This document shows positions 1 through 64,000 of a stretch of 64,000 nt of DNA, piece after piece (position 1 is the stretch's first letter; each line of letters opens with the position of its first letter). The DNA comes from Ramlibacter sp. WS9 (GTDB lineage: Bacteria > Pseudomonadota > Gammaproteobacteria > Burkholderiales > Burkholderiaceae_C). The stretch lies in NCBI RefSeq assembly GCF_003797765.1, contig NZ_RKMB01000006.1, positions 186,001 through 250,000 of the forward strand. The letters run 5' to 3'. The translations under genes were made by a program, and so were the position numbers. The notes beneath the pieces are model-generated. The model had not been told where the DNA came from, ran no database searches, and saw only the letters and a program-made list of their open reading frames with translations.

Positions 1-203
1 AAACGCCGCACGCAGACACGCCGCCGATGTGGCTGCCATATGTGCGCGTGGAAGAAGCCGACGCGACGGCGGCGCGTGTGGCACCTTTGGGCGGCTCGCT
101 GACGATACCGCCGCAGGACGTGCCCACCGTCGGGCGCCTTGGCGCGCTGGTGGATCCGCAGGGCGCGGCCATTGCGTTCATTCAACCCGCTGTGATGGCT
201 TAG
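1..203 (+). CDS. VOC (glyoxalase/bleomycin-resistance fold) family protein, 3' end only
   Basis: The frame is open from the window edge and ends in TAG at 201-203, leaving 66 residues. The visible part reads PMWLPYVRVEEAD, then GGSLTIPPQDVPTVGR, then LGALVDPQGAAIAFIQP. This is the usual last beta-alpha-beta-beta-beta module of VOC proteins, with the terminal DPxGa-hxhhp signature. The substrate cannot be told. The stop codon overlaps the stop of the convergent antiporter gene by four bases. The N-terminal half lies outside the window. Confidence 0.72.
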   Translation, partial: TPHADTPPMWLPYVRVEEADATAARVAPLGGSLTIPPQDVPTVGRLGALVDPQGAAIAFIQPAVMA

Positions 204-1525
204 CTTTTTTTCCGCCGCCGCAGCGTCTTCTCATACGCAGCCATCATCGGCGTCACGGAGATTCCGTGCAGGACAATGGACGTCACCACCACCGACAGCG
301 TGAGCGCAATCAGCGGATCGCGCAGGTCGCTGGGCACACCGTGGTTGAGCGCATACATCAGGTAGTACAGCGAGCCGACGCCGCGGATGCCGAACCAGCC
401 GATCAGCCATCGCTGCCCCGACGAAACCGATGACCCTGCGAGGCCGAGCGCGACGGCCACCGGCCGCACGACCAGAAACAGAATCGGCACCAGCCACCAT
501 GCGCCACTGTGCCACTGCACCGCCCACAGCATGGCGCCGATGGTGATGACGACGGCCACTTCACCGATGCGCTCCACCTGCTCGTTGAAGCCCAGCACCG
601 CCTGCGCCATGAAGGCCGGTGCATGGCGCGGGTCCACCGCCGCGGCTTCGGCAACGGTCTTGTCCGGGTGGACGTGGGCTTCGGCGGCGGCACGGCGGCT
701 CGCGGCGCCGGCCGTCTCGGATTGCTCCAGGTAGCGCAGAGCAATGCCTGCGGCGAACACTGCAAGGAAACCGTTCGCATGAGCCAGTTGCGAGATGCCG
801 TAGGAAAGCGCGACCAAGCCCATTGCGAGGAAGTCGTCCAGGCCCACCGCTTCCTTGTGTTCGCGACGCAGGTACAGCACGATGCGGCCCACGCCCAGCC
901 CCAACAGGCCGCCGATCGATGGGCCCACCGTGGCCGCCCACAGGGTGTCGACGGCCAGCCAGCGCCAACCCCATGTGCCGATGTCGTGCAGGCCCATCAG
1001 GCCCAGACCCAACAGCACGAATGGAAACGCCGTGCCGTCGTTCAACCCGCCCTCGCCGGTCAAGGCGAAGCGCAACCGGTCACGGTCGCCGGGCCGCTGA
1101 ACCTGCACATCGGAGGCCAGCACCGGATCGGTGGGCGCGAGGATCGCCCCCAGCAGCACGCACGCGCCCGGGGGCCACCCCAGGAAGGCATATGCGACGG
1201 CGGCGATGCACAGCACCGTCACGATCATCGACGTGATGGCCAACCGCAACGGCGGCAGCCAACGCCTGTCGCGCACGCCGGGACTGAGCTTGAGCCCTGC
1301 CGTGAAAAGCGACACGAGGACGACCACTTCGGTCAGCCGCTCCAGCAATACGGTGTGCTCGTGCGGGTCGGCGGAAAGCAGGTTCAAGCCCCAAGGGCTC
1401 ACCGCCAGACCCGCCCCGAGGTAGAGCATGGAGGTCGACAACGGCAGCCGGCCCAGCACGGTGCCGCTGAGCGCCATGACGATCAGCAGCACCCCCACGA
1501 CAACCGACCAGACGGCGAACTCCAT
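200..1525 (-). CDS. CPA1-family cation:proton antiporter
   Basis: A 441-residue inner-membrane protein with about twelve hydrophobic segments. Two motifs are typical of the CPA1/NhaP Na+(K+)/H+ exchanger core: GAILAPTDPVLASDVQV near residue 145 and LTGEGGLNDGTAFPFV near residue 175, the latter holding the ND pair that carries the transported ions. It is expected to exchange a monovalent cation for protons in pH and salt balance. The C-terminus is short and basic (KTLRRRKKS), without the long regulatory tail of some relatives. It converges on the VOC gene, with the two stop codons overlapping. Ion specificity is not readable from sequence. Confidence 0.88.
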   Translation of the reverse strand: MEFAVWSVVVGVLLIVMALSGTVLGRLPLSTSMLYLGAGLAVSPWGLNLLSADPHEHTVLLERLTEVVVLVSLFTAGLKLSPGVRDRRWLPPLRLAITSMIVTVLCIAAVAYAFLGWPPGACVLLGAILAPTDPVLASDVQVQRPGDRDRLRFALTGEGGLNDGTAFPFVLLGLGLMGLHDIGTWGWRWLAVDTLWAATVGPSIGGLLGLGVGRIVLYLRREHKEAVGLDDFLAMGLVALSYGISQLAHANGFLAVFAAGIALRYLEQSETAGAASRRAAAEAHVHPDKTVAEAAAVDPRHAPAFMAQAVLGFNEQVERIGEVAVVITIGAMLWAVQWHSGAWWLVPILFLVVRPVAVALGLAGSSVSSGQRWLIGWFGIRGVGSLYYLMYALNHGVPSDLRDPLIALTLSVVVTSIVLHGISVTPMMAAYEKTLRRRKKS

Positions 1526-1594
1526 GCGGCCTATTGTTGGGCTCGGCCGGTCACGGCCGTGTGAGGAAATGCCTCGACTTGGCGCCCGCTCGCC

Positions 1595-2455
1595 CTAGAG
1601 GACGCCCAACGCGCCCGCCAGCGCCTTTCGGAAGCTGGGGAACTTGTGAACGTCGCTGTGGCCAGCACCTTCGACCCGGAACAGCTGCGCATGCGGCGCT
1701 GCCGTGCAGAGCGATTCGCTGTGGTGAATGCCGATCAGCTCGTCCTTGTCGCCATGCAACAGCATGATCGGGCCGCTCAAACGCCCGGCATGTTCGGCCG
1801 TGTGCAGCGGATAGCGCAGCACCTTGCGCGGCACCCATGGATAGAGTTCCTCGGCCAGCGCGCGCATGCTGCTGTACGGTGAGACGAGCATGGTGAGGTC
1901 GGGGGTGCGCCCGGCGGCGGAAAGCTCGGCCGCCAGGCCGGCGGCCAGCGCCGTGCCGAGCGACTGGCCGGCGATGACCACCCGCTTGCCTTCGTACTGG
2001 CTGGCGAAATACTCCCAGACGTAGCGCACGTCGCCGCGCAACTGGTCTTCGCTTTCGATGCAGGCGGTGCTCTTGCCGTAGCCGCGATAGTCGAACATCA
2101 CCACATCGAAATTGACTTCGCGGAACGCATCGATGTCGCCAAGGCAGTCCGTGAGGTTGCCCGAGTTGCCGTGAAGGAAGAAGACCACGCCGCGTGGGCT
2201 CGGCAGCTTCAGATGCGCGGCGGAGAGCTTCGCGCCAGGCACGTCGATGGTCAGTTCCTCGACATCGGGATCGCTGGACAGCACGTGGTCGGCCGCCAAG
2301 GGCGTGGGCTCGAACAGCAGGCGTTCCTGCCGGAACCAGAGCCAGCCGATGGCCGCGGTGTAGGCCGCGCCCACTACCGCGATGAGGCCGAGAGACAACA
2401 ACCCGTACATCATGTGGCGGGGCGTACTGTCCTTCGACTGCTTCTGATTGGCCAT
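1595..2455 (-). CDS. Membrane-anchored alpha/beta hydrolase
   Basis: 286 residues. A single N-terminal hydrophobic stretch (residues ~17-40) probably anchors the protein in the inner membrane with the hydrolase domain outside. The catalytic triad is visible: nucleophile Ser in AGQSLGTALA, Asp in LLHGDKDELIG and His in VEGAGHSDVHKF. The oxyanion-hole motif FFLHGNSGN precedes them. The layout matches the BEM46/ABHD13-like family of small serine hydrolases. The substrate is unknown. It stands alone, with about 70 bp to the antiporter and about 160 bp to the lyase upstream. Confidence 0.82.
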   Translation of the reverse strand: MANQKQSKDSTPRHMMYGLLSLGLIAVVGAAYTAAIGWLWFRQERLLFEPTPLAADHVLSSDPDVEELTIDVPGAKLSAAHLKLPSPRGVVFFLHGNSGNLTDCLGDIDAFREVNFDVVMFDYRGYGKSTACIESEDQLRGDVRYVWEYFASQYEGKRVVIAGQSLGTALAAGLAAELSAAGRTPDLTMLVSPYSSMRALAEELYPWVPRKVLRYPLHTAEHAGRLSGPIMLLHGDKDELIGIHHSESLCTAAPHAQLFRVEGAGHSDVHKFPSFRKALAGALGVL

Positions 2456-2613
2456 TTGTACGCTCCTTGGCGCTGCCGCCTGTGAGCCAATGTGCAGCCG
2501 CGCCTGCCTCAGCCGTGTAGGAATCGGTCGGCGCGAAGCGTAGGCGCCGCAAGCGACAAGGTGTAAGCAACGCAGGAGCGCGATCGCGGGCCTGCCCGGC
2601 AGTCCGCGCGAAC

Positions 2614-3429
2614 CTATTCCATGAACTTGTTGACGTCCAGCGTGTTGCGGTCCAGGTAGTTGAACGTGCCTTGCTCCGTCACTTCGCGCGCCGCTTCCGC
2701 CAGGCCCGCCATTGCAGCGCGGTACAGCGAAGTCGCCAGGCTGATGCGGCGCACGCCTGCCGCCTGAAGTTCTGCGACAGAGAAGGACTTGCCCTTGATG
2801 CCCACCATGAAATTCACCGGTTTCGCGAGCGCACTGCAGACGGCGCGCACTGCCGCCAGATCGGGAAGGCCGGGCGCGAACAGCACGTCCGCACCCGCCT
2901 TCTCGAAAGCCTGCAGGCGCGCGATCGTGTCATCGAGGTCCGGATTGCCGCGCAAGTAATTCTCGGCGCGGGCGGTGAGCGTGAAGGCGAACGGCAGCGA
3001 GCGTGCGGCCTCCACGGCGGCTGCCACGCGTTCCGTGGCCTGGGACAGCGAATAGAGCGGCTGGCCGGCGTTGCCGGTCGCGTCCTCGATCGACCCGCCC
3101 ACGACGCCCACCTCGGCGGCCATCAGGATGGTGCGCGCCGCATCGGCCGGCGCGTCGCCGAAGCCTTTCTCGAGATCGGCCGACAGCGGCAGGTCTGTGG
3201 CGGCGGCGATTGCCTTGCAATGCGCCAGCGCTTCCTCACGCGCGACCTTGCCGTCACGCCGCCCCAGCACGTTGGCCGAAGCGCCGCTGGACGTCGCAAG
3301 GGCGGTGAAGCCGAGGCCGGCCAGGATGCGCGCCGAACCGGCGTCCCAGGCATTGGCAACGAGAAAGGCGTTCGGACCTTGGTGCAGGTCGCGAAAGCGG
3401 TTGGCTTTGTCTTGCTGGCTGATGGGCAT
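2614..3429 (-). CDS. Isocitrate lyase/PEP mutase superfamily protein
   Basis: A 271-residue TIM-barrel protein. Family marks are ANAWDAGSARILAGLGFTALATSS at the N-terminus, the Mg2+ ligands in LSADLEKGFGD and GSIEDATG, and TARAENYLRG in the region that binds the substrate carboxylate. This is the short branch that includes oxaloacetate decarboxylases and 2-methylisocitrate-lyase-like enzymes. It lacks the KKCGH loop of true isocitrate lyases. It likely cleaves or rearranges a small 2-oxo-acid, but the exact reaction cannot be assigned. Monocistronic by spacing. Confidence 0.82.
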   Translation of the reverse strand: MPISQQDKANRFRDLHQGPNAFLVANAWDAGSARILAGLGFTALATSSGASANVLGRRDGKVAREEALAHCKAIAAATDLPLSADLEKGFGDAPADAARTILMAAEVGVVGGSIEDATGNAGQPLYSLSQATERVAAAVEAARSLPFAFTLTARAENYLRGNPDLDDTIARLQAFEKAGADVLFAPGLPDLAAVRAVCSALAKPVNFMVGIKGKSFSVAELQAAGVRRISLATSLYRAAMAGLAEAAREVTEQGTFNYLDRNTLDVNKFME

Positions 3430-3502
3430 CGGTGGCTCCTGGGTGAAGCCGCCAATCTATCCGAATCCGTCACGCATGCTGTCAGTAAGGGCTCGACCCG
3501 CG

Positions 3503-4246
3503 CTACTTCGCGCCGGACACGAGGTACAACTCCCTCAGCCTTTCCCGCTCCGCTTCGCGCAGACCCAAACCCTCGCGGAAGTAGCCTTCGAGCCCCCCAT
3601 AGTCCTGCTCCACCGCCTCATACGAAGCCGCAAGGAACTCCGGTTGCACGCGATGCAGCACCGCGGCCACCGCCGGGGGCAGCCAACCGCTCGGCAAGGA
3701 ACCCGGCTTCAGCCGCTCGTTGGTCAGCAGGTAGTCGCGCATCACGTCTTCCTTCGACGCACCCAGCGCGTGCAGCACCAGGGCCGCCGCGAAACCGGTG
3801 CGGTCCTTGCCCGCCGTGCAGTGGAAGACCGTGGGCTGGTTGGACTCGAGCAAGTGCGCGAAGAACTCGGCGAAGCGATGCGTGTTGTGCCGCACGAAAC
3901 CCCGGTAGGTGTCCTGCATGTGCGAGACGACCTCGTCGGGCGTGAGTTCGCGGCCGGCGGTGAGCAGGTCACTCAGCACCTGCACGATGGTCGGTTCGAT
4001 CGCGAGCGAATGAACGGCGACGTCCGGCAGCATGCACGCGGCCGACGTCCGTTCGTCGACGCCGCGAAAATCCAGGACGCGGTGGATGCCCAGCGCCTTG
4101 ATCTGCTGCGCGTCTTCCTCGTTGAGGGCGCCGAGGTGGTCGGAACGGAAGAGCGTGTGGGGCCGGAGGCCGTGCGGCACCGTCACATGGGCCGCGAGAT
4201 CGCGAAAGTTCGAGGGATTGCTGATCGACAGGAGCCGTGGGGACAT
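3503..4246 (-). CDS. Tyrosine-specific protein phosphatase (PTP-like)
   Basis: About 247 residues from the ATG at 4244-4246. A longer open frame reaches 4312, but the extra 22 residues are not family-like, and homologues begin close to SISNPSNFRDLA. The P-loop FHCTAGKDRTG carries the CX5R catalytic site. NFRDLA/G near the start and FRSDHLG are typical of the MptpB/IphP-like family of bacterial secreted or cytosolic phosphatases. No signal peptide is seen. Targets may be phosphotyrosine or phosphoinositides. It is followed downstream by the lyase gene on the same strand after a gap of about 70 bp. Confidence 0.85.
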   Translation of the reverse strand: MSPRLLSISNPSNFRDLAAHVTVPHGLRPHTLFRSDHLGALNEEDAQQIKALGIHRVLDFRGVDERTSAACMLPDVAVHSLAIEPTIVQVLSDLLTAGRELTPDEVVSHMQDTYRGFVRHNTHRFAEFFAHLLESNQPTVFHCTAGKDRTGFAAALVLHALGASKEDVMRDYLLTNERLKPGSLPSGWLPPAVAAVLHRVQPEFLAASYEAVEQDYGGLEGYFREGLGLREAERERLRELYLVSGAK

Positions 4247-4375
4247 GGGTCGATTGTCCCACTGGACGAAGGCCAGCTGGGCTGGTTGCCCCGCCGGGCC
4301 GGAAAAATGCACGCGCGAGTGTCTATCGCGCGACGGATGAACGCAATGTACTTGCTGCTCTTGCTGCCGGTCGAC

Positions 4376-4594
4376 TCACGACGGGAATCTGTCAGCACTG
4401 CCTGCGCGTGGGCGTAGGAGATGCCTTGTGCCGCCTTGTCCTTCAAGAGACGAGGTTCTGGCGCTACGCGCTCCGGTCAAGCAGGTCCGGCCGATTGGAG
4501 CGCAGCCAAGTTGTCGTCGTAGGCGGCCGACTTCCGCCGCATCGGTGACATGCGGATTGAGCTTGTTGATCTTGACGAGATTTTCAAGGCTCAT
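4376..4594 (-). pseudogene. Probable broken HEPN-domain partner of the MNT nucleotidyltransferase
   Basis: This frame starts on an ATG that overlaps the nucleotidyltransferase stop (ATGA, 4591-4594), the usual coupling in MNT/HEPN pairs. It begins MSLENLVKINKL, then DAAEVGRL, which from memory matches the start of HEPN proteins found in that position. After GRL the sequence stops looking like a HEPN. Shifting the frame there gives YDDNLAALQSAG, close to the expected NLADA-type helix, and then a stop after two more residues. The HEPN catalytic RxxxxH motif is not found before the phosphatase gene. This suggests a frameshift plus truncation. That the parent was a HEPN RNase is inference. Confidence 0.5.
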
Positions 4595-5175
4595 CGTTTT
4601 TCCTCATCGTCACTGCCAATGACCCACAGACGAGGCTTGGCCCAGACTTGCGCGACAAACCCGTCCTTTTCCTTGAGCTTGCGCGCAACCTGAGCGGTCG
4701 TGAGCACCGTTGGATTCACCTCCCGGCGAAGTTTGTCTTGCGCCGAAGAGAGCGCCTGTACCGCGTCGCCGAAGCCGATTGAGCCCACGATCATCACGTC
4801 AACGTCGCTGTGAGCGTGTTCGGCGCCACTGGCCATGGAGCCATAGACAAACGCGTAGTCGATCTGATCCACCATCGGATTCAGCGCCTCATGCAGTACG
4901 TCGACCAGCCCAACGGTCTTGCGCAACAGGCCCGAGAGTTCATCGAACACCGGGCTTTGGGTGTTGGCGCGGTAGTGGACCTGGCGCCCGACCTCCTGGC
5001 GCAGCAACAGCCCCAACGCAGTCATGGCCCGAAGATCACGATGAAGCGATCCCGGCGAAGCACCCGTCAGCCGCGCCAACTCGCGCACGTGGAGCGCTGC
5101 CTCCGGGTGAAGCAGCAGCTCACTCAACACCGCGGAGCGAGTCTGGCCAAGAAGGAAGTGGGCGATGGATGACAT
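4591..5175 (-). CDS. Winged-helix/MNT nucleotidyltransferase (antitoxin-like)
   Basis: 194 residues. Residues ~1-75 form a winged helix (VRELARLTGASPGSLHRDLRAM, then LLLRQEVGRQVHYRAN). Residues ~100-160 carry the minimal nucleotidyltransferase motif GSMASGAEHAHSDVDVMIVG, i.e. GSx10DxD. In MntA/HepT-type modules such a protein AMPylates and silences a HEPN RNase toxin encoded just downstream, and the DNA-binding domain would give autoregulation. Here the downstream partner looks truncated, so this may be an orphan antitoxin. GC content appears lower than its neighbours. The upstream AT-rich stretch (5176-5220) is a likely promoter. Confidence 0.8.
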   Translation of the reverse strand: MSSIAHFLLGQTRSAVLSELLLHPEAALHVRELARLTGASPGSLHRDLRAMTALGLLLRQEVGRQVHYRANTQSPVFDELSGLLRKTVGLVDVLHEALNPMVDQIDYAFVYGSMASGAEHAHSDVDVMIVGSIGFGDAVQALSSAQDKLRREVNPTVLTTAQVARKLKEKDGFVAQVWAKPRLWVIGSDDEEKR

Positions 5176-5251
5176 GAAGCAAATATTGCTCCAATTGAAG
5201 CAATAAAGAGAACATTCTAGTCCGTCTTGTGCAGCCAGGATGACGGCGCGA

Positions 5252-7345
5252 TCACCGCCAAGCCGCCCGCGCCCGATCCCTCACCTGCAGCAGCGGTGCG
5301 GCGGGCTTCGCGCCTGGCGCGGTACCCGGCGCACCGGCCTCGGGCCAGGTGATGCGCTCGAACTTCTCCGCCATCGCTTCGGTGATAAAGCGAGTACGGC
5401 CGGCGTACATGTGCCTGTCGCCGCCACCCCCCTGCTGGGTGACGTAGAACCGGTGCGGCACGATCAGGTGCAAGTGCTCCTTCGCGCGCGTCATCGCGAC
5501 GTAGAGCAGGCGCCGTTCTTCTTCGAGCTCGTCCTGCGTGCCGGTGGCCATGTCGCTGGGGATGCAGCCATCGACCACGTTGAGCACGTGCACGGCCTTC
5601 CACTCCTGGCCCTTGGCGCTGTGGATGGTGGAAAGGATCAGGTAGTCCTCGTCCAGGTGCGGCACGCCCGACTGGTCGCTGGTGGACTGGGGCGGATCGA
5701 GCGTGAGTTCGGTCAGGAAGCGCTCGCGGCTTGCGTAGCCCGCCGCGAGGCGCACCAGCTGGTCGACGTCGAGCTTGCGCGTTGGCGCGTCGTCATGGAT
5801 CCGTTCGAGCTGCGGCAGGTACCACGCCTTCGCCAGTTCCAGATCGGCGGGCCACGCAACCTCCGGGTTGCGCAGCTCGGTGTAGAGCTTCACGAACTGC
5901 GCCCAGTCGTCCTTCGCCTGGCCGGGCGGCGCGAACTGCTGCAGCACCTGCGTCGGCTCCGCGGCCTCGCCCATCGCGTCGAGCAGGCGCGCCGCCGTGG
6001 CCGGGCCGATGCCCGGAATCAGTTGCGTGACACGGAAACCCGCCATGCGCCCGCGCGGGTTCTGCGCGAACCTGAGCACCGCGAGCACGTCCTTGACGTG
6101 GGCAGCCTCCAGGAATTTGAGGCCGCCGAACTTCACGAAGGGAATGTTGCGGCGCGCGAGTTCGAGCTCCAGCGGCGCGCTGTGGGTGCTGGTGCGAAAC
6201 AACACGGCCTGGCTCTTGAGCGTGCTGCCCGCCTCGCGCTGGCGCAGCACCTGGTCGGCCACCCAGCGCGCCTGCTCGGCTTCATCGGGCACCAGCAGCA
6301 GCTGCGCCCGGTGGCTCGATGGCTTGTCGGTCCAGAGGTTCTTGGCGTGGCGCTCGCGTGCTTCGCCGATCACGGCGTTGCTGGCGTCCAGGATCGGCTG
6401 CGTGCTGCGGTAGTTGCGCTCGAGCGTGACGACGCGCGCCGGTTGCGTGAACTGGTGCGGAAAGTCCAGGATGTTTCGCACCGTCGCTCCGCGAAACGAG
6501 TAGATGCTCTGCGCGTCGTCGCCCACCACCGTGACGCCCTGCCCCGTGGGCTTCATCGCCAGGATGATCTCGGACTGCAGGCGGTTGGTGTCTTGGTACT
6601 CGTCGACCAGCACGTGGTCGAAGCGCCCACCCACCTCTTCGGCCAACTGCGGCTCGGCCATCATCTCGGCCCAGAAGAGCAGGAGGTCGTCATAGTCCAA
6701 CACGTTTTGCTGCTGCTTGGCTTCGACATACGCACCGAACAGTTTCTTGAGCTGGCTTTCCCACTGGCTGCACCACGGGTACGTGTCCTGCAGAACTTTT
6801 TCGAGCGGGTCTCGCGTGTTGAGCACGCGTGAGTAGATGCCCACGCAGGTACCCTTGAGCGGGAACCGGTTCTTGGTTTCCGCCAGGCCGATGTCATGGC
6901 GCACCATGCCCATCAGGTCTTCGGCGTCGCCGCGGTCATGGATGGTGAAGCTTTCTTCCAGGCCGATGCGCCCCGCGTAATCGCGCAGCAGCCGGGCGCC
7001 GATGCTGTGGAAGGTGCCCGACCACGGCAGGTTGGGCAGCGCCTGTGTGGGCGGCAGCCCCAGCGCCTTTTGCAGCACACCGCCGACGCGCCGCTCCATC
7101 TCTTGCGCCGCGCGGCGGCTGAACGTGAGCAGCAGCATGCGCTGCGGGTCCGTCCCATGGCGAATGAGGTTGGCCACGCGGTGGGCTAGCGTGTTCGTCT
7201 TGCCCGAGCCTGCGCCGGCGATGACGAGCAAAGGCCGCGTATCGCTTGCCGTTTCGCCGGTGCCGTGCATTGCTGCGGCGCGCTGCTCCTCGTTGAGCTG
7301 CGCGAGTGGATCGATGGGAGCGGGTGTCGCCTGGGGGTACTGCAT
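5252..7345 (-). CDS. UvrD/Rep-type ATP-dependent DNA helicase
   Basis: A 697-residue superfamily 1A helicase. Motifs in order: Q-motif LNEEQRAAAM, Walker A AGAGSGKTNT (~45), motif Ia TFSRRAAQEM, motif II VDEYQDTN, motif III VGDDAQSIYSFRGA, motif IV LERNYRST, motif V STIHSAKGQEWKAVHV and motif VI RRLLYVAMTRAKEHL. All ATPase residues are intact. It is shorter than the canonical uvrD at 47.6-50.0 kb and diverges from it in the 1B/2B inserts, so it is a paralogue, not a duplicate. It diverges from the DUF72 gene across a 29-bp gap holding a LexA-like box, which suggests SOS control. Confidence 0.9.
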   Translation of the reverse strand: MQYPQATPAPIDPLAQLNEEQRAAAMHGTGETASDTRPLLVIAGAGSGKTNTLAHRVANLIRHGTDPQRMLLLTFSRRAAQEMERRVGGVLQKALGLPPTQALPNLPWSGTFHSIGARLLRDYAGRIGLEESFTIHDRGDAEDLMGMVRHDIGLAETKNRFPLKGTCVGIYSRVLNTRDPLEKVLQDTYPWCSQWESQLKKLFGAYVEAKQQQNVLDYDDLLLFWAEMMAEPQLAEEVGGRFDHVLVDEYQDTNRLQSEIILAMKPTGQGVTVVGDDAQSIYSFRGATVRNILDFPHQFTQPARVVTLERNYRSTQPILDASNAVIGEARERHAKNLWTDKPSSHRAQLLLVPDEAEQARWVADQVLRQREAGSTLKSQAVLFRTSTHSAPLELELARRNIPFVKFGGLKFLEAAHVKDVLAVLRFAQNPRGRMAGFRVTQLIPGIGPATAARLLDAMGEAAEPTQVLQQFAPPGQAKDDWAQFVKLYTELRNPEVAWPADLELAKAWYLPQLERIHDDAPTRKLDVDQLVRLAAGYASRERFLTELTLDPPQSTSDQSGVPHLDEDYLILSTIHSAKGQEWKAVHVLNVVDGCIPSDMATGTQDELEEERRLLYVAMTRAKEHLHLIVPHRFYVTQQGGGGDRHMYAGRTRFITEAMAEKFERITWPEAGAPGTAPGAKPAAPLLQVRDRARAAWR

Positions 7346-7359
7346 TACGGTCCTATCGC

Positions 7360-7375
7360 CTGTATATTAATACAG
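7360..7375. promoter_or_regulatory. LexA-like SOS box between the helicase and DUF72 genes
   Basis: The sequence CTGTATATTAATACAG is a perfect inverted repeat (CTGTAT, 4-bp spacer, ATACAG). It fits the LexA consensus CTGT-N8-ACAG, including the AT-rich centre. It fills most of the 29 bp between the divergent starts and ends on the first base of the DUF72 GTG codon. One site could therefore repress both genes. A LexA protein is not encoded in the window, so the assignment rests on consensus match and position. Confidence 0.72.
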
Positions 7376-8265
7376 TGAACAACATTCTCATAGGGTCCGC
7401 TTCCTGGACCGACAAGACGCTGATCGAATGCGGGCGCTTCTACCCGAAGGAGTGCAAGAGCGCGGAGGCGCGGCTGCGCCACTACGCCACGCAATTCCCG
7501 ATCGTGGAAGTCGACTCGAGCTACTACGGCATGCCCACGCCGGCCAACGCGCAGCTGTGGGCCGAGCGCACGCCGGAACACTTCACCTTCAACATCAAGG
7601 CGTTTCGCCTCTTCACGGGCCACCAGACGTCGCCGACGGTCTTGCACAAGGACTTGCAGCAGGCGTTGGGCCCCGACGCGCCCAAGGTGCTGTACTACAA
7701 GGACACGCCGAAAGAAATCGCCGACGAGTTGTGGCGGCGATTTTCCGAAGCGGTGGAGCCACTGCGCCAGGCGGGCAAGCTAGGCGCACTGCACTTCCAG
7801 TTCGCGCCCTGGCTGCTGCGCAACCGCGAAGGCATGGCTCACGTGGCGCACTGCGTGGAGAAGATGCAAGGCCACCTGCTCGCAGTCGAATTTCGCAACA
7901 AGAGCTGGTTCGACGGCGACAATCTTGCCAAGACGGTTGCGTTCGAGCGCGAGCTCGGCGTAGCCCACACCATCGTCGACGGCCCGCAAGGCTTCGCCAA
8001 CTGCGTGCCTCTCGTGTGGGAAGCCACGCACCCGGCCCTGGCGCTGCTGCGCCTGCACGGGCGCAACCACGACACGTGGAACATCAAGAGCAGCGCTTCG
8101 TCGAGCCGCTTCAACTACTGGTATTCGCAGGCGGAACTCGCGGCCATGGTGCCGGAGATCCGCCGCATGGCAAGCCTCGCGGATGCTTTGCACGTCGTCT
8201 TCAACACCAACTACGAAGACCAGGGCCAGGTCAACGCCAAGCTGCTGATGAGCCTGCTGAGGTAA
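7375..8265 (+). CDS. DUF72 domain-containing protein (YecE-like)
   Basis: 296 residues from GTG at 7375. The upstream extension to 7306 would run into the helicase gene and adds non-family sequence, while homologues begin at NNILIGSASWTD. DUF72 marks are IGSASWTDKTL, FYP, FPIVEVDSSYYGMP, FTFNIKAFRLFTGH, LLAVEFRNKSWF, LRLHGRN and the terminal VVFNTNYEDQGQVNAKLL. The fold is a TIM barrel of unknown biochemical activity. There is no Shine-Dalgarno sequence before the GTG, and the LexA-like box abuts it, so the mRNA may be nearly leaderless. Divergence from a DNA helicase hints at a DNA-damage role, but this is inference. Confidence 0.85.
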   Translation: MNNILIGSASWTDKTLIECGRFYPKECKSAEARLRHYATQFPIVEVDSSYYGMPTPANAQLWAERTPEHFTFNIKAFRLFTGHQTSPTVLHKDLQQALGPDAPKVLYYKDTPKEIADELWRRFSEAVEPLRQAGKLGALHFQFAPWLLRNREGMAHVAHCVEKMQGHLLAVEFRNKSWFDGDNLAKTVAFERELGVAHTIVDGPQGFANCVPLVWEATHPALALLRLHGRNHDTWNIKSSASSSRFNYWYSQAELAAMVPEIRRMASLADALHVVFNTNYEDQGQVNAKLLMSLLR

Positions 8266-8352
8266 ACCCGGGGTAAAAGAATGCGTGCGCTCCTGATGAG
8301 GAACCCCGGCAGGCTAGACTCATCGAACACTTTTTGCCACGCCGGAGCCCGA

Positions 8353-8868
8353 ATGAAGTTTTCTCCCGTCCTGCCACTGGCGCTGTGCGCTGCCTTGTTT
8401 TCGGCAGCAGCCGGCGCGCAGCTGAAGGCGCCCCGCAACGCGGCGCCAGCCCCCGCCGCGGCACCCGCTGCGCCTGCGCCGGCAGCCGCAGCCCCGGCTG
8501 CTGCGGTCTCGCCCGAAGTGAAGGAAAAAGAAGCGGCCGGCAAGCTCGCCGCGCACGGCTGGCTGCTGCTGCTGGACCGCCGCGATTGGGGCCGCGCCTG
8601 GGAAGGTTCGAGCGCCGTCTTCCGCGCAGCGGTGCCGCTGGCGAACTGGATGGATGGCATCCCCAAGGTGCGCGAAGGCTTCGGTACCTTCGTCGAGCGC
8701 ACGCCGGCCGAATCGGTCTACAAGACCAAGTTGGAAGGTCGTCCCGACGGCGAATACGTCACCGCGATCTTCCTGTCCAAGTTCGAGAAACGCGAACTGC
8801 AGGAAGTGGTGACCGTCGTGCGCGAGTCCGACGGCAAGTGGCGCGTCACCGGGTATTCGCCTCGCTAG
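8353..8868 (+). CDS. Secreted DUF4019 domain-containing protein
   Basis: 171 residues from ATG 8353, which gives a clean Sec signal peptide (MKFSPVLPLALCAALFSAAAGA). An Ala/Pro-rich linker follows (residues ~25-55), then the DUF4019 region: AAGKLAAHGWLLLLDRRDWGRAWEGSSAVFR, VREGFGTFVERTP, and the closing VVTVVRESDGKWRVTGY. The role is unknown, and export to the periplasm is likely. Its last 23 bases overlap the 3' end of the convergent DUF4142 gene. Confidence 0.8.
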   Translation: MKFSPVLPLALCAALFSAAAGAQLKAPRNAAPAPAAAPAAPAPAAAAPAAAVSPEVKEKEAAGKLAAHGWLLLLDRRDWGRAWEGSSAVFRAAVPLANWMDGIPKVREGFGTFVERTPAESVYKTKLEGRPDGEYVTAIFLSKFEKRELQEVVTVVRESDGKWRVTGYSPR

Positions 8869-9658
8869 GCTTCTTGCCCGCTGGAGTCGTCAGGCCCAGC
8901 GGCATGGCGCCCGCGCCCATCGAGCGCGTGGCCAGGCTGGCGCGCGCAACGAACGGGTCTGCCGTCAGCGATTGAACCGCGGGCTGGACTGGCACGGGCG
9001 CAGCGGCATGCCGTGCCGGCGGCGCCGCGTTGGTCGCGGCCCCGGTGCGGGCCATCCTGGCGTCGGGCACGAGCCGCTCCACCGTGGTCAGGTGATACCG
9101 CAGCGTGGGCAGCGTCTTGTCGATCCAGGCCTTGAGCTGCGGGTCGCGTGTGGCCAGGCTGGCCCTCTCGAACATGTGCACGTTGTCTTGCTGGCTCTTG
9201 AGCCCGAGTTCTCCCATGAACTCGCGATCGAATTTGGCGCCCTGCAGCTTCGCAAGGCGGTTGAGAACCTTGCGCTGGTCGTTGGCGAGCATGGGCGCTG
9301 CCATGCCACGCACGTGCAGCATGTACTGCAACTCGTTGGATGCAGCCGTATGGTGGTTGATCAGCGTCGCGGCGAACGAACGCACACCGGCGTTGTTCGA
9401 CTTGGCCAGCGCGAGCCGTGACGCTTCGCTCTCGAACCGGCCTTCGGCCGCTGCGTCTTTCAGGAAGCGCCGCTCGTCGCGCTGCTGGACAGGCATCGAT
9501 TTGTTCGCGGCGGCAGCGGCCGGCGCGAATATGGCGGGGTTGACGGGGCGCGGCCTGGGGATGACCTGGATCTCGCCCTGCGCCTGCGCCACTGGCGCGA
9601 AGCTCGAAACGGCGATCCACGCGACAACGGCAAGAACCCCAGAGTTCGCGCACTTCAT
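8846..9658 (-). CDS. Periplasmic DUF4142 domain-containing protein
   Basis: 270 residues with a signal peptide ending at AQA (residue ~26). The ferritin-like four-helix DUF4142 domain spans ~55-200: RFLKDAAAEGRFESEASRLALAKSNNAGVRSFAATLINHHTAASNEL and later LQGAKFDREFMGELGLKSQQDNVHMFERAS. The C-terminal ~70 residues are Ala/Pro-rich and low in complexity. Members are stress-associated periplasmic proteins of unknown function. The gene overlaps the convergent DUF4019 gene by 23 bp, so the two mRNAs would be complementary at their ends. Confidence 0.82.
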   Translation of the reverse strand: MKCANSGVLAVVAWIAVSSFAPVAQAQGEIQVIPRPRPVNPAIFAPAAAAANKSMPVQQRDERRFLKDAAAEGRFESEASRLALAKSNNAGVRSFAATLINHHTAASNELQYMLHVRGMAAPMLANDQRKVLNRLAKLQGAKFDREFMGELGLKSQQDNVHMFERASLATRDPQLKAWIDKTLPTLRYHLTTVERLVPDARMARTGAATNAAPPARHAAAPVPVQPAVQSLTADPFVARASLATRSMGAGAMPLGLTTPAGKKPSEANTR

Positions 9659-9795
9659 GAAAATTCCCTCGGTAGGCCCGCCAGAACCGCCGGCGGCAAT
9701 GCCTCATCTTGGGCAAGGCTCAGCAGGGCGCGTGTCGGATGCCGCCGCATGGCGGCGTAGGACAGGCCGCGCCCCGCAACTTGCGCAGTCGCGCT

Positions 9796-10656
9796 TCAGT
9801 GCGTGTGCGCGAGATAGCTGACCACGGCGACAAGGCCGATGCCCAGCATCAGCCACGCGACCTGGGCGGCCGTTTCGCGCGCCGAGAGGCGCTTTTGCAA
9901 TTGCGGAATCAGGTCCGCAAGTGCGACGTAGATGAAGCTGCTGCTGGCGACGACGAGGAAATACGGCAGGTAGTCGTGCAGGCGGTCTACCAGCCACCAT
10001 CCGGTGAGCCCGCCCAACATCGTGACGGCACCGGCAAGGGAAACCTTCACCAGCGCGATGCGGCGGTTGGGGCTGGAAAGGCGCAGCACCGCCAGGTCGC
10101 CGATGTGGTGGGGCACTTCATGCGCCAGCACGGCCAGGGCGGCAACCAGTCCGAGGCGCATGTCAGCCACGAAAGCCGACGCGATCAGGATGCCGTCGCC
10201 GAAACAATGGACGCTGTCGCCCGTCAAGACCGCCCAGCCGCCTGAAGGCAGCGGCTGGTGGTGATGGTGGTGATGCCCATCGCCATCGCCATCGCCATCG
10301 CCATCGTCGTGGGCGTGGCCATGGGCTTGTTCGTGGCCGTGCTCATGGTGATGTTCATGGCCGTGGTGCCACAGTTCCGCCTTGTCCAGGAGGAAGAAGA
10401 ACACCAGGCCAATCAGGAGCGTGGCGAAAAGCTCCTTGGCGCCGGCGCTGCTTTCGAACGCTTCGGGCAACAAGTGCATGAACGCGGTGGCCATGAGGGC
10501 CCCGGCAGCCAGGCTGAGAAGGTGCTGCGGCCCCAGGGGGGCGGGGCCATCTTTGCCCCGACCGGCCATGAAACCCAGGCCCATCAGGCCGGCGGCGAGC
10601 CACACGCTGCCGATGCCCGCGGCCAGGGTGGCTAACAGGATTGCGATCAATGTCAT
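9796..10656 (-). CDS. ZIP family metal (Zn2+) transporter with His-rich loop
   Basis: 286 residues from ATG 10654-10656. An upstream in-frame ATG at 10704 would add 16 unlike residues. About eight membrane segments are present. The family-defining helix is HCFGDGILIASAFVADMRLGLVAALAVLAHEVPHHIGDLAVL, with the metal-site HEVPHHIGD motif. The large cytoplasmic loop (~103-140) is packed with His, then alternating Asp-Gly, then six His in a row. It is expected to import zinc or a related divalent cation. The Asp-Gly part is encoded by a hexanucleotide tandem repeat. Confidence 0.87.
   Translation of the reverse strand: MTLIAILLATLAAGIGSVWLAAGLMGLGFMAGRGKDGPAPLGPQHLLSLAAGALMATAFMHLLPEAFESSAGAKELFATLLIGLVFFFLLDKAELWHHGHEHHHEHGHEQAHGHAHDDGDGDGDGDGHHHHHHQPLPSGGWAVLTGDSVHCFGDGILIASAFVADMRLGLVAALAVLAHEVPHHIGDLAVLRLSSPNRRIALVKVSLAGAVTMLGGLTGWWLVDRLHDYLPYFLVVASSSFIYVALADLIPQLQKRLSARETAAQVAWLMLGIGLVAVVSYLAHTH
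10277..10306. repeat. Five tandem CCATCG units inside the ZIP transporter gene
   Basis: Five perfect copies of CCATCG in a row, reading CGATGG on the coding strand and encoding the Asp-Gly run of the metal-binding loop. Because the unit is six bases, gain or loss of copies would change loop length without breaking the frame. Confidence 0.9.
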
Positions 10657-10799
10657 GCTGAACGGTGCGCGTCCGGCATGGACGACTCCAGAAAGTCCTC
10701 TCAAGGCGGCTGGGCGCCGGCCTTCTCTGGGGTCATCTTAACAATTGGCCGGCACGGGTTGCCGTGGCGGCGGTGAGGCTGCGGGGTGAAGTGCGCGAT

Positions 10800-10940
10800 T
10801 CAGCCTTGCTGGGACTGCGTAATGGCCACTTCGATGATGGGCGCGCGGAATTCCGTGAACGCCCACGATGCGACGGCGGCCAGGCCGATCGTGGCGGCGA
10901 CGACAGCGTTCTTGATGACGGTTCTGGACAGCTTGCTCAT
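10800..10940 (-). CDS. Small single-span membrane protein (46 residues)
   Basis: The ATG at 10938-10940 is preceded by GAGG at a normal distance. The product starts MSKLSRTVIKNAVV, carries one hydrophobic helix (~8-27), and ends FRAPIIEVAITQSQQG. The positive N-terminus suggests that end stays in the cytoplasm. No family is recognised. The frame, ribosome site and membrane helix support a real gene. It lies between the ZIP transporter and the tautomerase with its own space on both sides. Confidence 0.6.
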   Translation of the reverse strand: MSKLSRTVIKNAVVAATIGLAAVASWAFTEFRAPIIEVAITQSQQG

Positions 10941-11098
10941 GGGGGACCTCACTCGGTTATTTGACTCTGGAGCACGGACTCATTGTTGGCCCGCGGCGGC
11001 GCCTGGCGATAGGTGAATTGCTTAATCAGCCTTCAGCCAAATGCCGAAGGCGCCCGGGCCCACAATGGAGGTTTCGCAACCCACAAAAGGAAAAACCG

Positions 11099-11287
11099 AT
11101 GCCCACGATCCGCGTTGAATTGATGGAAGGCCGCACGCCGGAACAAAAGAAGAACCTCGTCGCCGCGCTGACGCAGGCCGTGGTGGACACGCTGGGCGGC
11201 AAGCCGGAGTCGGTCGACGTGCTGCTGTTCGACATCAAGCGCAGCGATTGGGCTACGGGCGGACAGCTTTGGTCTGAAAAGCCGTGA
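11099..11287 (+). CDS. 4-oxalocrotonate tautomerase family protein
   Basis: 62 residues from ATG 11099, with AAAAGGAAA as ribosome site. After Met removal, Pro1 is the catalytic base (MPTIRVELMEGRTPEQKKNLVAALTQAVVDTLG). The PESVDVLLFDIKRSDWATGG segment matches the 4-OT beta-hairpin, with the family's C-terminal Trp present. It is probably a hexameric keto-enol tautomerase. No catabolic genes are next to it, so the physiological substrate is unclear. Confidence 0.88.
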   Translation: MPTIRVELMEGRTPEQKKNLVAALTQAVVDTLGGKPESVDVLLFDIKRSDWATGGQLWSEKP

Positions 11288-11308
11288 AGTCCGCGAGGTC
11301 GTCGAACA

Positions 11309-11998
11309 CTAGCGCTGCAAGCTCACCCCGTCGCTCGCGAGGTGATGGCGGTACGCATAGGCGTAGAGGTCAAGGCGGCTGGACACTTCCAGCTTGCTGT
11401 AGATCGACGTCAGGTGGTTGCGCAAGGTGTGCTCGCTGATGCACAGGCGCCTGGCGATCACCTTGGCGGGCGCGGATGCGTCGCTCGTCACCGCGGCGAT
11501 GGTCTGCCGCTCCCGGCTCGTCAAGGTGGCGATTTTCGATTGATCGGGATCGTGGCTAGGGGCTGCTTTCTGGCGTGCCATTTCGAGAAAGATGCGTGCG
11601 GTCGCGGCGCGGTCGATCCACAGCTCGCCGCCATGCACCTTCTCGATGGCCTTGAGCAGCAGCGCGGGCGGGTCGTCCATGCGCACCACGCCGCGCACAC
11701 CCGCAAGCATCGCGTTGTCCAACAGCGTCGTGTCGCTCGAATTCGTCACGACGAGGAGGCGCGCCGAGGTCCGGTGGGCCAGGTCCACGAGCGCGTCGAA
11801 CTCGTCGTCGCCGTGGATGCCGGCGACCACCAGATCGGCCCCGCTTTGCTGCAGTGATTCGAACGATGAGGCAATCGAGTTCGCACTGCCCGCCAACTCC
11901 ATGCGAGACGCGGTTTGCACCAGGCGCTCGAGGCCCCAGCAAACCATGGGCGGGGCGATGACAAAAACCCGAATCGGGCTGGTGTAAACACTTGTCAT
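11309..11998 (-). CDS. LuxR/NarL-type response regulator
   Basis: 229 residues. The N-terminal ~120 residues follow a receiver-like pattern (IRVFVIAPPMVCWGLERLV, GADLVVAGIHGDD, ARLLVVTNSS, GVRGVVRMDDPPALLLKAIEKV). The acidic pocket is incomplete, and the expected phospho-Asp falls on AGIHGDD, so phosphorylation is uncertain. The C-terminus (~155-220) is a GerE-type HTH (LTSRERQTIAAVTS, VIARRLCISEHTLRNHLTSIYSKLEV). It sits next to the PilZ gene and the Tad operon, making it a candidate pilus regulator. No sensor kinase gene is adjacent. Confidence 0.83.
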   Translation of the reverse strand: MTSVYTSPIRVFVIAPPMVCWGLERLVQTASRMELAGSANSIASSFESLQQSGADLVVAGIHGDDEFDALVDLAHRTSARLLVVTNSSDTTLLDNAMLAGVRGVVRMDDPPALLLKAIEKVHGGELWIDRAATARIFLEMARQKAAPSHDPDQSKIATLTSRERQTIAAVTSDASAPAKVIARRLCISEHTLRNHLTSIYSKLEVSSRLDLYAYAYRHHLASDGVSLQR

Positions 11999-12062
11999 AG
12001 CGGACCTTCAATTTAGTTACAACGTTGCGTAATAGTAGGCAGGGCAAAAATTTTCCATGCAC

Positions 12063-12082
12063 TTTGTTGCAGTTTGTTGCAG
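12063..12082. repeat. Direct repeat TTTGTTGCAG x2 upstream of the regulator and PilZ genes
   Basis: Two abutting copies of the decamer TTTGTTGCAG lie in the 241-bp gap between the divergent response regulator and PilZ genes. One copy per helical turn (10 bp) would suit side-by-side binding of a regulator. The rest of the gap is AT-richer and probably holds both promoters. Confidence 0.55.
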
Positions 12083-12239
12083 TCCTTGCGGAAACTATCG
12101 ACGGCCGGGCTACTCTGCTCGACGGTTCCATCGAGGTTGCTCGGCGGTCGCTATCCAAGGCGGCATGCGCTCCTTGTCCTGGTGCGATCGGGATAAATCG
12201 CCTATTTGCGACCGACCGTTCGCCGCCTACATTGAAGAC

Positions 12240-12518
12240 ATGGCCGAACACCGCCTTGAAGCCCGTGAAGCGCTCGCGCTGCCCGTGCAGCTCGGCGATG
12301 GCACCGCCGCGGTCACGCGCAACATCAGCGCGTCGGGGATGTACCTCGAGATCCCCGGACTTCACCAGCTCGGCGGCGCCGTCGTCTTCGAAATGAAGAT
12401 TGGCCAAGCGCAGGTGAAGTTCATCGCCGAAGGCACCATCGTTCGCGTCGAGCATCACCAAGGCAGCACGGGTGTTGCCCTCAAGCTGCACACCCAGCGG
12501 CTCGAACCTCTCGGCTGA
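12240..12518 (+). CDS. Single-domain PilZ protein (c-di-GMP receptor)
   Basis: 92 residues from ATG 12240. Both halves of the c-di-GMP-binding signature are present: RLEAR (RxxxR) at residues 5-9 and NISASG (D/NxSxxG) near residue 32. The beta-barrel follows (MYLEIPGL...VVFEMKIGQAQVKFIAEGTIVRVEHHQGSTGVALKL). It should sense cyclic di-GMP. Lying just before the Tad pilus operon, it may link second-messenger level to pilus output. A longer open frame upstream is not family-like. Confidence 0.85.
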   Translation: MAEHRLEAREALALPVQLGDGTAAVTRNISASGMYLEIPGLHQLGGAVVFEMKIGQAQVKFIAEGTIVRVEHHQGSTGVALKLHTQRLEPLG

Positions 12519-12531
12519 AATTTCCTGAAGT

Positions 12532-12584
12532 TTTCGCTAGTTCATTTGTCCCAGTCGAATCGAGGGACACCTGTACTAGCGAAA
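12532..12584. promoter_or_regulatory. 53-bp two-part dyad upstream of the Tad operon
   Basis: A symmetric structure: TTTCGCTAGT, 5 bp, TGTCCC, 11 bp, GGGACA, 5 bp, ACTAGCGAAA. Both arm pairs are perfect and the spacers match on either side. It could be a cruciform or hairpin, or an operator with two half-sites per arm. It lies 14 bp after the PilZ stop and 78 bp before cpaA. No T-run follows, so simple termination is less likely. A possible -10 (TATATT) is at 12624-12629. Confidence 0.65.
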
Positions 12585-12662
12585 TAGGGAGAGTCCGCTC
12601 ATTCGCGGCCGTCGAACGATTTCTATATTCGTCTCAACCCACTGGCTGACGAAACGTTCGAA

Positions 12663-13217
12663 ATGATCACCCTTCCAGACCTGCCCACGCGCCTCCTGCT
12701 TTCACCCGCCGACTTGCTGCTGGCCGTACTGCTGGTGGTTGCCGCCGTGTCCGACTGGCGCACCTACCGCATTCCCAACTGGCTCACGATGGGCGGCGCT
12801 CTCGTCGGCCTGGCGCTCAACGCGTTCGTGACCGACGTCGGCGTGCTGAGGTCGCTGGGCGGCCTCGGACTGGGACTGGTCCTGCTGCTGCCGCTGTGGG
12901 CGCTGCGTGTGCTCGGCGCGGGAGACGTGAAGCTGATGGCCATGGTCGGCGCCTTCGTCGGCGCGCCGGACGTCCTGGTGGCATTGGCCTTCTCGCTGAT
13001 CGCGGGCGGCATCGCGGCTGCGGGCTTTGCGTTGTCGCGGCGCAAGGGCTTGCAGATGCTTCGCAACGTGCAGGAGACCTTGGTTGCGAGCGTGGTCACC
13101 ATCGCCGCGGGCCACGCGCCTTCGCTCGGAGCCATGCCTTCCATCGGCAAGCTTCCCTATGCGATCGGCATTTGCATGGGCTGCGTCACCTGGATCATCT
13201 ACCGCCATCTCAACTGA
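12663..13217 (+). CDS. cpaA: Tad prepilin peptidase (CpaA/TadV, A24 family)
   Basis: A 184-residue polytopic aspartic protease that trims Flp prepilins at the inner membrane. The two catalytic aspartates are D31 in SDWRTYRIPN and D88 in GAGDVKLMAM. As in other TadV/CpaA enzymes, the N-terminal methylase domain of PilD is absent. It is the first gene of a long co-directional pilus operon, with cpaB 18 bp downstream. Confidence 0.9.
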   Translation: MITLPDLPTRLLLSPADLLLAVLLVVAAVSDWRTYRIPNWLTMGGALVGLALNAFVTDVGVLRSLGGLGLGLVLLLPLWALRVLGAGDVKLMAMVGAFVGAPDVLVALAFSLIAGGIAAAGFALSRRKGLQMLRNVQETLVASVVTIAAGHAPSLGAMPSIGKLPYAIGICMGCVTWIIYRHLN

Positions 13218-13235
13218 CCCACAAGGAGACCCTTC

Positions 13236-14090
13236 ATGAGAAACCTCAAGGCCATCGCCTTTTTCGCCCTGGCGATCCTCGTCGGGCTGGCCGCGGCGAT
13301 CTATGCAGCCGGATGGGTGTCGCAGCGGGCCAACCTCGCGTCGACGAAGGTTGTCGTCGCCGCGGTCGACATCGAGCTGGGCAGCAAAGTCAACCCGCAG
13401 ATGCTCACTGTGGTCGAGTGGCCGCAGACCTCCGTTCCCGAAGGCGCCTTCCACGACGTCAAGGACGTGCAGGACCGGGTGCTCAAGGTGGGGCTCATGC
13501 GCGGTGACGCCGTGCTCGACCGCAAGCTCGCGCCGGCCGGCACGCAGGGTGGACTGTCCGCCGTGATTGCCGAAGGCAAGCGGGCGATGACGGTGCGCGT
13601 CAACGACGTCGTCGGCGTCGCCGGATTCGCGCTCCCCGGCAACTACGTGGACGTGATGATCAACGCGCAACAGGACCGCGCGGGCGGCCAGCAGGCGCAG
13701 CCGATCAGCATGACCGTCCTCGAGCAGGTGCTGGTCCTTGCGGTCGCCCAGGAGGCGGGCCGGGACGATACGAAGCCGCGCGTCGTGAGCGCGGTCACGC
13801 TCGAAGTCACGCCGGGCCAGGCCGAGAAGCTGGACCTCGCCCGAAGCGTGGGCACCCTTTCGCTCGTGCTGCGCAACCAGCTCGACAAGCAAGCCATCAC
13901 GACGGCAGGCGTGACCAAGGACGATCTGCTGCGCCTGAAGAACGAGGTCGTGCCCACCACCAAGGTCCTCAGCGGGCCCCCGGCCGCGCAGCCCGTGCGC
14001 TACGTGCCCCGCCCCGCCGCCGTTGTCAAGGCGCCCGGCACGTGCGTGGAAGTGATCCGAAGCGGCACACGCGCCCTCGAGTGCTTCTGA
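13236..14090 (+). CDS. cpaB: Flp pilus assembly protein CpaB/RcpC
   Basis: 284 residues with one N-terminal membrane helix (~5-27). The SAF domain follows (VVVAAVDIELGSKVNPQMLTVVEWPQTSVPEGAF...VGLMRGDAVLDRKL), then the RcpC-type domain (GKRAMTVRVNDVVGVAGFALPGNYVDVMI). It sits in the periplasm and is thought to help the secretin channel, possibly by binding peptidoglycan. AAGGAG precedes the ATG. The tail has two Cys (residues ~270 and 283) that could form a disulfide. Confidence 0.9.
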   Translation: MRNLKAIAFFALAILVGLAAAIYAAGWVSQRANLASTKVVVAAVDIELGSKVNPQMLTVVEWPQTSVPEGAFHDVKDVQDRVLKVGLMRGDAVLDRKLAPAGTQGGLSAVIAEGKRAMTVRVNDVVGVAGFALPGNYVDVMINAQQDRAGGQQAQPISMTVLEQVLVLAVAQEAGRDDTKPRVVSAVTLEVTPGQAEKLDLARSVGTLSLVLRNQLDKQAITTAGVTKDDLLRLKNEVVPTTKVLSGPPAAQPVRYVPRPAAVVKAPGTCVEVIRSGTRALECF

Positions 14091-14141
14091 ATCGTCGGAC
14101 ACCCCGATCAACAACACCAACACCACCAGGGAGAGACGCAT

Positions 14142-15845
14142 ATGCACTCCGCCACCACCAAGGCAGCGCTTGCTGCCGCCCTCGTCATCGCAACCGCTCC
14201 GGCCTTTGCGCAGGCACAGCAGGCACAGCAGGCACAGCAGACCCCGCCGGCACGCAGCGGCTCCGCCCCCATCGCGTCCAGCGCACCGGCGGGACGGCCA
14301 TGCAGCACCGTCACCGTCGATCCGCCCACCTACCTCACGCTGGGCAAGTCGCGCGTCGTGCGCCTGGACTTTCCCGCCACGCGAATCGTCGTGGGTGGCA
14401 GCTCGGGCAGCCGGGCCGGCAGGCCTGTCAACCTGACGCCGACGCCCGGCCAACCTGGTCAGGCCGCCCCGCAAGGCATGCCGGGCGCAGGGTCGGGGGG
14501 CGCGTCGACCGACGGGGTGGCCGACACGGAGATCACGCTTCTTGGGCCCAATGAGTTGTTCTTCCTCGGCCGGAAGCCTGGTTCGATGAACGTGGTGCTG
14601 CAGGGCTCCGACGGGCGCTGCGTGGTGAAGGACATCGTGGTCACCATCGACCCCGAGGCGCTGCAGGGCCAGCTCGCCGCCCTGATGCCGGAGGAATCCG
14701 GCGTGAGGGTTCGCGGGGCGGATAACTCCTTGGTGCTGACCGGCACCGTCAGCGATGCCGTGAAGCTCGACCAGATCCTGACCGTGGCAGCGGCCTATGG
14801 CGACAGCAAGAAGCTGGTGAACCTGCTGCGCGTGACGGCACCGCAGCAGGTCATGCTGGAAGTCCAGATCGCGGAAGTCAGCAAGACTTTGCTCGACAAG
14901 CTCGGCGCGAGCGTCAATGCGAGGCGAAACGCCAGCAGCGGGCTGAACACGTACTCGCTGATATCGAGTTTCCTCAGCGGTGGCGGAGGACTGCTGCAGG
15001 CGCTGCGCATCGGCACCGGAAGCATCACAATAGACGCGCAAAAGGACGACGGCCTGGTCCGCGTGCTGGCCGAGCCCAACATCATGGCCATCAGCGGCCA
15101 GTCGGCCAGCTTCCTGTCGGGCGGAAAGATCTTCATTCCCGTCGCGCAGAGCCCGAACAACGCCCTCGGCAGCGGCGGCACCACGATCACGCTCGAGGAA
15201 AAGGAGTTCGGTGTCGGCCTGAAGTTCACACCCACGGTGCTGGACGGAAGGATCAACCTGAAGGTGGTCTCGGAAGTGTCCGAGTTGTCGCAGACCGGCA
15301 CGCCCTTCTCCACCATCAACGGCGTCACGGCGATCCTGCCATCGCTGTCGACGCGCCGCATCGACACAACCGTCCAATTGGGCGACGGGCAAAGCTTCGT
15401 CGTGGCCGGCCTGATCAAGAACAACGTGACCGAGGCGCTGAAGCGCGTTCCCGGCCTGGGTGAAGTTCCTGTGATGGGTGCGCTGTTCCGCTCGACCGAA
15501 TTCCAGACGGACCAGACCGAGTTGATGTTCGTGGTCACGCCCCGCCTGGTGAAGCCCCTCACGGCCGCCGTGATGCTGCCGACGGACAACCACTCGGTGC
15601 CCAGCCGCGGCGACGTGATGTTCATGGGTCGCTCGGAGGGCGCCACGCCACCGGCCCGGCCCGCGGGCGCGGCCAACGAGACCATGCCGGTTCCGACCGT
15701 CACCGTCGTCGTGCCTGCGTCGGCCACGCCGGTTCAAGCCCCGGTCGAGCCTCCCGCGAATCTCGTGCCGACCGCCAGCACGTCGGCCGTCAGCACCTCG
15801 GTCGTCGAGGCCGCACCGCTCCTGCCCGTGTCCGGGCGCCAGTGA
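14142..15845 (+). CDS. cpaC: Tad secretin CpaC/RcpA
   Basis: 567 residues; GGGAGAG precedes the ATG. A signal peptide (~1-25) is followed by a Gln-Ala-rich stretch. The N-domain with a BON-like module spans ~50-240 (VDPPTYLTLGKSRVVRLDFPATRIVVG, then VRVRGADNSLVLTGTVSDAVKLDQILTVAAAYG). The secretin beta-barrel region spans ~245-470 (VLAEPNIMAISGQSASFLSGGKIFIPV, VGLKFTPTVLDGRINLKV, the closing PGLGEVPVMGALFRS). It forms the outer-membrane pore for the pilus. Residues ~475-567 are a Pro/Ala/Val-rich tail longer than usual. Confidence 0.92.
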   Translation: MHSATTKAALAAALVIATAPAFAQAQQAQQAQQTPPARSGSAPIASSAPAGRPCSTVTVDPPTYLTLGKSRVVRLDFPATRIVVGGSSGSRAGRPVNLTPTPGQPGQAAPQGMPGAGSGGASTDGVADTEITLLGPNELFFLGRKPGSMNVVLQGSDGRCVVKDIVVTIDPEALQGQLAALMPEESGVRVRGADNSLVLTGTVSDAVKLDQILTVAAAYGDSKKLVNLLRVTAPQQVMLEVQIAEVSKTLLDKLGASVNARRNASSGLNTYSLISSFLSGGGGLLQALRIGTGSITIDAQKDDGLVRVLAEPNIMAISGQSASFLSGGKIFIPVAQSPNNALGSGGTTITLEEKEFGVGLKFTPTVLDGRINLKVVSEVSELSQTGTPFSTINGVTAILPSLSTRRIDTTVQLGDGQSFVVAGLIKNNVTEALKRVPGLGEVPVMGALFRSTEFQTDQTELMFVVTPRLVKPLTAAVMLPTDNHSVPSRGDVMFMGRSEGATPPARPAGAANETMPVPTVTVVVPASATPVQAPVEPPANLVPTASTSAVSTSVVEAAPLLPVSGRQ

Positions 15846-15865
15846 ACACCGACCCGGAGAACACC

Positions 15866-16150
15866 ATGAACAAACTTCTTTTCGCCCTCCTCGTGCCCGT
15901 GCTCCTGGCCGGCTGCGCGACTTCCTCCACCACGCCCAGCTACGACACGCGCTTCGGCAATGCCGTGCGCGAGGCGCGGTTGCGCATGACGCTGAACCCG
16001 AACGCCGGGCGCAACCCCGATCCCATCGCCGGCATGGACGGGCGCGCCGCGCACGAAGCGTACGGCCGCTATCACGACTCCTTCAAGGCCCCGCCACCCG
16101 TCACCAATGTCATCAACATCGGTGGCGCCGTCGGCGGCGGCAAGAACTAG
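15866..16150 (+). CDS. Small pilus-associated lipoprotein
   Basis: 94 residues from ATG 15866 (GGAGA upstream). An earlier in-frame start overlapping cpaC lacks a good signal. The signal peptide ends in the lipobox LLAGC, so the mature protein is lipidated. The mature part includes YDTRFGNAVREARLRMTLNPNAG and GMDGRAAHEAYGRYHDSF. It lies between cpaC and the pilins, where Caulobacter-type loci have cpaD or a pilotin. It may assist secretin assembly; that role is inferred from position. Confidence 0.75.
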   Translation: MNKLLFALLVPVLLAGCATSSTTPSYDTRFGNAVREARLRMTLNPNAGRNPDPIAGMDGRAAHEAYGRYHDSFKAPPPVTNVINIGGAVGGGKN

Positions 16151-16243
16151 CGAAGGAGGGACAACGCATGGACTAACCAGCAACATTCCCACACCGCTTC
16201 GCCTTCTGTTTGGCGACTTCTCTTCTCAACCCAAGGAAACATC

Positions 16244-16435
16244 ATGGACAAACTCTTTTCCTCCATTCGCTCGTTCGCCCTCGAAGAAGACGGCGCCCAG
16301 GTCATCGAATACGCGCTGATCATCGCGGTGGTTTCGATCGCCCTCGTGGTCGCCCTGCGCGGCATCACGAACGGCAATTTCTCCACGTTCATCGCACGGG
16401 TGAACAACTGCCTGACGACGACGACGTGCGCTTGA
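16244..16435 (+). CDS. flp: Flp-type IVb pilin, first copy
   Basis: A 63-residue prepilin with ribosome site AAGGAA. The leader ends in a Gly before AQVIEYALIIAVVSIALVVALRG, giving Glu5-Tyr6 of the mature pilin as in the Flp family, followed by the hydrophobic assembly helix. The C-terminus has two Cys (NNCLTTTTCA) that could pair. It is processed by CpaA. A nearly identical paralogue follows 61 bp downstream. Confidence 0.93.
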   Translation: MDKLFSSIRSFALEEDGAQVIEYALIIAVVSIALVVALRGITNGNFSTFIARVNNCLTTTTCA

Positions 16436-16447
16436 CCCACTGCGAAG

Positions 16448-16468
16448 CCCGACCGGCCACCGGTCGGG
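16448..16468 (+). terminator. Strong stem-loop between the two pilin genes
   Basis: CCCGACCGG, loop CCA, CCGGTCGGG: a perfect 9-bp GC-rich stem followed only by TT. It is more likely a partial terminator or an mRNA 3'-end stabiliser than a full stop, since the operon continues. It would raise the first pilin's mRNA over downstream genes. Confidence 0.6.
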
Positions 16469-16496
16469 TTCCGCGTCCACCTCAAGGAGTCTCATC

Positions 16497-16688
16497 ATGG
16501 AAAAGAAGCTCAGTTTCATCCGCTCGTTCGCCATCGAGGACGACGGCGCCCAAGTGATCGAATACGCGCTCATCATCGCCGTCGTTTCGATCGCTCTCGT
16601 GGTCGCCTTGCGAGGGGTCGCCAACGGCAACCTCTCCGACTTCATCGCCCGTGTGAACAACTGCCTGACGACTTCCAGCTGCAGCTGA
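16497..16688 (+). CDS. flp: Flp-type IVb pilin, second copy
   Basis: 63 residues; AAGGAG precedes the ATG. It is nearly the same as the first pilin through GAQVIEYALIIAVVSIALVVALRG. It differs mainly in the N-terminal leader (MEKKLSFIRSFAIEDDG) and the surface end (VANGNLSDFIARVNNCLTTSSCS). Glu5-Tyr6 of the mature form and the Cys pair are kept. Tandem duplication of flp is common in Tad loci, and the two may be major and minor subunits. Confidence 0.93.
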   Translation: MEKKLSFIRSFAIEDDGAQVIEYALIIAVVSIALVVALRGVANGNLSDFIARVNNCLTTSSCS

Positions 16689-16715
16689 AAGCACATGGAG
16701 ACAGAAGGAATGATC

Positions 16716-17996
16716 ATGCGCCGCGCCACACGTTACAGCCAGCAGGGAGCGGTCATCGTCACGGTGGCCCTTCTCCTGTTGCTCCTGCTGGGATTCGTCG
16801 GATTCGCCATGGACTTCGGCCGCCTGTTCATCGTGAAGAGCGAATTGCAGACCGCGATGGACAGCTGTGCGCTCGCCGCCGCCCAGGAACTGGATCTGCA
16901 GCCCAGCGCCATCGACCGCGCCCGCAGCGCGGGCCTCACCGCCGGCAATCTCAACCGCGTCAATTTCCAGTCCGCGAGCTGGAACGGCCAGGGCCAGCTG
17001 GTCAACGCGGACATCACATTCAGGGACACTTCGTACGTCTCGACCTCGAATCCCGCCACCGCGCAATACGTGCAGTGCCAGCACGTCCAGCCCGGCGTCC
17101 AGATGTGGCTGACGCGAGCCATGGGGGCGTTTTCCGGCGATACGGCGAACTTCCCCAATACGCGCAACGTGATGGCCAGCGCGGTCGCCACACGCGCGCA
17201 CGGCCAGACCACCTGCCCGATCCCGGTAGCCGCGAAGCCCAGGGCGGGCGGCGTCGCACCGGACTGGGGCTTCGTTCCCGGCGAATGGGTCACCGTGATC
17301 ACGAGCCAGGGCACCACGCCGGGCGGCTACATCGGTTGGGCGAACCTCGACGGCTCCACCAGCGCGTCCGAAACGCAAGCCGAGATGAACGGAAAGTGCG
17401 GCACGCGCGTGAACGATATCTTGGGCACGCCTGGCACCAAGACCACGATCTCCGAGGAATGGAACTACCGGTTCGGCATCTACAAGAAGCTGCCCGACTT
17501 CGCCACGGATCCGAGTTACATGCGCCCGGACTTGTCGGGATACGCCTACACGGACAACAACTGGCCGCCCAACCCGGCCAGCCCCAACATCCGCAACGCC
17601 TGGAACGGCACGCCGTATGCGGATCCGACCGGCACGGCGCAGAACTTCTCGACCAAGCGCGGCAACTTCGCGGCTTGCGGAACCAGCGTGAACAACTGCG
17701 AGTCCGTCCTCAGCGTCAGCCTCAACAGCTTCCAGGACGTGGCCGCGTCGGGCAGCGGATCGAACAGTCACGGACAGTGGGGAACGAACCGGCGCATCGT
17801 GACGGTGCCCGTGACCGACAGCGGGAACAGGGTCATCGACTTCATGTGCATGCTGATGCTGCAGCCCCTCAGCATTCCGATGACGGACGTCCAGCTCGAA
17901 TACCTCGGCAACGCGAGCCTGCCCAGCAGTCCCTGCAGCTTCAGCGGCATGCCAGGCGGCGCCGCCGGCCCGCTCGTCCCGGCCCTCGTGAGATAA
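16716..17996 (+). CDS. TadG-like pilus assembly protein (PF13400-type N-terminus)
   Basis: 426 residues from ATG 16716, chosen because AGAAGGA lies six bases upstream. Two earlier in-frame ATGs have poorer spacing. The N-terminal Tad domain reads QQGAVIVTVALLLLLLLGFVGFAMDFGRLFIVKSELQTAMDSCALAAAQEL, a prepilin-like membrane anchor. The large C-terminal region (~60-426) is periplasmic, Asn/Ser/Thr/Gly-rich, with several Cys and no named domain that I can recognise. Close fusion to the pilin genes supports a role as minor pseudopilin or adhesin-like component. Confidence 0.8.
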   Translation: MRRATRYSQQGAVIVTVALLLLLLLGFVGFAMDFGRLFIVKSELQTAMDSCALAAAQELDLQPSAIDRARSAGLTAGNLNRVNFQSASWNGQGQLVNADITFRDTSYVSTSNPATAQYVQCQHVQPGVQMWLTRAMGAFSGDTANFPNTRNVMASAVATRAHGQTTCPIPVAAKPRAGGVAPDWGFVPGEWVTVITSQGTTPGGYIGWANLDGSTSASETQAEMNGKCGTRVNDILGTPGTKTTISEEWNYRFGIYKKLPDFATDPSYMRPDLSGYAYTDNNWPPNPASPNIRNAWNGTPYADPTGTAQNFSTKRGNFAACGTSVNNCESVLSVSLNSFQDVAASGSGSNSHGQWGTNRRIVTVPVTDSGNRVIDFMCMLMLQPLSIPMTDVQLEYLGNASLPSSPCSFSGMPGGAAGPLVPALVR

Positions 17997-18006
17997 GGAG
18001 ATCGCC

Positions 18007-18441
18007 ATGAGAACCAAGAACAGGCAGGCAGGCGTGGCACTCCTCGAGTTCGCGCTGATCCTGCCGTTCCTGCTGCTGCTCTCGATCGCGGCGATCGAGC
18101 TGGGCCGGGCGGTCTGGCAGTACAACGCGCTCACGAAGTCCGTGCGCGACGCCGCCCGCTACCTGTCGCTCCAGACCCCCGGAACGAAAATGACCCAGGC
18201 ACGCAACCTGGCCGTGTACGGAAATCTCTCCGGCACGGGAACCCCGCTGGCCCCGGGGCTCAGCACCTCTCACGTGCCCAATCCCACCTGGCAGACCGCC
18301 GGCAGTGCGCCGGTAATCAATACGGTGCGGGTCACCATCAGCGGCTACACCTTCACGCCCATGCTGGCGAATGCTTTCGGGATGCCTTTCGGGACGCTGA
18401 CTTACTCCGACGTCTCCGCGACGATGAGGAGCTACCTATGA
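18007..18441 (+). CDS. TadE-family minor pseudopilin
   Basis: 144 residues. The TadE motif GVALLEFALILPFLLLLSIAAIELGRAVWQYNALTKSVRDAARYLS is at the N-terminus, including the Glu of LEFALI needed for prepilin processing in this family. The rest is a short periplasmic beta-rich part. The stop overlaps the next start (ATGA at 18438-18441), so translation of the pair is coupled. Confidence 0.87.
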   Translation: MRTKNRQAGVALLEFALILPFLLLLSIAAIELGRAVWQYNALTKSVRDAARYLSLQTPGTKMTQARNLAVYGNLSGTGTPLAPGLSTSHVPNPTWQTAGSAPVINTVRVTISGYTFTPMLANAFGMPFGTLTYSDVSATMRSYL

Positions 18442-18893
18442 AACTCTCTCGCAGGAGATTGCAGAAGGGCGCGACGTCCGTCGAGTTCGCCCTGGTCTTT
18501 CTCATATTCCTCACCTTCGTCCTGGCGGTCACCGATTTCAGCCGGATGCTCTACACCTGGAACGCGGCGGGCGAAGCCACGCGTGCCGGCGCGCGTTACG
18601 CGGCGGTGTGTGACGACACTTTCAACCAGGCCGCCGTGCTGGCGCGCATGCAGAACGTCCTGCCGCAGATCACCACCATCAACGTCCTCTGGGAGGACGA
18701 ACTGGGCAACACGAGTTGTACCCCGGCCACATGCGCGGGGGTGACCGTGACCATCGTGGGCTTGCAGTACCGCTGGATCTCGCCGATTGCCGGGCTCGCA
18801 GCCCTCGCGCCGATGGCCATGCCCACTTTCAAGACCTACTTGCCGCGAGAAATCATGGGACAGGATCCCAACAGCTCGACCATCTGCCCGTGA
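18438..18893 (+). CDS. TadE/TadF-family minor pseudopilin
   Basis: 151 residues. The N-terminus reads KGATSVEFALVFLIFLTFVLAVTDFSRMLYTWNAAGEATRAGARYAAVC, the TadE pattern with SVEFAL. Four Cys occur in the periplasmic part (CDD, TSCTPATCAG, TICP), suggesting disulfides. Start codon overlaps the preceding TadE stop, giving likely one-to-one synthesis. cpaE follows 13 bp later. Confidence 0.87.
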   Translation: MKLSRRRLQKGATSVEFALVFLIFLTFVLAVTDFSRMLYTWNAAGEATRAGARYAAVCDDTFNQAAVLARMQNVLPQITTINVLWEDELGNTSCTPATCAGVTVTIVGLQYRWISPIAGLAALAPMAMPTFKTYLPREIMGQDPNSSTICP

Positions 18894-18906
18894 CGAAAGA
18901 CACGCC

Positions 18907-20061
18907 ATGAAAATCGCCGTCATCTCACCCAACCGAACCCATCTCGACGAAGTGGGGGCTGCCCTCCAGGCCCGCGGCCACGCCACGTTCCTGTACGAAG
19001 GCGGAAAGACCCGGATGCGCGAGGTCGCGGAGCGCGAGGGCCCGGACCTGATGCTGGTGGACGGGATGTGCTGCGACGTCGCGGAACTCGCACAGGTCGA
19101 ATACGTGACCGGGCACTACCCGTCGCTCGCGGTGATCCTCCTGTGCTCGACGCACACGCCGGAATTCCTGATCAATTCCATGCGCGCCGGCGTGCGCGAA
19201 GTCCTGCCTTCCCCCGTCGGCCTCGCGGCGCTCGAGGCGGCGGTGAACCGCGTCGCCGCGAAGATGGCGAAAGCCCCGGCCAGCCGCCAAGGCAAGCTCC
19301 TGGCTTTCATGCCCTGCAAGGGGGGCGCCGGCGCCACCTTCCTGGCCACCAACCTGGGCTGGCAATTGGCCGAGACGCGCTCCGTCCTGCTGATCGACCT
19401 GAACCTCCAGTTCGGCGGCGCGCTCGCGTTTCTGCACGACGGCAGGGCGCCGTCGAACATCGCCGTCGTGGCCAAGGACATCGGGCGGCTCGACGCCTCG
19501 CTGCTTGCCGCCAGCGCCGTCAAGGTCGGGCCCAACTACAGCATCCTCGCAGCGCCGGAAGACGTTGCGTACGCCATGGAAGTGAAGCCCGAGCACGTCG
19601 ACGCCATCCTCGCACTCGCGCTGACTCAGTACGACTTCGTGATCGTGGACGTTCCGCGCTCGCTGGACACCATCGCGATCAAGGCCCTCGACCGTGCATC
19701 GCGCATCTTCCCGGTGCTGCAGTCCAACCTCGCGGACCTGCGCAATGCCGGAAAACTGCTGGAGGCGTTCCGCTCGCTGGGGTATTCGCAGGACAAGATC
19801 GAATTCATCGCCAACCGCTTCGAAAAGAACAGCGACATCAGCTTCGAGCAGATGCAAAAGTCGCTGGGCTCGGTGCAACTCACCACGGTGCCGAACTCCT
19901 GGCGCGAAGTGAACGCGTCGATCAACCATGGCGACCCGCTGCCGAAAAGCGCGCGCGCGAACACCGTGACCCGCCACCTCGTGGACCTCGCGGCCGCGCT
20001 CGATCCGCGTCCCGATGAGGCCCGCGCGAGCTTGCTGGACCGGCTTTTCAAGAGGGCATGA
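18907..20061 (+). CDS. cpaE: Tad pilus localisation ATPase-like protein CpaE/TadZ
   Basis: 384 residues from ATG 18907. Residues ~1-120 form a receiver-like domain ([24 protein letters not shown], then LMLVDGM). Residues ~130-360 are MinD/ParA-like. The deviant P-loop is K138-GGAGATF: the lysine after the last Gly is Ala143, a change seen in other TadZ/CpaE proteins that lowers or removes ATP hydrolysis. Walker B-like IVDVPRSLD is present. It places the pilus machine at the cell pole or site. Its stop overlaps cpaF (ATGA). Confidence 0.9.
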
Positions 20062-21461
20062 ACATGAGCACCATCCAGACGATCAACTCCTTCTCGCGCG
20101 ATGCGGGGGTCACTTCGCTGCGCGAGAAGCTCAGTGCCGGCGCATGGGACGAAACGCAGGACGGCCGCCCCGCATCGAACGACGAGGCCTACAAGCTCCT
20201 GAAAAGCCAGATCCACCTCCAGGTGCTGGAGATGTTCGACCTGGCCGTGCTCGAAGGGCTGGCGCCCGACGCGCTGCGCCGCGAGATCGCGCTGATGGTG
20301 GAGCGGCTCCTGCAAGACCGGCAGGCCGTGATCAACGACCTGGAACGGGCGTCGCTGATCCGGGACATCCAGCATGAGATGCTGGGGTTCGGCCCGCTCG
20401 AGCTGCTGATGGCGGATCCGACCGTGTCGGACATCCTGGTCAACTCCTACCGTCAGATCTTCGTCGAACGGCGCGGCCGCCTCGAGCTCACGAGCGTCAC
20501 GTTCACCGACGAGAAACACCTGCTGCGCATCATCGACAAGATCGTGTCGCTGGTCGGTCGCCGCATCGACGAATCGAGCCCGATGGTGGATGCGCGCCTG
20601 CCCGACGGCTCGCGCGTGAACGCGGTAATCCCACCCGTTGCGATCGACGGGCCCATGCTCTCCATCCGGCGCTTCGCCCACATCCCGCTGAAGATGGAAG
20701 ACCTCGTGAGCGACCGGCTCAAGACCGTCACGCCGGAGATGGCGAAGATGCTCGAGGCCCTCATCAAGTCGAAGGTGAACATCCTCATTTCCGGCGGCAC
20801 GGGCGCCGGCAAGACGACCCTTCTCAACATCCTCTCGGGGTACATCCCCGAAGCGGAGCGCGTCGTGACCATCGAGGACGCCGCGGAACTGCAGATGCAG
20901 CAGCCGCATGTCGTCCGCATGGAGACACGCCCGATGAACATCGAGGGCAAAGGGGAAATCACCCAGCGCGCCCTGGTCCGCAATGCGTTGCGCATGCGCC
21001 CCGACCGCATCGTGATCGGCGAGGTGCGCGGCGCGGAGGCGTTCGACATGCTGCAGGCCATGAACACGGGCCACGAAGGCTCGCTCACGACCATCCATGC
21101 CAACACGCCGCGCGACGCTGTCGCCCGCCTCGAGAACATGATCGGCATGGCGAACTTGAACCTCCCCCACAAGGCGGCGAGGCAGCAGATCGCGTCCGCC
21201 ATCTCGGTGGTGATCCAGGTGCTGCGCCTGATCGACGGCCGGCGCAAGGTGACCAGCATCCAGGAGATCACCGGGATGGAGGGCGAGGTCGTCACGATGC
21301 AGGAACTGTTCGCCTTCCGGCACACCGGCATGGGCCAGGACGGGCAGGTCCAGGGCCACTTCCAGGCAACGGGCGTGCGGCCGAAGTTCGCCGACCGGCT
21401 GCGCGCCTTCGGCCACGTCTTGCCCGACGCCATGTTCGACCCATCCCGGCACTTCGACTGA
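20058..21461 (+). CDS. cpaF: Tad pilus motor ATPase CpaF/TadA
   Basis: 467 residues. The N-terminal domain (~45-170) includes [32 protein letters not shown]. The RecA-like motor follows, with Walker [13 protein letters not shown] near residue 246, the Asp box ([10 protein letters not shown]), Walker [44 protein letters not shown], and the His box. It is the bifunctional extension and retraction ATPase of Tad pili, on the cytoplasmic face. The start overlaps the cpaE stop by four bases. Confidence 0.94.
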
Positions 21462-21472
21462 AGGGGCACACC

Positions 21473-22465
21473 ATGCTTCCCTCCTTCCTTGGCAGTTCTT
21501 TTCTCGTGCTGAGCGTGTTGGTGTTCGTCGCCTTCCTGCTTCTCACCGAGGGCATGTACACGGTGTGGCGCTCGCATCGGGGGCCGGAGGCCGTGAAACT
21601 CAAGACGCGCCTGCACGCGCTTTCGGCGACTCACGACCACTCGGCCGAGACCGGGCTGCTGCGCCAGCGGATGCTGAGCGAGCTGCCGCCGATGCAGCGG
21701 CTGCTCGAGAGCATGCCGCGCATGCGGGCCCTGGACCGCGTCATCCTGCAATCGGGCCTGAACTGGACCGTCTCCACGCTGCTGCTCGCCTGCATCGGCT
21801 TCTTCCTTGTCGCGTGGTTCATCGTCAGCTCGCCCCTGCATCAACCCTTGCTGATGGGCGCCGCGGCGGGGGTTGTGGTGGGTGCGTTGCCGCTCCTCTA
21901 CTTGAAGTACAGGAGAACCCAGCGGCTGCGCAAGTTCGAGCGGCAATTGCCCGAGGCGCTCGACCTGATCACGCGGGCCTTGCGATCCGGCCATGCCTTT
22001 TCGGCGGCACTGAAGATGGCGGGCGAAGAGATGGCCGAGCCGATCGCGAGCGAGCTGGCCACGGTTCACGACGAAGTCAACTTCGGCGTCTCGCTCGAAC
22101 AGGCGCTCACCCACCTGAGCGAACGCGTGCCGCTCACCGACCTGCGCTACTTCGTCGTGGCGGTGCTGCTCCAGCGGGAATCGGGCGGCAACCTGACCGA
22201 GATCCTGACGAATCTCAGCCAGTTGATTCGCGAACGCCTCAAGCTGTTGGGCAAGGTGCGCGTGCTGTCGTCGGAGGGGCGGCTCTCCGCGTGGATCCTT
22301 GCGATCATGCCGTTCTTCCTGGCGGGCGTGATGAACCTCGTCAACCCCGACTTCATGCGCCCGTTGTGGACCGACCCGATCGGGCATTCCATCATCAAGT
22401 GGACGCTGGGCATGATGCTCGTCGGCATTCTGATCATGCGCAAGATCGTCAAGATCCGCTACTAG
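21473..22465 (+). CDS. tadB: Tad inner-membrane platform protein TadB
   Basis: 330 residues. Membrane segments are near the N-terminus (~5-25), the middle (~100-145) and the C-terminus (~265-325). The T2SSF domain includes [40 protein letters not shown] and [48 protein letters not shown]. It pairs with TadC as the PilC-like platform for CpaF. GGGG precedes the ATG; tadC begins 10 bp after its stop. Confidence 0.92.
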
Positions 22466-22474
22466 GAGCCCACC

Positions 22475-23386
22475 ATGCTGCTACTCAGCTCCCTGATCTT
22501 CCTGACCCTGATGTGCATCGTGGGCGGTGCCTACTTCCTGCTGGCGCCCACGCGGGCCGAGCAGCGCTTGCAGACCTTCGCCCCGCAGAAGGAAAAAAGC
22601 AACTGGACCGAGACCATCTCGAAGCTCGCGGGCCCACTCGCGAAACTGTCGACGCCCGAGGGCGATTGGGAGAACTCTCCGCTGCGCCTGCGCTTCATGC
22701 ATGCGGGCGTGCGCGATCCCGACGCCAGGCTGACGTACTTCGCCGCCAAGACGATCTTGCCGCTCCTCCTGGCCGGCTTTACCTACGTGATGCTGCGCCG
22801 CATGAACGAAAGCGAGACCCTCACGCTGACCTTCTACGTCCTGGCGGCGGCGCTGGTCGGCTGCTACATCCCCAACCTGGCGGTGGCCCTCGCCGTCCGC
22901 TCGCGCCAGCGGGAAATCTTCGAGAACTTTCCCGATGCCTCCGATCTCATGCTGGTCTGCGTCGAAGCGGGCATGGGCCTGGACGCGGGACTCACGAAGG
23001 TCGCCGACGAGATGAAGCGCAAGTCGGTGGCGCTCGCCGAGGAACTGCACCTGACGAACCTCGAAATCCGCGCGGGCGGGGCCCGCGAGAAGGCGCTTCG
23101 CAACCTCGCCCTGCGCACGGGGGTGGAAGAAGTCGGCACGTTCGCGACGATGCTGACGCAGGCGGACAAGTTCGGCACGAGCATCGGCGAGTCGCTGCGC
23201 GTCTTTTCGGATGACCTTCGCCACAAGCGGCGCATCCGCGCGGAAGAGATGGCCGCCAAGGTGCCGACAAAGCTGCTCATCCCGCTTGTGACCTGCATCT
23301 TCCCGGCGGTGATCATGGTGATCCTGGGGCCGGCGGTGATCCAGATCATCCGCACGATCATGCCCATGCTGAGCGTCGGGGGGTGA
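22475..23386 (+). CDS. tadC: Tad inner-membrane platform protein TadC
   Basis: 303 residues with a T2SSF domain ([99 protein letters not shown]) and membrane segments near both ends. It is the partner of TadB and closes the recognised Tad set. The next gene follows after only three bases, so the transcript very likely runs on into the glycosylation genes. Confidence 0.92.
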
Positions 23387-23389
23387 ATC

Positions 23390-24934
23390 GTGGCGATCGA
23401 CAACGAACTCAGTGCCGGCGGGCTTACGCGCCCGGCCACCGGGGCGAGCACGAGCTGGTTGTTTTCGTGGCCCCTTCTGGCCGGCGCATTCGCCTACCTG
23501 TACGCCCTCCACCAAGGCAAGGAACTGCTTCTCGACGGCGATACGTACTGGCATATCGCCACGGGGCAGTGGATCCTGCGCCACCGGTCGGTTCCCGATG
23601 GCGACCTGTTCTCCCACACGATGCCGGGTGCCGCCTGGACCGCGCACGAGTGGCTGTCGGAGGTCGTCCTGGCTGCCGCCCACGACTGGGGTGGCTGGGC
23701 GCTTGTCGTCTCCGTCACGGGCATCGCGTTCGCGCTCACCATCGGGCTGCTGACGCGGGCCCTTCTCAAGTGGCTCGAACCCATCTATGCCCTGCTGTTC
23801 GCCGGGCTGGGGCTCGCAATGACCAGCGGGCACCTTCTCGCGCGTCCGCACATCATCGCGCTGCCGATCCTGATGCTGTGGACGATCGAGCTGGTGCGCG
23901 CGAGCGAGGCGCGGCGCGCGCCGGCCTGGTGGATGCTCCCCATGATGACGGTCTGGGCCAATCTGCACGGCGGGTTCACGCTCGGAATCGCACTGGCTGG
24001 CGCGGTCGCGCTCGAAGCGCTGATCAATGCCGGCCCCGAGCGGCGTCTGGCCACCATCAAGTCCTGGGGCATGTTTCTGGTTCTGGCGGTGGCGTGTTCG
24101 CTTGTCACGCCGCACGGCGCGCAGGGCATCCTGTTTACCTTGCACGTGCTGAATCTTGGCTTCGTGCTCGAACGGGTCGGCGAATGGCGGTCCCCGAGCT
24201 TCAGCACGTTCAACACTTTCGAGCTCTGGTTGCTGGGAGGAATCGCGCTGGTGATGCATCAGGGACTGCGGCTTCCGCCGATGCGCCTCGTGCTGCTCGT
24301 GGGCCTGCTGCACCTCGCACTCAAGCATGTGCGTTACGTCGAACTGGTGGGGCTGCTGGCGCCGCTCTTCATCGCAGGCCCGTTCGGCGCGCAGTGGGCA
24401 GCCCGCCAAGACCGTGAGGGCAAGGGCCGGGGCGAAGTCGCGGCACTGGACCGCTTCTTCCAGCGGCTGGCGGCGCCCGCCAGCAGATTCGCGCTGCTTG
24501 GGGGCTGCCTCGCCCTCGTCCTCGTGTCCGCGTTGAACGCACGCATGCGCCCTCTGGAACTGCCGGACACGGTCGTGCCCGCGGCTGCCCTTGACGCGGT
24601 GGCGAAGGCCGGTGTCAAGGGGCGGGTGCTCAACAGCTACAGCGCGGGCGGCTACCTCATCTACCGCGGCATCCCGGTATTCATCGACGGCCGGGCCGAC
24701 ATGTACGGGGAGCAGTTCATGAAGGCCTATGTCTACGCCATGGAACAGCGCACGCCCGGCGGCCTTGAAAAGCTCCTTGCGCAGTACGACATCGGCTGGA
24801 CCTTGCTGGAGCCGGAAAACTCCACCAACGCCGTGCTGGACCGCTTGCCGGGCTGGAAACGGCTGTATGCCGACAAGGTTGCGGTGGTCCACGTGCGAAC
24901 GCCCGCGCCGAACGCGGCCGACGGTCAACGCTGA
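23390..24934 (+). CDS. Polytopic GT-C-like membrane protein
   Basis: 514 residues starting on GTG three bases after tadC. About ten to eleven hydrophobic helices are present. The first periplasmic loop has LLDGDTYWHIATGQWILRHRSVPDGDLFS, a D-containing loop like the catalytic loop of GT-C glycosyltransferases, and AHEWLSEV follows. The C-terminal ~110 residues are a soluble domain (GRVLNSYSAGGYLIYRGIPVFIDGRADMYGEQF). By layout it could move a lipid-linked sugar onto pilin or another exported target. No specific family name is certain. Confidence 0.7.
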   Translation: MAIDNELSAGGLTRPATGASTSWLFSWPLLAGAFAYLYALHQGKELLLDGDTYWHIATGQWILRHRSVPDGDLFSHTMPGAAWTAHEWLSEVVLAAAHDWGGWALVVSVTGIAFALTIGLLTRALLKWLEPIYALLFAGLGLAMTSGHLLARPHIIALPILMLWTIELVRASEARRAPAWWMLPMMTVWANLHGGFTLGIALAGAVALEALINAGPERRLATIKSWGMFLVLAVACSLVTPHGAQGILFTLHVLNLGFVLERVGEWRSPSFSTFNTFELWLLGGIALVMHQGLRLPPMRLVLLVGLLHLALKHVRYVELVGLLAPLFIAGPFGAQWAARQDREGKGRGEVAALDRFFQRLAAPASRFALLGGCLALVLVSALNARMRPLELPDTVVPAAALDAVAKAGVKGRVLNSYSAGGYLIYRGIPVFIDGRADMYGEQFMKAYVYAMEQRTPGGLEKLLAQYDIGWTLLEPENSTNAVLDRLPGWKRLYADKVAVVHVRTPAPNAADGQR

Positions 24935-24955
24935 ACAGGTGAAGGAGGTGAACTC

Positions 24956-26080
24956 ATGACATCCATTGCCCGTGCCGCCCGCACACCTGCCGAACTCGCC
25001 ATCGTCGTTCCCTGCTACAACGAGGAGGCGGTGCTCGCGGAAACCTGTGCTCGGCTCCTCGCGCTGCGCGAAAGGCTGGTCGCGGCGCACAAGATCTCCC
25101 CGCGGAGCACCGTCGTTTTCGTGGACGACGGCAGCCGTGACCAGACCTGGGACATGATCGACGGGTGGGCGCGTGAGGGCGGCCCCGTGATGGGGGTCAA
25201 GCTGTCCGCCAACTGCGGCCACCAGAGCGCCCTGCTCGCCGGGCTGACCGCGGCCCGCGGCGATGCGGCCGTCACCATCGACGCCGACCTGCAGGACGAC
25301 GAAGCCGCGATAGAGAGCATGGTGGACGCCTTCCACGAGGGCGCCGAAGTCGTCTACGGTGTGCGCGCGCGACGGGACGCCGACACGTGGTTCAAGCGCT
25401 CGAGTGCCCGGGCCTTCTACCGGCTGATGGCAGGCCTGGGTGTGCGCACCGTTCACGACCACGCGGACTATCGCCTGCTCAGCCGGCGGGCCATCGGGCA
25501 CCTGCACCGGTTCAAGGAGGTCAACCTCTTCCTGCGCGGTGTCGTGCCGCTGCTGGGGCTGCGAAGCGTCGTTGTCCGCTATGACCGCCGCTCGCGGTTT
25601 GCCGGTGAGTCCAAGTACCCCATCCTCAAGATGCTGGAGTTCGCGTTGAACGGCATCACGTCGTTCTCGATCGCGCCGCTTCGCGCCATCACGGCCACGG
25701 GGTTCCTCGTCGCCTTCGGCTGCATCCTTGCCGCGGCCTGGGCGCTGACGGCAAAGTTCGGCGGGGACGCCCTGCCAGGATGGGCGTCGACGACGCTGCC
25801 CATCTATTTCCTCGGCGGCATCCAGCTCGTCTGCGCCGGGGTCATCGGCGAGTACGTGGGAAAGACCTACATGGAAGTCAAGCAGCGGCCGCGGTTCCTG
25901 ATCGAGGAAATCTCCGGCCGGGACGTGGCGGCCCCGGCCGAGCCGGCTCGCCATCGCGCTTCCAGCCCAGGGCAGGCCATGCCAGCCGCCCGTTCCATGG
26001 GCGTGCGACCCGCCGTGCACCGGCCCCACACCCCGCGAGGCTTCGGCGCCACGCGTGCCGCGAAGGGCCGCGCCGCCTGA
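24956..26080 (+). CDS. GT2 family polyprenyl-phosphate glycosyltransferase (GtrB/DPM1-like)
   Basis: 374 residues. It has an excellent ribosome site (AAGGAGGTGA). The GT-A domain (~10-230) carries IVVPCYNEEAVL, FVDDGSRDQTW, the metal motif DADLQDD, and DYRLLSRRA. Two C-terminal helices (~240-265, ~285-310) and the YVGKTYMEVKQRPRFLIEE end match GtrB/YkcC-type proteins. It likely loads a sugar onto undecaprenyl phosphate at the inner membrane. The tail after ~320 is Ala/Pro/Arg-rich and unusual. It works naturally with the GtrA flippase three genes on. Confidence 0.9.
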   Translation: MTSIARAARTPAELAIVVPCYNEEAVLAETCARLLALRERLVAAHKISPRSTVVFVDDGSRDQTWDMIDGWAREGGPVMGVKLSANCGHQSALLAGLTAARGDAAVTIDADLQDDEAAIESMVDAFHEGAEVVYGVRARRDADTWFKRSSARAFYRLMAGLGVRTVHDHADYRLLSRRAIGHLHRFKEVNLFLRGVVPLLGLRSVVVRYDRRSRFAGESKYPILKMLEFALNGITSFSIAPLRAITATGFLVAFGCILAAAWALTAKFGGDALPGWASTTLPIYFLGGIQLVCAGVIGEYVGKTYMEVKQRPRFLIEEISGRDVAAPAEPARHRASSPGQAMPAARSMGVRPAVHRPHTPRGFGATRAAKGRAA

Positions 26081-26104
26081 ATCGCTGTATCAAGGCCAAC
26101 CGAC

Positions 26105-26824
26105 ATGCCATCCAGAACCGCGAAGAGCCTCCAGGCCGAGTTCGACCTTCTGGCCGACGAATACCACGAGCTGCATCGTGCGAACATCGCCATCACGGGC
26201 GAGGGGCCGGAGTACTTTTCGGAGTACAAGGTCGCCGACCTCGCCGATTTCGTGCGTGGGAGCGGAGCCCCCGCGGCACGGATCCTGGATTTCGGAAGCG
26301 GGATCGGCAACTCAGTGCCCTTCTTCCGCAAATACTTCGGCGAAAGTATCTTGAATTGCGCGGATGTTTCGAGCCGCAGCATCGCCGTTGCTCGCTCCCG
26401 GTTTCCCGGCAGCGAGCGCTACCTCCAGGTCGAAGAAGGCAGCATCCCGTTGCGCGACCAAAGCAACGACCTCGTGTTTTCGGCCTGCGTCTTCCACCAT
26501 ATTCCGCACGAGGAACACGACCACTGGCTCGCCGAACTGCGGCGGCTCACACGGCCCGGCGGACTGCTCGCCATCTACGAGCACAATCCGCTCAATCCGC
26601 TGACCGTCCATGCCGTGAGGACGTGTCCCCTCGATGTGAACGCCTGTCTGGTCGGCGCCCGGGCGCTGCGCCAGCGCGCGTTGCGGGCCGGTTGGAGGCA
26701 CGTTCGCATCGACTACAAGGTCTTCTTTCCCTCCATGCTCAAGGTGCTCCGCCCGCTCGAGCCTCGACTGGGCTGGCTCGGCCTCGGCGCGCAGTACCGC
26801 CTCATCGCGACTGCACCCCTGTGA
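26105..26824 (+). CDS. Class I SAM-dependent methyltransferase
   Basis: 239 residues. SAM-binding motif I is ARILDFGSGIGNSVPFFRKYFG, post-I acidic residue region CADVSSRSIAVARSRF, and motif IV region NDLVFSACVFHHIPHEEHDHWLAELRRLTRPGGLLAIYEHNP. It resembles methyltransferases of sugar or lipid biosynthesis. Placed between GtrB-like and GtrA-like genes, it may methylate the sugar being built. Its stop overlaps the GtrA start (GTGA). Confidence 0.85.
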   Translation: MPSRTAKSLQAEFDLLADEYHELHRANIAITGEGPEYFSEYKVADLADFVRGSGAPAARILDFGSGIGNSVPFFRKYFGESILNCADVSSRSIAVARSRFPGSERYLQVEEGSIPLRDQSNDLVFSACVFHHIPHEEHDHWLAELRRLTRPGGLLAIYEHNPLNPLTVHAVRTCPLDVNACLVGARALRQRALRAGWRHVRIDYKVFFPSMLKVLRPLEPRLGWLGLGAQYRLIATAPL

Positions 26825-27225
26825 CAGCATTGATTGACCAAGCCATCCGGTTCGCCGCCGTCGGGGCCGCCAATACGGCCATCGGCTTGCTCGCCATCTA
26901 CGGGACCATGTACCTCTTCGGCACGGACCCCATCACTGCCAATGCCATCGGATACGCCATCGGGATGGCCTGCAGTTTCACGCTGAACCGTTCGTGGACT
27001 TTCGCCAGCCGGCAGCCCGTCGCCCGGGTGCTGCCCAGATTTCTCCTCGTTGTCGCTGCAGCGTATCTCTTGAACCTGGCCACTGTGGTCGGGGTCATTT
27101 CGCAGGCGCACATGAACCCCTACCTGGCTCAGGCGCTCGGGGTGGCGGTCTACACGGCCGTTGCGTTCATCGGCTGCCGCGTGTTCGTCTTCGGGCATGA
27201 AGCGCCGATGCGAAGTGCACGGTGA
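26821..27225 (+). CDS. GtrA-family membrane protein (lipid-linked sugar flippase)
   Basis: 134 residues from GTG 26821, overlapping the methyltransferase stop by four bases. Four transmembrane helices are visible. The family pattern reads IRFAAVGAANTAIGLLAIYGTMYLFG, then ANAIGYAIGMACSFTLNRSWTF, then ending in TAVAFIGCRVFVF. GtrA proteins flip undecaprenyl-phosphate sugars across the inner membrane. It completes a GtrB-GtrA-type pathway behind the Tad operon. Confidence 0.88.
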   Translation: MTALIDQAIRFAAVGAANTAIGLLAIYGTMYLFGTDPITANAIGYAIGMACSFTLNRSWTFASRQPVARVLPRFLLVVAAAYLLNLATVVGVISQAHMNPYLAQALGVAVYTAVAFIGCRVFVFGHEAPMRSAR

Positions 27226-27257
27226 TAATGGGCCATGGCTTCCGCGAGTTCATCCCC

Positions 27258-27575
27258 ATGCCCCAGCCCCTGCGCCTCTGCCTTCCCTTGGCCCTCTTCA
27301 CCACGCTCAGCGCCTGCGCCCAGCAGCCCCCTCAGGTGCCCGCCGCACCGCGTCCACCCGTGATCGCGCCCAATGAGTGCAACGACGCCGCCGCGCAGTT
27401 CGCGGTGGGCAAGATTGCCGACGCGAAGCTGGCCGAAGAGGCTCGGGTGCGCGCCAGTGCGCTGCGGGTGCGCATGGTCCGCCCCGGCCAGATGGTCACG
27501 ATGGAGTTCGATGCGAGCCGGCTGACGATCGAGGTCGACGCCGGTGGAAAGGTCGCGAGCGTCCGCTGCGGGTAA
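27258..27575 (+). CDS. I78-family peptidase inhibitor-like lipoprotein
   Basis: 105 residues from ATG 27258. An upstream ATG at 27222 lies in the end of GtrA and spoils the signal. The signal peptide ends in the lipobox LSAC. After a Pro-rich linker comes the I78 pattern CNDAAAQFAVGKIADAKLAEEARVRASALRVRMVRPGQMVTMEFDASRLTIEVDAGGKVASVRCG, with the paired Cys. Likely an envelope-anchored inhibitor of serine proteases. Immediately downstream is a 255-bp palindromic repeat. Confidence 0.83.
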   Translation: MPQPLRLCLPLALFTTLSACAQQPPQVPAAPRPPVIAPNECNDAAAQFAVGKIADAKLAEEARVRASALRVRMVRPGQMVTMEFDASRLTIEVDAGGKVASVRCG

Positions 27576-27590
27576 ACCTGTCGCGTTCCA

Positions 27591-27845
27591 GCACCTCGCG
27601 TCGCGTCAGGCGGTACGCGGCAGAGCCGATCTCTGTGGCGGCTGAGATTCTTGGACCGGGGTCGGGCGCGCCTTGGCGCGCTTCGTTGACTGACTCGCCG
27701 GACCTGTCCGAGCAGAGCGGCCTTAGGCGCTCTGTGAGTTGTACGGCGCCGGCCCCGGGCCAAGAATCTCAGCGGAGTCGGCGCGAAGCGACGACCGCCA
27801 CAGTGTGAGGCCCTGCCGCGTACCGCCTGACGCGACGCGAGGTGC
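27591..27845. repeat. Large palindromic repeat element, copy at 27.6 kb
   Basis: Perfect 33-bp terminal inverted repeats (27591-27623 and 27813-27845). A second 14-bp pair lies inside: GCTGAGATTCTTGG at 27641 and its complement at 27760. The centre reads CTGTCCGAGC, then a stem AGAGCG/CGCTCT with loop GCCTTAGG, then GTGAGTTGT. It occupies the whole gap between the convergent I78 and polA stop codons. No ORF with family-like content. The core is shared with the elements at 33.8, 50.8 and 51.2 kb. Confidence 0.88.
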
Positions 27846-27873
27846 CACGAATGCAACCCGCGCAGACCAGAGC

Positions 27874-30702
27874 TCAGTGCGCCTTTTCCCAATTCTCGCC
27901 AACGCCGATTTCCGCCAGCAACGGAGCGCGCAGCTCCGCGACGCCTGCCATCAAGCGCGGGACCTCGGTACGCACCCACTCGACCTCGTCCTCGGGCACT
28001 TCGAACACCAGTTCGTCGTGCACCTGCATGATCATCTTGGTGCGGCGCTTTTCGGCGTCCAGCACATCCTGCACCTTGACCATCGACAGCTTGATCAGGT
28101 CGGCCGCCGTGCCCTGCATCGGCGCGTTGATCGCCTGGCGCTCGGCGCCGCCGCGGCGCGGGCCGTTGGGTGAATTGATCTCGGGCAGGTACAGGCGACG
28201 GCCGAACACCGTTTCGACGTAGCCCTTGCTCTTGGCCGTCATCTTCGTCTCGTCCATGTAGTTCTTGACGCCGGGATACCGCTCGAAATAGCGCTGGATG
28301 TAGTTCTTGGCCGCCGTGTTGTCGATGCCCAGGTTCCGCGCCAGGCCGAAGCTGCTCATGCCGTAGATGAGACCGAAGTTGATGACCTTGGCGTAGCGGC
28401 GCTGCTCGCTCGACACGTCGCCCGGGGCGACGCCGAACACTTCCGCCGCCGTGGCGCGGTGCACATCCATGCCTTCCTTGAACGCACGCAGCAGCGCTTC
28501 GTCTTCGGACAGGTGCGCCATGATGCGCAGCTCGATCTGGCTGTAGTCGGCGCTGGCGATGAAGTGGCCAGGCGCCGCGACGAAGGCTTCGCGCACGCGC
28601 CGGCCTTCAGCCGTCTTGACCGGGATGTTCTGCAGGTTGGGATCGTTGCTGGACAGCCGGCCGGTGATCGCCACGGCTTGCGCGTAATGCGTGTGGACGC
28701 GCCCGGTTCTCGGATGCGCCATCTGCGCGAGCTTGTCGGTGTAGGTGCCCTTGAGTTTGGACAAGCCGCGATGCTCCAGCAGCTTCGCGGGCAAAGGGTA
28801 GTCCTCGGCGAGCTTTTCCAGCACCTCCTCGTCGGTGCTGGGCACGCCGCTGGGCGTCTTTTTCACGACCGGGAGGCCCAGCTTGGTGAACAGGATCTCG
28901 CCGATCTGCTTGGGCGAGCCCAGGTTGAACGGCTGGCCCGCGAGGTCATGCGCCTCCTGTTCCAGCTGCATCATGCGCTGGCCCAGCTCAGTGCTCTGCT
29001 TGGCGAGCATCGGCCCGTCGATCAGCACGCCGTTGCGCTCGACGCGGTACAGCGCCTCGCTGCTTCGGATCTCCAGTTCGTAGATGAAACGCAGCTTGCT
29101 GTCGGCCTGCACGCGGGGCCACAGGGCCAGATGCACGTCCAGCGTCTGGTCCGAGTCCTCACACGAGTACTCGGCCGCCTTGTCCACCGCCACCTGCGAA
29201 AACGAGATCTGGTGCGCGCCCTTGCCGGTGAGGGATTCGTAGTCGATGCCGCTGCGGCCCAGGTGGCGCTCGGCCAGGCTGGACAGGCCGTGCGGCTTGT
29301 GCACTTCGAGCACATAGCTTTGCAGCATCGTGTCGTGGGCATAGCCCTGCACCTCGATGCCGTGGTTGGCGAACACGTGGCGGTCGTACTTGACGTGCTG
29401 GCCCAGCTTCAGCTTCGCCGGGTTCTCCAGCCAGGGCTTGAGCTTCGCGAGCACCTCTTCGCGCGGCAGTTGCTCGGGCGCGTCGCCGTAGCTGTGCGCC
29501 AGCGGGATGTACGCCGCCTCGCCGGGCTTCACGCTGAACGACACGCCCACGATCTCGGCAATCATCTCGTCGAGCGAACTGGTTTCCGTGTCCACCGCCA
29601 CCAGCTCCGCCGCCTCGATCTTCGCCAACCACTCATCGAGTTGCGCCCAGGTGAAGATGGTGTCGTACTGCAGGTTGCTGGCCTGCGAAGCGCCCGAGAG
29701 GTCGGGCTCGTCGAACAGGCCACCCGTGTCGCCGGGGCCGACCTTCTTCTTGCTTTTGTGCTCCTGCGCCAGTTCCGGCGGCACGTCGTGCGTCTCGAGC
29801 TGCTTGACCAGCCCCTTGAAGCCGTACTTGTCGTAGAAGGCCTTCAGGCCTTCGGTGTCCTGGCCCTCGGTGACCTTGATGTCGTCCAGCGAAGGCAGGC
29901 CGGGGATGTAGTCCGTCAGCTCGCAATCCTTCTTGATCGTCAGCAGCGCGCGGCCCTTGGGCAGCCAGTCCAGGGCTTTGCGCAAGTTTTCGCCAACGGC
30001 GCCCTTCACTTCGGCGGCTCGCTCCACCAAAGCGTCGAGCGACCCGTATTCCTGCAGAAGCTTCACGGCCGTCTTGGGGCCGACCTTGTCGACGCCCGGC
30101 ACGTTGTCGACCGAATCGCCCACCAGTGTCTGGTAGTCGACCATCAGCCGCGGGGGCACGCCGAATTCGGCTTCCACACCGGCGACGTCGCGTTTGCGGT
30201 CGTTCATGGTGTCGATCACCGTAACGTTCTCGTTGACCAGCTGGCTCAGGTCCTTGTCACCGCTGGAGATGATGGTGTCGAGACCGCGCTCGGTGCCCAT
30301 GCAGGCCAGCGTGCCGATCACATCGTCGGCTTCCACGCCGGGGATGTTCAGCACTTTCCAGCCCAGGAGACGCACGACCTCGTGGATCGGGTCGATCTGC
30401 AGCCGCAGGTCCGGCGGCATCGGCGAGCGATTGGCCTTGTACTCGGGGTACAGCTCGTCGCGGAAGGTCGGCCCCGGCGCGTCGAACACGCACACCACAT
30501 AGTCGGCCAGCACGTCCTTGCGCAGCTTTTGCAGCATGTTGATCATGCCGCGGATGGCGCCGGTCGCCGGGCTCGCCGGGTCGCCCGGCACCGCGCGCAG
30601 GTCGGGCATGGCATGGAATGCGCGGTACAGGTAGCTGGAACCGTCCACCAGCAGCAGCACCGGTCGCTTTTCGTTAGGGGTCAACTCGCTCATGGCAGGC
30701 AT
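27874..30702 (-). CDS. polA: DNA polymerase I
   Basis: 942 residues, full length. The 5'-3' exonuclease domain (~1-300) includes LLLVDGSSYLYRAFHA and GDKDLSQLV. The 3'-5' exonuclease domain (~345-530) keeps its metal-binding Asp/Glu in VAVDTETSSLDEM, so proofreading is probably active. Polymerase motifs are A (SADYSQIELRIMAHLS), B (RRYAKVINFGLIYGMSSFG) and C (MQVHDELVFEV). It removes RNA primers and fills gaps in repair. ATG at 30702 has AAGGG upstream; the ATG nine bases on (MSELT) is an equally plausible start. Confidence 0.96.
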   Translation of the reverse strand: MPAMSELTPNEKRPVLLLVDGSSYLYRAFHAMPDLRAVPGDPASPATGAIRGMINMLQKLRKDVLADYVVCVFDAPGPTFRDELYPEYKANRSPMPPDLRLQIDPIHEVVRLLGWKVLNIPGVEADDVIGTLACMGTERGLDTIISSGDKDLSQLVNENVTVIDTMNDRKRDVAGVEAEFGVPPRLMVDYQTLVGDSVDNVPGVDKVGPKTAVKLLQEYGSLDALVERAAEVKGAVGENLRKALDWLPKGRALLTIKKDCELTDYIPGLPSLDDIKVTEGQDTEGLKAFYDKYGFKGLVKQLETHDVPPELAQEHKSKKKVGPGDTGGLFDEPDLSGASQASNLQYDTIFTWAQLDEWLAKIEAAELVAVDTETSSLDEMIAEIVGVSFSVKPGEAAYIPLAHSYGDAPEQLPREEVLAKLKPWLENPAKLKLGQHVKYDRHVFANHGIEVQGYAHDTMLQSYVLEVHKPHGLSSLAERHLGRSGIDYESLTGKGAHQISFSQVAVDKAAEYSCEDSDQTLDVHLALWPRVQADSKLRFIYELEIRSSEALYRVERNGVLIDGPMLAKQSTELGQRMMQLEQEAHDLAGQPFNLGSPKQIGEILFTKLGLPVVKKTPSGVPSTDEEVLEKLAEDYPLPAKLLEHRGLSKLKGTYTDKLAQMAHPRTGRVHTHYAQAVAITGRLSSNDPNLQNIPVKTAEGRRVREAFVAAPGHFIASADYSQIELRIMAHLSEDEALLRAFKEGMDVHRATAAEVFGVAPGDVSSEQRRYAKVINFGLIYGMSSFGLARNLGIDNTAAKNYIQRYFERYPGVKNYMDETKMTAKSKGYVETVFGRRLYLPEINSPNGPRRGGAERQAINAPMQGTAADLIKLSMVKVQDVLDAEKRRTKMIMQVHDELVFEVPEDEVEWVRTEVPRLMAGVAELRAPLLAEIGVGENWEKAH

Positions 30703-30751
30703 TGTGCCCTTGGCGGCGGCCCCTTCTTGTCAGGCTCTTACAATCCCCCCC

Positions 30752-31039
30752 ATGCACCCGAAGTTCCTGCTCCTCCTCCCGCTGGTGGCCTGTACGGCAT
30801 TGGCCGCCCAGCCCGCGCCGGCACCGGCGCCCGCGCCGCTCGTGGCGGAGCAAGCCACGCCGGATGGCCGCAAGAACCAGAAGGTCGAACTCATCCGCGT
30901 CGAGGATGACGCCGTGGTGATCGACGAGGTGCGCTACGCGGGGCAGACGGAAAGCATCAAGGTCCAGCCCAAGGGGCGTGCCCCCGCGTATGAAATTCAG
31001 CCGACCGGCCGGCGCGTCTGGAACGTCTTCAGCTTCTGA
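30752..31039 (+). CDS. Exported DUF2782 domain-containing protein
   Basis: 95 residues from ATG 30752. A signal peptide ([19 protein letters not shown]) precedes a short Pro-Ala run. The DUF2782 part is [40 protein letters not shown]. This small family is typical of beta-proteobacteria next to polA and thrB. Function unknown. Its stop overlaps the first base of the thrB start. Confidence 0.85.
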
Positions 31040-32013
31040 TGGCGGTCTTTACCGAAGTCTCCGAGGGCGAGGCCAGCGAGCTCGCGCGCGCGCTGCAGCT
31101 CGGCGAGCTGCGCGAGTTGCGTGGCATCCAGGGCGGCATCGAGAACACAAATTACTTCCTGACAACCGAGCTCGGCGAGTACGTTTTGACGCTGTTCGAG
31201 CGGCTGACGCAGGAGCAGTTGCCCTTCTACCTGCACCTGATGAAGCACCTGGCGCAGCGCGGCATCCCCGTTCCGGAGCCGCACGCACTGCCTGCGAGCG
31301 CTTCAGCGGGCAACCCGGACGGCCAGCTGCTGCACCAGGTCTGCGGCAAGCCGGCCGCCGTGGTGGACAAGCTGTGCGGCAAGAGCGAACTGGCGCCCAC
31401 ACCGGCCCACTGCGCGGGTGTGGGCGAGATGCTGGCGCGCATGCATCTCGCAGGCCGCGACTTTCCGCTCAACCAGCCCAACTTGCGCGGCCTGCCCTGG
31501 TGGAATGAAACCGTGCCGGTGGTGCTGCCCCACGTGGACGAGAGCCAGGCCGCCCTGCTGCGCAGCGAGCTGGCCTTCCAGAACCACGTGGCGACGACGT
31601 CCGCCTACGCCGCCCTGCCGCGCGGCCCGGTGCACGCCGACCTTTTCCGTGACAACGTCATGTTCGAAGAGGGCCGGCTGACGGGCTTCTTCGACTTCTA
31701 TTTCGCGGGCGTCGATAGCTGGCTGTTCGACCTGGCGGTGTGCCTGAACGACTGGTGCATCGACCTGGCCACGGGCGCGCACGACGAGGAGCGCGCCCGC
31801 GCCTTCCTGGACGCCTATACGGGCGTGCGGCCCCTGGCACGCGCGGAGCGCGAGCTGCTCCCCGCGATGCTGCGCGCCGGCGCATTGCGCTTCTGGATCT
31901 CGCGCCTGTGGGACTTTCACCTGCCGCGCGAGGCCGCGATGCTGCAGGCGCACGACCCTGCCCACTTCGAGCGGGTGCTGCGCCAGCGGGTGCGCCAGCC
32001 CGTGAGCGCCTGA
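31039..32013 (+). CDS. thrB: Homoserine kinase, choline-kinase fold (ThrB type II)
   Basis: 324 residues. It phosphorylates homoserine in threonine synthesis, using the APH/choline-kinase fold rather than the GHMP fold. Marks: [24 protein letters not shown] (nucleotide site), the catalytic [11 protein letters not shown], and the metal-binding [25 protein letters not shown]. It overlaps the DUF2782 stop by one base, so the two are probably co-translated. Confidence 0.93.
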
Positions 32014-32136
32014 CTTCAGTCCCAGCACACCGCCGAACATCGGCGCTTGCGTTAAATTTGTCACGCATCCCGTCCCGCCGCGGCGTCCGCGCCGCAATGA
32101 ACCCGCCTCCAAAGCGACTGCCGTAACGTATCTCCC

Positions 32137-32928
32137 ATGAAACTCAACATCGTTCCCGCGGGCACCGGCATCCAATGGGTCAAACTCGGTATCAGAACCT
32201 TCCTGAAGCAGCCTTTGGCTCTCACAGGCCTGTTCTTTCTCTATTGGGCGGCAGCGTTCCTGCTGCTGGTGCTGCCGCTCGTCGGGCCCATCCTGGCGCT
32301 GGCCACCATGCCGATCTCGACGCTGGGGATGATGATCGCGAGCCACGAAGCCGTGGAAGGGCGGTTTCCCATGCCCCGCGCCGTCGCCGCCCTCTTTCGC
32401 GCCGGCCGGAAGCGCCTGCTGGCCCTGGGGCTACTGGGGCTCATCTTCGCGGGCGTCATGATAGGCCTGATGGCGCTCGTGCCGCTGATGGTGGACGTGT
32501 CGCAACTTCGGACGACCGTGACGCCCGAGACGATGACGCCCGAAATCGCGGCGCAGGTGCTGACCGCCATGTCGGTCGCGGCTCTGTTGTACCTGCCGAT
32601 CTCGCTGATGTTCTGGCACGCCCCTGCCCTCGTGTACTGGCACGGCGTCTCGCCGGTCAAAAGCCTCTTCTTCAGCGTCGTGGCGTGCCTGCGCAACGGC
32701 AAAGCGCTGCTTCTGTTCGGCCTGGCCTGGGCCGCCGTGGTGTTCGCCGCGTTGATGGTCATGGCAGTGCTATCGCTGGTGACGGGCCAGCTGGTGGCCG
32801 CCTTCGCGTTCCAGCCCCTGGTGCTCATGATCTCGGCCATGTTTTCCACCTCGCTGTATTTCACCTTTCGTGATAGCTTCGTCGCCACCTCGGACCCCGC
32901 CCAACCATCCCCCGGAGAGCCCACATGA
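32137..32928 (+). CDS. BPSS1780-family membrane protein
   Basis: 263 residues with about five to six hydrophobic helices. The N-terminus LNIVPAGTGIQWVKLGIRTFLKQPLALTGLFFLYW is typical of this Burkholderiales family, as is AFAFQPLVLMISAMFSTSLYFTFRDSF at the end. Function unknown. Its stop overlaps the FecR-like start (ATGA, 32925-32928), implying coupled translation. Confidence 0.82.
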   Translation: MKLNIVPAGTGIQWVKLGIRTFLKQPLALTGLFFLYWAAAFLLLVLPLVGPILALATMPISTLGMMIASHEAVEGRFPMPRAVAALFRAGRKRLLALGLLGLIFAGVMIGLMALVPLMVDVSQLRTTVTPETMTPEIAAQVLTAMSVAALLYLPISLMFWHAPALVYWHGVSPVKSLFFSVVACLRNGKALLLFGLAWAAVVFAALMVMAVLSLVTGQLVAAFAFQPLVLMISAMFSTSLYFTFRDSFVATSDPAQPSPGEPT

Positions 32929-33671
32929 CACAGCACTTCCTGCAAGGCCGCACTGAACAAGAGGTACTGTGGTTCCAGCGCCGCAGCTTCCTGCAGGCCG
33001 CGGCTGCGTGGACCGGGTTGGGCGGGTTCACGGCGGCCCAGGCGCAGTACCGCAGCAACATCGTCGAACTGCGCGGCGACGCGCTGATCAACGGGCAACG
33101 GCTCAACCCGCAGCAGACCATCCAGACCGGCGACAACCTCGAGACCGGGCCGGGCTCGCAACTGGTCTTCGTGATCGGCACCTCGTCTTTCCTGGTGCGC
33201 CAGAACACGCGCTTCGCGGTGCAGCGCGGCAACACACTCAACGCGGTGAGCGTGTTGCGGCTGCTGACCGGCGCCGTCGCGAGCGTCTGGGGCCGGGGCA
33301 ACACGCGGCAGATCGTCACGCCCACGCTCACGGCGGGCATCCGCGGCACCGGCGTGTACACGGAAGTGTTTCCCCAGCAAAGTTACCGGAGCTACTTCTG
33401 CAACTGCTACGGCACGGTGGACATGAATGCGGGGCCTGACAAGACCACCTCGCGATCGGACTACCACCAGGCGTTCTGGGGCGAGGCGGAGCCCAAGAAC
33501 GGCCGCTCCCTCACGCCCGCCAAGGCCATCAACCACACCGACGAGGAGCTGGAATACCTGGCCAAGCTGGTCAACCAGCGCACGGCCTGGGAGATCTCGG
33601 GCAAGAAAGGCGAGAAGGACGGCTCGGGTTACGGGGAAGAAAAGCCAGCAGGCGCGCAGCCGACGAAATGA
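32925..33671 (+). CDS. FecR-domain-like exported protein
   Basis: 248 residues. A twin-Arg pair and hydrophobic stretch (QRRSFLQAAAAWTGLGGFTAAQA) suggest a Tat signal. The next ~120 residues follow the FecR/LysM-less surface pattern GDALINGQRL, QTGDNLETGPGSQLVFVIGTSSFLVRQNTRF, LLTGAVASVWG and TPTLTAGIRGTGVYTE. The Cys pair in YFCNCYGTVDM is notable. The tail is Lys/Glu/Gly-rich. There is no FecI or TonB receptor nearby, so signalling is doubtful. A clear terminator follows. Confidence 0.72.
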   Translation: MTQHFLQGRTEQEVLWFQRRSFLQAAAAWTGLGGFTAAQAQYRSNIVELRGDALINGQRLNPQQTIQTGDNLETGPGSQLVFVIGTSSFLVRQNTRFAVQRGNTLNAVSVLRLLTGAVASVWGRGNTRQIVTPTLTAGIRGTGVYTEVFPQQSYRSYFCNCYGTVDMNAGPDKTTSRSDYHQAFWGEAEPKNGRSLTPAKAINHTDEELEYLAKLVNQRTAWEISGKKGEKDGSGYGEEKPAGAQPTK

Positions 33672-33673
33672 GC

Positions 33674-33699
33674 AAAGCCCCGCGATGCGGGGCTTTTTC
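33674..33699 (+). terminator. Rho-independent terminator after the FecR-like gene
   Basis: AAAGCCCCGC, loop GAT, GCGGGGCTTT, followed by more T residues (TTCTTTT). A strong stem with a U-tract two bases after the gene's stop codon; it should end the BPSS1780-FecR transcript. Confidence 0.92.
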
Positions 33700-33705
33700 T
33701 TTTGG

Positions 33706-34093
33706 CTGTCATTGCGGACTCGATCCGCAATCCATGACCCCGAGTTTGGTGTTCGTAGGCCGCGCGGCAAAGCTGTGCGTGGACGGGCTGCGGCGCGAAT
33801 GAAGCCCAGGCGCCCGCGGTGGGCGGTCTTGCGGCCCAGCGTCGCTTGCGACGCGACCGTTTCATGCTCGCAAAACTTGTTTGAGCGGAGCAAGGCGGAG
33901 TGAGTTGTTTTGCGTGGGGCCGCAAGACCGTTCAGCGCGGGGACTCCGTCAGGAGCTTGCGACAGCAAGCGATGCCGGACGCCGTAGCCATCGCGCCGCG
34001 GCCCGGCCATGCACGGCGTTGCTGCGCGCGGCCCACGAGCGCCCAAAGTGAATGCGGGTTCATGGATTGCGGATCGAGAGTCCGCAATGACAG
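33706..34093. repeat. REP-like hairpins framing the 33.8-kb palindromic element
   Basis: At each end is a hairpin made of ATTGCGGA and TCCGCAAT (33711-33731 and 34065-34087), in opposite orientation and extended by matching CTGTC/GACAG and CCATGA/TCATGG edges. Together they form an outer inverted repeat around the inner 250-bp element. The 440-bp gap between the FecR-like and TPR genes holds nothing else that I can recognise. Confidence 0.78.
33770..34019. repeat. Large palindromic repeat element, copy at 33.8 kb
   Basis: Terminal arms of 29 bp (33770-33798 and 33991-34019) match at all but a few positions. Inner arms share GGTCTTGCGGCCC at 33825 and its complement near 33917. The core reads TTGTTTGAGC, then GTGAGTTGT. 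Read on the reverse strand it aligns almost end to end with the copy at 50.8 kb. In this copy the central stem of the core is not complementary, unlike the other three. Confidence 0.86.
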
Positions 34094-34111
34094 CCGGGAT
34101 GACAGCTGCCG

Positions 34112-34585
34112 CTAGTTCTTCGCCTTGTACTCGGCGATCGACTTCGCCAGGTCGGCGTATTCCTCGCAGGTCTTGTTGCCGCAGATCTTCTCCAGCTCCA
34201 CCAGGTGCTTTTCCGCTTCGGCGGGCTTCTTGTCCATCAGGTACGCCTCGCCGATGTACTCGTGGGCGCCTTTGTGGCGCGGATCGAGCCTGAGCGCCGT
34301 GCCGTAGTGCTCGAAGGCCTTCGCGAGGTCGGGCGTGGCACGTTTGCGGTAGCTGTAGCCGAGCAGGTTATGGACATCGGCATTGCGTGGCTCCTCGCGC
34401 GCGGCGGCGTTCAGCTCCGACATGGCGCGGCTCCAGTCTTTGGCACCGATGGCTTTGCGCGCGGCCGCCAGGCGCTCCTTCGCCGACGGACCCGCGGGCA
34501 GGCTCGGGTTGCTGCCCGGCGTGTCGGCGGCGTGGGCCATGAAGGCTGCGGCGGCCAGGGCCGCGAGAAGATATTTGGGATTCAT
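34112..34585 (-). CDS. Exported tetratricopeptide-repeat protein
   Basis: 157 residues from ATG 34583-34585, with AGGAG upstream; longer frames are not signal-like. A signal peptide (MNPKYLLAALAAAAFMAHA) is followed by about two to three TPR units: WSRAMSELNAAAREEPRNADVHNLLGYSYRKRA, LAKAFEHYGTALRLDPRHKGAHEYIGEAYLM. The C-terminus has ICGNKTCEEYADL, a Cys pair. It is probably a periplasmic scaffold. It diverges from the oxidase island promoter region. Confidence 0.82.
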   Translation of the reverse strand: MNPKYLLAALAAAAFMAHAADTPGSNPSLPAGPSAKERLAAARKAIGAKDWSRAMSELNAAAREEPRNADVHNLLGYSYRKRATPDLAKAFEHYGTALRLDPRHKGAHEYIGEAYLMDKKPAEAEKHLVELEKICGNKTCEEYADLAKSIAEYKAKN

Positions 34586-34730
34586 TGCGATCTCTCCTGT
34601 AGTGGAACTGGATAAACGCCGCGCCGCGGCCTTTGGATGCGGCACTAAATCACGCTGCACGCCGCTCATTGTGCTTCCACCCGAAATAGCGAGCTTCGAG
34701 CCGCTAAGCGAACGAGGTTGCCCCAACGCG

Positions 34731-34750
34731 GACTGTCAGACCTGACAGGT
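34731..34750. promoter_or_regulatory. lux-box-like operator at the left edge of the oxidase island
   Basis: GACTGTCAGACCTGACAGGT contains the dyad CTGTCA-N4-TGACAG and fits the CTG-N10-CAG pattern of LuxR-type activator sites. It is followed by GTTGTG and, 22 nt after the dyad, by TGTAGCCT as a possible -10 region. The same arrangement is repeated at the right edge of the island (47622-47641). No LuxR/LuxI pair is in the window. Confidence 0.65.
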
Positions 34751-34822
34751 TGTGGCGCCGCGCGTTGCGGTGTAGCCTTCGCCGCGCCAGCACTGCATGG
34801 CAAAAGAAAAAGGGGAGGGGTC

Positions 34823-35476
34823 ATGACGGATGCGTCGATGCGGGCGGCAGCCTGGGCTGCTCCTGGAAAACTTCGCGTGCTCGGGGGCGTCGCGTTGCAT
34901 GCGCTGCTCGGGTGGAGCGCCGTCTGGCTGCCTTCCACGACATCGGGTGCTTCTCGTGACTGGCTCTGGGGCGCCGCAGGCGCGGTGGTGCTTGGCGGCC
35001 TCCGGCTGGCCGCTGCGCGATGGCCCGCGGCGCGCCCGGCCTCTTCCTCATTGGTGCGTTGCGCTTTGGCCCTGTGCGCAGCCGCTTCCATCGACTTTTC
35101 CATCAGCGCTCCCGATCGCCTCCTCAGCGTGTGCAGCGCGGACACCTCCTGGGACGCGCAGTTCACGTCTCTGATCGAGCACCTTGGGGCGTGTCCCGTC
35201 AGTGGCGCCGCGATGGTGGGGCTGGTCTTGTTCGAGTTCACCGGCGGGCAAGGCCGCGCGAGCTTCTTTCGCGCGGCGCTTGCAGTCGCCGCGATGCTCG
35301 CGGCGATGTCGTTCGCCATGGGGGCCTTGCCATGGCTCGCACGCAGCATGCAGTGGCCCTGGACCGCCGACGCTCTCGTCTTTTCGATGATCTGCAGCAT
35401 GTTGCTGTTGCACCTGCTGCCCCTACAACCACAGAGGAGGAATGAAGCATGCCCCTATCGAGAATTCCCGGCCTGA
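34823..35476 (+). CDS. Uncharacterised polytopic membrane protein, first gene of the oxidase operon
   Basis: 217 residues from ATG 34823 with GGGAGGGG upstream. About five to six hydrophobic helices; the last helices read LAVAAMLAAMSFAMGALPWLA and LVFSMICSMLLLHLLP. Cys residues occur in loops (VCSADTSWD, GACPVSG). No family recognised. Its end overlaps the multicopper oxidase start by 28 bp, so it is tied to it by translation. A role in metal supply or membrane coupling is only a guess from position. Confidence 0.68.
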   Translation: MTDASMRAAAWAAPGKLRVLGGVALHALLGWSAVWLPSTTSGASRDWLWGAAGAVVLGGLRLAAARWPAARPASSSLVRCALALCAAASIDFSISAPDRLLSVCSADTSWDAQFTSLIEHLGACPVSGAAMVGLVLFEFTGGQGRASFFRAALAVAAMLAAMSFAMGALPWLARSMQWPWTADALVFSMICSMLLLHLLPLQPQRRNEACPYREFPA

Positions 35477-37167
35477 CCGGCAGGCGCAGCGCGCGCACCA
35501 TGGCGGCTCTGGCCGTGGCGCTGGGCTGCACGTCTGCCTGGTCGCAAGCGACCAATCCTTGCGCCTACACGAACATCGACGTTGCCAGGTACGGGCGACA
35601 GGAGCTGCGCAATCCACCCAACATTTCGGCGCAGGGCGGCGCGCTGACGACCACGCTGGACGTCCAGTACACCGACCCGAAGACCACCAGCATCGCGGGC
35701 TGCCCGGTCATGCTGCGCACCTACAACGGCCAGCTGGTGGGCCCGACTCTGAGGGTGCGTCCGGGCGAGACGATGAACGTCATGCTGAACAACCGCCTGC
35801 CCAAGGAAACGCCGGACCAGATCCAGCAGCAGTTCGAGCAGGAGAACAAGAGCGCCCACCTGTCCACGCGGCCGGCTTCGTTCAACACGACCAACCTGCA
35901 CACCCACGGGCTGCATGTTTCGCCGGTGGGCAACAGCGACAACGTGCTGCTGGCGATCGCGCCGGGCAGCCGCTTCGGGTACGAGGTGAAGGTGCCGCGC
36001 AGCCACCCGCCGGGCTCGTTCTGGTATCACGCCCATACCCATGGCTCGACCTCCATCCAGGTGGGCAGCGGCATGGGCGGCGCGCTGATCATCGACGACG
36101 ACGAAGCGAAGATCCCCGCTGCGCTGCGCGAGGCCAACCGGAATGAAAAAGTGATGGTTTTCCAGACCATCCTGTACGACACGCAAGGCCGGCTGGACGA
36201 CATCACCGCCCTCTTTCCGTCGCCGTCGAACCCGGCCGATTGCAGCCAGCCGGGCAACCAGAAGACGTGGACCTGTTCGAAGCGGCGCACCACGATCAAC
36301 GGCCAGATCGTGCCGCGCATCCGCATGCGGCCCGGAGAAGTGCAGCGCTGGCGCATGATCGACACGGGGTTCCGCGAAACGATCAACGTGGTGCTCGAAG
36401 GGCATCAGCTGCACGAGATCGCGCTCGATGGCCTGTACCTCGGCCGCGTGGACACGTGGCAACCGGGTCAGCCGGTCGAACTGCAACCGGGCTATCGCAG
36501 CGATGTCCTGGTCAAGGCCAGCCTGAAGCCCGGCGTGTACCGCCTGCTGGATGCCGCTTCCGCCGCCGCCACTTCGGTGCGCGGAGCGGCCGAGCCCGAG
36601 AATGTTCTGGCGGAAGTGGTCGTCGATGGCCCGATGCTCGACATGAAGTTGCCCACGTCGCAGGAGATGGCGGCGCTGGCTCCCTTCCCGGGCGTGGACT
36701 TGACCAAGACCGCCCACGGCGTGCAGCAGGTGGACTTCAAGCTCGGCCAGGACATGCAGGGCAAGAAGAACTACTTCCAGGTCAATGCCCAGGCGTTCAA
36801 CCCGCAGCACGTGAGGCAGGTCAAGCTGAACGCCACCGACATGTGGGCAGTGAGCACGGTGGGCGATCCCCCCGGCGTGCCCAACGGCATCCCGCCCCTG
36901 CCGCACGTCTTCCACATCCACGTGAACCCGTTCCAGACCAGCCGCGCCGGCCCCGACGGCAAGGCGCAGATGGTTTGGAAGGACACGCTGCTGATCCCCT
37001 CCGGGCAGACGCGCAACCTCTACACGCAGTACCTCGACTACATCGGCTCCTTCGTCCTGCATTGCCACATCCTCGATCACGAGGACCTGGGAATGATGGA
37101 AGTGGTGGAAGTCGTCGACGAAAGCAGCGGCGTGGCGCACGGCAGCCCGGCCGGCCATCGGCACTGA
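35449..37167 (+). CDS. Multicopper oxidase (three-cupredoxin, exported)
   Basis: 572 residues; GAGGAGGAA precedes the ATG. A signal peptide ends near SAWSQA. All four copper motifs are intact: HTHGLH (H151, H153, H156), WYHAHTHG (H194, H196, H198), HVFHIH (H486, H489, H491) and HCHILDHEDLGMM (H538-C539-H540, H544, M549). The enzyme couples one-electron oxidation of a substrate to reduction of O2 to water, in the periplasm or outside. The ~30-residue insert QIQQQFEQENKSAHLSTRP before motif I is unusual. It is next to a tyrosinase, suggesting phenol chemistry. Confidence 0.92.
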   Translation: MPLSRIPGLTGRRSARTMAALAVALGCTSAWSQATNPCAYTNIDVARYGRQELRNPPNISAQGGALTTTLDVQYTDPKTTSIAGCPVMLRTYNGQLVGPTLRVRPGETMNVMLNNRLPKETPDQIQQQFEQENKSAHLSTRPASFNTTNLHTHGLHVSPVGNSDNVLLAIAPGSRFGYEVKVPRSHPPGSFWYHAHTHGSTSIQVGSGMGGALIIDDDEAKIPAALREANRNEKVMVFQTILYDTQGRLDDITALFPSPSNPADCSQPGNQKTWTCSKRRTTINGQIVPRIRMRPGEVQRWRMIDTGFRETINVVLEGHQLHEIALDGLYLGRVDTWQPGQPVELQPGYRSDVLVKASLKPGVYRLLDAASAAATSVRGAAEPENVLAEVVVDGPMLDMKLPTSQEMAALAPFPGVDLTKTAHGVQQVDFKLGQDMQGKKNYFQVNAQAFNPQHVRQVKLNATDMWAVSTVGDPPGVPNGIPPLPHVFHIHVNPFQTSRAGPDGKAQMVWKDTLLIPSGQTRNLYTQYLDYIGSFVLHCHILDHEDLGMMEVVEVVDESSGVAHGSPAGHRH

Positions 37168-37202
37168 AACGCCTGTCTTCATTCATCACAAAGGACTTCA
37201 TC

Positions 37203-38729
37203 ATGGCTACCACGACCGCATCCCCCGTTGCGAATCCCACCTGGTATGGGCAAATCCGCGACATGTTCACGACCACCGACCAGGCCCACATGAGCGCGCA
37301 GGGCCTCGACCTCGCGAGCTACACGCAGGTCGTCCAGCATGCGGGCGACATCTACCAGCAGACGGCGCTGGGCAACATGCCGCCGGGCTCTCCCTGGACG
37401 AGCGACTGGGTGGGCACCTTCCTCAACTGGATGACCAACGGCTACCCCAAGGGCACGCCACCGGCCGTCCCGACGTTCCTTGCCCGAACCAGCCTGCGCG
37501 CGGCCGCGCCCAGCGCGACGAGGCTCCGCAAGGAGATCACCGCGCTGTCGAAAGGTGAGCTCGACCTGCTCAAGAAGGCGTTCTCCGCGATCGTCGCGAA
37601 GGATCCCAGCGACCCGAACAGCTACTTCGCGCAGGCCGGAATCCACTGGTACCCGGCCCCGGAAACCTACTGCATGCATCACGTGCCGGGCTACAACCCG
37701 TGGCACCGGGCTTACGTGCTCAGCTTCGAGAATGCGCTGCGCTCGGTCCCGGGCTGCGAAAGCGTCACGCTGCCCTATTGGGATATCACCACGCCTTTCC
37801 CCGACGTGCTCAAGAGCGCCCCTTTCGACCGTTACGTTCTGCAAGAGGCGGCGAGCCCGGACTATCCCAAAGGCTATGCCACGAATCGGTTTCCCTACGA
37901 CCAGATCGCCGCGAACCTGCTGAAATACGGCGTCACCGCCGACGTCGACCGGGCCCTGTCGAAGACCGACTGGGAAGACTTCCACGGGTTCTGGTCCGGC
38001 GCCGCCTACAACACGATCATTGCCGCGCACGACAAAGGCCACAACTCCATCGGCCCGACGATGCAAGACCAGGGCGTGGCCGCCTTCGACCCTGTGTTCT
38101 GGTTCTTCCATTGCAACTGGGACCGTCTGTACTGGGAGTGGCAAAAGAAGATGCTGGCCACCGACCTGCACGGCCTGCTCACGACCATCAACGAAGAAAC
38201 CGACCCGATCAGCTACCAGGAGTTCACCAACCCCGCGGTCGGCATCCTGAACCCGTTCGGCGCGGCTCCGCTGAAGCTGGATGCCGTCGGCACCATCAAC
38301 TCCCCGCTCAGCCTCGACGTCGACTACCAGGATCCGCCCATGGCCAGGAGCACGAAGTTCAACGTCAAGACGCAGCGCTCGCTCGTCGCGTCGCGGCGGT
38401 TCTCGGTCGACGCGGGCGTCGTCAATGTGCGCGTGAGCGGCGTGAATCGCCTGAAGATTCCCGGCAGCTTCTCCGTTCACCTGCAAAAGGACGGGCAGAC
38501 CATCGCATCGAGCGCGCTGTTCCAGCCGGTCGAGGCGCAGAAGTGCGCGAACTGCGTGGGCAACGCCATCGTTCACTTCGACTTCGAGCTACCCGCGGCG
38601 GCAGTTCTCGGCGGAACCCTGAGCGTCTGGGTCGAGCCCGTCAACAAGAGCTTCGTCGGCGATCGATTCCCGCAGAAGCTGATGGGCAACCCGACGATTG
38701 AAGTGCATCTCTTGATGCGGACGGAGTAG
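37203..38729 (+). CDS. Tyrosinase-family copper oxidase
   Basis: 508 residues from ATG 37203 (AAAGGA upstream). CuA site: IHWYPAPETYCMHHVPGYNPWHRAY with H148, H159/H160 and H168, plus C157, which could make the thioether seen in some type-3 proteins. CuB site: H276 and H280 in HDKGHNSIG, and H303 in DPVFWFFHCNWDR. The C-terminal ~150 residues form a beta-rich domain, perhaps a shielding domain as in plant polyphenol oxidases. No signal peptide is seen. It would hydroxylate or oxidise phenols to quinones. Confidence 0.9.
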   Translation: MATTTASPVANPTWYGQIRDMFTTTDQAHMSAQGLDLASYTQVVQHAGDIYQQTALGNMPPGSPWTSDWVGTFLNWMTNGYPKGTPPAVPTFLARTSLRAAAPSATRLRKEITALSKGELDLLKKAFSAIVAKDPSDPNSYFAQAGIHWYPAPETYCMHHVPGYNPWHRAYVLSFENALRSVPGCESVTLPYWDITTPFPDVLKSAPFDRYVLQEAASPDYPKGYATNRFPYDQIAANLLKYGVTADVDRALSKTDWEDFHGFWSGAAYNTIIAAHDKGHNSIGPTMQDQGVAAFDPVFWFFHCNWDRLYWEWQKKMLATDLHGLLTTINEETDPISYQEFTNPAVGILNPFGAAPLKLDAVGTINSPLSLDVDYQDPPMARSTKFNVKTQRSLVASRRFSVDAGVVNVRVSGVNRLKIPGSFSVHLQKDGQTIASSALFQPVEAQKCANCVGNAIVHFDFELPAAAVLGGTLSVWVEPVNKSFVGDRFPQKLMGNPTIEVHLLMRTE

Positions 38730-38804
38730 TGGCGCGCGGATTTGCCCGACACGGCCCACAGAGGCTCAGGTAACCAACTCAATTAACACGAGAGGGAATT
38801 CGAT

Positions 38805-40199
38805 ATGACTATGACCGCGGCACCCAATGCCATCATGCAGACCACCACTGTTCAGGCCAACCAGTCATGGCAGAGCGCCGGGGTGGCCATTCCGTCCGGC
38901 GTCAGCGTGACCATCGCCTACCAGCAGGGAGGCCTGTGGACGGCCGATCCGCACACGAATGAGGGGCTGCCCTACGATGCAAATGGTTGCCCGGGCGTGG
39001 TCGTGCCGGTGAATCAGACCAGCTATCCAATCACCGGCGTGCAGATGGGTGCGTTGGTGGGTAGAGTAGCCGGCGGTGCACCGTTCCTGATCGGCGACAG
39101 CACTTACACGGTGCTGTCAGCCACCGGCGGCGCGCTGGAACTGTGTATCAATGACGACCTCACCGGGCAGTATGGCGCGGGCCTTGCCGACAACAGCGGC
39201 AGCCTGACTGTCTTCATCTACAGCACCAACACGCCGCCAGACACCGCAAACCCGCTGGTGCAAGAGCCATCGCAGGTTTCGCCTGGCGTGCCGCTGGCGC
39301 AGCTGGGTCTTTTGCAATCGCTCATCGGCACCTGGACGAACCAGAATTTGCCGGGCACCACCAGTGGCGGCCCCGAGTCGCCGTTTTCCTACAACGTCAT
39401 GCCGCTGCCGCAGGTGGACCCTTCCTCGCCCACGGGCTACATCCTGAAGAATTTCTCGTATTACGAGGAACTCACTTTCACCGCGATCCACGGCACCGCG
39501 CCCAATCGTGGGGGCGTTGGCCAACAAGTTTCTTTCACCCTGTTCTATGCGCAGCGCGTGTATTTTGCCGAGGGGCCCAACAAGGACGCACTCGTCCACG
39601 CCGAGAACGGCTCGCTGCTTCTGCTGCTGGACCAAACCCAGCCGCTCGGCCCCTATGGCAACGGCGACCTGCCGGGGCTTGGTAACCTCGTCGTGCAGAA
39701 CAGCGTGCCGCCCACGCAGCAGTTCAATCTGGTCAAGCAAGTCTCAGTGCCGCACGGCAATTCGATCCTTGCATTGGGCAACTATGCCGGCACCAGCACC
39801 CAGGGCCAGCCGGTTATTCCATCGGCCTCGCCGCTGCCAACCGGCGTGAACACGCAGCAGTACTCGGCGAACGACCCGGTGACCAACCCGCAACCGGCGC
39901 TGACGGCCAATCCGAACCAGGTACTTGTCAATGCGCTCGCTCTGCGGCCCTGCACCAACTTTCTGAACTTGTCGCTCAGCTCCGCCAACGGCAAGGGCGC
40001 GGTCACCAACATCGGCTTCGAGCAGCAGCACGCAAACGTCAGCCGGTACGACTTCAACTACTGGCTGGAGTCGTTCGACGGCACCGACAACTTCACTCAA
40101 CTGCAATACAGCCAGACCATCACCTTGCAGATCCCGATCGGCGGCCAGACCGTCGTCTTTCCGCATGTCACAGCCAACACGCTGACGAAAGTTGCATAA
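38805..40199 (+). CDS. LecA-like lectin domain fused to a beta-barrel domain
   Basis: 464 residues; GAGAGGG precedes the ATG. Residues ~13-145 follow the PA-IL (LecA) pattern: VQANQSWQSAGVAIPSGVSVTIAYQQGGLWT, GALVGRVAGGAPFLIG, LELCINDDLTGQYGAGLADNSGSLTVFI, where INDD-x-DNSG would hold the Ca2+/galactose site. Residues ~165-464 look like a lipocalin- or nitrobindin-like barrel (LQSLIGTWTNQNLPG, EELTFTAIHGTAPNRG, LVHAENGSLLLLLD, QVSVPHGNSILALG). No signal peptide. GC is lower than upstream genes. Role unknown. Confidence 0.62.
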   Translation: MTMTAAPNAIMQTTTVQANQSWQSAGVAIPSGVSVTIAYQQGGLWTADPHTNEGLPYDANGCPGVVVPVNQTSYPITGVQMGALVGRVAGGAPFLIGDSTYTVLSATGGALELCINDDLTGQYGAGLADNSGSLTVFIYSTNTPPDTANPLVQEPSQVSPGVPLAQLGLLQSLIGTWTNQNLPGTTSGGPESPFSYNVMPLPQVDPSSPTGYILKNFSYYEELTFTAIHGTAPNRGGVGQQVSFTLFYAQRVYFAEGPNKDALVHAENGSLLLLLDQTQPLGPYGNGDLPGLGNLVVQNSVPPTQQFNLVKQVSVPHGNSILALGNYAGTSTQGQPVIPSASPLPTGVNTQQYSANDPVTNPQPALTANPNQVLVNALALRPCTNFLNLSLSSANGKGAVTNIGFEQQHANVSRYDFNYWLESFDGTDNFTQLQYSQTITLQIPIGGQTVVFPHVTANTLTKVA

Positions 40200-40200
40200 C

Positions 40201-41430
40201 ATGACGCTGGCAAAGACCCAGGAAACAGGCTCCGGCCTGTTTCACCACATCTACCACGGCGAGACGATTGAGCGCAGACATCTGCAGAAAGCCGCGCAAT
40301 TGGCCCTGCAGGTCGAATTCACGACCATCCCGGTCTACCTGAGCGGGATGTACTCGATCATCGATCCCAACACTGCCGCGTACCAGGCACTGCGCGGCGT
40401 GGTGATGGAAGAGATGTTCCACCTCAGCCAGGCCGCGAATACGCTGGTGGGGATTGGCGGCTTGCCCGATCTGACGGGCGATGCGGTTCCCCGCTTTCCA
40501 TGCTACTTGCCGCACGCCAACGAGAGCACGACCCCGTTTGTCGGTCTCTTCCGTGCCTCCCAGGACGTCTTCAACAACGTGTATGCCGCGATCGAGCAAC
40601 CTGCGCCGCCACATGCGCCAGCGCAGGGCGACAACTACGACACCATCGCCCAGTTGTATGACGCGTTGGAGCATGGCATGGAGCGGTTCGTGAAGGAACA
40701 CGGCGAGGCGGCGCTGTTCGAACAAGCCAGCGGTGGCAGGCAGCGCCTGGACATCTACATCGGAAAATTTGGCGGAAAGCCGGTCGAAGTGATCAACCTG
40801 AAAACCGCCCTGCACGGCATCAGGGAAATCACGCAACAAGGCGAAGGCAGCGTGCCGCCAGGCCAGTCGCTGGTGGCGAGTGAACCCTGGAGCACCTACA
40901 ACCAGTATGGCCCCCGCTCCGATGGCACCTACGGGCCCATCATCGGCAGTCCGACCGAGATGTCCCATTTCGCCAAGTTCCTGGGTGTGGCCCTGGCAAC
41001 GGACCCTTTTCCGCAGACCTACCCGATCCTTTCCAATCCCAAGCGTTCCGATTTCTGCTACCCATTGACCGCAGGCTTGGCCGAGGCGTTCGACATGGCG
41101 TACAGCATCATGCTCGACCAATTGCAGGCCAGCTTCCGCAAGCCCGAGTCGGGTGCCAAGGACAGCTTTTTCGGTGTCGTGCTGCCGCTGATGCACACCG
41201 TCATGCCGGTGTTGGCGCGCTTGCTGATGACCACGCCAATCAATGAGAACGGCGACAACTCGGTGGGCCCCAACGCCGCACCGACCTGGATCTACCAAGC
41301 GGGTGCCAGCCTCAGTGGCTTGCACGCAAGCATTGCCGCATTGCTGAAACTCCCCGGCTTGAGTTCGGACCAGAAAAAGGACGAACGCGCAACGCTGCAG
41401 AGCGTGCTTGACGCCCTCGCGCAGTACTGA
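40201..41430 (+). CDS. Ferritin-like protein of the VioB/RebD iminophenylpyruvate dimer synthase type
   Basis: 409 residues from ATG 40201, one base after the preceding stop codon. The N-terminal ferritin-like domain has the diiron carboxylates in LALQVEFTTIPVYLSGMYSI and VVMEEMFHLSQAANTLVGIGG, the pattern of the PF12902 family. In VioB and RebD this fold joins two amino-acid-derived imines. Here it is free-standing, without the other violacein or rebeccamycin genes. It probably acts on an oxidised amino acid, possibly made by the neighbouring LodA enzyme. That link is inference. Confidence 0.75.
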   Translation: MTLAKTQETGSGLFHHIYHGETIERRHLQKAAQLALQVEFTTIPVYLSGMYSIIDPNTAAYQALRGVVMEEMFHLSQAANTLVGIGGLPDLTGDAVPRFPCYLPHANESTTPFVGLFRASQDVFNNVYAAIEQPAPPHAPAQGDNYDTIAQLYDALEHGMERFVKEHGEAALFEQASGGRQRLDIYIGKFGGKPVEVINLKTALHGIREITQQGEGSVPPGQSLVASEPWSTYNQYGPRSDGTYGPIIGSPTEMSHFAKFLGVALATDPFPQTYPILSNPKRSDFCYPLTAGLAEAFDMAYSIMLDQLQASFRKPESGAKDSFFGVVLPLMHTVMPVLARLLMTTPINENGDNSVGPNAAPTWIYQAGASLSGLHASIAALLKLPGLSSDQKKDERATLQSVLDALAQY

Positions 41431-41457
41431 CTCAGTTCCGCCATCTTTGGAGTACCC

Positions 41458-43296
41458 ATGATCGAATACAAAATTTTCCCGGCCATTGGCGTCGCACGTG
41501 TCGGCAACGCACCAGAGAAATACTATGTCGGCCCCGAGAAATACTGTGGCTTGCCGACCAACCCCGACGGCAGCCCGTTCACGCAAGCCGATTTCCGCGA
41601 CAGCCAGAAGCGCCTGTGCCGGCAGGCCTCCCTGTTTCACGTCTTCAAGGTTGAAGACGGCATGCAGACGGAAGTCACGTTGGCAACGCCCGGCGTCAAG
41701 TCCATCACCTGGCACGCGCATCTGGCCAACAAGAAGGCCAGCTGGTATGACTTCAAATGCCTGCTCGGTGAAGACGGCTATGCCCCCAACCATCCGCTGC
41801 GCAACCCCACGGCCGCGAACCGGCATGAACTGGTCATCGACGCCGGTCCGCGCCAGATCAGCGGCGCCAACCAGCAGGGGGTGGCGTTCGACCGCTCCAG
41901 CGTCCCGCCAGGCTACCGCGGCGCGCACTTTCCCCCGGGCGTGTTGAACCCGACCGAGGAATCCATCGACACCCTGGGCGAACTGCGCACCGATGCCCAA
42001 GGGCGCCTGCTGGTGTTGGGCGGCCTGGGTATCTCTGGCACCGCGTATGCGGAGCCGAATATCCCCGCCGGCCAATATGCCAACAACGACGGCTGGTGGG
42101 ACGACACATCGGACGGTCCGGTCAAGGCGCGGATCGAGCTGGACGACGGCACGGTGATCGACGTTGCGCCCTCGTGGGTGTTGGTGGGTCCGCCCAGTTT
42201 TGCGCCGGAACTGCCGAACCTTGTGACCTTGTACGACACCATTCACGACACGATGGTGCGCAACGGCCACCATCCCGAAATCTATGCCGATGGATTCTGG
42301 AAGAAAGGTCCGGATGGCTACCGGCCCAATTTCGACACGGAGATCCGGCCCCTGTTGGAACGGCCGCTGCTTTATGCGTGGGTGGCGGCCATCCCGCCCA
42401 AGCCGCACAAGTTTGATTTCGAGAAGCTCGGCGCGGTCGAAGCGATTGACGGACGGCTGCAGGGCGCGGCGAGCAGCAGGGGCTTGCGCCAGTACGTGTT
42501 CGATTTCGTGCGCCCACCCGGTGGCGAGAACGTCATCGTCAAGAGCTACGAAACCCAGACCAAGACAGGCTCTGGCCAGTTGGGCGGGGTGGGCAGCACC
42601 ATGATGCCTTTTTTGGCGGGCGACAACGCGCTGCTGCCCGACGCGCCCATGAGCCAGTACCTGCGCCTGACCGATACGCAGTTCTTCTGCCTGCAGCAAT
42701 GGGCTGACGGCTGGTTCGAAGCCGCTGCGTCAAGGCCGCAGCAACCCGGTTCGGCCCTGACGCGCGGGGTGTTGGAAAACTGTGTTGGCGGTCCCTTTTC
42801 GCCAGGCATAGAAATGAGCTGGATCTCAAGAAATCCCGCGATCTACAGCGAGCCGTACCGCATCCGGGCGCACTTTGCGGAGGTGGGCCCGCTCAGCCTT
42901 GATTTCAACCCGCAACGCGGCATGGAGCCGGGCGATATCTCTCGCTACATGGCGTTGCCGTGGCAAGCGGACTTCAACGAATGCTCGTCGCAACCGACCG
43001 ATGGGCGTACCTTGTGGTGGTGGCCCGCGCAGCGCCCCGAATACGTGTACCTCGAACCGCCTCAGGCAGTCCTGGCGGCGACGGCTGTACCCGCGCCGAG
43101 TCGCAAGTCGGGGATGCAGGTGCCGTGGATCGGCACCGACTTCAACCAGAACGCCAGCTCGTACATCCAGTTCGGGGCCGACATCGACATGGTCACGCAT
43201 TGGGCGCAACTCGGCTTTGTCATGGAAAAAGAGGTGGACGGCGAAGACCGCTTCGTCGAGGTCGAGCGCACATTGCCGAGGCCGTTCGTGGGCTGA
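41458..43296 (+). CDS. LodA/GoxA-family cysteine tryptophylquinone oxidase, copy 1
   Basis: 612 residues. The N-terminus IFPAIGVARVGNAPEKYYVGPE is the family signature. The cofactor region LPWQADFNEC has D505 and C509, and VTHWAQLGFV has W582. These match the Asp-x3-Cys and the Trp that form CTQ in LodA (D512, C516, W581), so the enzyme should be competent. It would deaminate an amino acid (Lys in LodA, Gly in GoxA), releasing H2O2 and NH3. The substrate cannot be told. Its flavoprotein maturase follows two bases later. Confidence 0.9.
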   Translation: MIEYKIFPAIGVARVGNAPEKYYVGPEKYCGLPTNPDGSPFTQADFRDSQKRLCRQASLFHVFKVEDGMQTEVTLATPGVKSITWHAHLANKKASWYDFKCLLGEDGYAPNHPLRNPTAANRHELVIDAGPRQISGANQQGVAFDRSSVPPGYRGAHFPPGVLNPTEESIDTLGELRTDAQGRLLVLGGLGISGTAYAEPNIPAGQYANNDGWWDDTSDGPVKARIELDDGTVIDVAPSWVLVGPPSFAPELPNLVTLYDTIHDTMVRNGHHPEIYADGFWKKGPDGYRPNFDTEIRPLLERPLLYAWVAAIPPKPHKFDFEKLGAVEAIDGRLQGAASSRGLRQYVFDFVRPPGGENVIVKSYETQTKTGSGQLGGVGSTMMPFLAGDNALLPDAPMSQYLRLTDTQFFCLQQWADGWFEAAASRPQQPGSALTRGVLENCVGGPFSPGIEMSWISRNPAIYSEPYRIRAHFAEVGPLSLDFNPQRGMEPGDISRYMALPWQADFNECSSQPTDGRTLWWWPAQRPEYVYLEPPQAVLAATAVPAPSRKSGMQVPWIGTDFNQNASSYIQFGADIDMVTHWAQLGFVMEKEVDGEDRFVEVERTLPRPFVG

Positions 43297-43298
43297 AG

Positions 43299-44438
43299 GT
43301 GGCGCATGACGCAGCAGAGGTGGCCGATGTCTTGATCGTCGGAGCGGGGCCCGCCGGAAGCGCGACAGCCCTGGGCCTGTTGGCAGCGGGCGTTGAGCAG
43401 GTTCTGCTGGTCGACCGAGGCAGCGCGCGCCCCTTTGCGATCGGTGAATCCGCCACCCCCGATGTTGCACAAATGCTCGGCAGGCTGGGCCTGGAAACCG
43501 ACCTGGGGCGGCTCGGGCACCGGCCGTACCACGGCAACCTGTCGCTCTGGGGCGATGCAAAACCGCAGGCCGACTACTTTCTGCAACGCGGTCACGGGCA
43601 TGGATGGCACCTGCAGCGCGCCGAGTTCGATGCCTGGCTGTTGCAGCAGGCGGTGGATCGCGGTGCGCGCCTGATGTGCCCCACCAGCGTCAAATGGTGC
43701 ACGCGGTCGGAGGGTGTCTGGCAGGCAAACCTGGCAAGCACTGACGGCAAGCAGAAGCGGGTGCAGGCGCGCATGCTGGTAGACGCCGGCGGAAGGCGCG
43801 CGCCCTTGGCCACGCGCCTGGGCGCGCAACGGCGCCGGCTTGACGGTTTGGTCGGGCTGGCGACGCGGGCCACGGCCACCCCGGCACTGGCCGGCATGTC
43901 GTTGGTGGAGCCTTTTGAGCACGGCTGGTGGTATGCCGCCTGCTTGCCCGATGGGCAGGCGGTGGTGACGTTGATGAGCGACATCGATGTCGTGCGTAGC
44001 CAGTGCCTGCAGGATTGGCACAACTATCTGTCGGCATGGCGCACCACGGCCAAAGTCGCGGAACTGGCCCCGCCCTGCCCGCCGCAAGAGCAGGACGGCC
44101 AGACGCTTCAGCCGAACATCCAGACTTTCGCCGCCCACAGCAGTTACCTGGACCGCGCTGCGGGTCAGGGCTGGATTGCGGTCGGTGATGCCTTGCTGGC
44201 CTTCGACCCTCTGACGTCCTCGGGCATCTCCGGTGCGCTGAGTGACGCTGAGGCTGCGGTTCCCGCGATCGTGGGGCAGTTGGCAGGCGACAGCATCGCC
44301 AGCCGGCATTACGCGGAGCGCGCCAACCGCACGTTCATTCGCTATATCGAAGGCTTGCACAGGCAGTACGGCGCTGAGCAACGGTGGCCGAATAGTGTGT
44401 TTTGGTCGCGCCGCCACGCAGGCCCGGTTGGGGTGTGA
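43299..44438 (+). CDS. LodB-like FAD flavoprotein, maturase for LodA copy 1
   Basis: About 379 residues from GTG 43299, two bases after LodA; GTG 43320 is an alternative start and no ATG lies before the FAD motif. FAD-binding GAGPAGSATALGLLAAG, then GWHLQRAEFDAWLLQQA, and GWIAVGDALLAFDPLTSSGISGAL. This is the tryptophan-halogenase/LodB-like group. LodB is needed to install the CTQ cofactor in LodA. It converges with the second LodB gene across a 30-bp gap. Confidence 0.86.
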   Translation: MAHDAAEVADVLIVGAGPAGSATALGLLAAGVEQVLLVDRGSARPFAIGESATPDVAQMLGRLGLETDLGRLGHRPYHGNLSLWGDAKPQADYFLQRGHGHGWHLQRAEFDAWLLQQAVDRGARLMCPTSVKWCTRSEGVWQANLASTDGKQKRVQARMLVDAGGRRAPLATRLGAQRRRLDGLVGLATRATATPALAGMSLVEPFEHGWWYAACLPDGQAVVTLMSDIDVVRSQCLQDWHNYLSAWRTTAKVAELAPPCPPQEQDGQTLQPNIQTFAAHSSYLDRAAGQGWIAVGDALLAFDPLTSSGISGALSDAEAAVPAIVGQLAGDSIASRHYAERANRTFIRYIEGLHRQYGAEQRWPNSVFWSRRHAGPVGV

Positions 44439-44468
44439 CAAAGCCGGAACGGCTGCCCGGGCGCCGAC

Positions 44469-45614
44469 CTATGAGTACGCCATTGCCGGCGCGCCGGCAG
44501 CGGCCTTCGCCAACTCCAAGCGACGCCCCCAAAACGGCTCCCGCGGCCAGCGCTGCTCCATGGCGTAGTACGCGGCGAGGTTGCGCGCATAAGCTGCGCG
44601 CACACCGTCCACATGATGCGTCCACGCAGGCAGCGCCTGCGCGTTCCCGTCCAGATGCGCGATGGCGTGCTGCGCTCCCTGCAGGCCGGTGCACAGGCTG
44701 TTGAACAGGCCCTGCGAAGCCAGCGGGTCGAAGGCCAATGCGGCGTCGCCCACGGCCATCCAGTCCACGCCCGCGGCGGCCGCGCAGTACTGGCTGTATG
44801 CGGGCGCGATGCCCACGGGTTGGGCCCGGGCGTCCAGGCCCTCGCAGCGCGCACGGATCAGCAGTGTCTGCTCGCGCGCATACGCGAGCAATCCAGCCTG
44901 CGTTTTGCACTCGCGCACGGCCGGCTGGTCCGCGTCGGTGTGGAACGCAAGCACGGTGTCACCATGAGGCACCTGAACGCTGTACCACCAGCCCTGCGGG
45001 GCCGCCTCGATCAGCGTGGCGCCGGCCCATGCCGCCGTGTCTCGGCCGGGCGGCAACCAGGCATGCAGGCACACCAGCTTGTCCGTGCGGTGGACGGCCG
45101 CGCCTGCCAGGCGCGCTGCGCGTGCGCTGCGGCCGCTGGCGTCCACCAGCAGGCGGCAGCGAAGCCGCAGGGGTATGCCGTCGGCGGTGAGCAATTCGCA
45201 CAGCCAGGGATGGCGAGCGCCCGGCTCGTGGTGCGCCGCGCGCAACATCGCGCCGGCCAGCCATTCGGCGCCGCGCTCGGTCGCGGCATCGCGCAGCAGG
45301 CCGTCGAATGCCGTGCGGCCGAGGATCCAGCCGTGGCCTTGCGGATCGAGCAAGGCGTCGCGTTGAACCGTCTCGCTTTGGCCCCAAGCCGAGGCATGCG
45401 ACCACGCCGGCCGGTGGCCTTGTGCCAGGAAGCGGTCCCACAGGCCCAGATCGCGCAGCGGCACGGACGCGGCGCCCGGCAGCGATTCTCCGATCTGCCG
45501 GCCGGAAGGCGTTCGGCCCGCAAGGGCCACGGTGCAGTGGCCCGCCAGCTGCGCCGCGATCACCGCGCCCGCCGGCCCGGCGCCGGCCACGAGCACGTCG
45601 AGCTGCCGCTCCAT
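44469..45614 (-). CDS. LodB-like FAD flavoprotein, copy 2
   Basis: 381 residues from ATG 45612-45614; longer frames upstream run into the LodA gene and are not family-like. FAD site VAGAGPAGAVIAAQLAG, GRQIGESLPGAA, GWILGRTAFDGLLRDAA, and DWMAVGDAALAFDPLASQGLFNSL. Same family as copy 1 but clearly divergent and higher in GC. It follows its LodA partner by 16 bp and is the last gene of the leftward operon. Confidence 0.86.
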   Translation of the reverse strand: MERQLDVLVAGAGPAGAVIAAQLAGHCTVALAGRTPSGRQIGESLPGAASVPLRDLGLWDRFLAQGHRPAWSHASAWGQSETVQRDALLDPQGHGWILGRTAFDGLLRDAATERGAEWLAGAMLRAAHHEPGARHPWLCELLTADGIPLRLRCRLLVDASGRSARAARLAGAAVHRTDKLVCLHAWLPPGRDTAAWAGATLIEAAPQGWWYSVQVPHGDTVLAFHTDADQPAVRECKTQAGLLAYAREQTLLIRARCEGLDARAQPVGIAPAYSQYCAAAAGVDWMAVGDAALAFDPLASQGLFNSLCTGLQGAQHAIAHLDGNAQALPAWTHHVDGVRAAYARNLAAYYAMEQRWPREPFWGRRLELAKAAAGAPAMAYS

Positions 45615-45630
45615 GCTCACAGCGGCGCGC

Positions 45631-47565
45631 TCATTCCGCCCGGCGAAGCCGCGCGTGCAGCAACAACATCTCTTCGTTGCGCGCGTCGAAAGGCTCGGGC
45701 ATGTCGACCGGATCGACCGGTGCGGCCTCGCGGCGCAGAAGCGTCTCGACCGCTGCCTGCACGGGCGCAATGCGGTTTTCCACCTGCATCTGCGGTGGAA
45801 AGTCGGCATCGCCGGGAATCCCGGACCGCAACTCCAGCACGCCCATCTGGTCGAAGTGGTCGATCATGTAGTTGATCTGGCTGGTGTAGCCGCCCGGCCC
45901 CAGCGTGCGGAACCACGAGGCGCGGCGGCTGAAAGCGGCGCGCCTTTCGCTGCGGGGCTTCTCGGTGTCCATCACGATGCTGTAGTCCTCTTCGGTCAGC
46001 ACCTGGTTGGGCACGCGCGCCGGCCAGAAGCTGGGCACGTAGGGGTCGTAGCGCGGGCCGTAACCGGCGTAGTAGCCGCTGCGGCAACTGGCCGTGTCGG
46101 TCTGCCAGGGCACGGCCATCCAGCGCGTGAGGTCGCCAGCCGACTGCGCATACAGCGGGCCTCCGACCGCGAGCGCGACCTGCGGCGTGAGCTGCGTGCC
46201 GTAGTTGGGCAGCGCAGGCGCGTCCGGCGCGGCCTCGCGCAGGCGGAACGGCGCGCGGTACATGCTGGCGTGGCGCATCGGCCAGGTGATCTCGCAGCCG
46301 GGGTGGAAGGCGTCGGCCAGGCAGTGGTCCATGGCGGCGCGGTCCAGCGTGGCCGGCTGCGCCTGCAGCGGCACCTGGTCGATGTGCGAGGGCCCCCGCG
46401 CGGCCGGGTCCCAGTCCGCGATGAACCGGCCTTCGGCCCACTGCGAGAGCATCAGCAACTGCGTATCGGTGACGGCCGCGTTCTGGCGCGGCGTGTTGGC
46501 CGGGGGCACGGCCATGGCGTCGCCGTAGTTCCAGGGCCAGGGCAGCGGAGATTTGCCATCGCGTTCGAACTGGCGAAAGGCGTTGGCCACTTGCTGGCGC
46601 AGCTCGCGCCAGGTGTCCGACGGATCGGCCAGCTTCGCGACCAGCGCCGCGTCTTGCGCGTCGAAGGGGCCGCCCCAGCCGAACTGCGCGGCGAAGCCCT
46701 TGTTCGCCCACTGCAGGCCGGTCTGGTTTTGCAGGATCGGCAGGATGTCGCGCGAGAAAGAGACAGCTGGCGGGACCTGCATCATGCCGGCCTGGATGAA
46801 CACGTCCTCCATCAGTGCGGCCATGGTGCGCACCGAGCGCAGCTGCGGCCCGTAGTTGGGCGGGGCGACCAGCACCCAGGCACTGTCGACGGGGATGGCG
46901 GCGCCGTCCAGCGTGACGCTCGCGCGCACGGGCCCGTCGGCCGTGTCGTCGTGCCAGCCGTCATTGTTGGCGAAAGTGGTTGCCGGCTTGCCATCGGCCG
47001 AGGCGGACTTGCCGTGGCCGCCCAGCACGAGCAGGCGCCCGGCCTCGTCGGTGCGCAGCTCGCCCAGGTAGACCGGTGTGCCAACGAACTTTCCGCTGTC
47101 GAACTGGTAGGCGGCGCCGCGTTGCCCGGCGCCGCGGATCGTGCGGGCGCCGGGCGTGATGGCCAGGCTCGCACGGTCCTTGACGTTCGCGTTGCGCAGC
47201 AACGAGGGATCGGCCATCTTCGGGTTGAGCGCTTCCGGGATGTCCAGCGCGATCTGGAACTGGTACCAGGCGGCCTTCTTGTTGGCCAGCTCCACCGTCC
47301 ATTCGATCTCGGCCTCGCGCGCGGTGATCTCTCGCACCACTTCGCCGGCGGCGTTGTAGCCGTAGATGCGAAAGCGCGCGGCTTCGCGCTTGAGCGCGCC
47401 CTGCGGGTCGCGCAGTTCGCCGGGTGCCATCGGCGGCGGGTCCATGACCTCGGGGCCGATGTAGTAGCCCTCGGGGCTGTTGCCGACGCGCGCCACGCCG
47501 ATGCCGGGGTGGATGGCCGCGCGCACGATGGTGCTGTCGGCCGGTGGGGTCGAAGTGATGCTCAT
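45631..47565 (-). CDS. LodA/GoxA-family protein, copy 2 (atypical cofactor site)
   Basis: 644 residues from ATG 47563-47565, with a very good ribosome site (GGAGGAAACC). Signature AAIHPGIGVARVGNSPEGYYIGPE. The cofactor Cys region VPWQTDTASC keeps D490 and C494. At the place where copy 1 has Trp (VTHWAQLGF), this protein reads MIDHFDQMGV, so the aligned residue is F571; W551 in ASWFRTLG is the nearest other candidate. CTQ formation is therefore uncertain. About 32 residues longer than copy 1 overall. Leftward operon with its own LodB. Confidence 0.87.
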   Translation of the reverse strand: MSITSTPPADSTIVRAAIHPGIGVARVGNSPEGYYIGPEVMDPPPMAPGELRDPQGALKREAARFRIYGYNAAGEVVREITAREAEIEWTVELANKKAAWYQFQIALDIPEALNPKMADPSLLRNANVKDRASLAITPGARTIRGAGQRGAAYQFDSGKFVGTPVYLGELRTDEAGRLLVLGGHGKSASADGKPATTFANNDGWHDDTADGPVRASVTLDGAAIPVDSAWVLVAPPNYGPQLRSVRTMAALMEDVFIQAGMMQVPPAVSFSRDILPILQNQTGLQWANKGFAAQFGWGGPFDAQDAALVAKLADPSDTWRELRQQVANAFRQFERDGKSPLPWPWNYGDAMAVPPANTPRQNAAVTDTQLLMLSQWAEGRFIADWDPAARGPSHIDQVPLQAQPATLDRAAMDHCLADAFHPGCEITWPMRHASMYRAPFRLREAAPDAPALPNYGTQLTPQVALAVGGPLYAQSAGDLTRWMAVPWQTDTASCRSGYYAGYGPRYDPYVPSFWPARVPNQVLTEEDYSIVMDTEKPRSERRAAFSRRASWFRTLGPGGYTSQINYMIDHFDQMGVLELRSGIPGDADFPPQMQVENRIAPVQAAVETLLRREAAPVDPVDMPEPFDARNEEMLLLHARLRRAE

Positions 47566-47621
47566 GGTTTCCTCCGCTGCGTTTATCGCCCGGAGTCTGC
47601 ACCGAACGCCCCCCTCGCACA

Positions 47622-47641
47622 ACCTGTCAAAGATGACAGGC
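47622..47641. promoter_or_regulatory. lux-box-like operator at the right edge of the oxidase island
   Basis: ACCTGTCAAAGATGACAGGC holds the perfect dyad CCTGTCA-N4-TGACAGG and fits CTG-N10-CAG. Read leftward it is followed by GTTGTG and, after 22 nt from the 16-bp dyad, by TGCAGACT, the same plan as the left-edge site. It lies 58 bp before the LodA copy 2 ATG and just past the uvrD stop. Confidence 0.68.
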
Positions 47642-47647
47642 GAGGCG

Positions 47648-50035
47648 CTAAGGCACCGGCGTCAATTTGGCCACCGACAGGGCCAGCCACTTCACCCCGT
47701 GGCGGGGGAAGTTGACCTGGGCCCGCGCATCCGCGCCCTGCCCTTCGATCGACACCACCGAGCCCTCGCCGAACTTGGTGTGGAACACCTTCATGCCGGC
47801 GCGCAGCCCGTGCGAAGGCTCCGCTTTTTGCACCGGCACTGGCGGGCTGGAGAAAGTTTCCTTGGCGAAGCCGCCGCCCGAGTAGTTGCTGCGCGACGTC
47901 GGGTAGCCGGAGCCATAGCCGAAAGCCGAGCCGCCGAAGTTCTGGTTCTTGGGCGTGAGGTACTTGAGCGCGCTCTCTGGCAATTCCTCGAAGAAACGGC
48001 TCTTGACGTTGTAGCGGGTCTGGCCATGCAGGAGGCGCGTCTGCGAATAGCTGAGATACAGGCGCTTGCGTGCACGCGTGATCGCGACGTACATCAGGCG
48101 GCGCTCTTCCTCCAGCCCCTCGCGTTCGGTCATGGAGCGTTCGCTCGGGAACAGGCCTTCTTCCAGGCCGCTGATGAAGACGCAATCGAACTCCAGCCCC
48201 TTGGCCGAGTGCACCGTCATCAACTGGACGGCGTCCTGCCCCACCTGTGCCTGGTTGTCGCCGGACTCCAGCGCGGCATGCGTGAGGAACGCGGCGAGCG
48301 GTGACAAGGTTTCGCCGGTTTCTGCGTCGGGTGGCACGTAGTCGGGCGCCGGCTCGTTCACTTCAGGCTGGCTCGGATCCAGCCCCTGGCTCGCGGGCGA
48401 CTGGCGGGGCGTGCCGGGGCCGAGTTCGTCCACGGGTAGCGCGACGGCGTCACGCCCGAAACCTTCCTGCGTGACGAAGCTCTCTGCCGCGTTGACCAAT
48501 TCCTCCAGGTTCTCGATGCGGTCGGCGCCTTCGCGCTCGGTCTTGTAGTGGTCGACGAGGCCCGACTCCTGCAGCACCAGCTCGATGATCTCGCGCAGTG
48601 TCAGGTCGATGGTGCGCTCGCGCAGCGAGTCGATCTTGCTCACAAAAGCTGCGAGATTGGCGCCTGCCTTGCCGGTCGCAGACTTTACCGCGTCATGAAG
48701 CGAGCAGCCGCCCGCGCGGGCGATGTCCTGCAACTGCTCGATGCTTCGCGCGCCAATGCCGCGCGGCGGGAAGTTGACGATCCGGATGAAGCTTGTGTCG
48801 TCGTTCGGGTTCTCCAGCACGCGCAGGTAGGCCAGCGCGTGCTTGATTTCCGCGCGCTCGAAGAAGCGCAGCCCGCCGTAGACGCGGTAGGGCATGGCGG
48901 CATTGAACAGCGCCGTTTCGATCACCCGGCTCTGCGCATTGCTGCGGTAGAGCACGGCGATTTCCTTGCGCTCGAACCCACCGTCGGGGCCGTCGTTGCG
49001 GATGAGGTGCCGCATTTCCTCGACCATCCACTGCGCCTCGGCCAGGTCTGTCGGCGCCTCGTACACGCGCACCGGCTCGCCGGGCCCCTGGTCGGTGCGC
49101 AGGTTTTTGCCCAGGCGCGTCTTGTTGTGGCTGATCAGCTCATTGGCCGAATCCAGGATGTTGCTGTGGCTGCGGTAGTTCTGCTCCAGCTTGATCTGGT
49201 GGCGCACCTGGAACTCGCGCACGAAGTCCGCCATGTTGCCCACCCGCGCGCCGCGGAATGCGTAGATGCTCTGGTCGTCGTCGCCCACCGCCAGCACGCT
49301 GCTGCCTTCCCCGCTGAGCATCTTGATCCAGGCGTATTGCAGCTTGTTGGTGTCCTGGAACTCGTCGATCAGGATGTGCCGGAAGCGTCGCTGGTAGTGC
49401 TCGCGGATCGGGTCGTTGTCGCGCAGCAGTTCGTAGCTGCGCAGCATCAGTTCGCCGAAGTCGACCACGCCTTCGCGCTGGCATTGCTCTTCATAGAGCT
49501 GGTAGATCTCGACCTTCTTGCGGTCTTCTTCGCCGCGCACTTCGACCACATTGGGTCGCAGGCCGTCTTCCTTGCAGCCGGCGATGAACCACTGCGTTTC
49601 CTTTGCGGGAAAGCGCTCATCGTCCACGTTGTGCTGCTTCATCAACCGCTTGATCGCCGACAGCTGGTCCTGCGTGTCGAGGATCTGGAACGTCGACGGC
49701 AGGTTGGCCAGCTTGTAGTGCGCACGCAGGAAGCGGTTGCACAGGCCGTGGAAGGTGCCGATCCACATTCCGCGCACGTTGACGGGCAGCATCGCCTGCA
49801 GCCGCGTCATCATTTCCTTCGCCGCCTTGTTGGTGAAGGTCACGGCCATGACGCCGCCGGGCGAAATCTGGCCGGTGGACAGCAGCCAGGCGATGCGCGT
49901 GGTCAGCACGCGGGTCTTGCCCGACCCGGCGCCCGCCAAAATCAGCGCATGCTCATTGGGCAGAGTGACGGCGGCCGCCTGCTCCGGGTTGAGATTCTGT
50001 AAGAGCGGGGACGCCGCGTCGACTTCTGGGAACAT
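47648..50035 (-). CDS. uvrD: DNA helicase II, UvrD/PcrA
   Basis: 795 residues, full length. Motifs: LNPEQAAAV, Walker A AGAGSGKTRVLTTRI, FTNKAAKEM, IDEFQDTN, VGDDDQSIYAFRGA, LEQNYRS, VHSAKGLEFDCVFISGLEEGLFP, RRLMYVAITRARKRLYL. The C-terminal UvrD/PcrA tail with the Tudor-like GMKVFHTKFGEGSVVSIEGQG motif that binds RNA polymerase in PcrA is present. It acts in nucleotide excision and mismatch repair. It is a different branch from the helicase at 5.3-7.3 kb. Confidence 0.95.
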   Translation of the reverse strand: MFPEVDAASPLLQNLNPEQAAAVTLPNEHALILAGAGSGKTRVLTTRIAWLLSTGQISPGGVMAVTFTNKAAKEMMTRLQAMLPVNVRGMWIGTFHGLCNRFLRAHYKLANLPSTFQILDTQDQLSAIKRLMKQHNVDDERFPAKETQWFIAGCKEDGLRPNVVEVRGEEDRKKVEIYQLYEEQCQREGVVDFGELMLRSYELLRDNDPIREHYQRRFRHILIDEFQDTNKLQYAWIKMLSGEGSSVLAVGDDDQSIYAFRGARVGNMADFVREFQVRHQIKLEQNYRSHSNILDSANELISHNKTRLGKNLRTDQGPGEPVRVYEAPTDLAEAQWMVEEMRHLIRNDGPDGGFERKEIAVLYRSNAQSRVIETALFNAAMPYRVYGGLRFFERAEIKHALAYLRVLENPNDDTSFIRIVNFPPRGIGARSIEQLQDIARAGGCSLHDAVKSATGKAGANLAAFVSKIDSLRERTIDLTLREIIELVLQESGLVDHYKTEREGADRIENLEELVNAAESFVTQEGFGRDAVALPVDELGPGTPRQSPASQGLDPSQPEVNEPAPDYVPPDAETGETLSPLAAFLTHAALESGDNQAQVGQDAVQLMTVHSAKGLEFDCVFISGLEEGLFPSERSMTEREGLEEERRLMYVAITRARKRLYLSYSQTRLLHGQTRYNVKSRFFEELPESALKYLTPKNQNFGGSAFGYGSGYPTSRSNYSGGGFAKETFSSPPVPVQKAEPSHGLRAGMKVFHTKFGEGSVVSIEGQGADARAQVNFPRHGVKWLALSVAKLTPVP

Positions 50036-50068
50036 ACGGCATTGTAGGAACCGAACCGGCCCCCACGG

Positions 50069-50770
50069 ATGAACAAACTGTCACCACTCTCGCGCTTCGC
50101 GGCCTGCCTGCTCGTCCTGGCTGCTTCCGGCGCTCACGCCCAGTCGTCCTGCGACAGCGACAAGCAGCCACGGCCGGTGGCGCTGCTCGAGCGATTCATC
50201 AGCGCCGACTGCGAATCCTGCTGGGCCGATCCGGCGACGCCGCGCGCCGGCCGCGGTGAACTGGCGGTGGACTGGATCGTGCCGGGAGGCAAAGGCGATG
50301 ACGCGCCCTTGTCGGCGGCAGCCAGCCGCGACAGCCTGGCCCGGCTGGAAGCGCTCCAGCGCGCCGCGCCGGCACAGGCCGACGCCACGAAGCACCGGAT
50401 CGCCGCAAACGGCCGCCAACTCCGGGTGGCGCACGGCCTCGCCTTCAACGGCTACGTGGGCGCATCGATCGAGTTGAAACCCGGCGCCCGCGGCCCCTGG
50501 AGAGCGTGGCTGCTGTTGGTGGAAACCGTACCCGCGGGCACGGAAGGCTCGCCGGTCGAGCGCAATCTGGTGCGAAACGTCTTGCAGACGGCCTGGGATG
50601 GCGCGGGTTCGCTATCGAAACCGGAGCAACTACGGCTGTTCGAGTCCCGGCCCATGAGCATCCCTGAAGGCGCCAACCCGCAGCGATTGCGCGTTATTGG
50701 GGTGCTGGAGGACGCCCGGGGGCACGTTGTTGCCGCTGCGGTCTCGCGTTGTACGGCCGCTGGGAGATGA
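50069..50770 (+). CDS. Exported protein with a thioredoxin-like CxxC
   Basis: 233 residues. The signal peptide ends near SGAHAQ. Early in the mature part is VALLERFISADCESCWADP, where CESC after a beta strand resembles a thioredoxin-fold redox site as in DUF1223-like proteins. The remainder is beta-rich (AVDWIVPGG, VGASIELKPG, LRVIGVLEDARGHVVAAAVSRC). I cannot place it in a named family with certainty. It diverges from uvrD and is followed by an 814-bp repeat field. Confidence 0.66.
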   Translation: MNKLSPLSRFAACLLVLAASGAHAQSSCDSDKQPRPVALLERFISADCESCWADPATPRAGRGELAVDWIVPGGKGDDAPLSAAASRDSLARLEALQRAAPAQADATKHRIAANGRQLRVAHGLAFNGYVGASIELKPGARGPWRAWLLLVETVPAGTEGSPVERNLVRNVLQTAWDGAGSLSKPEQLRLFESRPMSIPEGANPQRLRVIGVLEDARGHVVAAAVSRCTAAGR

Positions 50771-50824
50771 GCTTCTTCGCTGATTTCAGCCGCGCCTGAG
50801 GAGTTGCGCTCTGAGACCTCGCGG

Positions 50825-51075
50825 CAACGCCGCACACGGCTGGGCCGCGGCGCGATGGCTACGACGTCCGGCATCGCTTGCTTCGCAAGCTCCTGCCGGA
50901 TCCCCGCGCTGAACGGTCTTGCGGCCCGCGCGGCGCAACTCACCCCGCCTTGCGGGGTTCAAACAGGCGCCGCGAGCATGAGACGGTCGCGTCGCCAGCG
51001 ACGCTGGGCCGCAAGACCATTCACCGCGGGCGTCTGGGCTTTACTCGCGCCGCGGCCCAGCCGTGTGCGGCGTTG
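50825..51075. repeat. Large palindromic repeat element, copy at 50.8 kb
   Basis: Perfect 31-bp terminal inverted repeats (50825-50855 and 51045-51075). Reverse-complemented, it aligns along its whole length with the 33.8-kb copy. On that strand the core reads CCTGTTTGAA, stem ACCCCGC/GCGGGGT with loop AAG, then GAGTTG. The loop stem sequence differs from the other copies but still pairs. Open frames across it have no family-like content. Confidence 0.88.
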
Positions 51076-51172
51076 CAGTGAGCGAGTGGCAGGCCAGCGG
51101 TGGCGCGCCGAAACTCCGGGCAGACGGCGGCGCAATGGCACTCCGCCGGTGGCGCGCTCAGAGGGTGGTGCA

Positions 51173-51446
51173 AAGCTGTGCGTGGGCGGGCTGCGGCGCG
51201 AATAAAGCCCAGGCGCCTGCGCCGGGTGACCCCGCGGCCCAGCATGGCTACGAGGAGCGCGCAAAGCGCGCGGATCGAGCCATGCGACCGTCTCATGCTC
51301 GCGGCACCTGTCTGAACGGCGCTTGCGCCGTGAGTTGTGCCGCGCTGGGCCGCGGGGTCGCCCGGCGCAGGGGATTCGGCTGGAGGTGCGAAGCACCGAA
51401 GCCGAACGCCGTAGCCATCGCGCCGCAGCCCGCCCACGCACAGCTT
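51173..51446. repeat. Large palindromic repeat element, copy at 51.2 kb
   Basis: Perfect 29-bp terminal inverted repeats (51173-51201 and 51418-51446). The core reads CCTGTCTGAA, stem ACGGCGC/GCGCCGT with loop TT, then GAGTTGT. It lies in opposite orientation to the 50.8-kb copy, 97 bp away, so the pair forms a still larger palindrome-like field between the secreted-protein gene and the VIT gene. The spacer 51076-51172 is unassigned. Confidence 0.87.
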
Positions 51447-51584
51447 CGCCGCGAGGTCCAGGAATGCGAAACAACAAACCGCACTCCGGGACTTCGGCGA
51501 AGAAAAAAATGCCACAGGCTTAACCCCGTCGCGCCACCAGCCCCGTAGAAGCCCTGTCCGCAACAACAACGAGAGGAAGCCGCT

Positions 51585-54542
51585 ATGCGCATCGCATCCG
51601 TCTACAAGGGCATTCTGGCCTGGCTGGCCGCCGGCGCACTGGTGGCGCCGGCCCTGGCATTGAGTCCCATGCCGCCGCCATCCAAACTCGCGCCACCGCC
51701 CGATTGGCGACCGCCCATCGTGGCGGTCAGTTCGCAGGCGCAGCCCATCCAGCTGCGCGCCGTGAGCATCTCCACCGAAGTCTTCGCCGGGCAGGCGCGC
51801 TCGCGCATCGAGATGCGGGTGTTCAACCCCAATGCGCGGATGCTGGAAGGCGAGCTGCAGTTTCCGCTGCTCGAGGGCCAGGTGGTCAGCGGGTTCGCGC
51901 TGGATGTGAACGGGCGGCTGCGCGACGCCGTGCCCGTGCCCAAGGCGCGCGGCCAGGAGATCTTCGAGGACATCCGCCGCCGCCGGGTCGACCCGGCGCT
52001 GCTGGAAGCAACCGCCGGCAACCAGTACAAGCTGCGCATTTACCCGATTCCCGCACGAGGCGAGCGGCGCGTGCAGTTGATCGTGACCGAAACACTGCCC
52101 GTGCAACGGGGCAGCGCCATGCTGCGGATCCCGCTGGTGTTTTCGTCGCCGGTCGGCCAACTGCAGGTGCAGGTGCATGCCAATGGCCTGGCCCGCAAGG
52201 ACGTCGTGCTGGTGCAAGCGCCTCAAGGGGCCGAACTGACGGCCGACCAGGGCGGGACCGGCCTGCGGTTCGAGAAGGAACAGTGGGTGGCCGGCAGCGG
52301 CCCGGCGGGCTGGCTGCAGCTGGCGCTGCGGACCACCGCCGCGCCGCAGGTGATGGTCGGCGAGTCGGGCGGCAAGCGCTTCTTCGCGGGGCAACTGCCC
52401 TTCGCCGACGAGCCCGTGCGCCGCGCGGACCCGGCCCACATCGCGTTGGTCTGGGACGCGTCCGCGTCCGCCGCCGGTCAGGGCCGCGTGCTCGCGGTGC
52501 TGGACGCGTACTTTCGCAGCCTGCGCCGGCCGGTGCAGGTCAGCCTGCTCGTGGTGCGCAACAAGGTCGAGCCAACTCGGCGATTTCAAGTCGCAGGCGG
52601 CCAGTGGGGCGAGCTGATGCAGGCCTTGCGCGCCGAGCCGTTCGACGGTTCCAGCAACTTCGACCAACTGCCGATCCCCGCCGATGCCGATGCGACGCTG
52701 CTGGTAACCGATGGCCTGGCGACCGACGGCAAGCGCCTGATCCAATACCAGCACAAGGCGCCCGTTTTTGCGATCAGCGGCGCTGCGGCGACCGACGTGC
52801 CACGCCTCACGCGCCTGGCCGAGCGCACCGGTGGCGCGATGGTGGACGTGAACCTGCTCGGCGTCGAAGGCGCGGTGCGCGCCATGCAACTCCACGGCTG
52901 GCGCGTCGAGCGCTTGGCGAGCCCTGCGGCCGACAAGCTCGTCACGCCCAGCCTGCGCGTGCACGGCGGCCGGATCGCACTGGCCGGCGAACTGGCCGAT
53001 GCCGCCGCACGCATCGATGTTCAACTGGCACATCCGGATGGACGCAAGCGCACCGTCGCATTGGACGTGAACAGCCGCAGCGATGCGGGCCGCTGGCCGG
53101 CGCAGCAGTGGGCGCAATGGCGCGGCACCGAGCTCGCGGAAAACCCCGCACTGCATCGCGCGGAACTGCAGGAAATCGCGGCCGCCCACGGCGTGGTTGG
53201 CCCGAACAGCTCGCTGATCGTGCTGGAATTGGCGACAGACTACGCGCAGTACGGCTTGCCCGCGCCGCCCGAACTCGCCGACGAGGTCTCGCGGCTGGCG
53301 CACCTTCAACAGCAACGCACGCAGCAGGAACGCCACGCCCACCTGGAAGCCATGGTGCGGCAGTTCGACGAGCGCCAGCGCTGGTGGGAGCGCGACTTCG
53401 CGCAAGAAGCGCGCAAGACGCAGCAGCGCAAGGAGGAACAGCCCATTGCCGGCGCGCTGGGCGAAGTGGCCAGCCAGAAGTCGGGCGGGGCGCGCGATGC
53501 GGCTGCGGGGCCACCACGATCGGCGGCCCCGGTCGTAGCCCCGTCCGCAGCGCCGGCCGCTCCGGCAATGGCTCGCCAGCGGACCGACGCCGACACGAAA
53601 CTGGCGCAGCAGGCTGCCGGCGGGCAGGCCACCATCGCCCTGCAGGCGTGGACGCCCGATGCGCCCTACCTGCGCCGCCTGCAGGACGCGAGCAAGGATC
53701 ACCTGTACCGCGTGTACCTGGACGAGCGCACGCAGCACAAGGACAGCAGCGCGTTCTACATGGACGTGGCCGCCCTGTTCTTCGACCGCGGCCAGGCCGA
53801 TCTCGCGCTTCGCATCCTCTCCAACCTGGCCGAGATGAACCTGGAAAGCCGCCAGCTGCTGCGCCTTTACGGCTATCGACTGGTGCAGGCACGCCGCAAC
53901 GACCTGGCCGTGCCGGTGTTCGAGCGCATCAGCGAGCTCGCGCCGAACGAGCCGCAGTCGTGGCGCGACCTGGGCCTCGCGCTGGCCGAGACCGGCCAGC
54001 ACCAGCGTGCCGTGAATGCGCTGTGGGAAGTGGTGTCGCGCCCCTGGCACGGCCGCTTCCAGGGTGTGGGAATGATCGCGCTGGCCGAGCTCAATGCGGT
54101 CGCCGCTCAAGCCCAAGCCGACGGACCGCCGCTGGACCTGGCCCGGGTGGACACGCGGCTGCGGCGCAACATGCCGCTGGGCCTGCGCGTGGTGATGGCC
54201 TGGGACACCGACGACACCGACATCGACCTGTGGGTCACCGAGCCCGGCGGTGAAAAGGCCGACTACGGCAACCGCCTCACCCGGCAAGGCGGCGCCGTGA
54301 GCCCGGACGCCACCGGTGGCTACGGGCCCGAGGAGTACGCGGTCAAGCGCGCGGTGGCGGGCAAGTACGTCATCCAGGCCCAGTTCTACGGGCACCGCCA
54401 GCAGGTGCTGTCGGCGGGAACGACGGTCATGGTGCGCGTCACCACCGGCTTCGGCACCGCGGCCGCCAGGGACGAGTGGCTGACCCTGCGCCTCACGCGT
54501 GGCAGCGAGACCGTGCGTGTCGGCGAGGTGGAAGTGAAGTAG
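51585..54542 (+). CDS. VIT domain and DUF2135 protein, exported
   Basis: 985 residues; GAGAGGAAG precedes the ATG. A signal peptide ends near ALALSP. VIT domain ~55-170 (VEVFAGQARSRIEMRV-like segment, GELQFPLLEGQVVSGFALDVNGRLRDAVPVPKARGQEIFEDI, YKLRIYPIPARGERRVQLI). A von Willebrand A-like part ~285-420 follows (HIALVWDASASAAGQG), with DxSxS present. A charged coiled coil spans ~570-625, TPR-like helices ~700-800, and DUF2135 at the end (MAWDTDDTDIDLWVTEPGGEKADYGN). Likely a large surface or periplasmic protein; partner unknown. Confidence 0.83.
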   Translation: MRIASVYKGILAWLAAGALVAPALALSPMPPPSKLAPPPDWRPPIVAVSSQAQPIQLRAVSISTEVFAGQARSRIEMRVFNPNARMLEGELQFPLLEGQVVSGFALDVNGRLRDAVPVPKARGQEIFEDIRRRRVDPALLEATAGNQYKLRIYPIPARGERRVQLIVTETLPVQRGSAMLRIPLVFSSPVGQLQVQVHANGLARKDVVLVQAPQGAELTADQGGTGLRFEKEQWVAGSGPAGWLQLALRTTAAPQVMVGESGGKRFFAGQLPFADEPVRRADPAHIALVWDASASAAGQGRVLAVLDAYFRSLRRPVQVSLLVVRNKVEPTRRFQVAGGQWGELMQALRAEPFDGSSNFDQLPIPADADATLLVTDGLATDGKRLIQYQHKAPVFAISGAAATDVPRLTRLAERTGGAMVDVNLLGVEGAVRAMQLHGWRVERLASPAADKLVTPSLRVHGGRIALAGELADAAARIDVQLAHPDGRKRTVALDVNSRSDAGRWPAQQWAQWRGTELAENPALHRAELQEIAAAHGVVGPNSSLIVLELATDYAQYGLPAPPELADEVSRLAHLQQQRTQQERHAHLEAMVRQFDERQRWWERDFAQEARKTQQRKEEQPIAGALGEVASQKSGGARDAAAGPPRSAAPVVAPSAAPAAPAMARQRTDADTKLAQQAAGGQATIALQAWTPDAPYLRRLQDASKDHLYRVYLDERTQHKDSSAFYMDVAALFFDRGQADLALRILSNLAEMNLESRQLLRLYGYRLVQARRNDLAVPVFERISELAPNEPQSWRDLGLALAETGQHQRAVNALWEVVSRPWHGRFQGVGMIALAELNAVAAQAQADGPPLDLARVDTRLRRNMPLGLRVVMAWDTDDTDIDLWVTEPGGEKADYGNRLTRQGGAVSPDATGGYGPEEYAVKRAVAGKYVIQAQFYGHRQQVLSAGTTVMVRVTTGFGTAAARDEWLTLRLTRGSETVRVGEVEVK

Positions 54543-54575
54543 CGCAGGCCGGGCCCGCCGGTGCGCGAAGTCGAT

Positions 54576-55121
54576 TCAACGGCTCTTGCGTGCCTTGGGC
54601 TGGCCGAGGCTTTCCAGTGAGTGCAGCGCCGTTTTCTCTTCTTCGGCGTCCAGGAAGTTCGTGCTTCGCATTCGCAAGCGCACCGCCGGCAGCGAAACGA
54701 TGCCCGCCTTGAGGCCCGCGCGAACCCAACGGACATCGCGCGGTTCGCCTCGCGCGAGCTTGGACACGGCGGCATCGTTCGGCTCGAGAAAGCTCGCCAC
54801 CACGTCATCGCGCAGCAGCCGGATCAGCCTTTGCTCCCAGCCATCGGGCAGTGTCGGCAGCTTGGGTGATACCGGGTCCAGGTAGATGCCATGCTCGCGG
54901 TGATAGGAGCTGCCCTCGCCGAGCGCGTCCTGCAGGTCGAAGATTCGCGCGGGGTCCGATTTCGTATAGCAATCGGCGTCGATCGACACCGTCATGTCCA
55001 CAGGAATGGCGGCCACCTCGGCCAGCCCGAGCACCGAGAGGCTGCCGACGACGACGTATTCCTTGTGGCCGCACAACCCCTGCGCCGCTCGCAGCAGATC
55101 GAACAGCGCGTCGAGGTTCAC
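54576..55121 (-). CDS. DUF6036-type nucleotidyltransferase (toxin-like)
   Basis: 181 residues from GTG 55119-55121, overlapping the upstream gene's stop (GTGA). It begins [32 protein letters not shown], followed by VDMTVSIDADCYTKSDP: the G-S and D-x-D pattern of a nucleotidyltransferase of the DUF6036/AbiEii-like group. Later HREHGIYLDPVSPKLPTLPDGWEQRL fits that group. Encoded after a Phd-like gene, it is the likely toxin or effector of the pair. A longer frame upstream is out of register with the antitoxin and rejected. Confidence 0.72.
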   Translation of the reverse strand: MNLDALFDLLRAAQGLCGHKEYVVVGSLSVLGLAEVAAIPVDMTVSIDADCYTKSDPARIFDLQDALGEGSSYHREHGIYLDPVSPKLPTLPDGWEQRLIRLLRDDVVASFLEPNDAAVSKLARGEPRDVRWVRAGLKAGIVSLPAVRLRMRSTNFLDAEEEKTALHSLESLGQPKARKSR

Positions 55122-55582
55122 TTGCCGCCCTGGAGGCCGGCGGCCGTGAATGGCGAGTTCTGCCGCATGGCGCGGCCCCACCCTTCGGCTTCCGAGCACA
55201 TCCGCTGGACCAGTTGCTTGACCGGCAGCGCCAACCAGGCGCGCCAGCGCTCGATGTAGTCGGCACTGCACAACTGCCGGTCCTGCCAGCGATCGACTTC
55301 CCTGCGCGCGGCGTCGATGTACTTGCGCAGTTGGGCCGATTCGGCGCAAAGCAGCTCGATGCCCAGTTGCTGGTGGGCCATCAGGCGATTCAATTCGACC
55401 TGCTGCTGGGCAGCGCGAGCCGCACGGCGCTCGTCCATTGCGCCGTGCTGCGACAACCAGTGGGGCGGCACGATGGCGGCCACCAGCTTCCGGTGGCGCT
55501 CGACACCAACCGGCCCTTGCGCGGCCCGGGCAAGCACTTCCCCGAAGTTCTGTTTGACGTGCGAAGCAGCGACCGTGTCCAT
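55118..55582 (-). CDS. Phd/prevent-host-death-like antitoxin
   Basis: 154 residues from ATG 55580-55582. The N-terminus [40 protein letters not shown] is a Phd/YefM DNA-binding module. The helical remainder ([47 protein letters not shown]) is longer than in classic Phd and may wrap the partner. The ATG was chosen over one 24 bp upstream because the promoter places the transcript start at or next to it. It overlaps the nucleotidyltransferase by four bases. Confidence 0.75.
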
Positions 55583-55587
55583 GGGCC

Positions 55588-55616
55588 ATTTTAGACAAAA
55601 TTGCATTTTTAGACAA
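55588..55616 (-). promoter_or_regulatory. Promoter and direct-repeat operator of the Phd/DUF6036 pair
   Basis: On the reverse strand: -35 TTGTCT (55611-55616), 17-bp spacer, -10 TAAAAT (55588-55593), then GGCCC and the ATG. Transcription would start at about the A of the start codon, giving a leaderless mRNA. The decamer TTGTCTAAAA occurs twice, 18 bp apart, covering both promoter boxes, a likely autorepressor site. Confidence 0.7.
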
Positions 55617-55707
55617 TATTCTCGAAATCCAGCCCAACCAGATCGATTGCGTTATGAGGGCTATCGCCGTGCAGCCATGGCGCTCGCGGCGGCGGCGGGT
55701 AAAATCA

Positions 55708-55735
55708 AGCACCGGGCCCAAGCCATTTGCGGCCC
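55708..55735 (+). promoter_or_regulatory. Stem-loop in the guaC leader
   Basis: ACCGGGCC, 12-nt loop, GGCCCGGT, followed by TTTGCGTTTTT. It begins a few bases after a possible -10 (TAAAAT, 55696-55701) and lies 86 bp before the guaC start. The strong stem and imperfect T-run look like an attenuator or leader terminator. No purine-riboswitch core is recognised. Confidence 0.5.
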
Positions 55736-55821
55736 GGTTTGCGTTTTTGCCTCCGTGCAGGAACCACCGGGCCACAGTCCAAGCGCTCTCTCGTTCTTCA
55801 ACGAATTTTCTGGAGCTTGGT

Positions 55822-56799
55822 ATGGAAATCTTCGACTACGACAACGTCCTGCTGCTGCCGCGCAAGTGCCGGGTGCAAAGCCGCTCGGAATGCGACGCCG
55901 GCGTGGAGCTGGGCGCACGCACCTTCCGCATCCCGGTGGTGCCGGCCAACATGAAGACCGTGGTGGACGAAAAGATCTGCCTCTGGCTGGCGCAGCACGG
56001 CTACTTCTACGTGATGCACCGCTTCGACCTGGACAACGTGAAGTTCGTGCGCGACATGCAGGCGCAAGGCGCGTACGCGTCAATCTCGGTCGGCGTGAAG
56101 CCCGCGGACTACGAAACCATCGACCGCCTGGCCGCCGAGGGCCTGGTGCCGGAATACGTGACGATCGACATCGCGCACGGGCACGCCGACACCGTGCGCG
56201 ACATGATCGCCCACCTCAAGGCGAAACTTCCCACGACCTTCGTCATCGCAGGGAACGTGGGCACGCCCGAGGCCATCATCGACCTGGAGAACTGGGGCGC
56301 GGATGCGACCAAGGTCGGCATCGGCCCGGGCAAGGTCTGCATCACCCGCATGAAGACCGGCTTCGGCACCGGCGGCTGGCAGCTGTCGGCGCTCAAGTGG
56401 TGCGCCCGTGTGGCGACCAAGCCGATCATCGCGGACGGCGGCATCCGCGAGCACGGCGACATCGCCAAGAGCGTGCGCTTCGGCGCGACGATGGTGATGA
56501 TCGGCTCCATGCTGGCGGGCCACGAGGAGTCGCCGGGCCAGACCGTGGACGAAGGCGGCAAGCTCTTCAAGGAGTACTACGGCAGTGCGTCGGACTTCAA
56601 CAAGGGCGAGTACAAGCACGTCGAAGGCAAGCGCATCCTCGAGCCGGTGAAGGGCAAGCTGCCCGACACGCTGCGCGAAATGGAAGAAGACGTCCAGAGT
56701 TCCATCAGCTACGCCGGCGGCAAGAAGCTGATGGACATCCGCAAGGTGAACTACGTGATCCTGGGCGGGGACAACGCGGGTGAACACCTGCTGATGTGA
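55822..56799 (+). CDS. guaC: GMP reductase
   Basis: 325 residues from ATG 55822 (TGGAG upstream). It reduces GMP to IMP with NADPH in purine salvage. TIM-barrel IMPDH/GMPR family: the catalytic Cys is C173 in [20 protein letters not shown], the phosphate site is [37 protein letters not shown], and the end [11 protein letters not shown] is typical of the type-2 short GMPR. It lacks the CBS pair of IMP dehydrogenase, and its length and [13 protein letters not shown] start point to GMPR. Confidence 0.92.
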
Positions 56800-56823
56800 G
56801 GCCCTGCCGGGGCCTGACCGGCC

Positions 56824-58146
56824 CTAGTCGAGGAACATCTGCGCGGGCACCGTCTCGCCATAGGCCCGGGCCGCCGCCTTCGGGCTGATCCTCGCGCTCA
56901 TCGGCGCCTGCGCGCTCGTGCAGCGACCGGTGGCGACATAGTCCAACGCCACTTTCAGCCGTTTTTCGTTGGGGTCGCCGAGCGGCCGATCGAGGTCGTC
57001 CGGCACCACGCAGTCGGGCGTGAACCCCGCCGTGTACTTGCCGAAGCCCAGCGAGTTCAGCGTTTCGAACTGCACGGCGTTGTACGTCGTTCCGCACTCG
57101 CTGCGCGGGATGAAGCCGAACGGCTTGCCGTACGTTGTCTCGCCCACCACGACCACGTCGATGAAGGGCTTCAGGCCGTTGATCAAGAGCTCGCTTGCCG
57201 ATGCAGTGCCCGGCGACGTGATGACCACGACGCGCGACAGGCCCTCAGGCAACGGATAGGCCAGCGGCGTGCCGGCGCTGTTGAACGGGACGCGCTGGTT
57301 CTGCCCGACCTGCTTGTCGTTAAAACGCAGGTACGCATACATCTGGTCGGCCAGGCGCGGGCCGCCGATCATGCTGGCGACGTCGCGCGACATGGTGACG
57401 CTGCCGCCGCCGTTGTAGCGCAGGTCCAGCACCAGCTCGCTGATGCCGGCACTCTCGAACTCCTCGAACGCCAGGCGCACGTCGCCCTTGCTGTAGGTGA
57501 CGAACTGGTGATACGCGAGGTAGCCGACCTTCACGGGCGCCCCCGCTCGCGAGACGTCGAACGTGCTCTTCGCCGCCACCGGGCTCAAGGCGAAGTCTTC
57601 CGAGATCAACCGGACGGTGCGCGTGACGCCGGCCGCGTCGCGGACGACGATGGTGCGGAGCACGCCCTCGGTGGTGACAGTGGGCAGCTTGCCGCCGATG
57701 ATGCCCTCTGGGCCGACGCCGTCGATGGAGAGGAACGTGTCGCCGCGCATGATGCCGGCGCGCGCGACCGGGCCGAACGGCTCCACATTGCGCACGCGCA
57801 CCGCCGTGTGCGTGTCATCCTGCCACACGACGGTGTAGCCGTAGCCGGTGCGGCGGCCCTCGGTGAACGTGGACGTGTACTCCGCGGTCGACTGCGTGTA
57901 GCTGTAGCGATCCAGCGGCTTGTAGAGCATCGACTGGAAATAACCGTCGAGCGTTTCCGCCTTGCTGTCGGCGGTGGCAAGGTTGGCGTACCAGTAGTAC
58001 TGGTCGTTCAGGAAGGTGCGCATCGACTGGCGCTGTTCCAGGGCGGTGCACGCCTGGGGCGGCAACGGTTCGGAAGGTGAAGATCCGGATCCCCCGCCGC
58101 AAGCCTGCAGCAGCAGGACGAGTGCTGCCAGTGGCAACCATTTCAT
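56824..58146 (-). CDS. S41-family serine peptidase lipoprotein (C-terminal processing protease type)
   Basis: 440 residues from ATG 58144-58146, which gives a lipoprotein signal with lipobox LLQAC followed by GGGSGSS. A PDZ domain (~125-195) includes VRVRNVEPFGPVARAGIMRGDTFLSIDG. The S41 domain has ELVLDLRYNGGGSVTMS, S316 in SPGTASASELL, and K341 in TTYGKPFG: the Ser-Lys dyad 25 residues apart. It is lipid-anchored in the envelope. Downstream of the hydrolase gene by 11 bp, so they are likely co-transcribed. Confidence 0.9.
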   Translation of the reverse strand: MKWLPLAALVLLLQACGGGSGSSPSEPLPPQACTALEQRQSMRTFLNDQYYWYANLATADSKAETLDGYFQSMLYKPLDRYSYTQSTAEYTSTFTEGRRTGYGYTVVWQDDTHTAVRVRNVEPFGPVARAGIMRGDTFLSIDGVGPEGIIGGKLPTVTTEGVLRTIVVRDAAGVTRTVRLISEDFALSPVAAKSTFDVSRAGAPVKVGYLAYHQFVTYSKGDVRLAFEEFESAGISELVLDLRYNGGGSVTMSRDVASMIGGPRLADQMYAYLRFNDKQVGQNQRVPFNSAGTPLAYPLPEGLSRVVVITSPGTASASELLINGLKPFIDVVVVGETTYGKPFGFIPRSECGTTYNAVQFETLNSLGFGKYTAGFTPDCVVPDDLDRPLGDPNEKRLKVALDYVATGRCTSAQAPMSARISPKAAARAYGETVPAQMFLD

Positions 58147-58157
58147 GAATGAATTCC

Positions 58158-59027
58158 TCAAGGATGCAGCAACTGTTTGGCCAGCGTGTTGAGGCGTTGG
58201 CCGGGCTCGATCAGTGACTCGAGCACGCTGAAATGGTTCAAGCCCGGGAGTGCTTCGCACACCGGAACACGCTCTTCGCCCCAGGCCGCCTGGATCAGGC
58301 GGCGCTGGCGCGAGTATTCCTCGCTCTCGTCAGCACCGCTGACCGCGTACAGGGTACCCTGCGCGGGCGAAGGCAGCAATGCGGGGCTGGCTTGGCGCAC
58401 CTGGCCGCGCGTGAGCTGCAGCGAGGGCTGCAGAAACGGCGTGTGCATGATGGGGTCGAGATCGTGCAGGCCGGAGATCGAAAGCGCGTTGCGCACGAGG
58501 TTAGGCGGCAAGTCGCGGCCGAACACCGGCCACAGGCACGCCATCATCATCGCCGCCAGGTGCCCGCCCGCGGAATGGCCTGCCACCGTGATCCGCCCCG
58601 GGTCACCACCGCGCTTGGCGATGTTGCGCCAGGTCCAGGCCAGCGCCTGCACCATCTGCATCGTGATCTGCGGAATCGTCACCGCCGGGCATAGCGCGTA
58701 ATTGGGGACAACAACGCACACGCCTTCGCGCGTAAAAGCGGAGGCGATGAAAGAATGGTCGCGCTTGTCCAGGGCGCGCCAGTAGCCGCCGTGGATGAAG
58801 AACAGCACCGGCGCGTCGGCTTGAGATGTGGGGAAAATGTCCAGGTGCTCGTTGGGGCCGCCCCCATAACGCACGTCGAGTTCCCGCGGCAGCGTGCGCA
58901 TGGCATCGTTGGACGCTGCGGCCCAGCGGCGCAGATGCTCCGGGTGCGCCGGCACCAGTTCGCGGTTGTTGTACATGCGGTCCAGCCAGGCGCCGTCCCA
59001 GGTTTTGCTTGCGGATTCTTTTTTCAT
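58158..59027 (-). CDS. Alpha/beta hydrolase, arylformamidase-like
   Basis: 289 residues from ATG 59025-59027; an ATG 18 bp upstream is less typical. N-terminal WLDRMYNNRELVPAHPEHLRRWAAAS, oxyanion motif FFIHGGYWRALDKRDHSFIA, nucleophile Ser in VAGHSAGGHLAAM, Asp in VSGADESEEY, and His in LPGLNHFSVLESL. The HGGYW form is typical of bacterial kynurenine-formamidase-like and carbamate-type hydrolases. It diverges from a GntR operon with a shared 100-bp control region, so its substrate may belong to that pathway. Confidence 0.85.
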   Translation of the reverse strand: MKKESASKTWDGAWLDRMYNNRELVPAHPEHLRRWAAASNDAMRTLPRELDVRYGGGPNEHLDIFPTSQADAPVLFFIHGGYWRALDKRDHSFIASAFTREGVCVVVPNYALCPAVTIPQITMQMVQALAWTWRNIAKRGGDPGRITVAGHSAGGHLAAMMMACLWPVFGRDLPPNLVRNALSISGLHDLDPIMHTPFLQPSLQLTRGQVRQASPALLPSPAQGTLYAVSGADESEEYSRQRRLIQAAWGEERVPVCEALPGLNHFSVLESLIEPGQRLNTLAKQLLHP

Positions 59028-59106
59028 CGTGGCCGATCTTGTCACAAGGCTGACGGGGCTCCCGGCCGCCCTGCCCCTTCGCTTGTCAACCGGTGCCGCT
59101 GGGCGT

Positions 59107-59122
59107 ATTCTGAATACAGAAT
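59107..59122. promoter_or_regulatory. Palindromic operator upstream of the GntR gene
   Basis: ATTCTGAATACAGAAT: a perfect 6-bp inverted repeat with 4-bp spacer, six bases before the GntR start. It also contains the shorter GTATTC-T-GAATAC dyad offset to its left. Position and symmetry suit binding by the GntR protein itself, controlling the rightward operon and perhaps the divergent hydrolase. Confidence 0.6.
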
Positions 59123-59128
59123 CCAGCC

Positions 59129-59815
59129 ATGACCGCTCATCTCGTCAAACTCGAAGCCGCACCCGACTTGGTCGAGCAGGTCTATCACAGCCTGCTCGAC
59201 GCCATCAGCGATGGCTCGCTTGCGCCCGGCTGGCGCATCACGCAGGAAGACATCGCCGAGAAGCTGGCCGTGTCTCGCCAGCCGGTGCTGCAGGCCCTGG
59301 GGCTGCTGAAGAAGGACGGCTTCGTGCTGGACGCGCCGGGCCGTGGTGTGCTGGTGGCGCCACTGGACGCCGATGCCGTCGCCCACATCTACCAGGTGCG
59401 GGCGGCGCTGGACGCACTGGCGGCTCGGCTGGCCGCGGCCCATCGCGCCCGGCTCGACCCGCGGCTGATCGAACAAGGGCGCAAGGCAGCGCGGGGCCGC
59501 AACGTCAAGGCCATGATTGATGCCGACCTGGCATTCCACCGCGCCATCTACGCAGCCTCGAACAATCCGCTGATCGAACGCAGCGCCATGCAGCATTGGC
59601 GCCACCTGCGCCGGGTGATGGGCGCCGCGCTGCAGCAATCGAAGCAGCGTGAAACGGTATGGGACGAGCACGAGGCCATCGCCAAGGCCATTGCCGCGGG
59701 CGACGCCGACCGCGCCGCGCGCCTCATCGAGCAGCACGGCCAGCGCGCCAGCGAGAACCTGGCCGAGCGGCTGTCCCATGTGTTGAAGACCCGTGAAGGA
59801 GACAATGCATCATGA
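59129..59815 (+). CDS. GntR-family regulator, FCD (FadR) subfamily
   Basis: 228 residues. The wHTH spans ~10-75 (LVEQVYHSLLDAISDGSLAPGWRITQEDIAEKLAVSRQPVLQALGLLKKDGFVLDAPGRGVLVAP). The helical FCD effector domain spans ~80-215 (IYQVRAALDALAARLAA, DADLAFHRAIYAASNNPLI, HEAIAKAIAAGDADRAARLIEQHGQRA) with metal-binding Asp and His residues. It probably senses an organic acid made or used by the operon. Stop overlaps the next start (ATGA). Confidence 0.9.
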   Translation: MTAHLVKLEAAPDLVEQVYHSLLDAISDGSLAPGWRITQEDIAEKLAVSRQPVLQALGLLKKDGFVLDAPGRGVLVAPLDADAVAHIYQVRAALDALAARLAAAHRARLDPRLIEQGRKAARGRNVKAMIDADLAFHRAIYAASNNPLIERSAMQHWRHLRRVMGAALQQSKQRETVWDEHEAIAKAIAAGDADRAARLIEQHGQRASENLAERLSHVLKTREGDNAS

Positions 59816-60708
59816 GACTGACCCCCGAACAACTCGAACAGTTCGACCGCGAAGGCTACCTGTTCTTTCCCGCCCAGTTCACGCGTGATGAGATGCGGGC
59901 GCTGACCGATGAAGTGCCGCAGCTCTACGCCCGGCGCGAGGCCTGCAACGTCCGCGAAAAAGGCAAGGATGCGGTGCGCACCAACTTTGCGGCGCATATG
60001 TACAGCAAGCCGTTCGCCAAGCTGGCGCGCCATCCCCGCATGGTGCAGCCGGTGATGGACCTGTTCGACGAGCAGGTGTACATGCACCAGTTCAAGATCA
60101 ACGGCAAACAGGCTTTCGACGGCGATGTGTGGCAGTGGCACCAGGATTACGGCACCTGGCTCAACGACGACCAGATGCCCACCGAGCGGGCGATGAACGT
60201 TGCCATCTTCCTGGACGACGTGAACGAGTACAACGGCCCGCTGATGTTCATTCCGGGCAGCCACAAGAAGGGCGTGGTCCAGGCCAGGCACGACCTCACG
60301 ACCACCAGCTACCCGCTGTGGACCGTGGACAACGATTTGATCGCGACGCTGGTGGATCGCGCGGGCGGCAAGAACGGCGGCATCGTCAGCCCCAAGGGCC
60401 CGGCCGGCTCGATGATCCTCTTCCACAGTTGCCTCGTGCATGCCTCCAGCAGCAACCTGTCGCCGTGGAACCGCGTGAGCGTCTATCTGAGCCTGTGCGC
60501 GGTCAGCAACCACATCCGCCGCTTCAAGCGCCCGGAGTACATCGCGCACCGCAACTTCACGCCCATCGAGTGCCTGCCGGACGATTGCCTGCTGAAGGAC
60601 TATCCGGTGGACCTGCCGTGGAAAGACGGCATTCCAGCCAGTGCACTGCAGACCACCGATGTGCCGTTCGATGGATCGCGAGTCGAACCCGCAATGACAG
60701 TCCTATGA
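59812..60708 (+). CDS. Phytanoyl-CoA dioxygenase (PhyH) family protein
   Basis: 298 residues. Fe(II)/2-oxoglutarate oxygenase with the facial triad in WQWHQDYGTWLND (HxD) and HSCLVHASSSNLSPWNRVSVYLSL (distal His, and Arg for 2-oxoglutarate). N-terminal LTPEQLEQFDREGYLFFPAQFTRDEM is family-typical. Substrate unknown. The last ~10 codons (DGSRVEPAMTVL) read through a REP-like sequence, see findings. Overlaps both neighbours by four bases, so it is part of a tightly coupled operon. Confidence 0.88.
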   Translation: MRLTPEQLEQFDREGYLFFPAQFTRDEMRALTDEVPQLYARREACNVREKGKDAVRTNFAAHMYSKPFAKLARHPRMVQPVMDLFDEQVYMHQFKINGKQAFDGDVWQWHQDYGTWLNDDQMPTERAMNVAIFLDDVNEYNGPLMFIPGSHKKGVVQARHDLTTTSYPLWTVDNDLIATLVDRAGGKNGGIVSPKGPAGSMILFHSCLVHASSSNLSPWNRVSVYLSLCAVSNHIRRFKRPEYIAHRNFTPIECLPDDCLLKDYPVDLPWKDGIPASALQTTDVPFDGSRVEPAMTVL

Positions 60709-62063
60709 GTCTCCACGCGAAACTTCTGCAACGCGCCGCGCAAGGCAAGCCGATCCGCATCGGGCTGATCGGCGCCGGCAAGTTCGGTTCGATGTACCTC
60801 GCGCAGGTCCCGCGCACACCCGGCGTCCACCTGGTGGGGATCGCCGATCTTTCGCCCGACGGCGCGCGGGCCAACCTGGCCCGCGTGGGATGGGATGCCG
60901 CGCGGACCCAGGCGGCCTCGCTGGACGCGGCGATCCAGTCCGGTACGACACACATCGGCGAAGACTGGCAGGCGCTCGTGCGGCACCCGGCTATCGACGT
61001 CGTGGTCGAATGCACCGGCCACCCGATCGCTGCCGTGGACCACTGCCTGGAAGCTTTCGCCAACGGCAAGCACGTGGTGAACGTCACCGTGGAGGCCGAC
61101 GCGTTTTGCGGGCCCTTGTTGGCGCGTAGAGCAGCGCAGGCAGGTGTCGTGTATTCGCTCGCATTCGGTGACCAGCCGGCGCTGATCTGCGACCTGGTGG
61201 ACTGGGCGCGAACCTGCGGCTTTCCCGTGGTCGCGGCCGGGCGCGGCCACAAGTGGCTGCCGCATTTCTGCGAATCGACACCGGAAACTGTATGGGGCTA
61301 CTACGGCCTCACGCCCGAGCAGGCCACGCGGGGCGGCCTCAACCCGAAGATGTTCAACAGCTTCCTCGACGGTTCGAAGCCCTCGATCGAAAGCACGGCC
61401 GTCGCCAACGCCACCGGCCTCACCGTTCCTTCCAACGGGCTTCTGTACCCGCCGGCCAGCGTCGAAGACATCCCGTTCGTCACGCGACCCATCAGCGAAG
61501 GCGGTGTGCTGGAACGCAAGGGCATGGTCGAGGTGATCTCGTCGCTGGAAGCGAACGGCCGCCAGATTCCGTACGACATCCGCATGGGCGTGTGGGTGAC
61601 GGTGGAAGCTGAGACCGAATACATCAAGAACTGCTTCGAGGAATACAACGCGCACACCGACCCGACCGGGCGCTACTTCACCTTGTACAAGCGCTGGCAC
61701 CTGATCGGCCTGGAAGTCGGCATATCGGTGGCGAGCGTCGCGCTGCGCGGCGAGGCAACGGGCGTTGCGACCTGCTGGAACGCGGACGTGGTGACAACTG
61801 CCAAGCGCGACCTGGTGCCCGGCGACATGCTGGACGGCGAAGGCGGTTACACGGTGTGGGGCAAACTGCTGCCATCGAAGAAGTCGACGCAGATCGGCGG
61901 CTTGCCGTTGGGCCTGGCACACGACGTGAAAGTCGTGCGGCCGGTGAAGAAAGGCCAGAGCCTGTGCTGGGCCGATGTGGCCATGGACACGTCAACACAT
62001 GCTTACAAGATCCGCAAGGAGATGGAAGCGATGTTCAACGCGCCGGTGTTGAAAGCCGCCTGA
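60705..62063 (+). CDS. NAD(P)-dependent oxidoreductase with C-terminal SAF domain
   Basis: 452 residues from ATG 60705, overlapping the PhyH stop. Rossmann motif RIGLIGAGKFGSMYLAQV, then VVVECTGHPIAAVDHCLEAFANGKHVVNVTVEAD. This N-terminal part is like homoserine dehydrogenase. The C-terminal ~100 residues form a SAF/AFP-like domain (ATCWNADVVTTAKRDLVPGDMLDGEGGYTVWGKLLP). Such fusions occur in catabolic or sugar-acid operons. The reaction is probably oxidation of a hydroxy acid or reduction of an aldehyde. Confidence 0.85.
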   Translation: MSLHAKLLQRAAQGKPIRIGLIGAGKFGSMYLAQVPRTPGVHLVGIADLSPDGARANLARVGWDAARTQAASLDAAIQSGTTHIGEDWQALVRHPAIDVVVECTGHPIAAVDHCLEAFANGKHVVNVTVEADAFCGPLLARRAAQAGVVYSLAFGDQPALICDLVDWARTCGFPVVAAGRGHKWLPHFCESTPETVWGYYGLTPEQATRGGLNPKMFNSFLDGSKPSIESTAVANATGLTVPSNGLLYPPASVEDIPFVTRPISEGGVLERKGMVEVISSLEANGRQIPYDIRMGVWVTVEAETEYIKNCFEEYNAHTDPTGRYFTLYKRWHLIGLEVGISVASVALRGEATGVATCWNADVVTTAKRDLVPGDMLDGEGGYTVWGKLLPSKKSTQIGGLPLGLAHDVKVVRPVKKGQSLCWADVAMDTSTHAYKIRKEMEAMFNAPVLKAA

Positions 62064-62123
62064 CAGCAATCCGCAGCCGCCCCGTCCGATGATGGCTCGT
62101 TCCATCAACCAAGGGAGGCGCTT

Positions 62124-62993
62124 GTGATCATCACCGTGCTGGGTATCGGTGCCATGGGGTTTCCAATGGCGCGGCGACTGTGCGAAGCCGGGCACATCGT
62201 CCATGTCTGGAATCGTTCGCGCGACAAGGCGGAGCGCGTCGCTCCTTTCGGCGGCATCGTGCACGAGAATCCCGCGTCCGCCACCAGCGTCGCCGACGTG
62301 GTCGTCAGCATGCTCGAGACCGGCCCCGTCGTCGAAGACGTTCTGTTCAATCAGGGCGCGGCGAAGGCGATGGCGAGTGGCACCCTGTTCGTTGACATGG
62401 CATCCATCCAGCCGCGAGAAGCGCGCGACCACGCCGCGCGTCTGGGCGACTTCGGCGTGAGCCATCTCGATGCGCCGGTATCCGGCGGCACGGGCGGCGC
62501 CGAGGCAGGCGCACTCGTCATCATGGTGGGCGGCAAAGCCGCCGACTTCGAGCGGGCGCTGCCGGTGTTCGAAGTCTTCGGACGCGCCACTCACGTAGGC
62601 CCGCACGGCACAGGCCAGCTCACGAAGTTGGCGAACCAGATGATCGTCGGCATCACCATCGGTGCCGTGGCGGAAGCACTGCTGCTCTGCCAGAAAGGCG
62701 GCGCAGACATGAGCAAGGTCAAGCAGGCCATCACCGGCGGCTTCGCCGACAGCCGTATTCTGCAAGTGCATGGCCAGCGCATGGTCGAGCGGGACTTCAC
62801 ACCGCGCGCGCGCATGACAGTGCAGTTGAAGGACATGCGCAATGCGCTCGCCACTGCCGAGGAAGTGGGCTTCGAAGCACCCGTCACCGCGCTGTTCGAA
62901 AAGCTCTACGCGGACAGCGTTGAGCACGGCCTGGCCGACCTCGATCATGCGGGACTCTTCGTCGAATTGGCGAGCCGAAACGGCATGCAATAA
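62124..62993 (+). CDS. 3-hydroxyisobutyrate dehydrogenase-like NAD(P) oxidoreductase
   Basis: 289 residues from GTG 62124 (GGGAGG upstream). Beta-hydroxyacid dehydrogenase family: VLGIGAMGFPMARRLCEAGH (nucleotide site), LDAPVSGGTGGAEAGALVIMVGG (substrate site), and GQLTKLANQMIVGITIGAVAEAL with the catalytic Lys. It oxidises a 3-hydroxy acid, or reduces the semialdehyde. Last gene of the GntR-controlled run. Confidence 0.9.
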   Translation: MIITVLGIGAMGFPMARRLCEAGHIVHVWNRSRDKAERVAPFGGIVHENPASATSVADVVVSMLETGPVVEDVLFNQGAAKAMASGTLFVDMASIQPREARDHAARLGDFGVSHLDAPVSGGTGGAEAGALVIMVGGKAADFERALPVFEVFGRATHVGPHGTGQLTKLANQMIVGITIGAVAEALLLCQKGGADMSKVKQAITGGFADSRILQVHGQRMVERDFTPRARMTVQLKDMRNALATAEEVGFEAPVTALFEKLYADSVEHGLADLDHAGLFVELASRNGMQ

Positions 62994-63084
62994 GCCTCGC
63001 CAGAAAACCCCTCGCGAGTTTTGGCATAATTGCGTCTTCGCCCCAAACCGGCTTCGTATTTTTGAGTAAAATACGCGCTGCTGT

Positions 63085-63160
<76 letters not shown>

Positions 63161-63183
63161 CAGCCTCTTTTTTCGATTTCAGT

Positions 63184-63259
63184 GGGCTCTTAGCTCAGTT
63201 GGTAGAGCAGCGGACTCTTAATCCGTAGGTCGAGTGTTCGAGTCACTCAGGGCCCACCA
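63184..63259 (+). tRNA. tRNA-Lys (anticodon CTT)
   Basis: 76 bases with encoded CCA. Acceptor GGGCTCT pairs with AGGGCCC. Anticodon stem GCGGA/TCCGT, loop CTCTTAA with anticodon CTT. It lies 23 bp after tRNA-Ala and is probably on the same transcript. Confidence 0.95.
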
Positions 63260-63274
63260 CCCACTGCCTTGCAC

Positions 63275-63303
63275 GGCCGGTTAGCAACAGCTAACCGGCC
63301 TTT
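63275..63303 (+). terminator. Stem-loop terminator after the tRNA genes
   Basis: GGCCGGTTAGC, loop AACA, GCTAACCGGCC: a perfect 11-bp stem, followed by TTT. A short T-run, but the stem is strong and 15 bp after tRNA-Lys. Confidence 0.75.
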
Positions 63304-63411
63304 GCACGATTGGGTCCATGTAATCGCCATGTAAGCGGTTTGCATCGAAAAAAAATGCTTCGCCGTGCAACCCCTGTGTAAAGTGGCAAGAGCATCTCCG
63401 GGGCTATCAAC

Positions 63412-63624
63412 TTGAAGAGTCTTCTTCTTTTTATCCTCGCGTCTCTTGCAGCGGCTTCTGCGGTCACCGTCATTGCACCGTATGCACTGGGCCGTGTACT
63501 GACAGGCGCGGAGTTCGCAGCTGTCGCCCTGCTGATAGTCGCGGCGCTGGCTCGCTTGGCTCTGCTGGTACGCAGGCGTCAAAGGCGAAAGGTCGAGGGA
63601 ATGCGGGACTCGGCACTTTGGTAG
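63412..63624 (+). CDS. Possible small two-helix membrane protein
   Basis: 70 residues starting on TTG, without a clear ribosome site. Two hydrophobic stretches (LLLFILASLAAASAVTVIAPYAL and AAVALLIVAALARLALLV) and a basic tail (RRRQRRKVEG) look like a real small membrane protein. The start codon and lack of family match keep confidence low. Around it, 63304-63913 has AT-richer composition and nothing else convincing. Confidence 0.4.
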   Translation: MKSLLLFILASLAAASAVTVIAPYALGRVLTGAEFAAVALLIVAALARLALLVRRRQRRKVEGMRDSALW

Positions 63625-63913
63625 CGGCCGTCCGCCAAAATACGGAGTGGTGGCCCGCAATGGGATTTCGAGACGTGGCGCGAGCCGTTTGGTCCCATGT
63701 TCCCGCTTACCTAGGGGACATATGGCTCAAGCAGTTGTCACGCGGCGGCATGGCGACGTTTCTCAGGCGCGTCTCCTTTGGATCAAGGCGGCCAGGCTCC
63801 TGGAAGACGAGCGGCGAATCGTCCGTGGCGGCGGCCATTTGGAAGCGGATGGCAATACGACGTTTACCCGCCTAACTGCCCAGCGCTCGTGGAGCAGCGG
63901 ACCGGATCACACA

Positions 63914-64000
63914 TCAACGCGCCAGTGCGATCACATCCAGCGCAAACAGTGCTCCGCCACCCGGAGATGCATTGGGATCCGCAACTCCAACTGCGGTGCG
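63914..64000 (-). CDS. C-terminal end of an unidentified protein
   Basis: On the reverse strand the frame is open from the window edge to TGA at 63914-63916, ending ADPNASPGGGALFALDVIALAR. The composition looks coding, but 28 residues are too few to assign a family. Confidence 0.4.
   Translation of the reverse strand, partial: RTAVGVADPNASPGGGALFALDVIALAR

Follow-up and report, generated by a model that had tools for sequence, protein, structure and literature searches.

Two exact copies of the dyad CTGTCA-N4-TGACAG precede two convergent oxidase operons in the 64,000-nt stretch of Ramlibacter sp. WS9 DNA analyzed here (the window). We consider it likely that these dyads are operators of one regulon under the control of a 222-aa protein with a LuxR fold, which would switch both operons on jointly at high cell density. 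The box, the candidate LuxR-fold regulator, and the list of targets agree across several genera of the family, and the question can therefore be reduced to one protein and one oligonucleotide.

Box-led leaders and operon genes in the window

The dyads are located at positions 34733 to 34748 on the plus strand (CTGTCAGACCTGACAG, right operon) and 47624 to 47639 on the minus strand (CTGTCATCTTTGACAG, left operon). Both are exact pattern matches and candidate operators, and the window contains no third exact copy. The preliminary description of this DNA had reported a common plan in the two leaders, and the plan is reproduced exactly, the intervals given there (34731 to 34750 and 47622 to 47641) including two extra bases per side. 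GTTGTG abuts both dyads, rightward from 34749 and leftward from 47623, and a second element, TGTAGCCT in one leader and TGCAGACT in the other, starts exactly 22 nt past each dyad. Both dyads are intergenic, lying 74 nt upstream of the ATG at 34823 (plus strand) and 58 nt upstream of the ATG at 47565 (minus strand); a uvrD-like helicase gene, in which UvrD domains were found, has its 3′ end 8 nt away from the left-operon dyad.

Read from the letters, both leaders are best interpreted as a weak −35 element TTGTGS, a 17-nt spacer, and a −10 element YAGMCT, which would correspond to TTGTGG-N17-TAGCCT at 34750 to 34778 (plus strand) and TTGTGC-N17-CAGACT at 47594 to 47622 (minus strand). A strict sigma-70 scan of positions 34600 to 47800 returned zero promoters, so the presumed core elements are weak. 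Such cores would fit activator-dependent promoters, which are often weak. The dyad center would be ~44.5 bp upstream of the presumed start, the position of an activator located beside RNA polymerase. As described previously, the dyad has the CTG-N10-CAG geometry characteristic of LuxR-type sites; at both window sites, it is located upstream of the putative −35 element.

The right operon (plus strand) opens with a gene whose 217-aa product belongs to no Pfam or NCBIfam family (34823 to 35476). It is followed by genes coding for a multicopper oxidase (35449 to 37167; three Cu-oxidase Pfam families; top NCBIfam model CueO, 98.9 bits, below the cut-off of 525), a tyrosinase-family protein (37263 to 38729; PF00264, E = 3e-35), a peroxidase-related, heme-binding FMP-type protein of 464 aa (38805 to 40199), a ferritin-like protein (40201 to 41430; PF12902, E = 4e-33), a LodA-like CTQ oxidase (41458 to 43296; LodA model, 366 bits, below the cut-off of 600; PDB 3weu, E = 1e-81), and a LodB-like flavoprotein maturase (43299 to 44438; NF038171, 247 bits, below the cut-off of 400). 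The left operon (minus strand) codes for a GoxA/LodA-like CTQ oxidase (45631 to 47565; GoxA model, 415 bits, below the cut-off of 750; also assigned by PDB comparison) and a GoxB/LodB-like flavoprotein maturase (44469 to 45614; NF038174, 216 bits, below the cut-off of 400). The operons end at 44438 and 44469 and are thus convergent, as first proposed. Both oxidases contain the LodA_N and LodA_C domains; the curated equivalog cut-offs were missed by both oxidases and by both maturases.

The earlier account of the genes between the dyads is corrected in two points, one being the family-less first gene. The 464-aa protein had been called a lectin, which is ruled out by its score with the heme-binding FMP-type model NF040572 (240.5 bits versus a cut-off of 150). 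We take the PF12902 family to cover part of VioB; the PF12902 protein of the window gave zero VioB matches in an NCBIfam profile comparison. Judging from the gene families, H2O2 and quinone chemistry of the island is plausible.

Recurrence of the box and its candidate targets

In the entire WS9 genome (6.98 Mb, 180 contigs), nine exact dyads were found, compared to 0.32 expected under a first-order Markov model, so the likeness of the two leaders exceeds chance, as had been supposed. When up to one mismatch was allowed, 17 places were found, versus 5 for a reversed control pattern. The genome scan proposed in the preliminary description thus recovered the dyad elsewhere, while the combination of GTTGTG and TGYAGMCT is confined to the window pair: among the nine exact sites, one other is followed by GTTGCG, and the rest diverge further. 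One site (contig C11) is flanked by RebB-type R-body genes (PF11747, with 92.5 bits for one gene and 23.8 bits versus a cut-off of 24 for the second) and, across the box, by a hexapeptide-transferase-like gene. Further sites adjoin an operon of a TonB-receptor-like gene, a VTT protein gene, and two ferritin-like genes (C158); PhnD-like and cytochrome c′ genes (C95); an unknown gene and a fatty-acid desaturase gene (C96); and a gene for a 446-aa unknown protein (C116). Of the remaining two, one is located in the gap that separates an M16 peptidase gene from an rsmD-type gene (C92), and the other in the gap that follows a secA-like gene (recognized by eye) and precedes a heme-oxygenase-like gene (C125).

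The box CTGTCARNNYTGACAG is present in 43 of 48 genus genomes, in 124 copies, while the reversed control is found in 0 of 48. Beyond the genus, it was detected in 1 of 32 genomes from other families of the order (G054, four copies). The neighborhoods of 71 exact CTGTCA-N4-TGACAG sites were inspected, 9 from WS9 and 62 from relatives, and 69 of these sites fit CTGTCARNNYTGACAG. With gene borders approximated by a home-made caller that assumes codon-position GC, 69 of the 71 sites are intergenic, compared to 13.8% of random positions. Numerous copies inside coding regions, which the preliminary description had named as grounds for abandoning the idea of a shared design, were therefore not observed; copies in front of other genes do exist and form a largely coherent set. 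Conservation extends to positions outside the search pattern, with a C before and a G after the dyad at 91% and R/Y inside at 98%. The −10 positions across sites are top-scoring hexamers chosen without a background model, and the resulting +32 peak is largely due to two orthologous site classes.

Recurrent arrangements are secA–box–cqsA, M16 peptidase–box–rsmD, minE–box, and glnD–box–PhnD (secA, minE, glnD, and rsmD of relatives were named by eye). Single cases include a polyketide synthase gene (L122) and an ABC exporter gene with an HlyD-type partner (L090). Overall, boxes precede genes for the cqsA-type synthase, a hybrid-kinase module, exporter, polyketide, R-body, and ferritin-like genes, and a candidate small RNA. 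Judged by these neighbors, the boxed set is probably a regulon of largely signaling and exported-product genes, with the rsmD, minE, and glnD neighborhoods not obviously of either type. LodA/GoxA-type quinoproteins, tyrosinase, and multicopper oxidases would thereby join R-body, polyketide, and exporter genes in what is probably a regulon controlled by cell density. For the small-RNA candidate, whose transcript would lie between the M16 peptidase gene and rsmD, a scan of ten loci gave zero Rfam matches; RNAalifold recovered the terminator stem as the sole element and did not recover a 5′ CTGTCAC hairpin seen by eye. Among the matches listed in a search of the open-access literature, no title or abstract start describes the box or the regulator in Ramlibacter.

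A candidate regulator within a signaling locus

The gene for the 222-aa protein with a LuxR-type helix-turn-helix is located on the minus strand at 102624 to 103289 of contig C125 (G000:C125:102624-103289; L042:12625-13290) and adjoins a gene for an LqsR/JqsR-like response regulator. Its C-terminal GerE domain (residues 161 to 215) was detected with E = 1.5e-16. The predicted fold resembles QscR, RhlR, SdiA, and TraR over the whole length, with a predicted LuxR/GAF-like sensor fold at the N terminus; profile alignment with four AHL LuxRs of the genus was limited to residues 96 to 222, and the AHL-binding domain PF03472 gave zero matches in the protein. The protein is 64 to 94% identical in 48 relatives. 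The dyad also occurs inside the first codons of its gene, where it is conserved at the DNA level. Identification as EpsA was rejected (TIGR03020, 27.9 bits versus a cut-off of 170, matching the HTH part only). The search for a LuxR gene suggested earlier thus yields a LuxR-fold candidate but zero AHL-binding LuxRs.

In a family sample of 200 genomes from 141 genera, 27 have the regulator and 43 have the box. The box occurs in 21 of the 27 genomes with the regulator versus 22 of the 173 without it (Fisher's test, P = 1e-11), and outside the genus in 18 of 24 regulator genomes (P = 5e-10); the genomes are related, so both P values overstate independence. When the regulator is at least 60% identical, the box is found in 21 of 22 genomes, the single miss being a 70% complete genome. 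Among 39 genus genomes that are at least 90% complete, 37 have the regulator, 35 of them together with the box, and the 2 that lack the regulator also lack the box (P = 0.008). For all 48, the box is found in 41 of the 44 regulator genomes and in 2 of the other 4 (P = 0.05). Because of kinship, independence is overstated in both comparisons. The regulator occurs without an exact box in G006, G028, and G030 of the genus and in G109, G154, G159, G202, G252, and G264 of the family sample. In G010 and G019, which are 75 to 76% complete, boxes are present and the regulator was not found. The reversed control box occurs in 3 of the 200 family genomes, fewer than the 22 with a box and no regulator, and other LuxR-type proteins, perhaps AHL LuxRs, may therefore use the same box letters.

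The locus order is secA, box, signal module, LqsR/JqsR-like response regulator gene, and regulator gene. The WS9 response regulator (L031:379-1353) has counterparts in 57 of 59 genus genomes and matches PDB 6sy9 (“Response regulator”; E = 1e-18), which we take to be LqsR; its nearest named relatives are Ramlibacter records with 85 to 86% identity. Ramlibacter is placed in the Comamonadaceae, and Caenimonas, Polaromonas, and Hydrogenophaga records contain the same signaling locus. In relatives, the gene following the box at secA codes for an α-hydroxyketone autoinducer synthase (L089 copy, NF005526, 571 bits, above the cut-off of 428; E = 2e-102 against Vibrio cholerae CqsA structures, PDB 3hqt), and this cqsA gene converges on the genes for the LqsR/JqsR-like response regulator and a kinase. 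The CqsA-type synthase is present in 39 of 59 genus genomes and absent from WS9 at E = 1e-70. The sensor kinases at the locus are HK-RR-RR-Hpt and RR-HK proteins in WS9 and a 441-aa HK in relative L073.

In WS9, L077 (G016), L083 (G009), L109 (G024), and L110 (G038), the box heads an alternative module. All five cases include a hybrid kinase that combines HATPase with two receiver domains, with Hpt listed in four; an iron-redox Haem_oxygenas_2 enzyme occurs in three (WS9, L083, and L110). An RR-HK protein is found in the WS9 module and, by eye, a similar one in L077. The module acyltransferase is weakly FeeM-like (L077 copy, 17.7 bits, below the cut-off of 27) and has a frame change at a conserved A8 run. 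cqsA is absent from G009, G016, and G024; G038 has both cqsA and the alternative module, and the two may thus work side by side. It is possible, though doubtful, that in WS9 and at least the three relatives without cqsA the module replaces the hydroxyketone synthase. It would then produce and detect a quorum signal of a new class, acting through the LuxR-fold regulator and box described above, and the box would also drive the small RNA and oxidative weapons, including the island.

Under the preferred reading, control by the 222-aa protein, the signal synthase and the kinases would set the state of the signaling locus. A dimer of the protein would then bind CCCTGTCARNNYTGACAGGG just upstream of the weak −35 element and recruit RNA polymerase. 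The promoters activated in this way would include that of the regulator's own synthase module, creating positive feedback, and the window operons would be two targets that come on together at high density. The oxidase set would then function at the surface of dense populations or beyond it, producing H2O2, quinones, or a pigment.

Alternative readings and known systems

The same regulon could be controlled by a different GerE protein, e.g., a NarL-type response regulator that terminates a hybrid-kinase phosphorelay, with the 222-aa protein being a mere neighbor or co-target. WS9 has 31 GerE-domain matches, so another GerE protein could bind the box, and the dyad-led module codes for HK-RR-RR-Hpt and RR-HK proteins, whose usual signaling partner is a DNA-binding response regulator. 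We nevertheless regard this reading as unlikely: the 222-aa gene is the sole GerE match in the C125:90000-116000 stretch, and its conservation, the dyad in its start codons, and its tracking of the box in the family argue for the 222-aa protein itself. Control by the LexA/SOS system, which would make the operons damage-induced, is extremely improbable. The dyad fits the LexA operator pattern CTGT-N8-ACAG, and the uvrD-like gene is close to the second dyad, with its 3′ end rather than its promoter. However, the interior of the dyad is CA/TG and not AT-rich, the window sites are upstream of −35 and not over it, and the box tracks a LuxR-type gene. None of the neighbors of the nine exact WS9 sites, part of which were scanned, was recognized by eye as recA or lexA. 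CRP/FNR and LysR geometries were considered at the level of their general motifs and dropped.

The geometry of the dyad would also suit classical AHL quorum sensing, with an AHL-binding LuxR or a LuxR solo reading it, and a near-identical box is present in two of the five genus AHL clusters viewed (exact CTATCA-N4-TGATAG in L214 and L215; one-mismatch copies only in L218; none within two mismatches in L216 and L217). Yet PF03472 gave zero matches among 22 candidates scored in WS9, with detection in the E. coli control, is confined to 11 of the 59 genus genomes, and shows no positive association with the box in the genus. The complete genomes G005 and G007 have AHL LuxR genes and zero exact boxes. 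A search of WS9 for the LuxI-type family PF00765 gave zero matches, the control genome being silent as well. AHL control is very improbable; it is largely refuted for WS9, and the regulator is probably not an AHL LuxR. From the earlier suggestion of control by cell density or a LuxR solo, what remains is a likeliest regulator with a LuxR fold in a cell-density signaling locus; an AHL-binding LuxR is not found in WS9.

Compared to AHL LuxR/LuxI systems and LuxR solos, the box geometry and the whole-length predicted fold of the regulator are alike, but PF03472, typical of these systems, is not matched. LodA/LodB and GoxA/GoxB quinoprotein oxidases (PMC4417212, the part available) share with both window operons the domain pair and the flavoprotein maturase, while the window oxidases and maturases score below the curated cut-offs. 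The Legionella lqs and Vibrio cqs systems, as far as the available part of PMC3376566 describes them, have the CqsA-type synthase in common with relatives of WS9 and the LqsR-like response regulator in common with WS9 itself; the output proposed here differs in being a LuxR-fold protein without an AHL domain model. The synthase is one defining feature of hydroxyketone systems, and WS9 lacks one of the CqsA type. How an LqsR/JqsR-type locus reaches DNA is left open for these systems in the available parts of PMC3376566 and PMC5080296.

According to the accessible part of Haack et al. 2016 (PMC5080296), a JAI-1 motif TTGA-N6/7-TCAA precedes jqsA, vioA, and chiA genes in Janthinobacterium and Duganella, 45 genes are quorum sensing–regulated there, and deletion of 49 bp containing the motif leads to a 75 to 90% loss of vioA promoter activity. 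The DNA-binding regulator is not named in that part, whereas the 222-aa protein is proposed as a candidate here. The letters of the JAI-1 motif differ from CTGTCARNNYTGACAG. The JQS system and relatives of WS9 share the α-hydroxyketone synthase, a kinase, and an LqsR-type response regulator (PMC5080296 and PMC3566124, available parts). Two box-led operons considered here contain PF12902 ferritin-like proteins, one with a weak VioB score (17 bits versus a cut-off of 1250). The logic of the boxes is alike, with the JQS palindrome preceding the synthase and secondary-metabolite, secretion, and pigment (vioA) genes in the portion of the source at hand. The Janthinobacterium JAI-1 (α-hydroxyketone) regulon is the closest known system, and the one proposed here would work like it.

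Box-led candidate small RNA in the M16 peptidase–rsmD gap

The box (a CTGTCA-N4-TGACAG-type palindrome, the proposed operator for a LuxR-fold regulator) also lies upstream of a candidate small RNA in the gap flanked by an M16 peptidase gene and rsmD. This element occupies positions 4034-4136 on the plus strand of L072, a locus from a genus relative, with further copies in L086, L091, L099, L104, and others; the copy of Ramlibacter sp. WS9 is located at L030:6684-6788. The candidate has a −10 element resembling AACAAT, and CTGTCAC is invariant close to its 5′ end. Compensatory changes are seen at 9 of the 10 terminator pairs, and a T-run is present in 15 of 16 copies, the exception being that of WS9. 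An Rfam scan of ten loci returned no match for the candidate.

Frame change in the FeeM-like acyltransferase gene

On the minus strand of WS9 contig C125 (L031, about 5060-5700), the reading of the FeeM-like acyltransferase gene passes into the −1 frame close to an A8 run, as it does in four other species (L077, L083, L109, and L110). L031, L077, L083, and L109 all show the sequence CTCGAAAAAAAAGAGA near the frame change, and the fifth gene, in L110, has the same frame pattern as the others. Since the frame change near the A8 run is conserved, it suggests programmed frameshifting or slippage by the polymerase, and not a decaying gene.

Other box-led genes and box arrangements

A second box-led operon with PF12902 proteins is located on WS9 contig C158 (L041:4027-10433). 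It comprises two pairs, each consisting of an uncharacterized protein of ~640 amino acids and a PF12902 ferritin-like protein; one member per pair weakly matches VioB (TIGR04492, 17 bits versus a cutoff of 1250). Another of the nine exact WS9 dyads precedes RebB-family R-body genes near the end of contig C11 (L029:7-933).

In four species lacking the autoinducer synthase gene cqsA (L079, L095, L103, and L119), the box is kept between secA and a convergent response-regulator gene, and gene calling at these loci yielded no coding target behind it; here, the box is perhaps a remnant promoter. In L080, two acyltransferase-like genes lie in tandem; their starts are nearly identical, and a separate copy of the box accompanies each gene (positions 3013 and 5077).

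Boxes at AHL LuxR/LuxI-like clusters

CTATCA-N4-TGATAG-type boxes occur in some of five AHL LuxR/LuxI-like clusters of the genus (L214 to L218): exact copies in L214 (3019) and L215 (7017), one-mismatch copies in L218 (8379, 9652, and 9671), and none, allowing up to two mismatches, in L216 and L217. Several of the genus AHL clusters are adjoined by paralogs of the LqsR-like response regulator.
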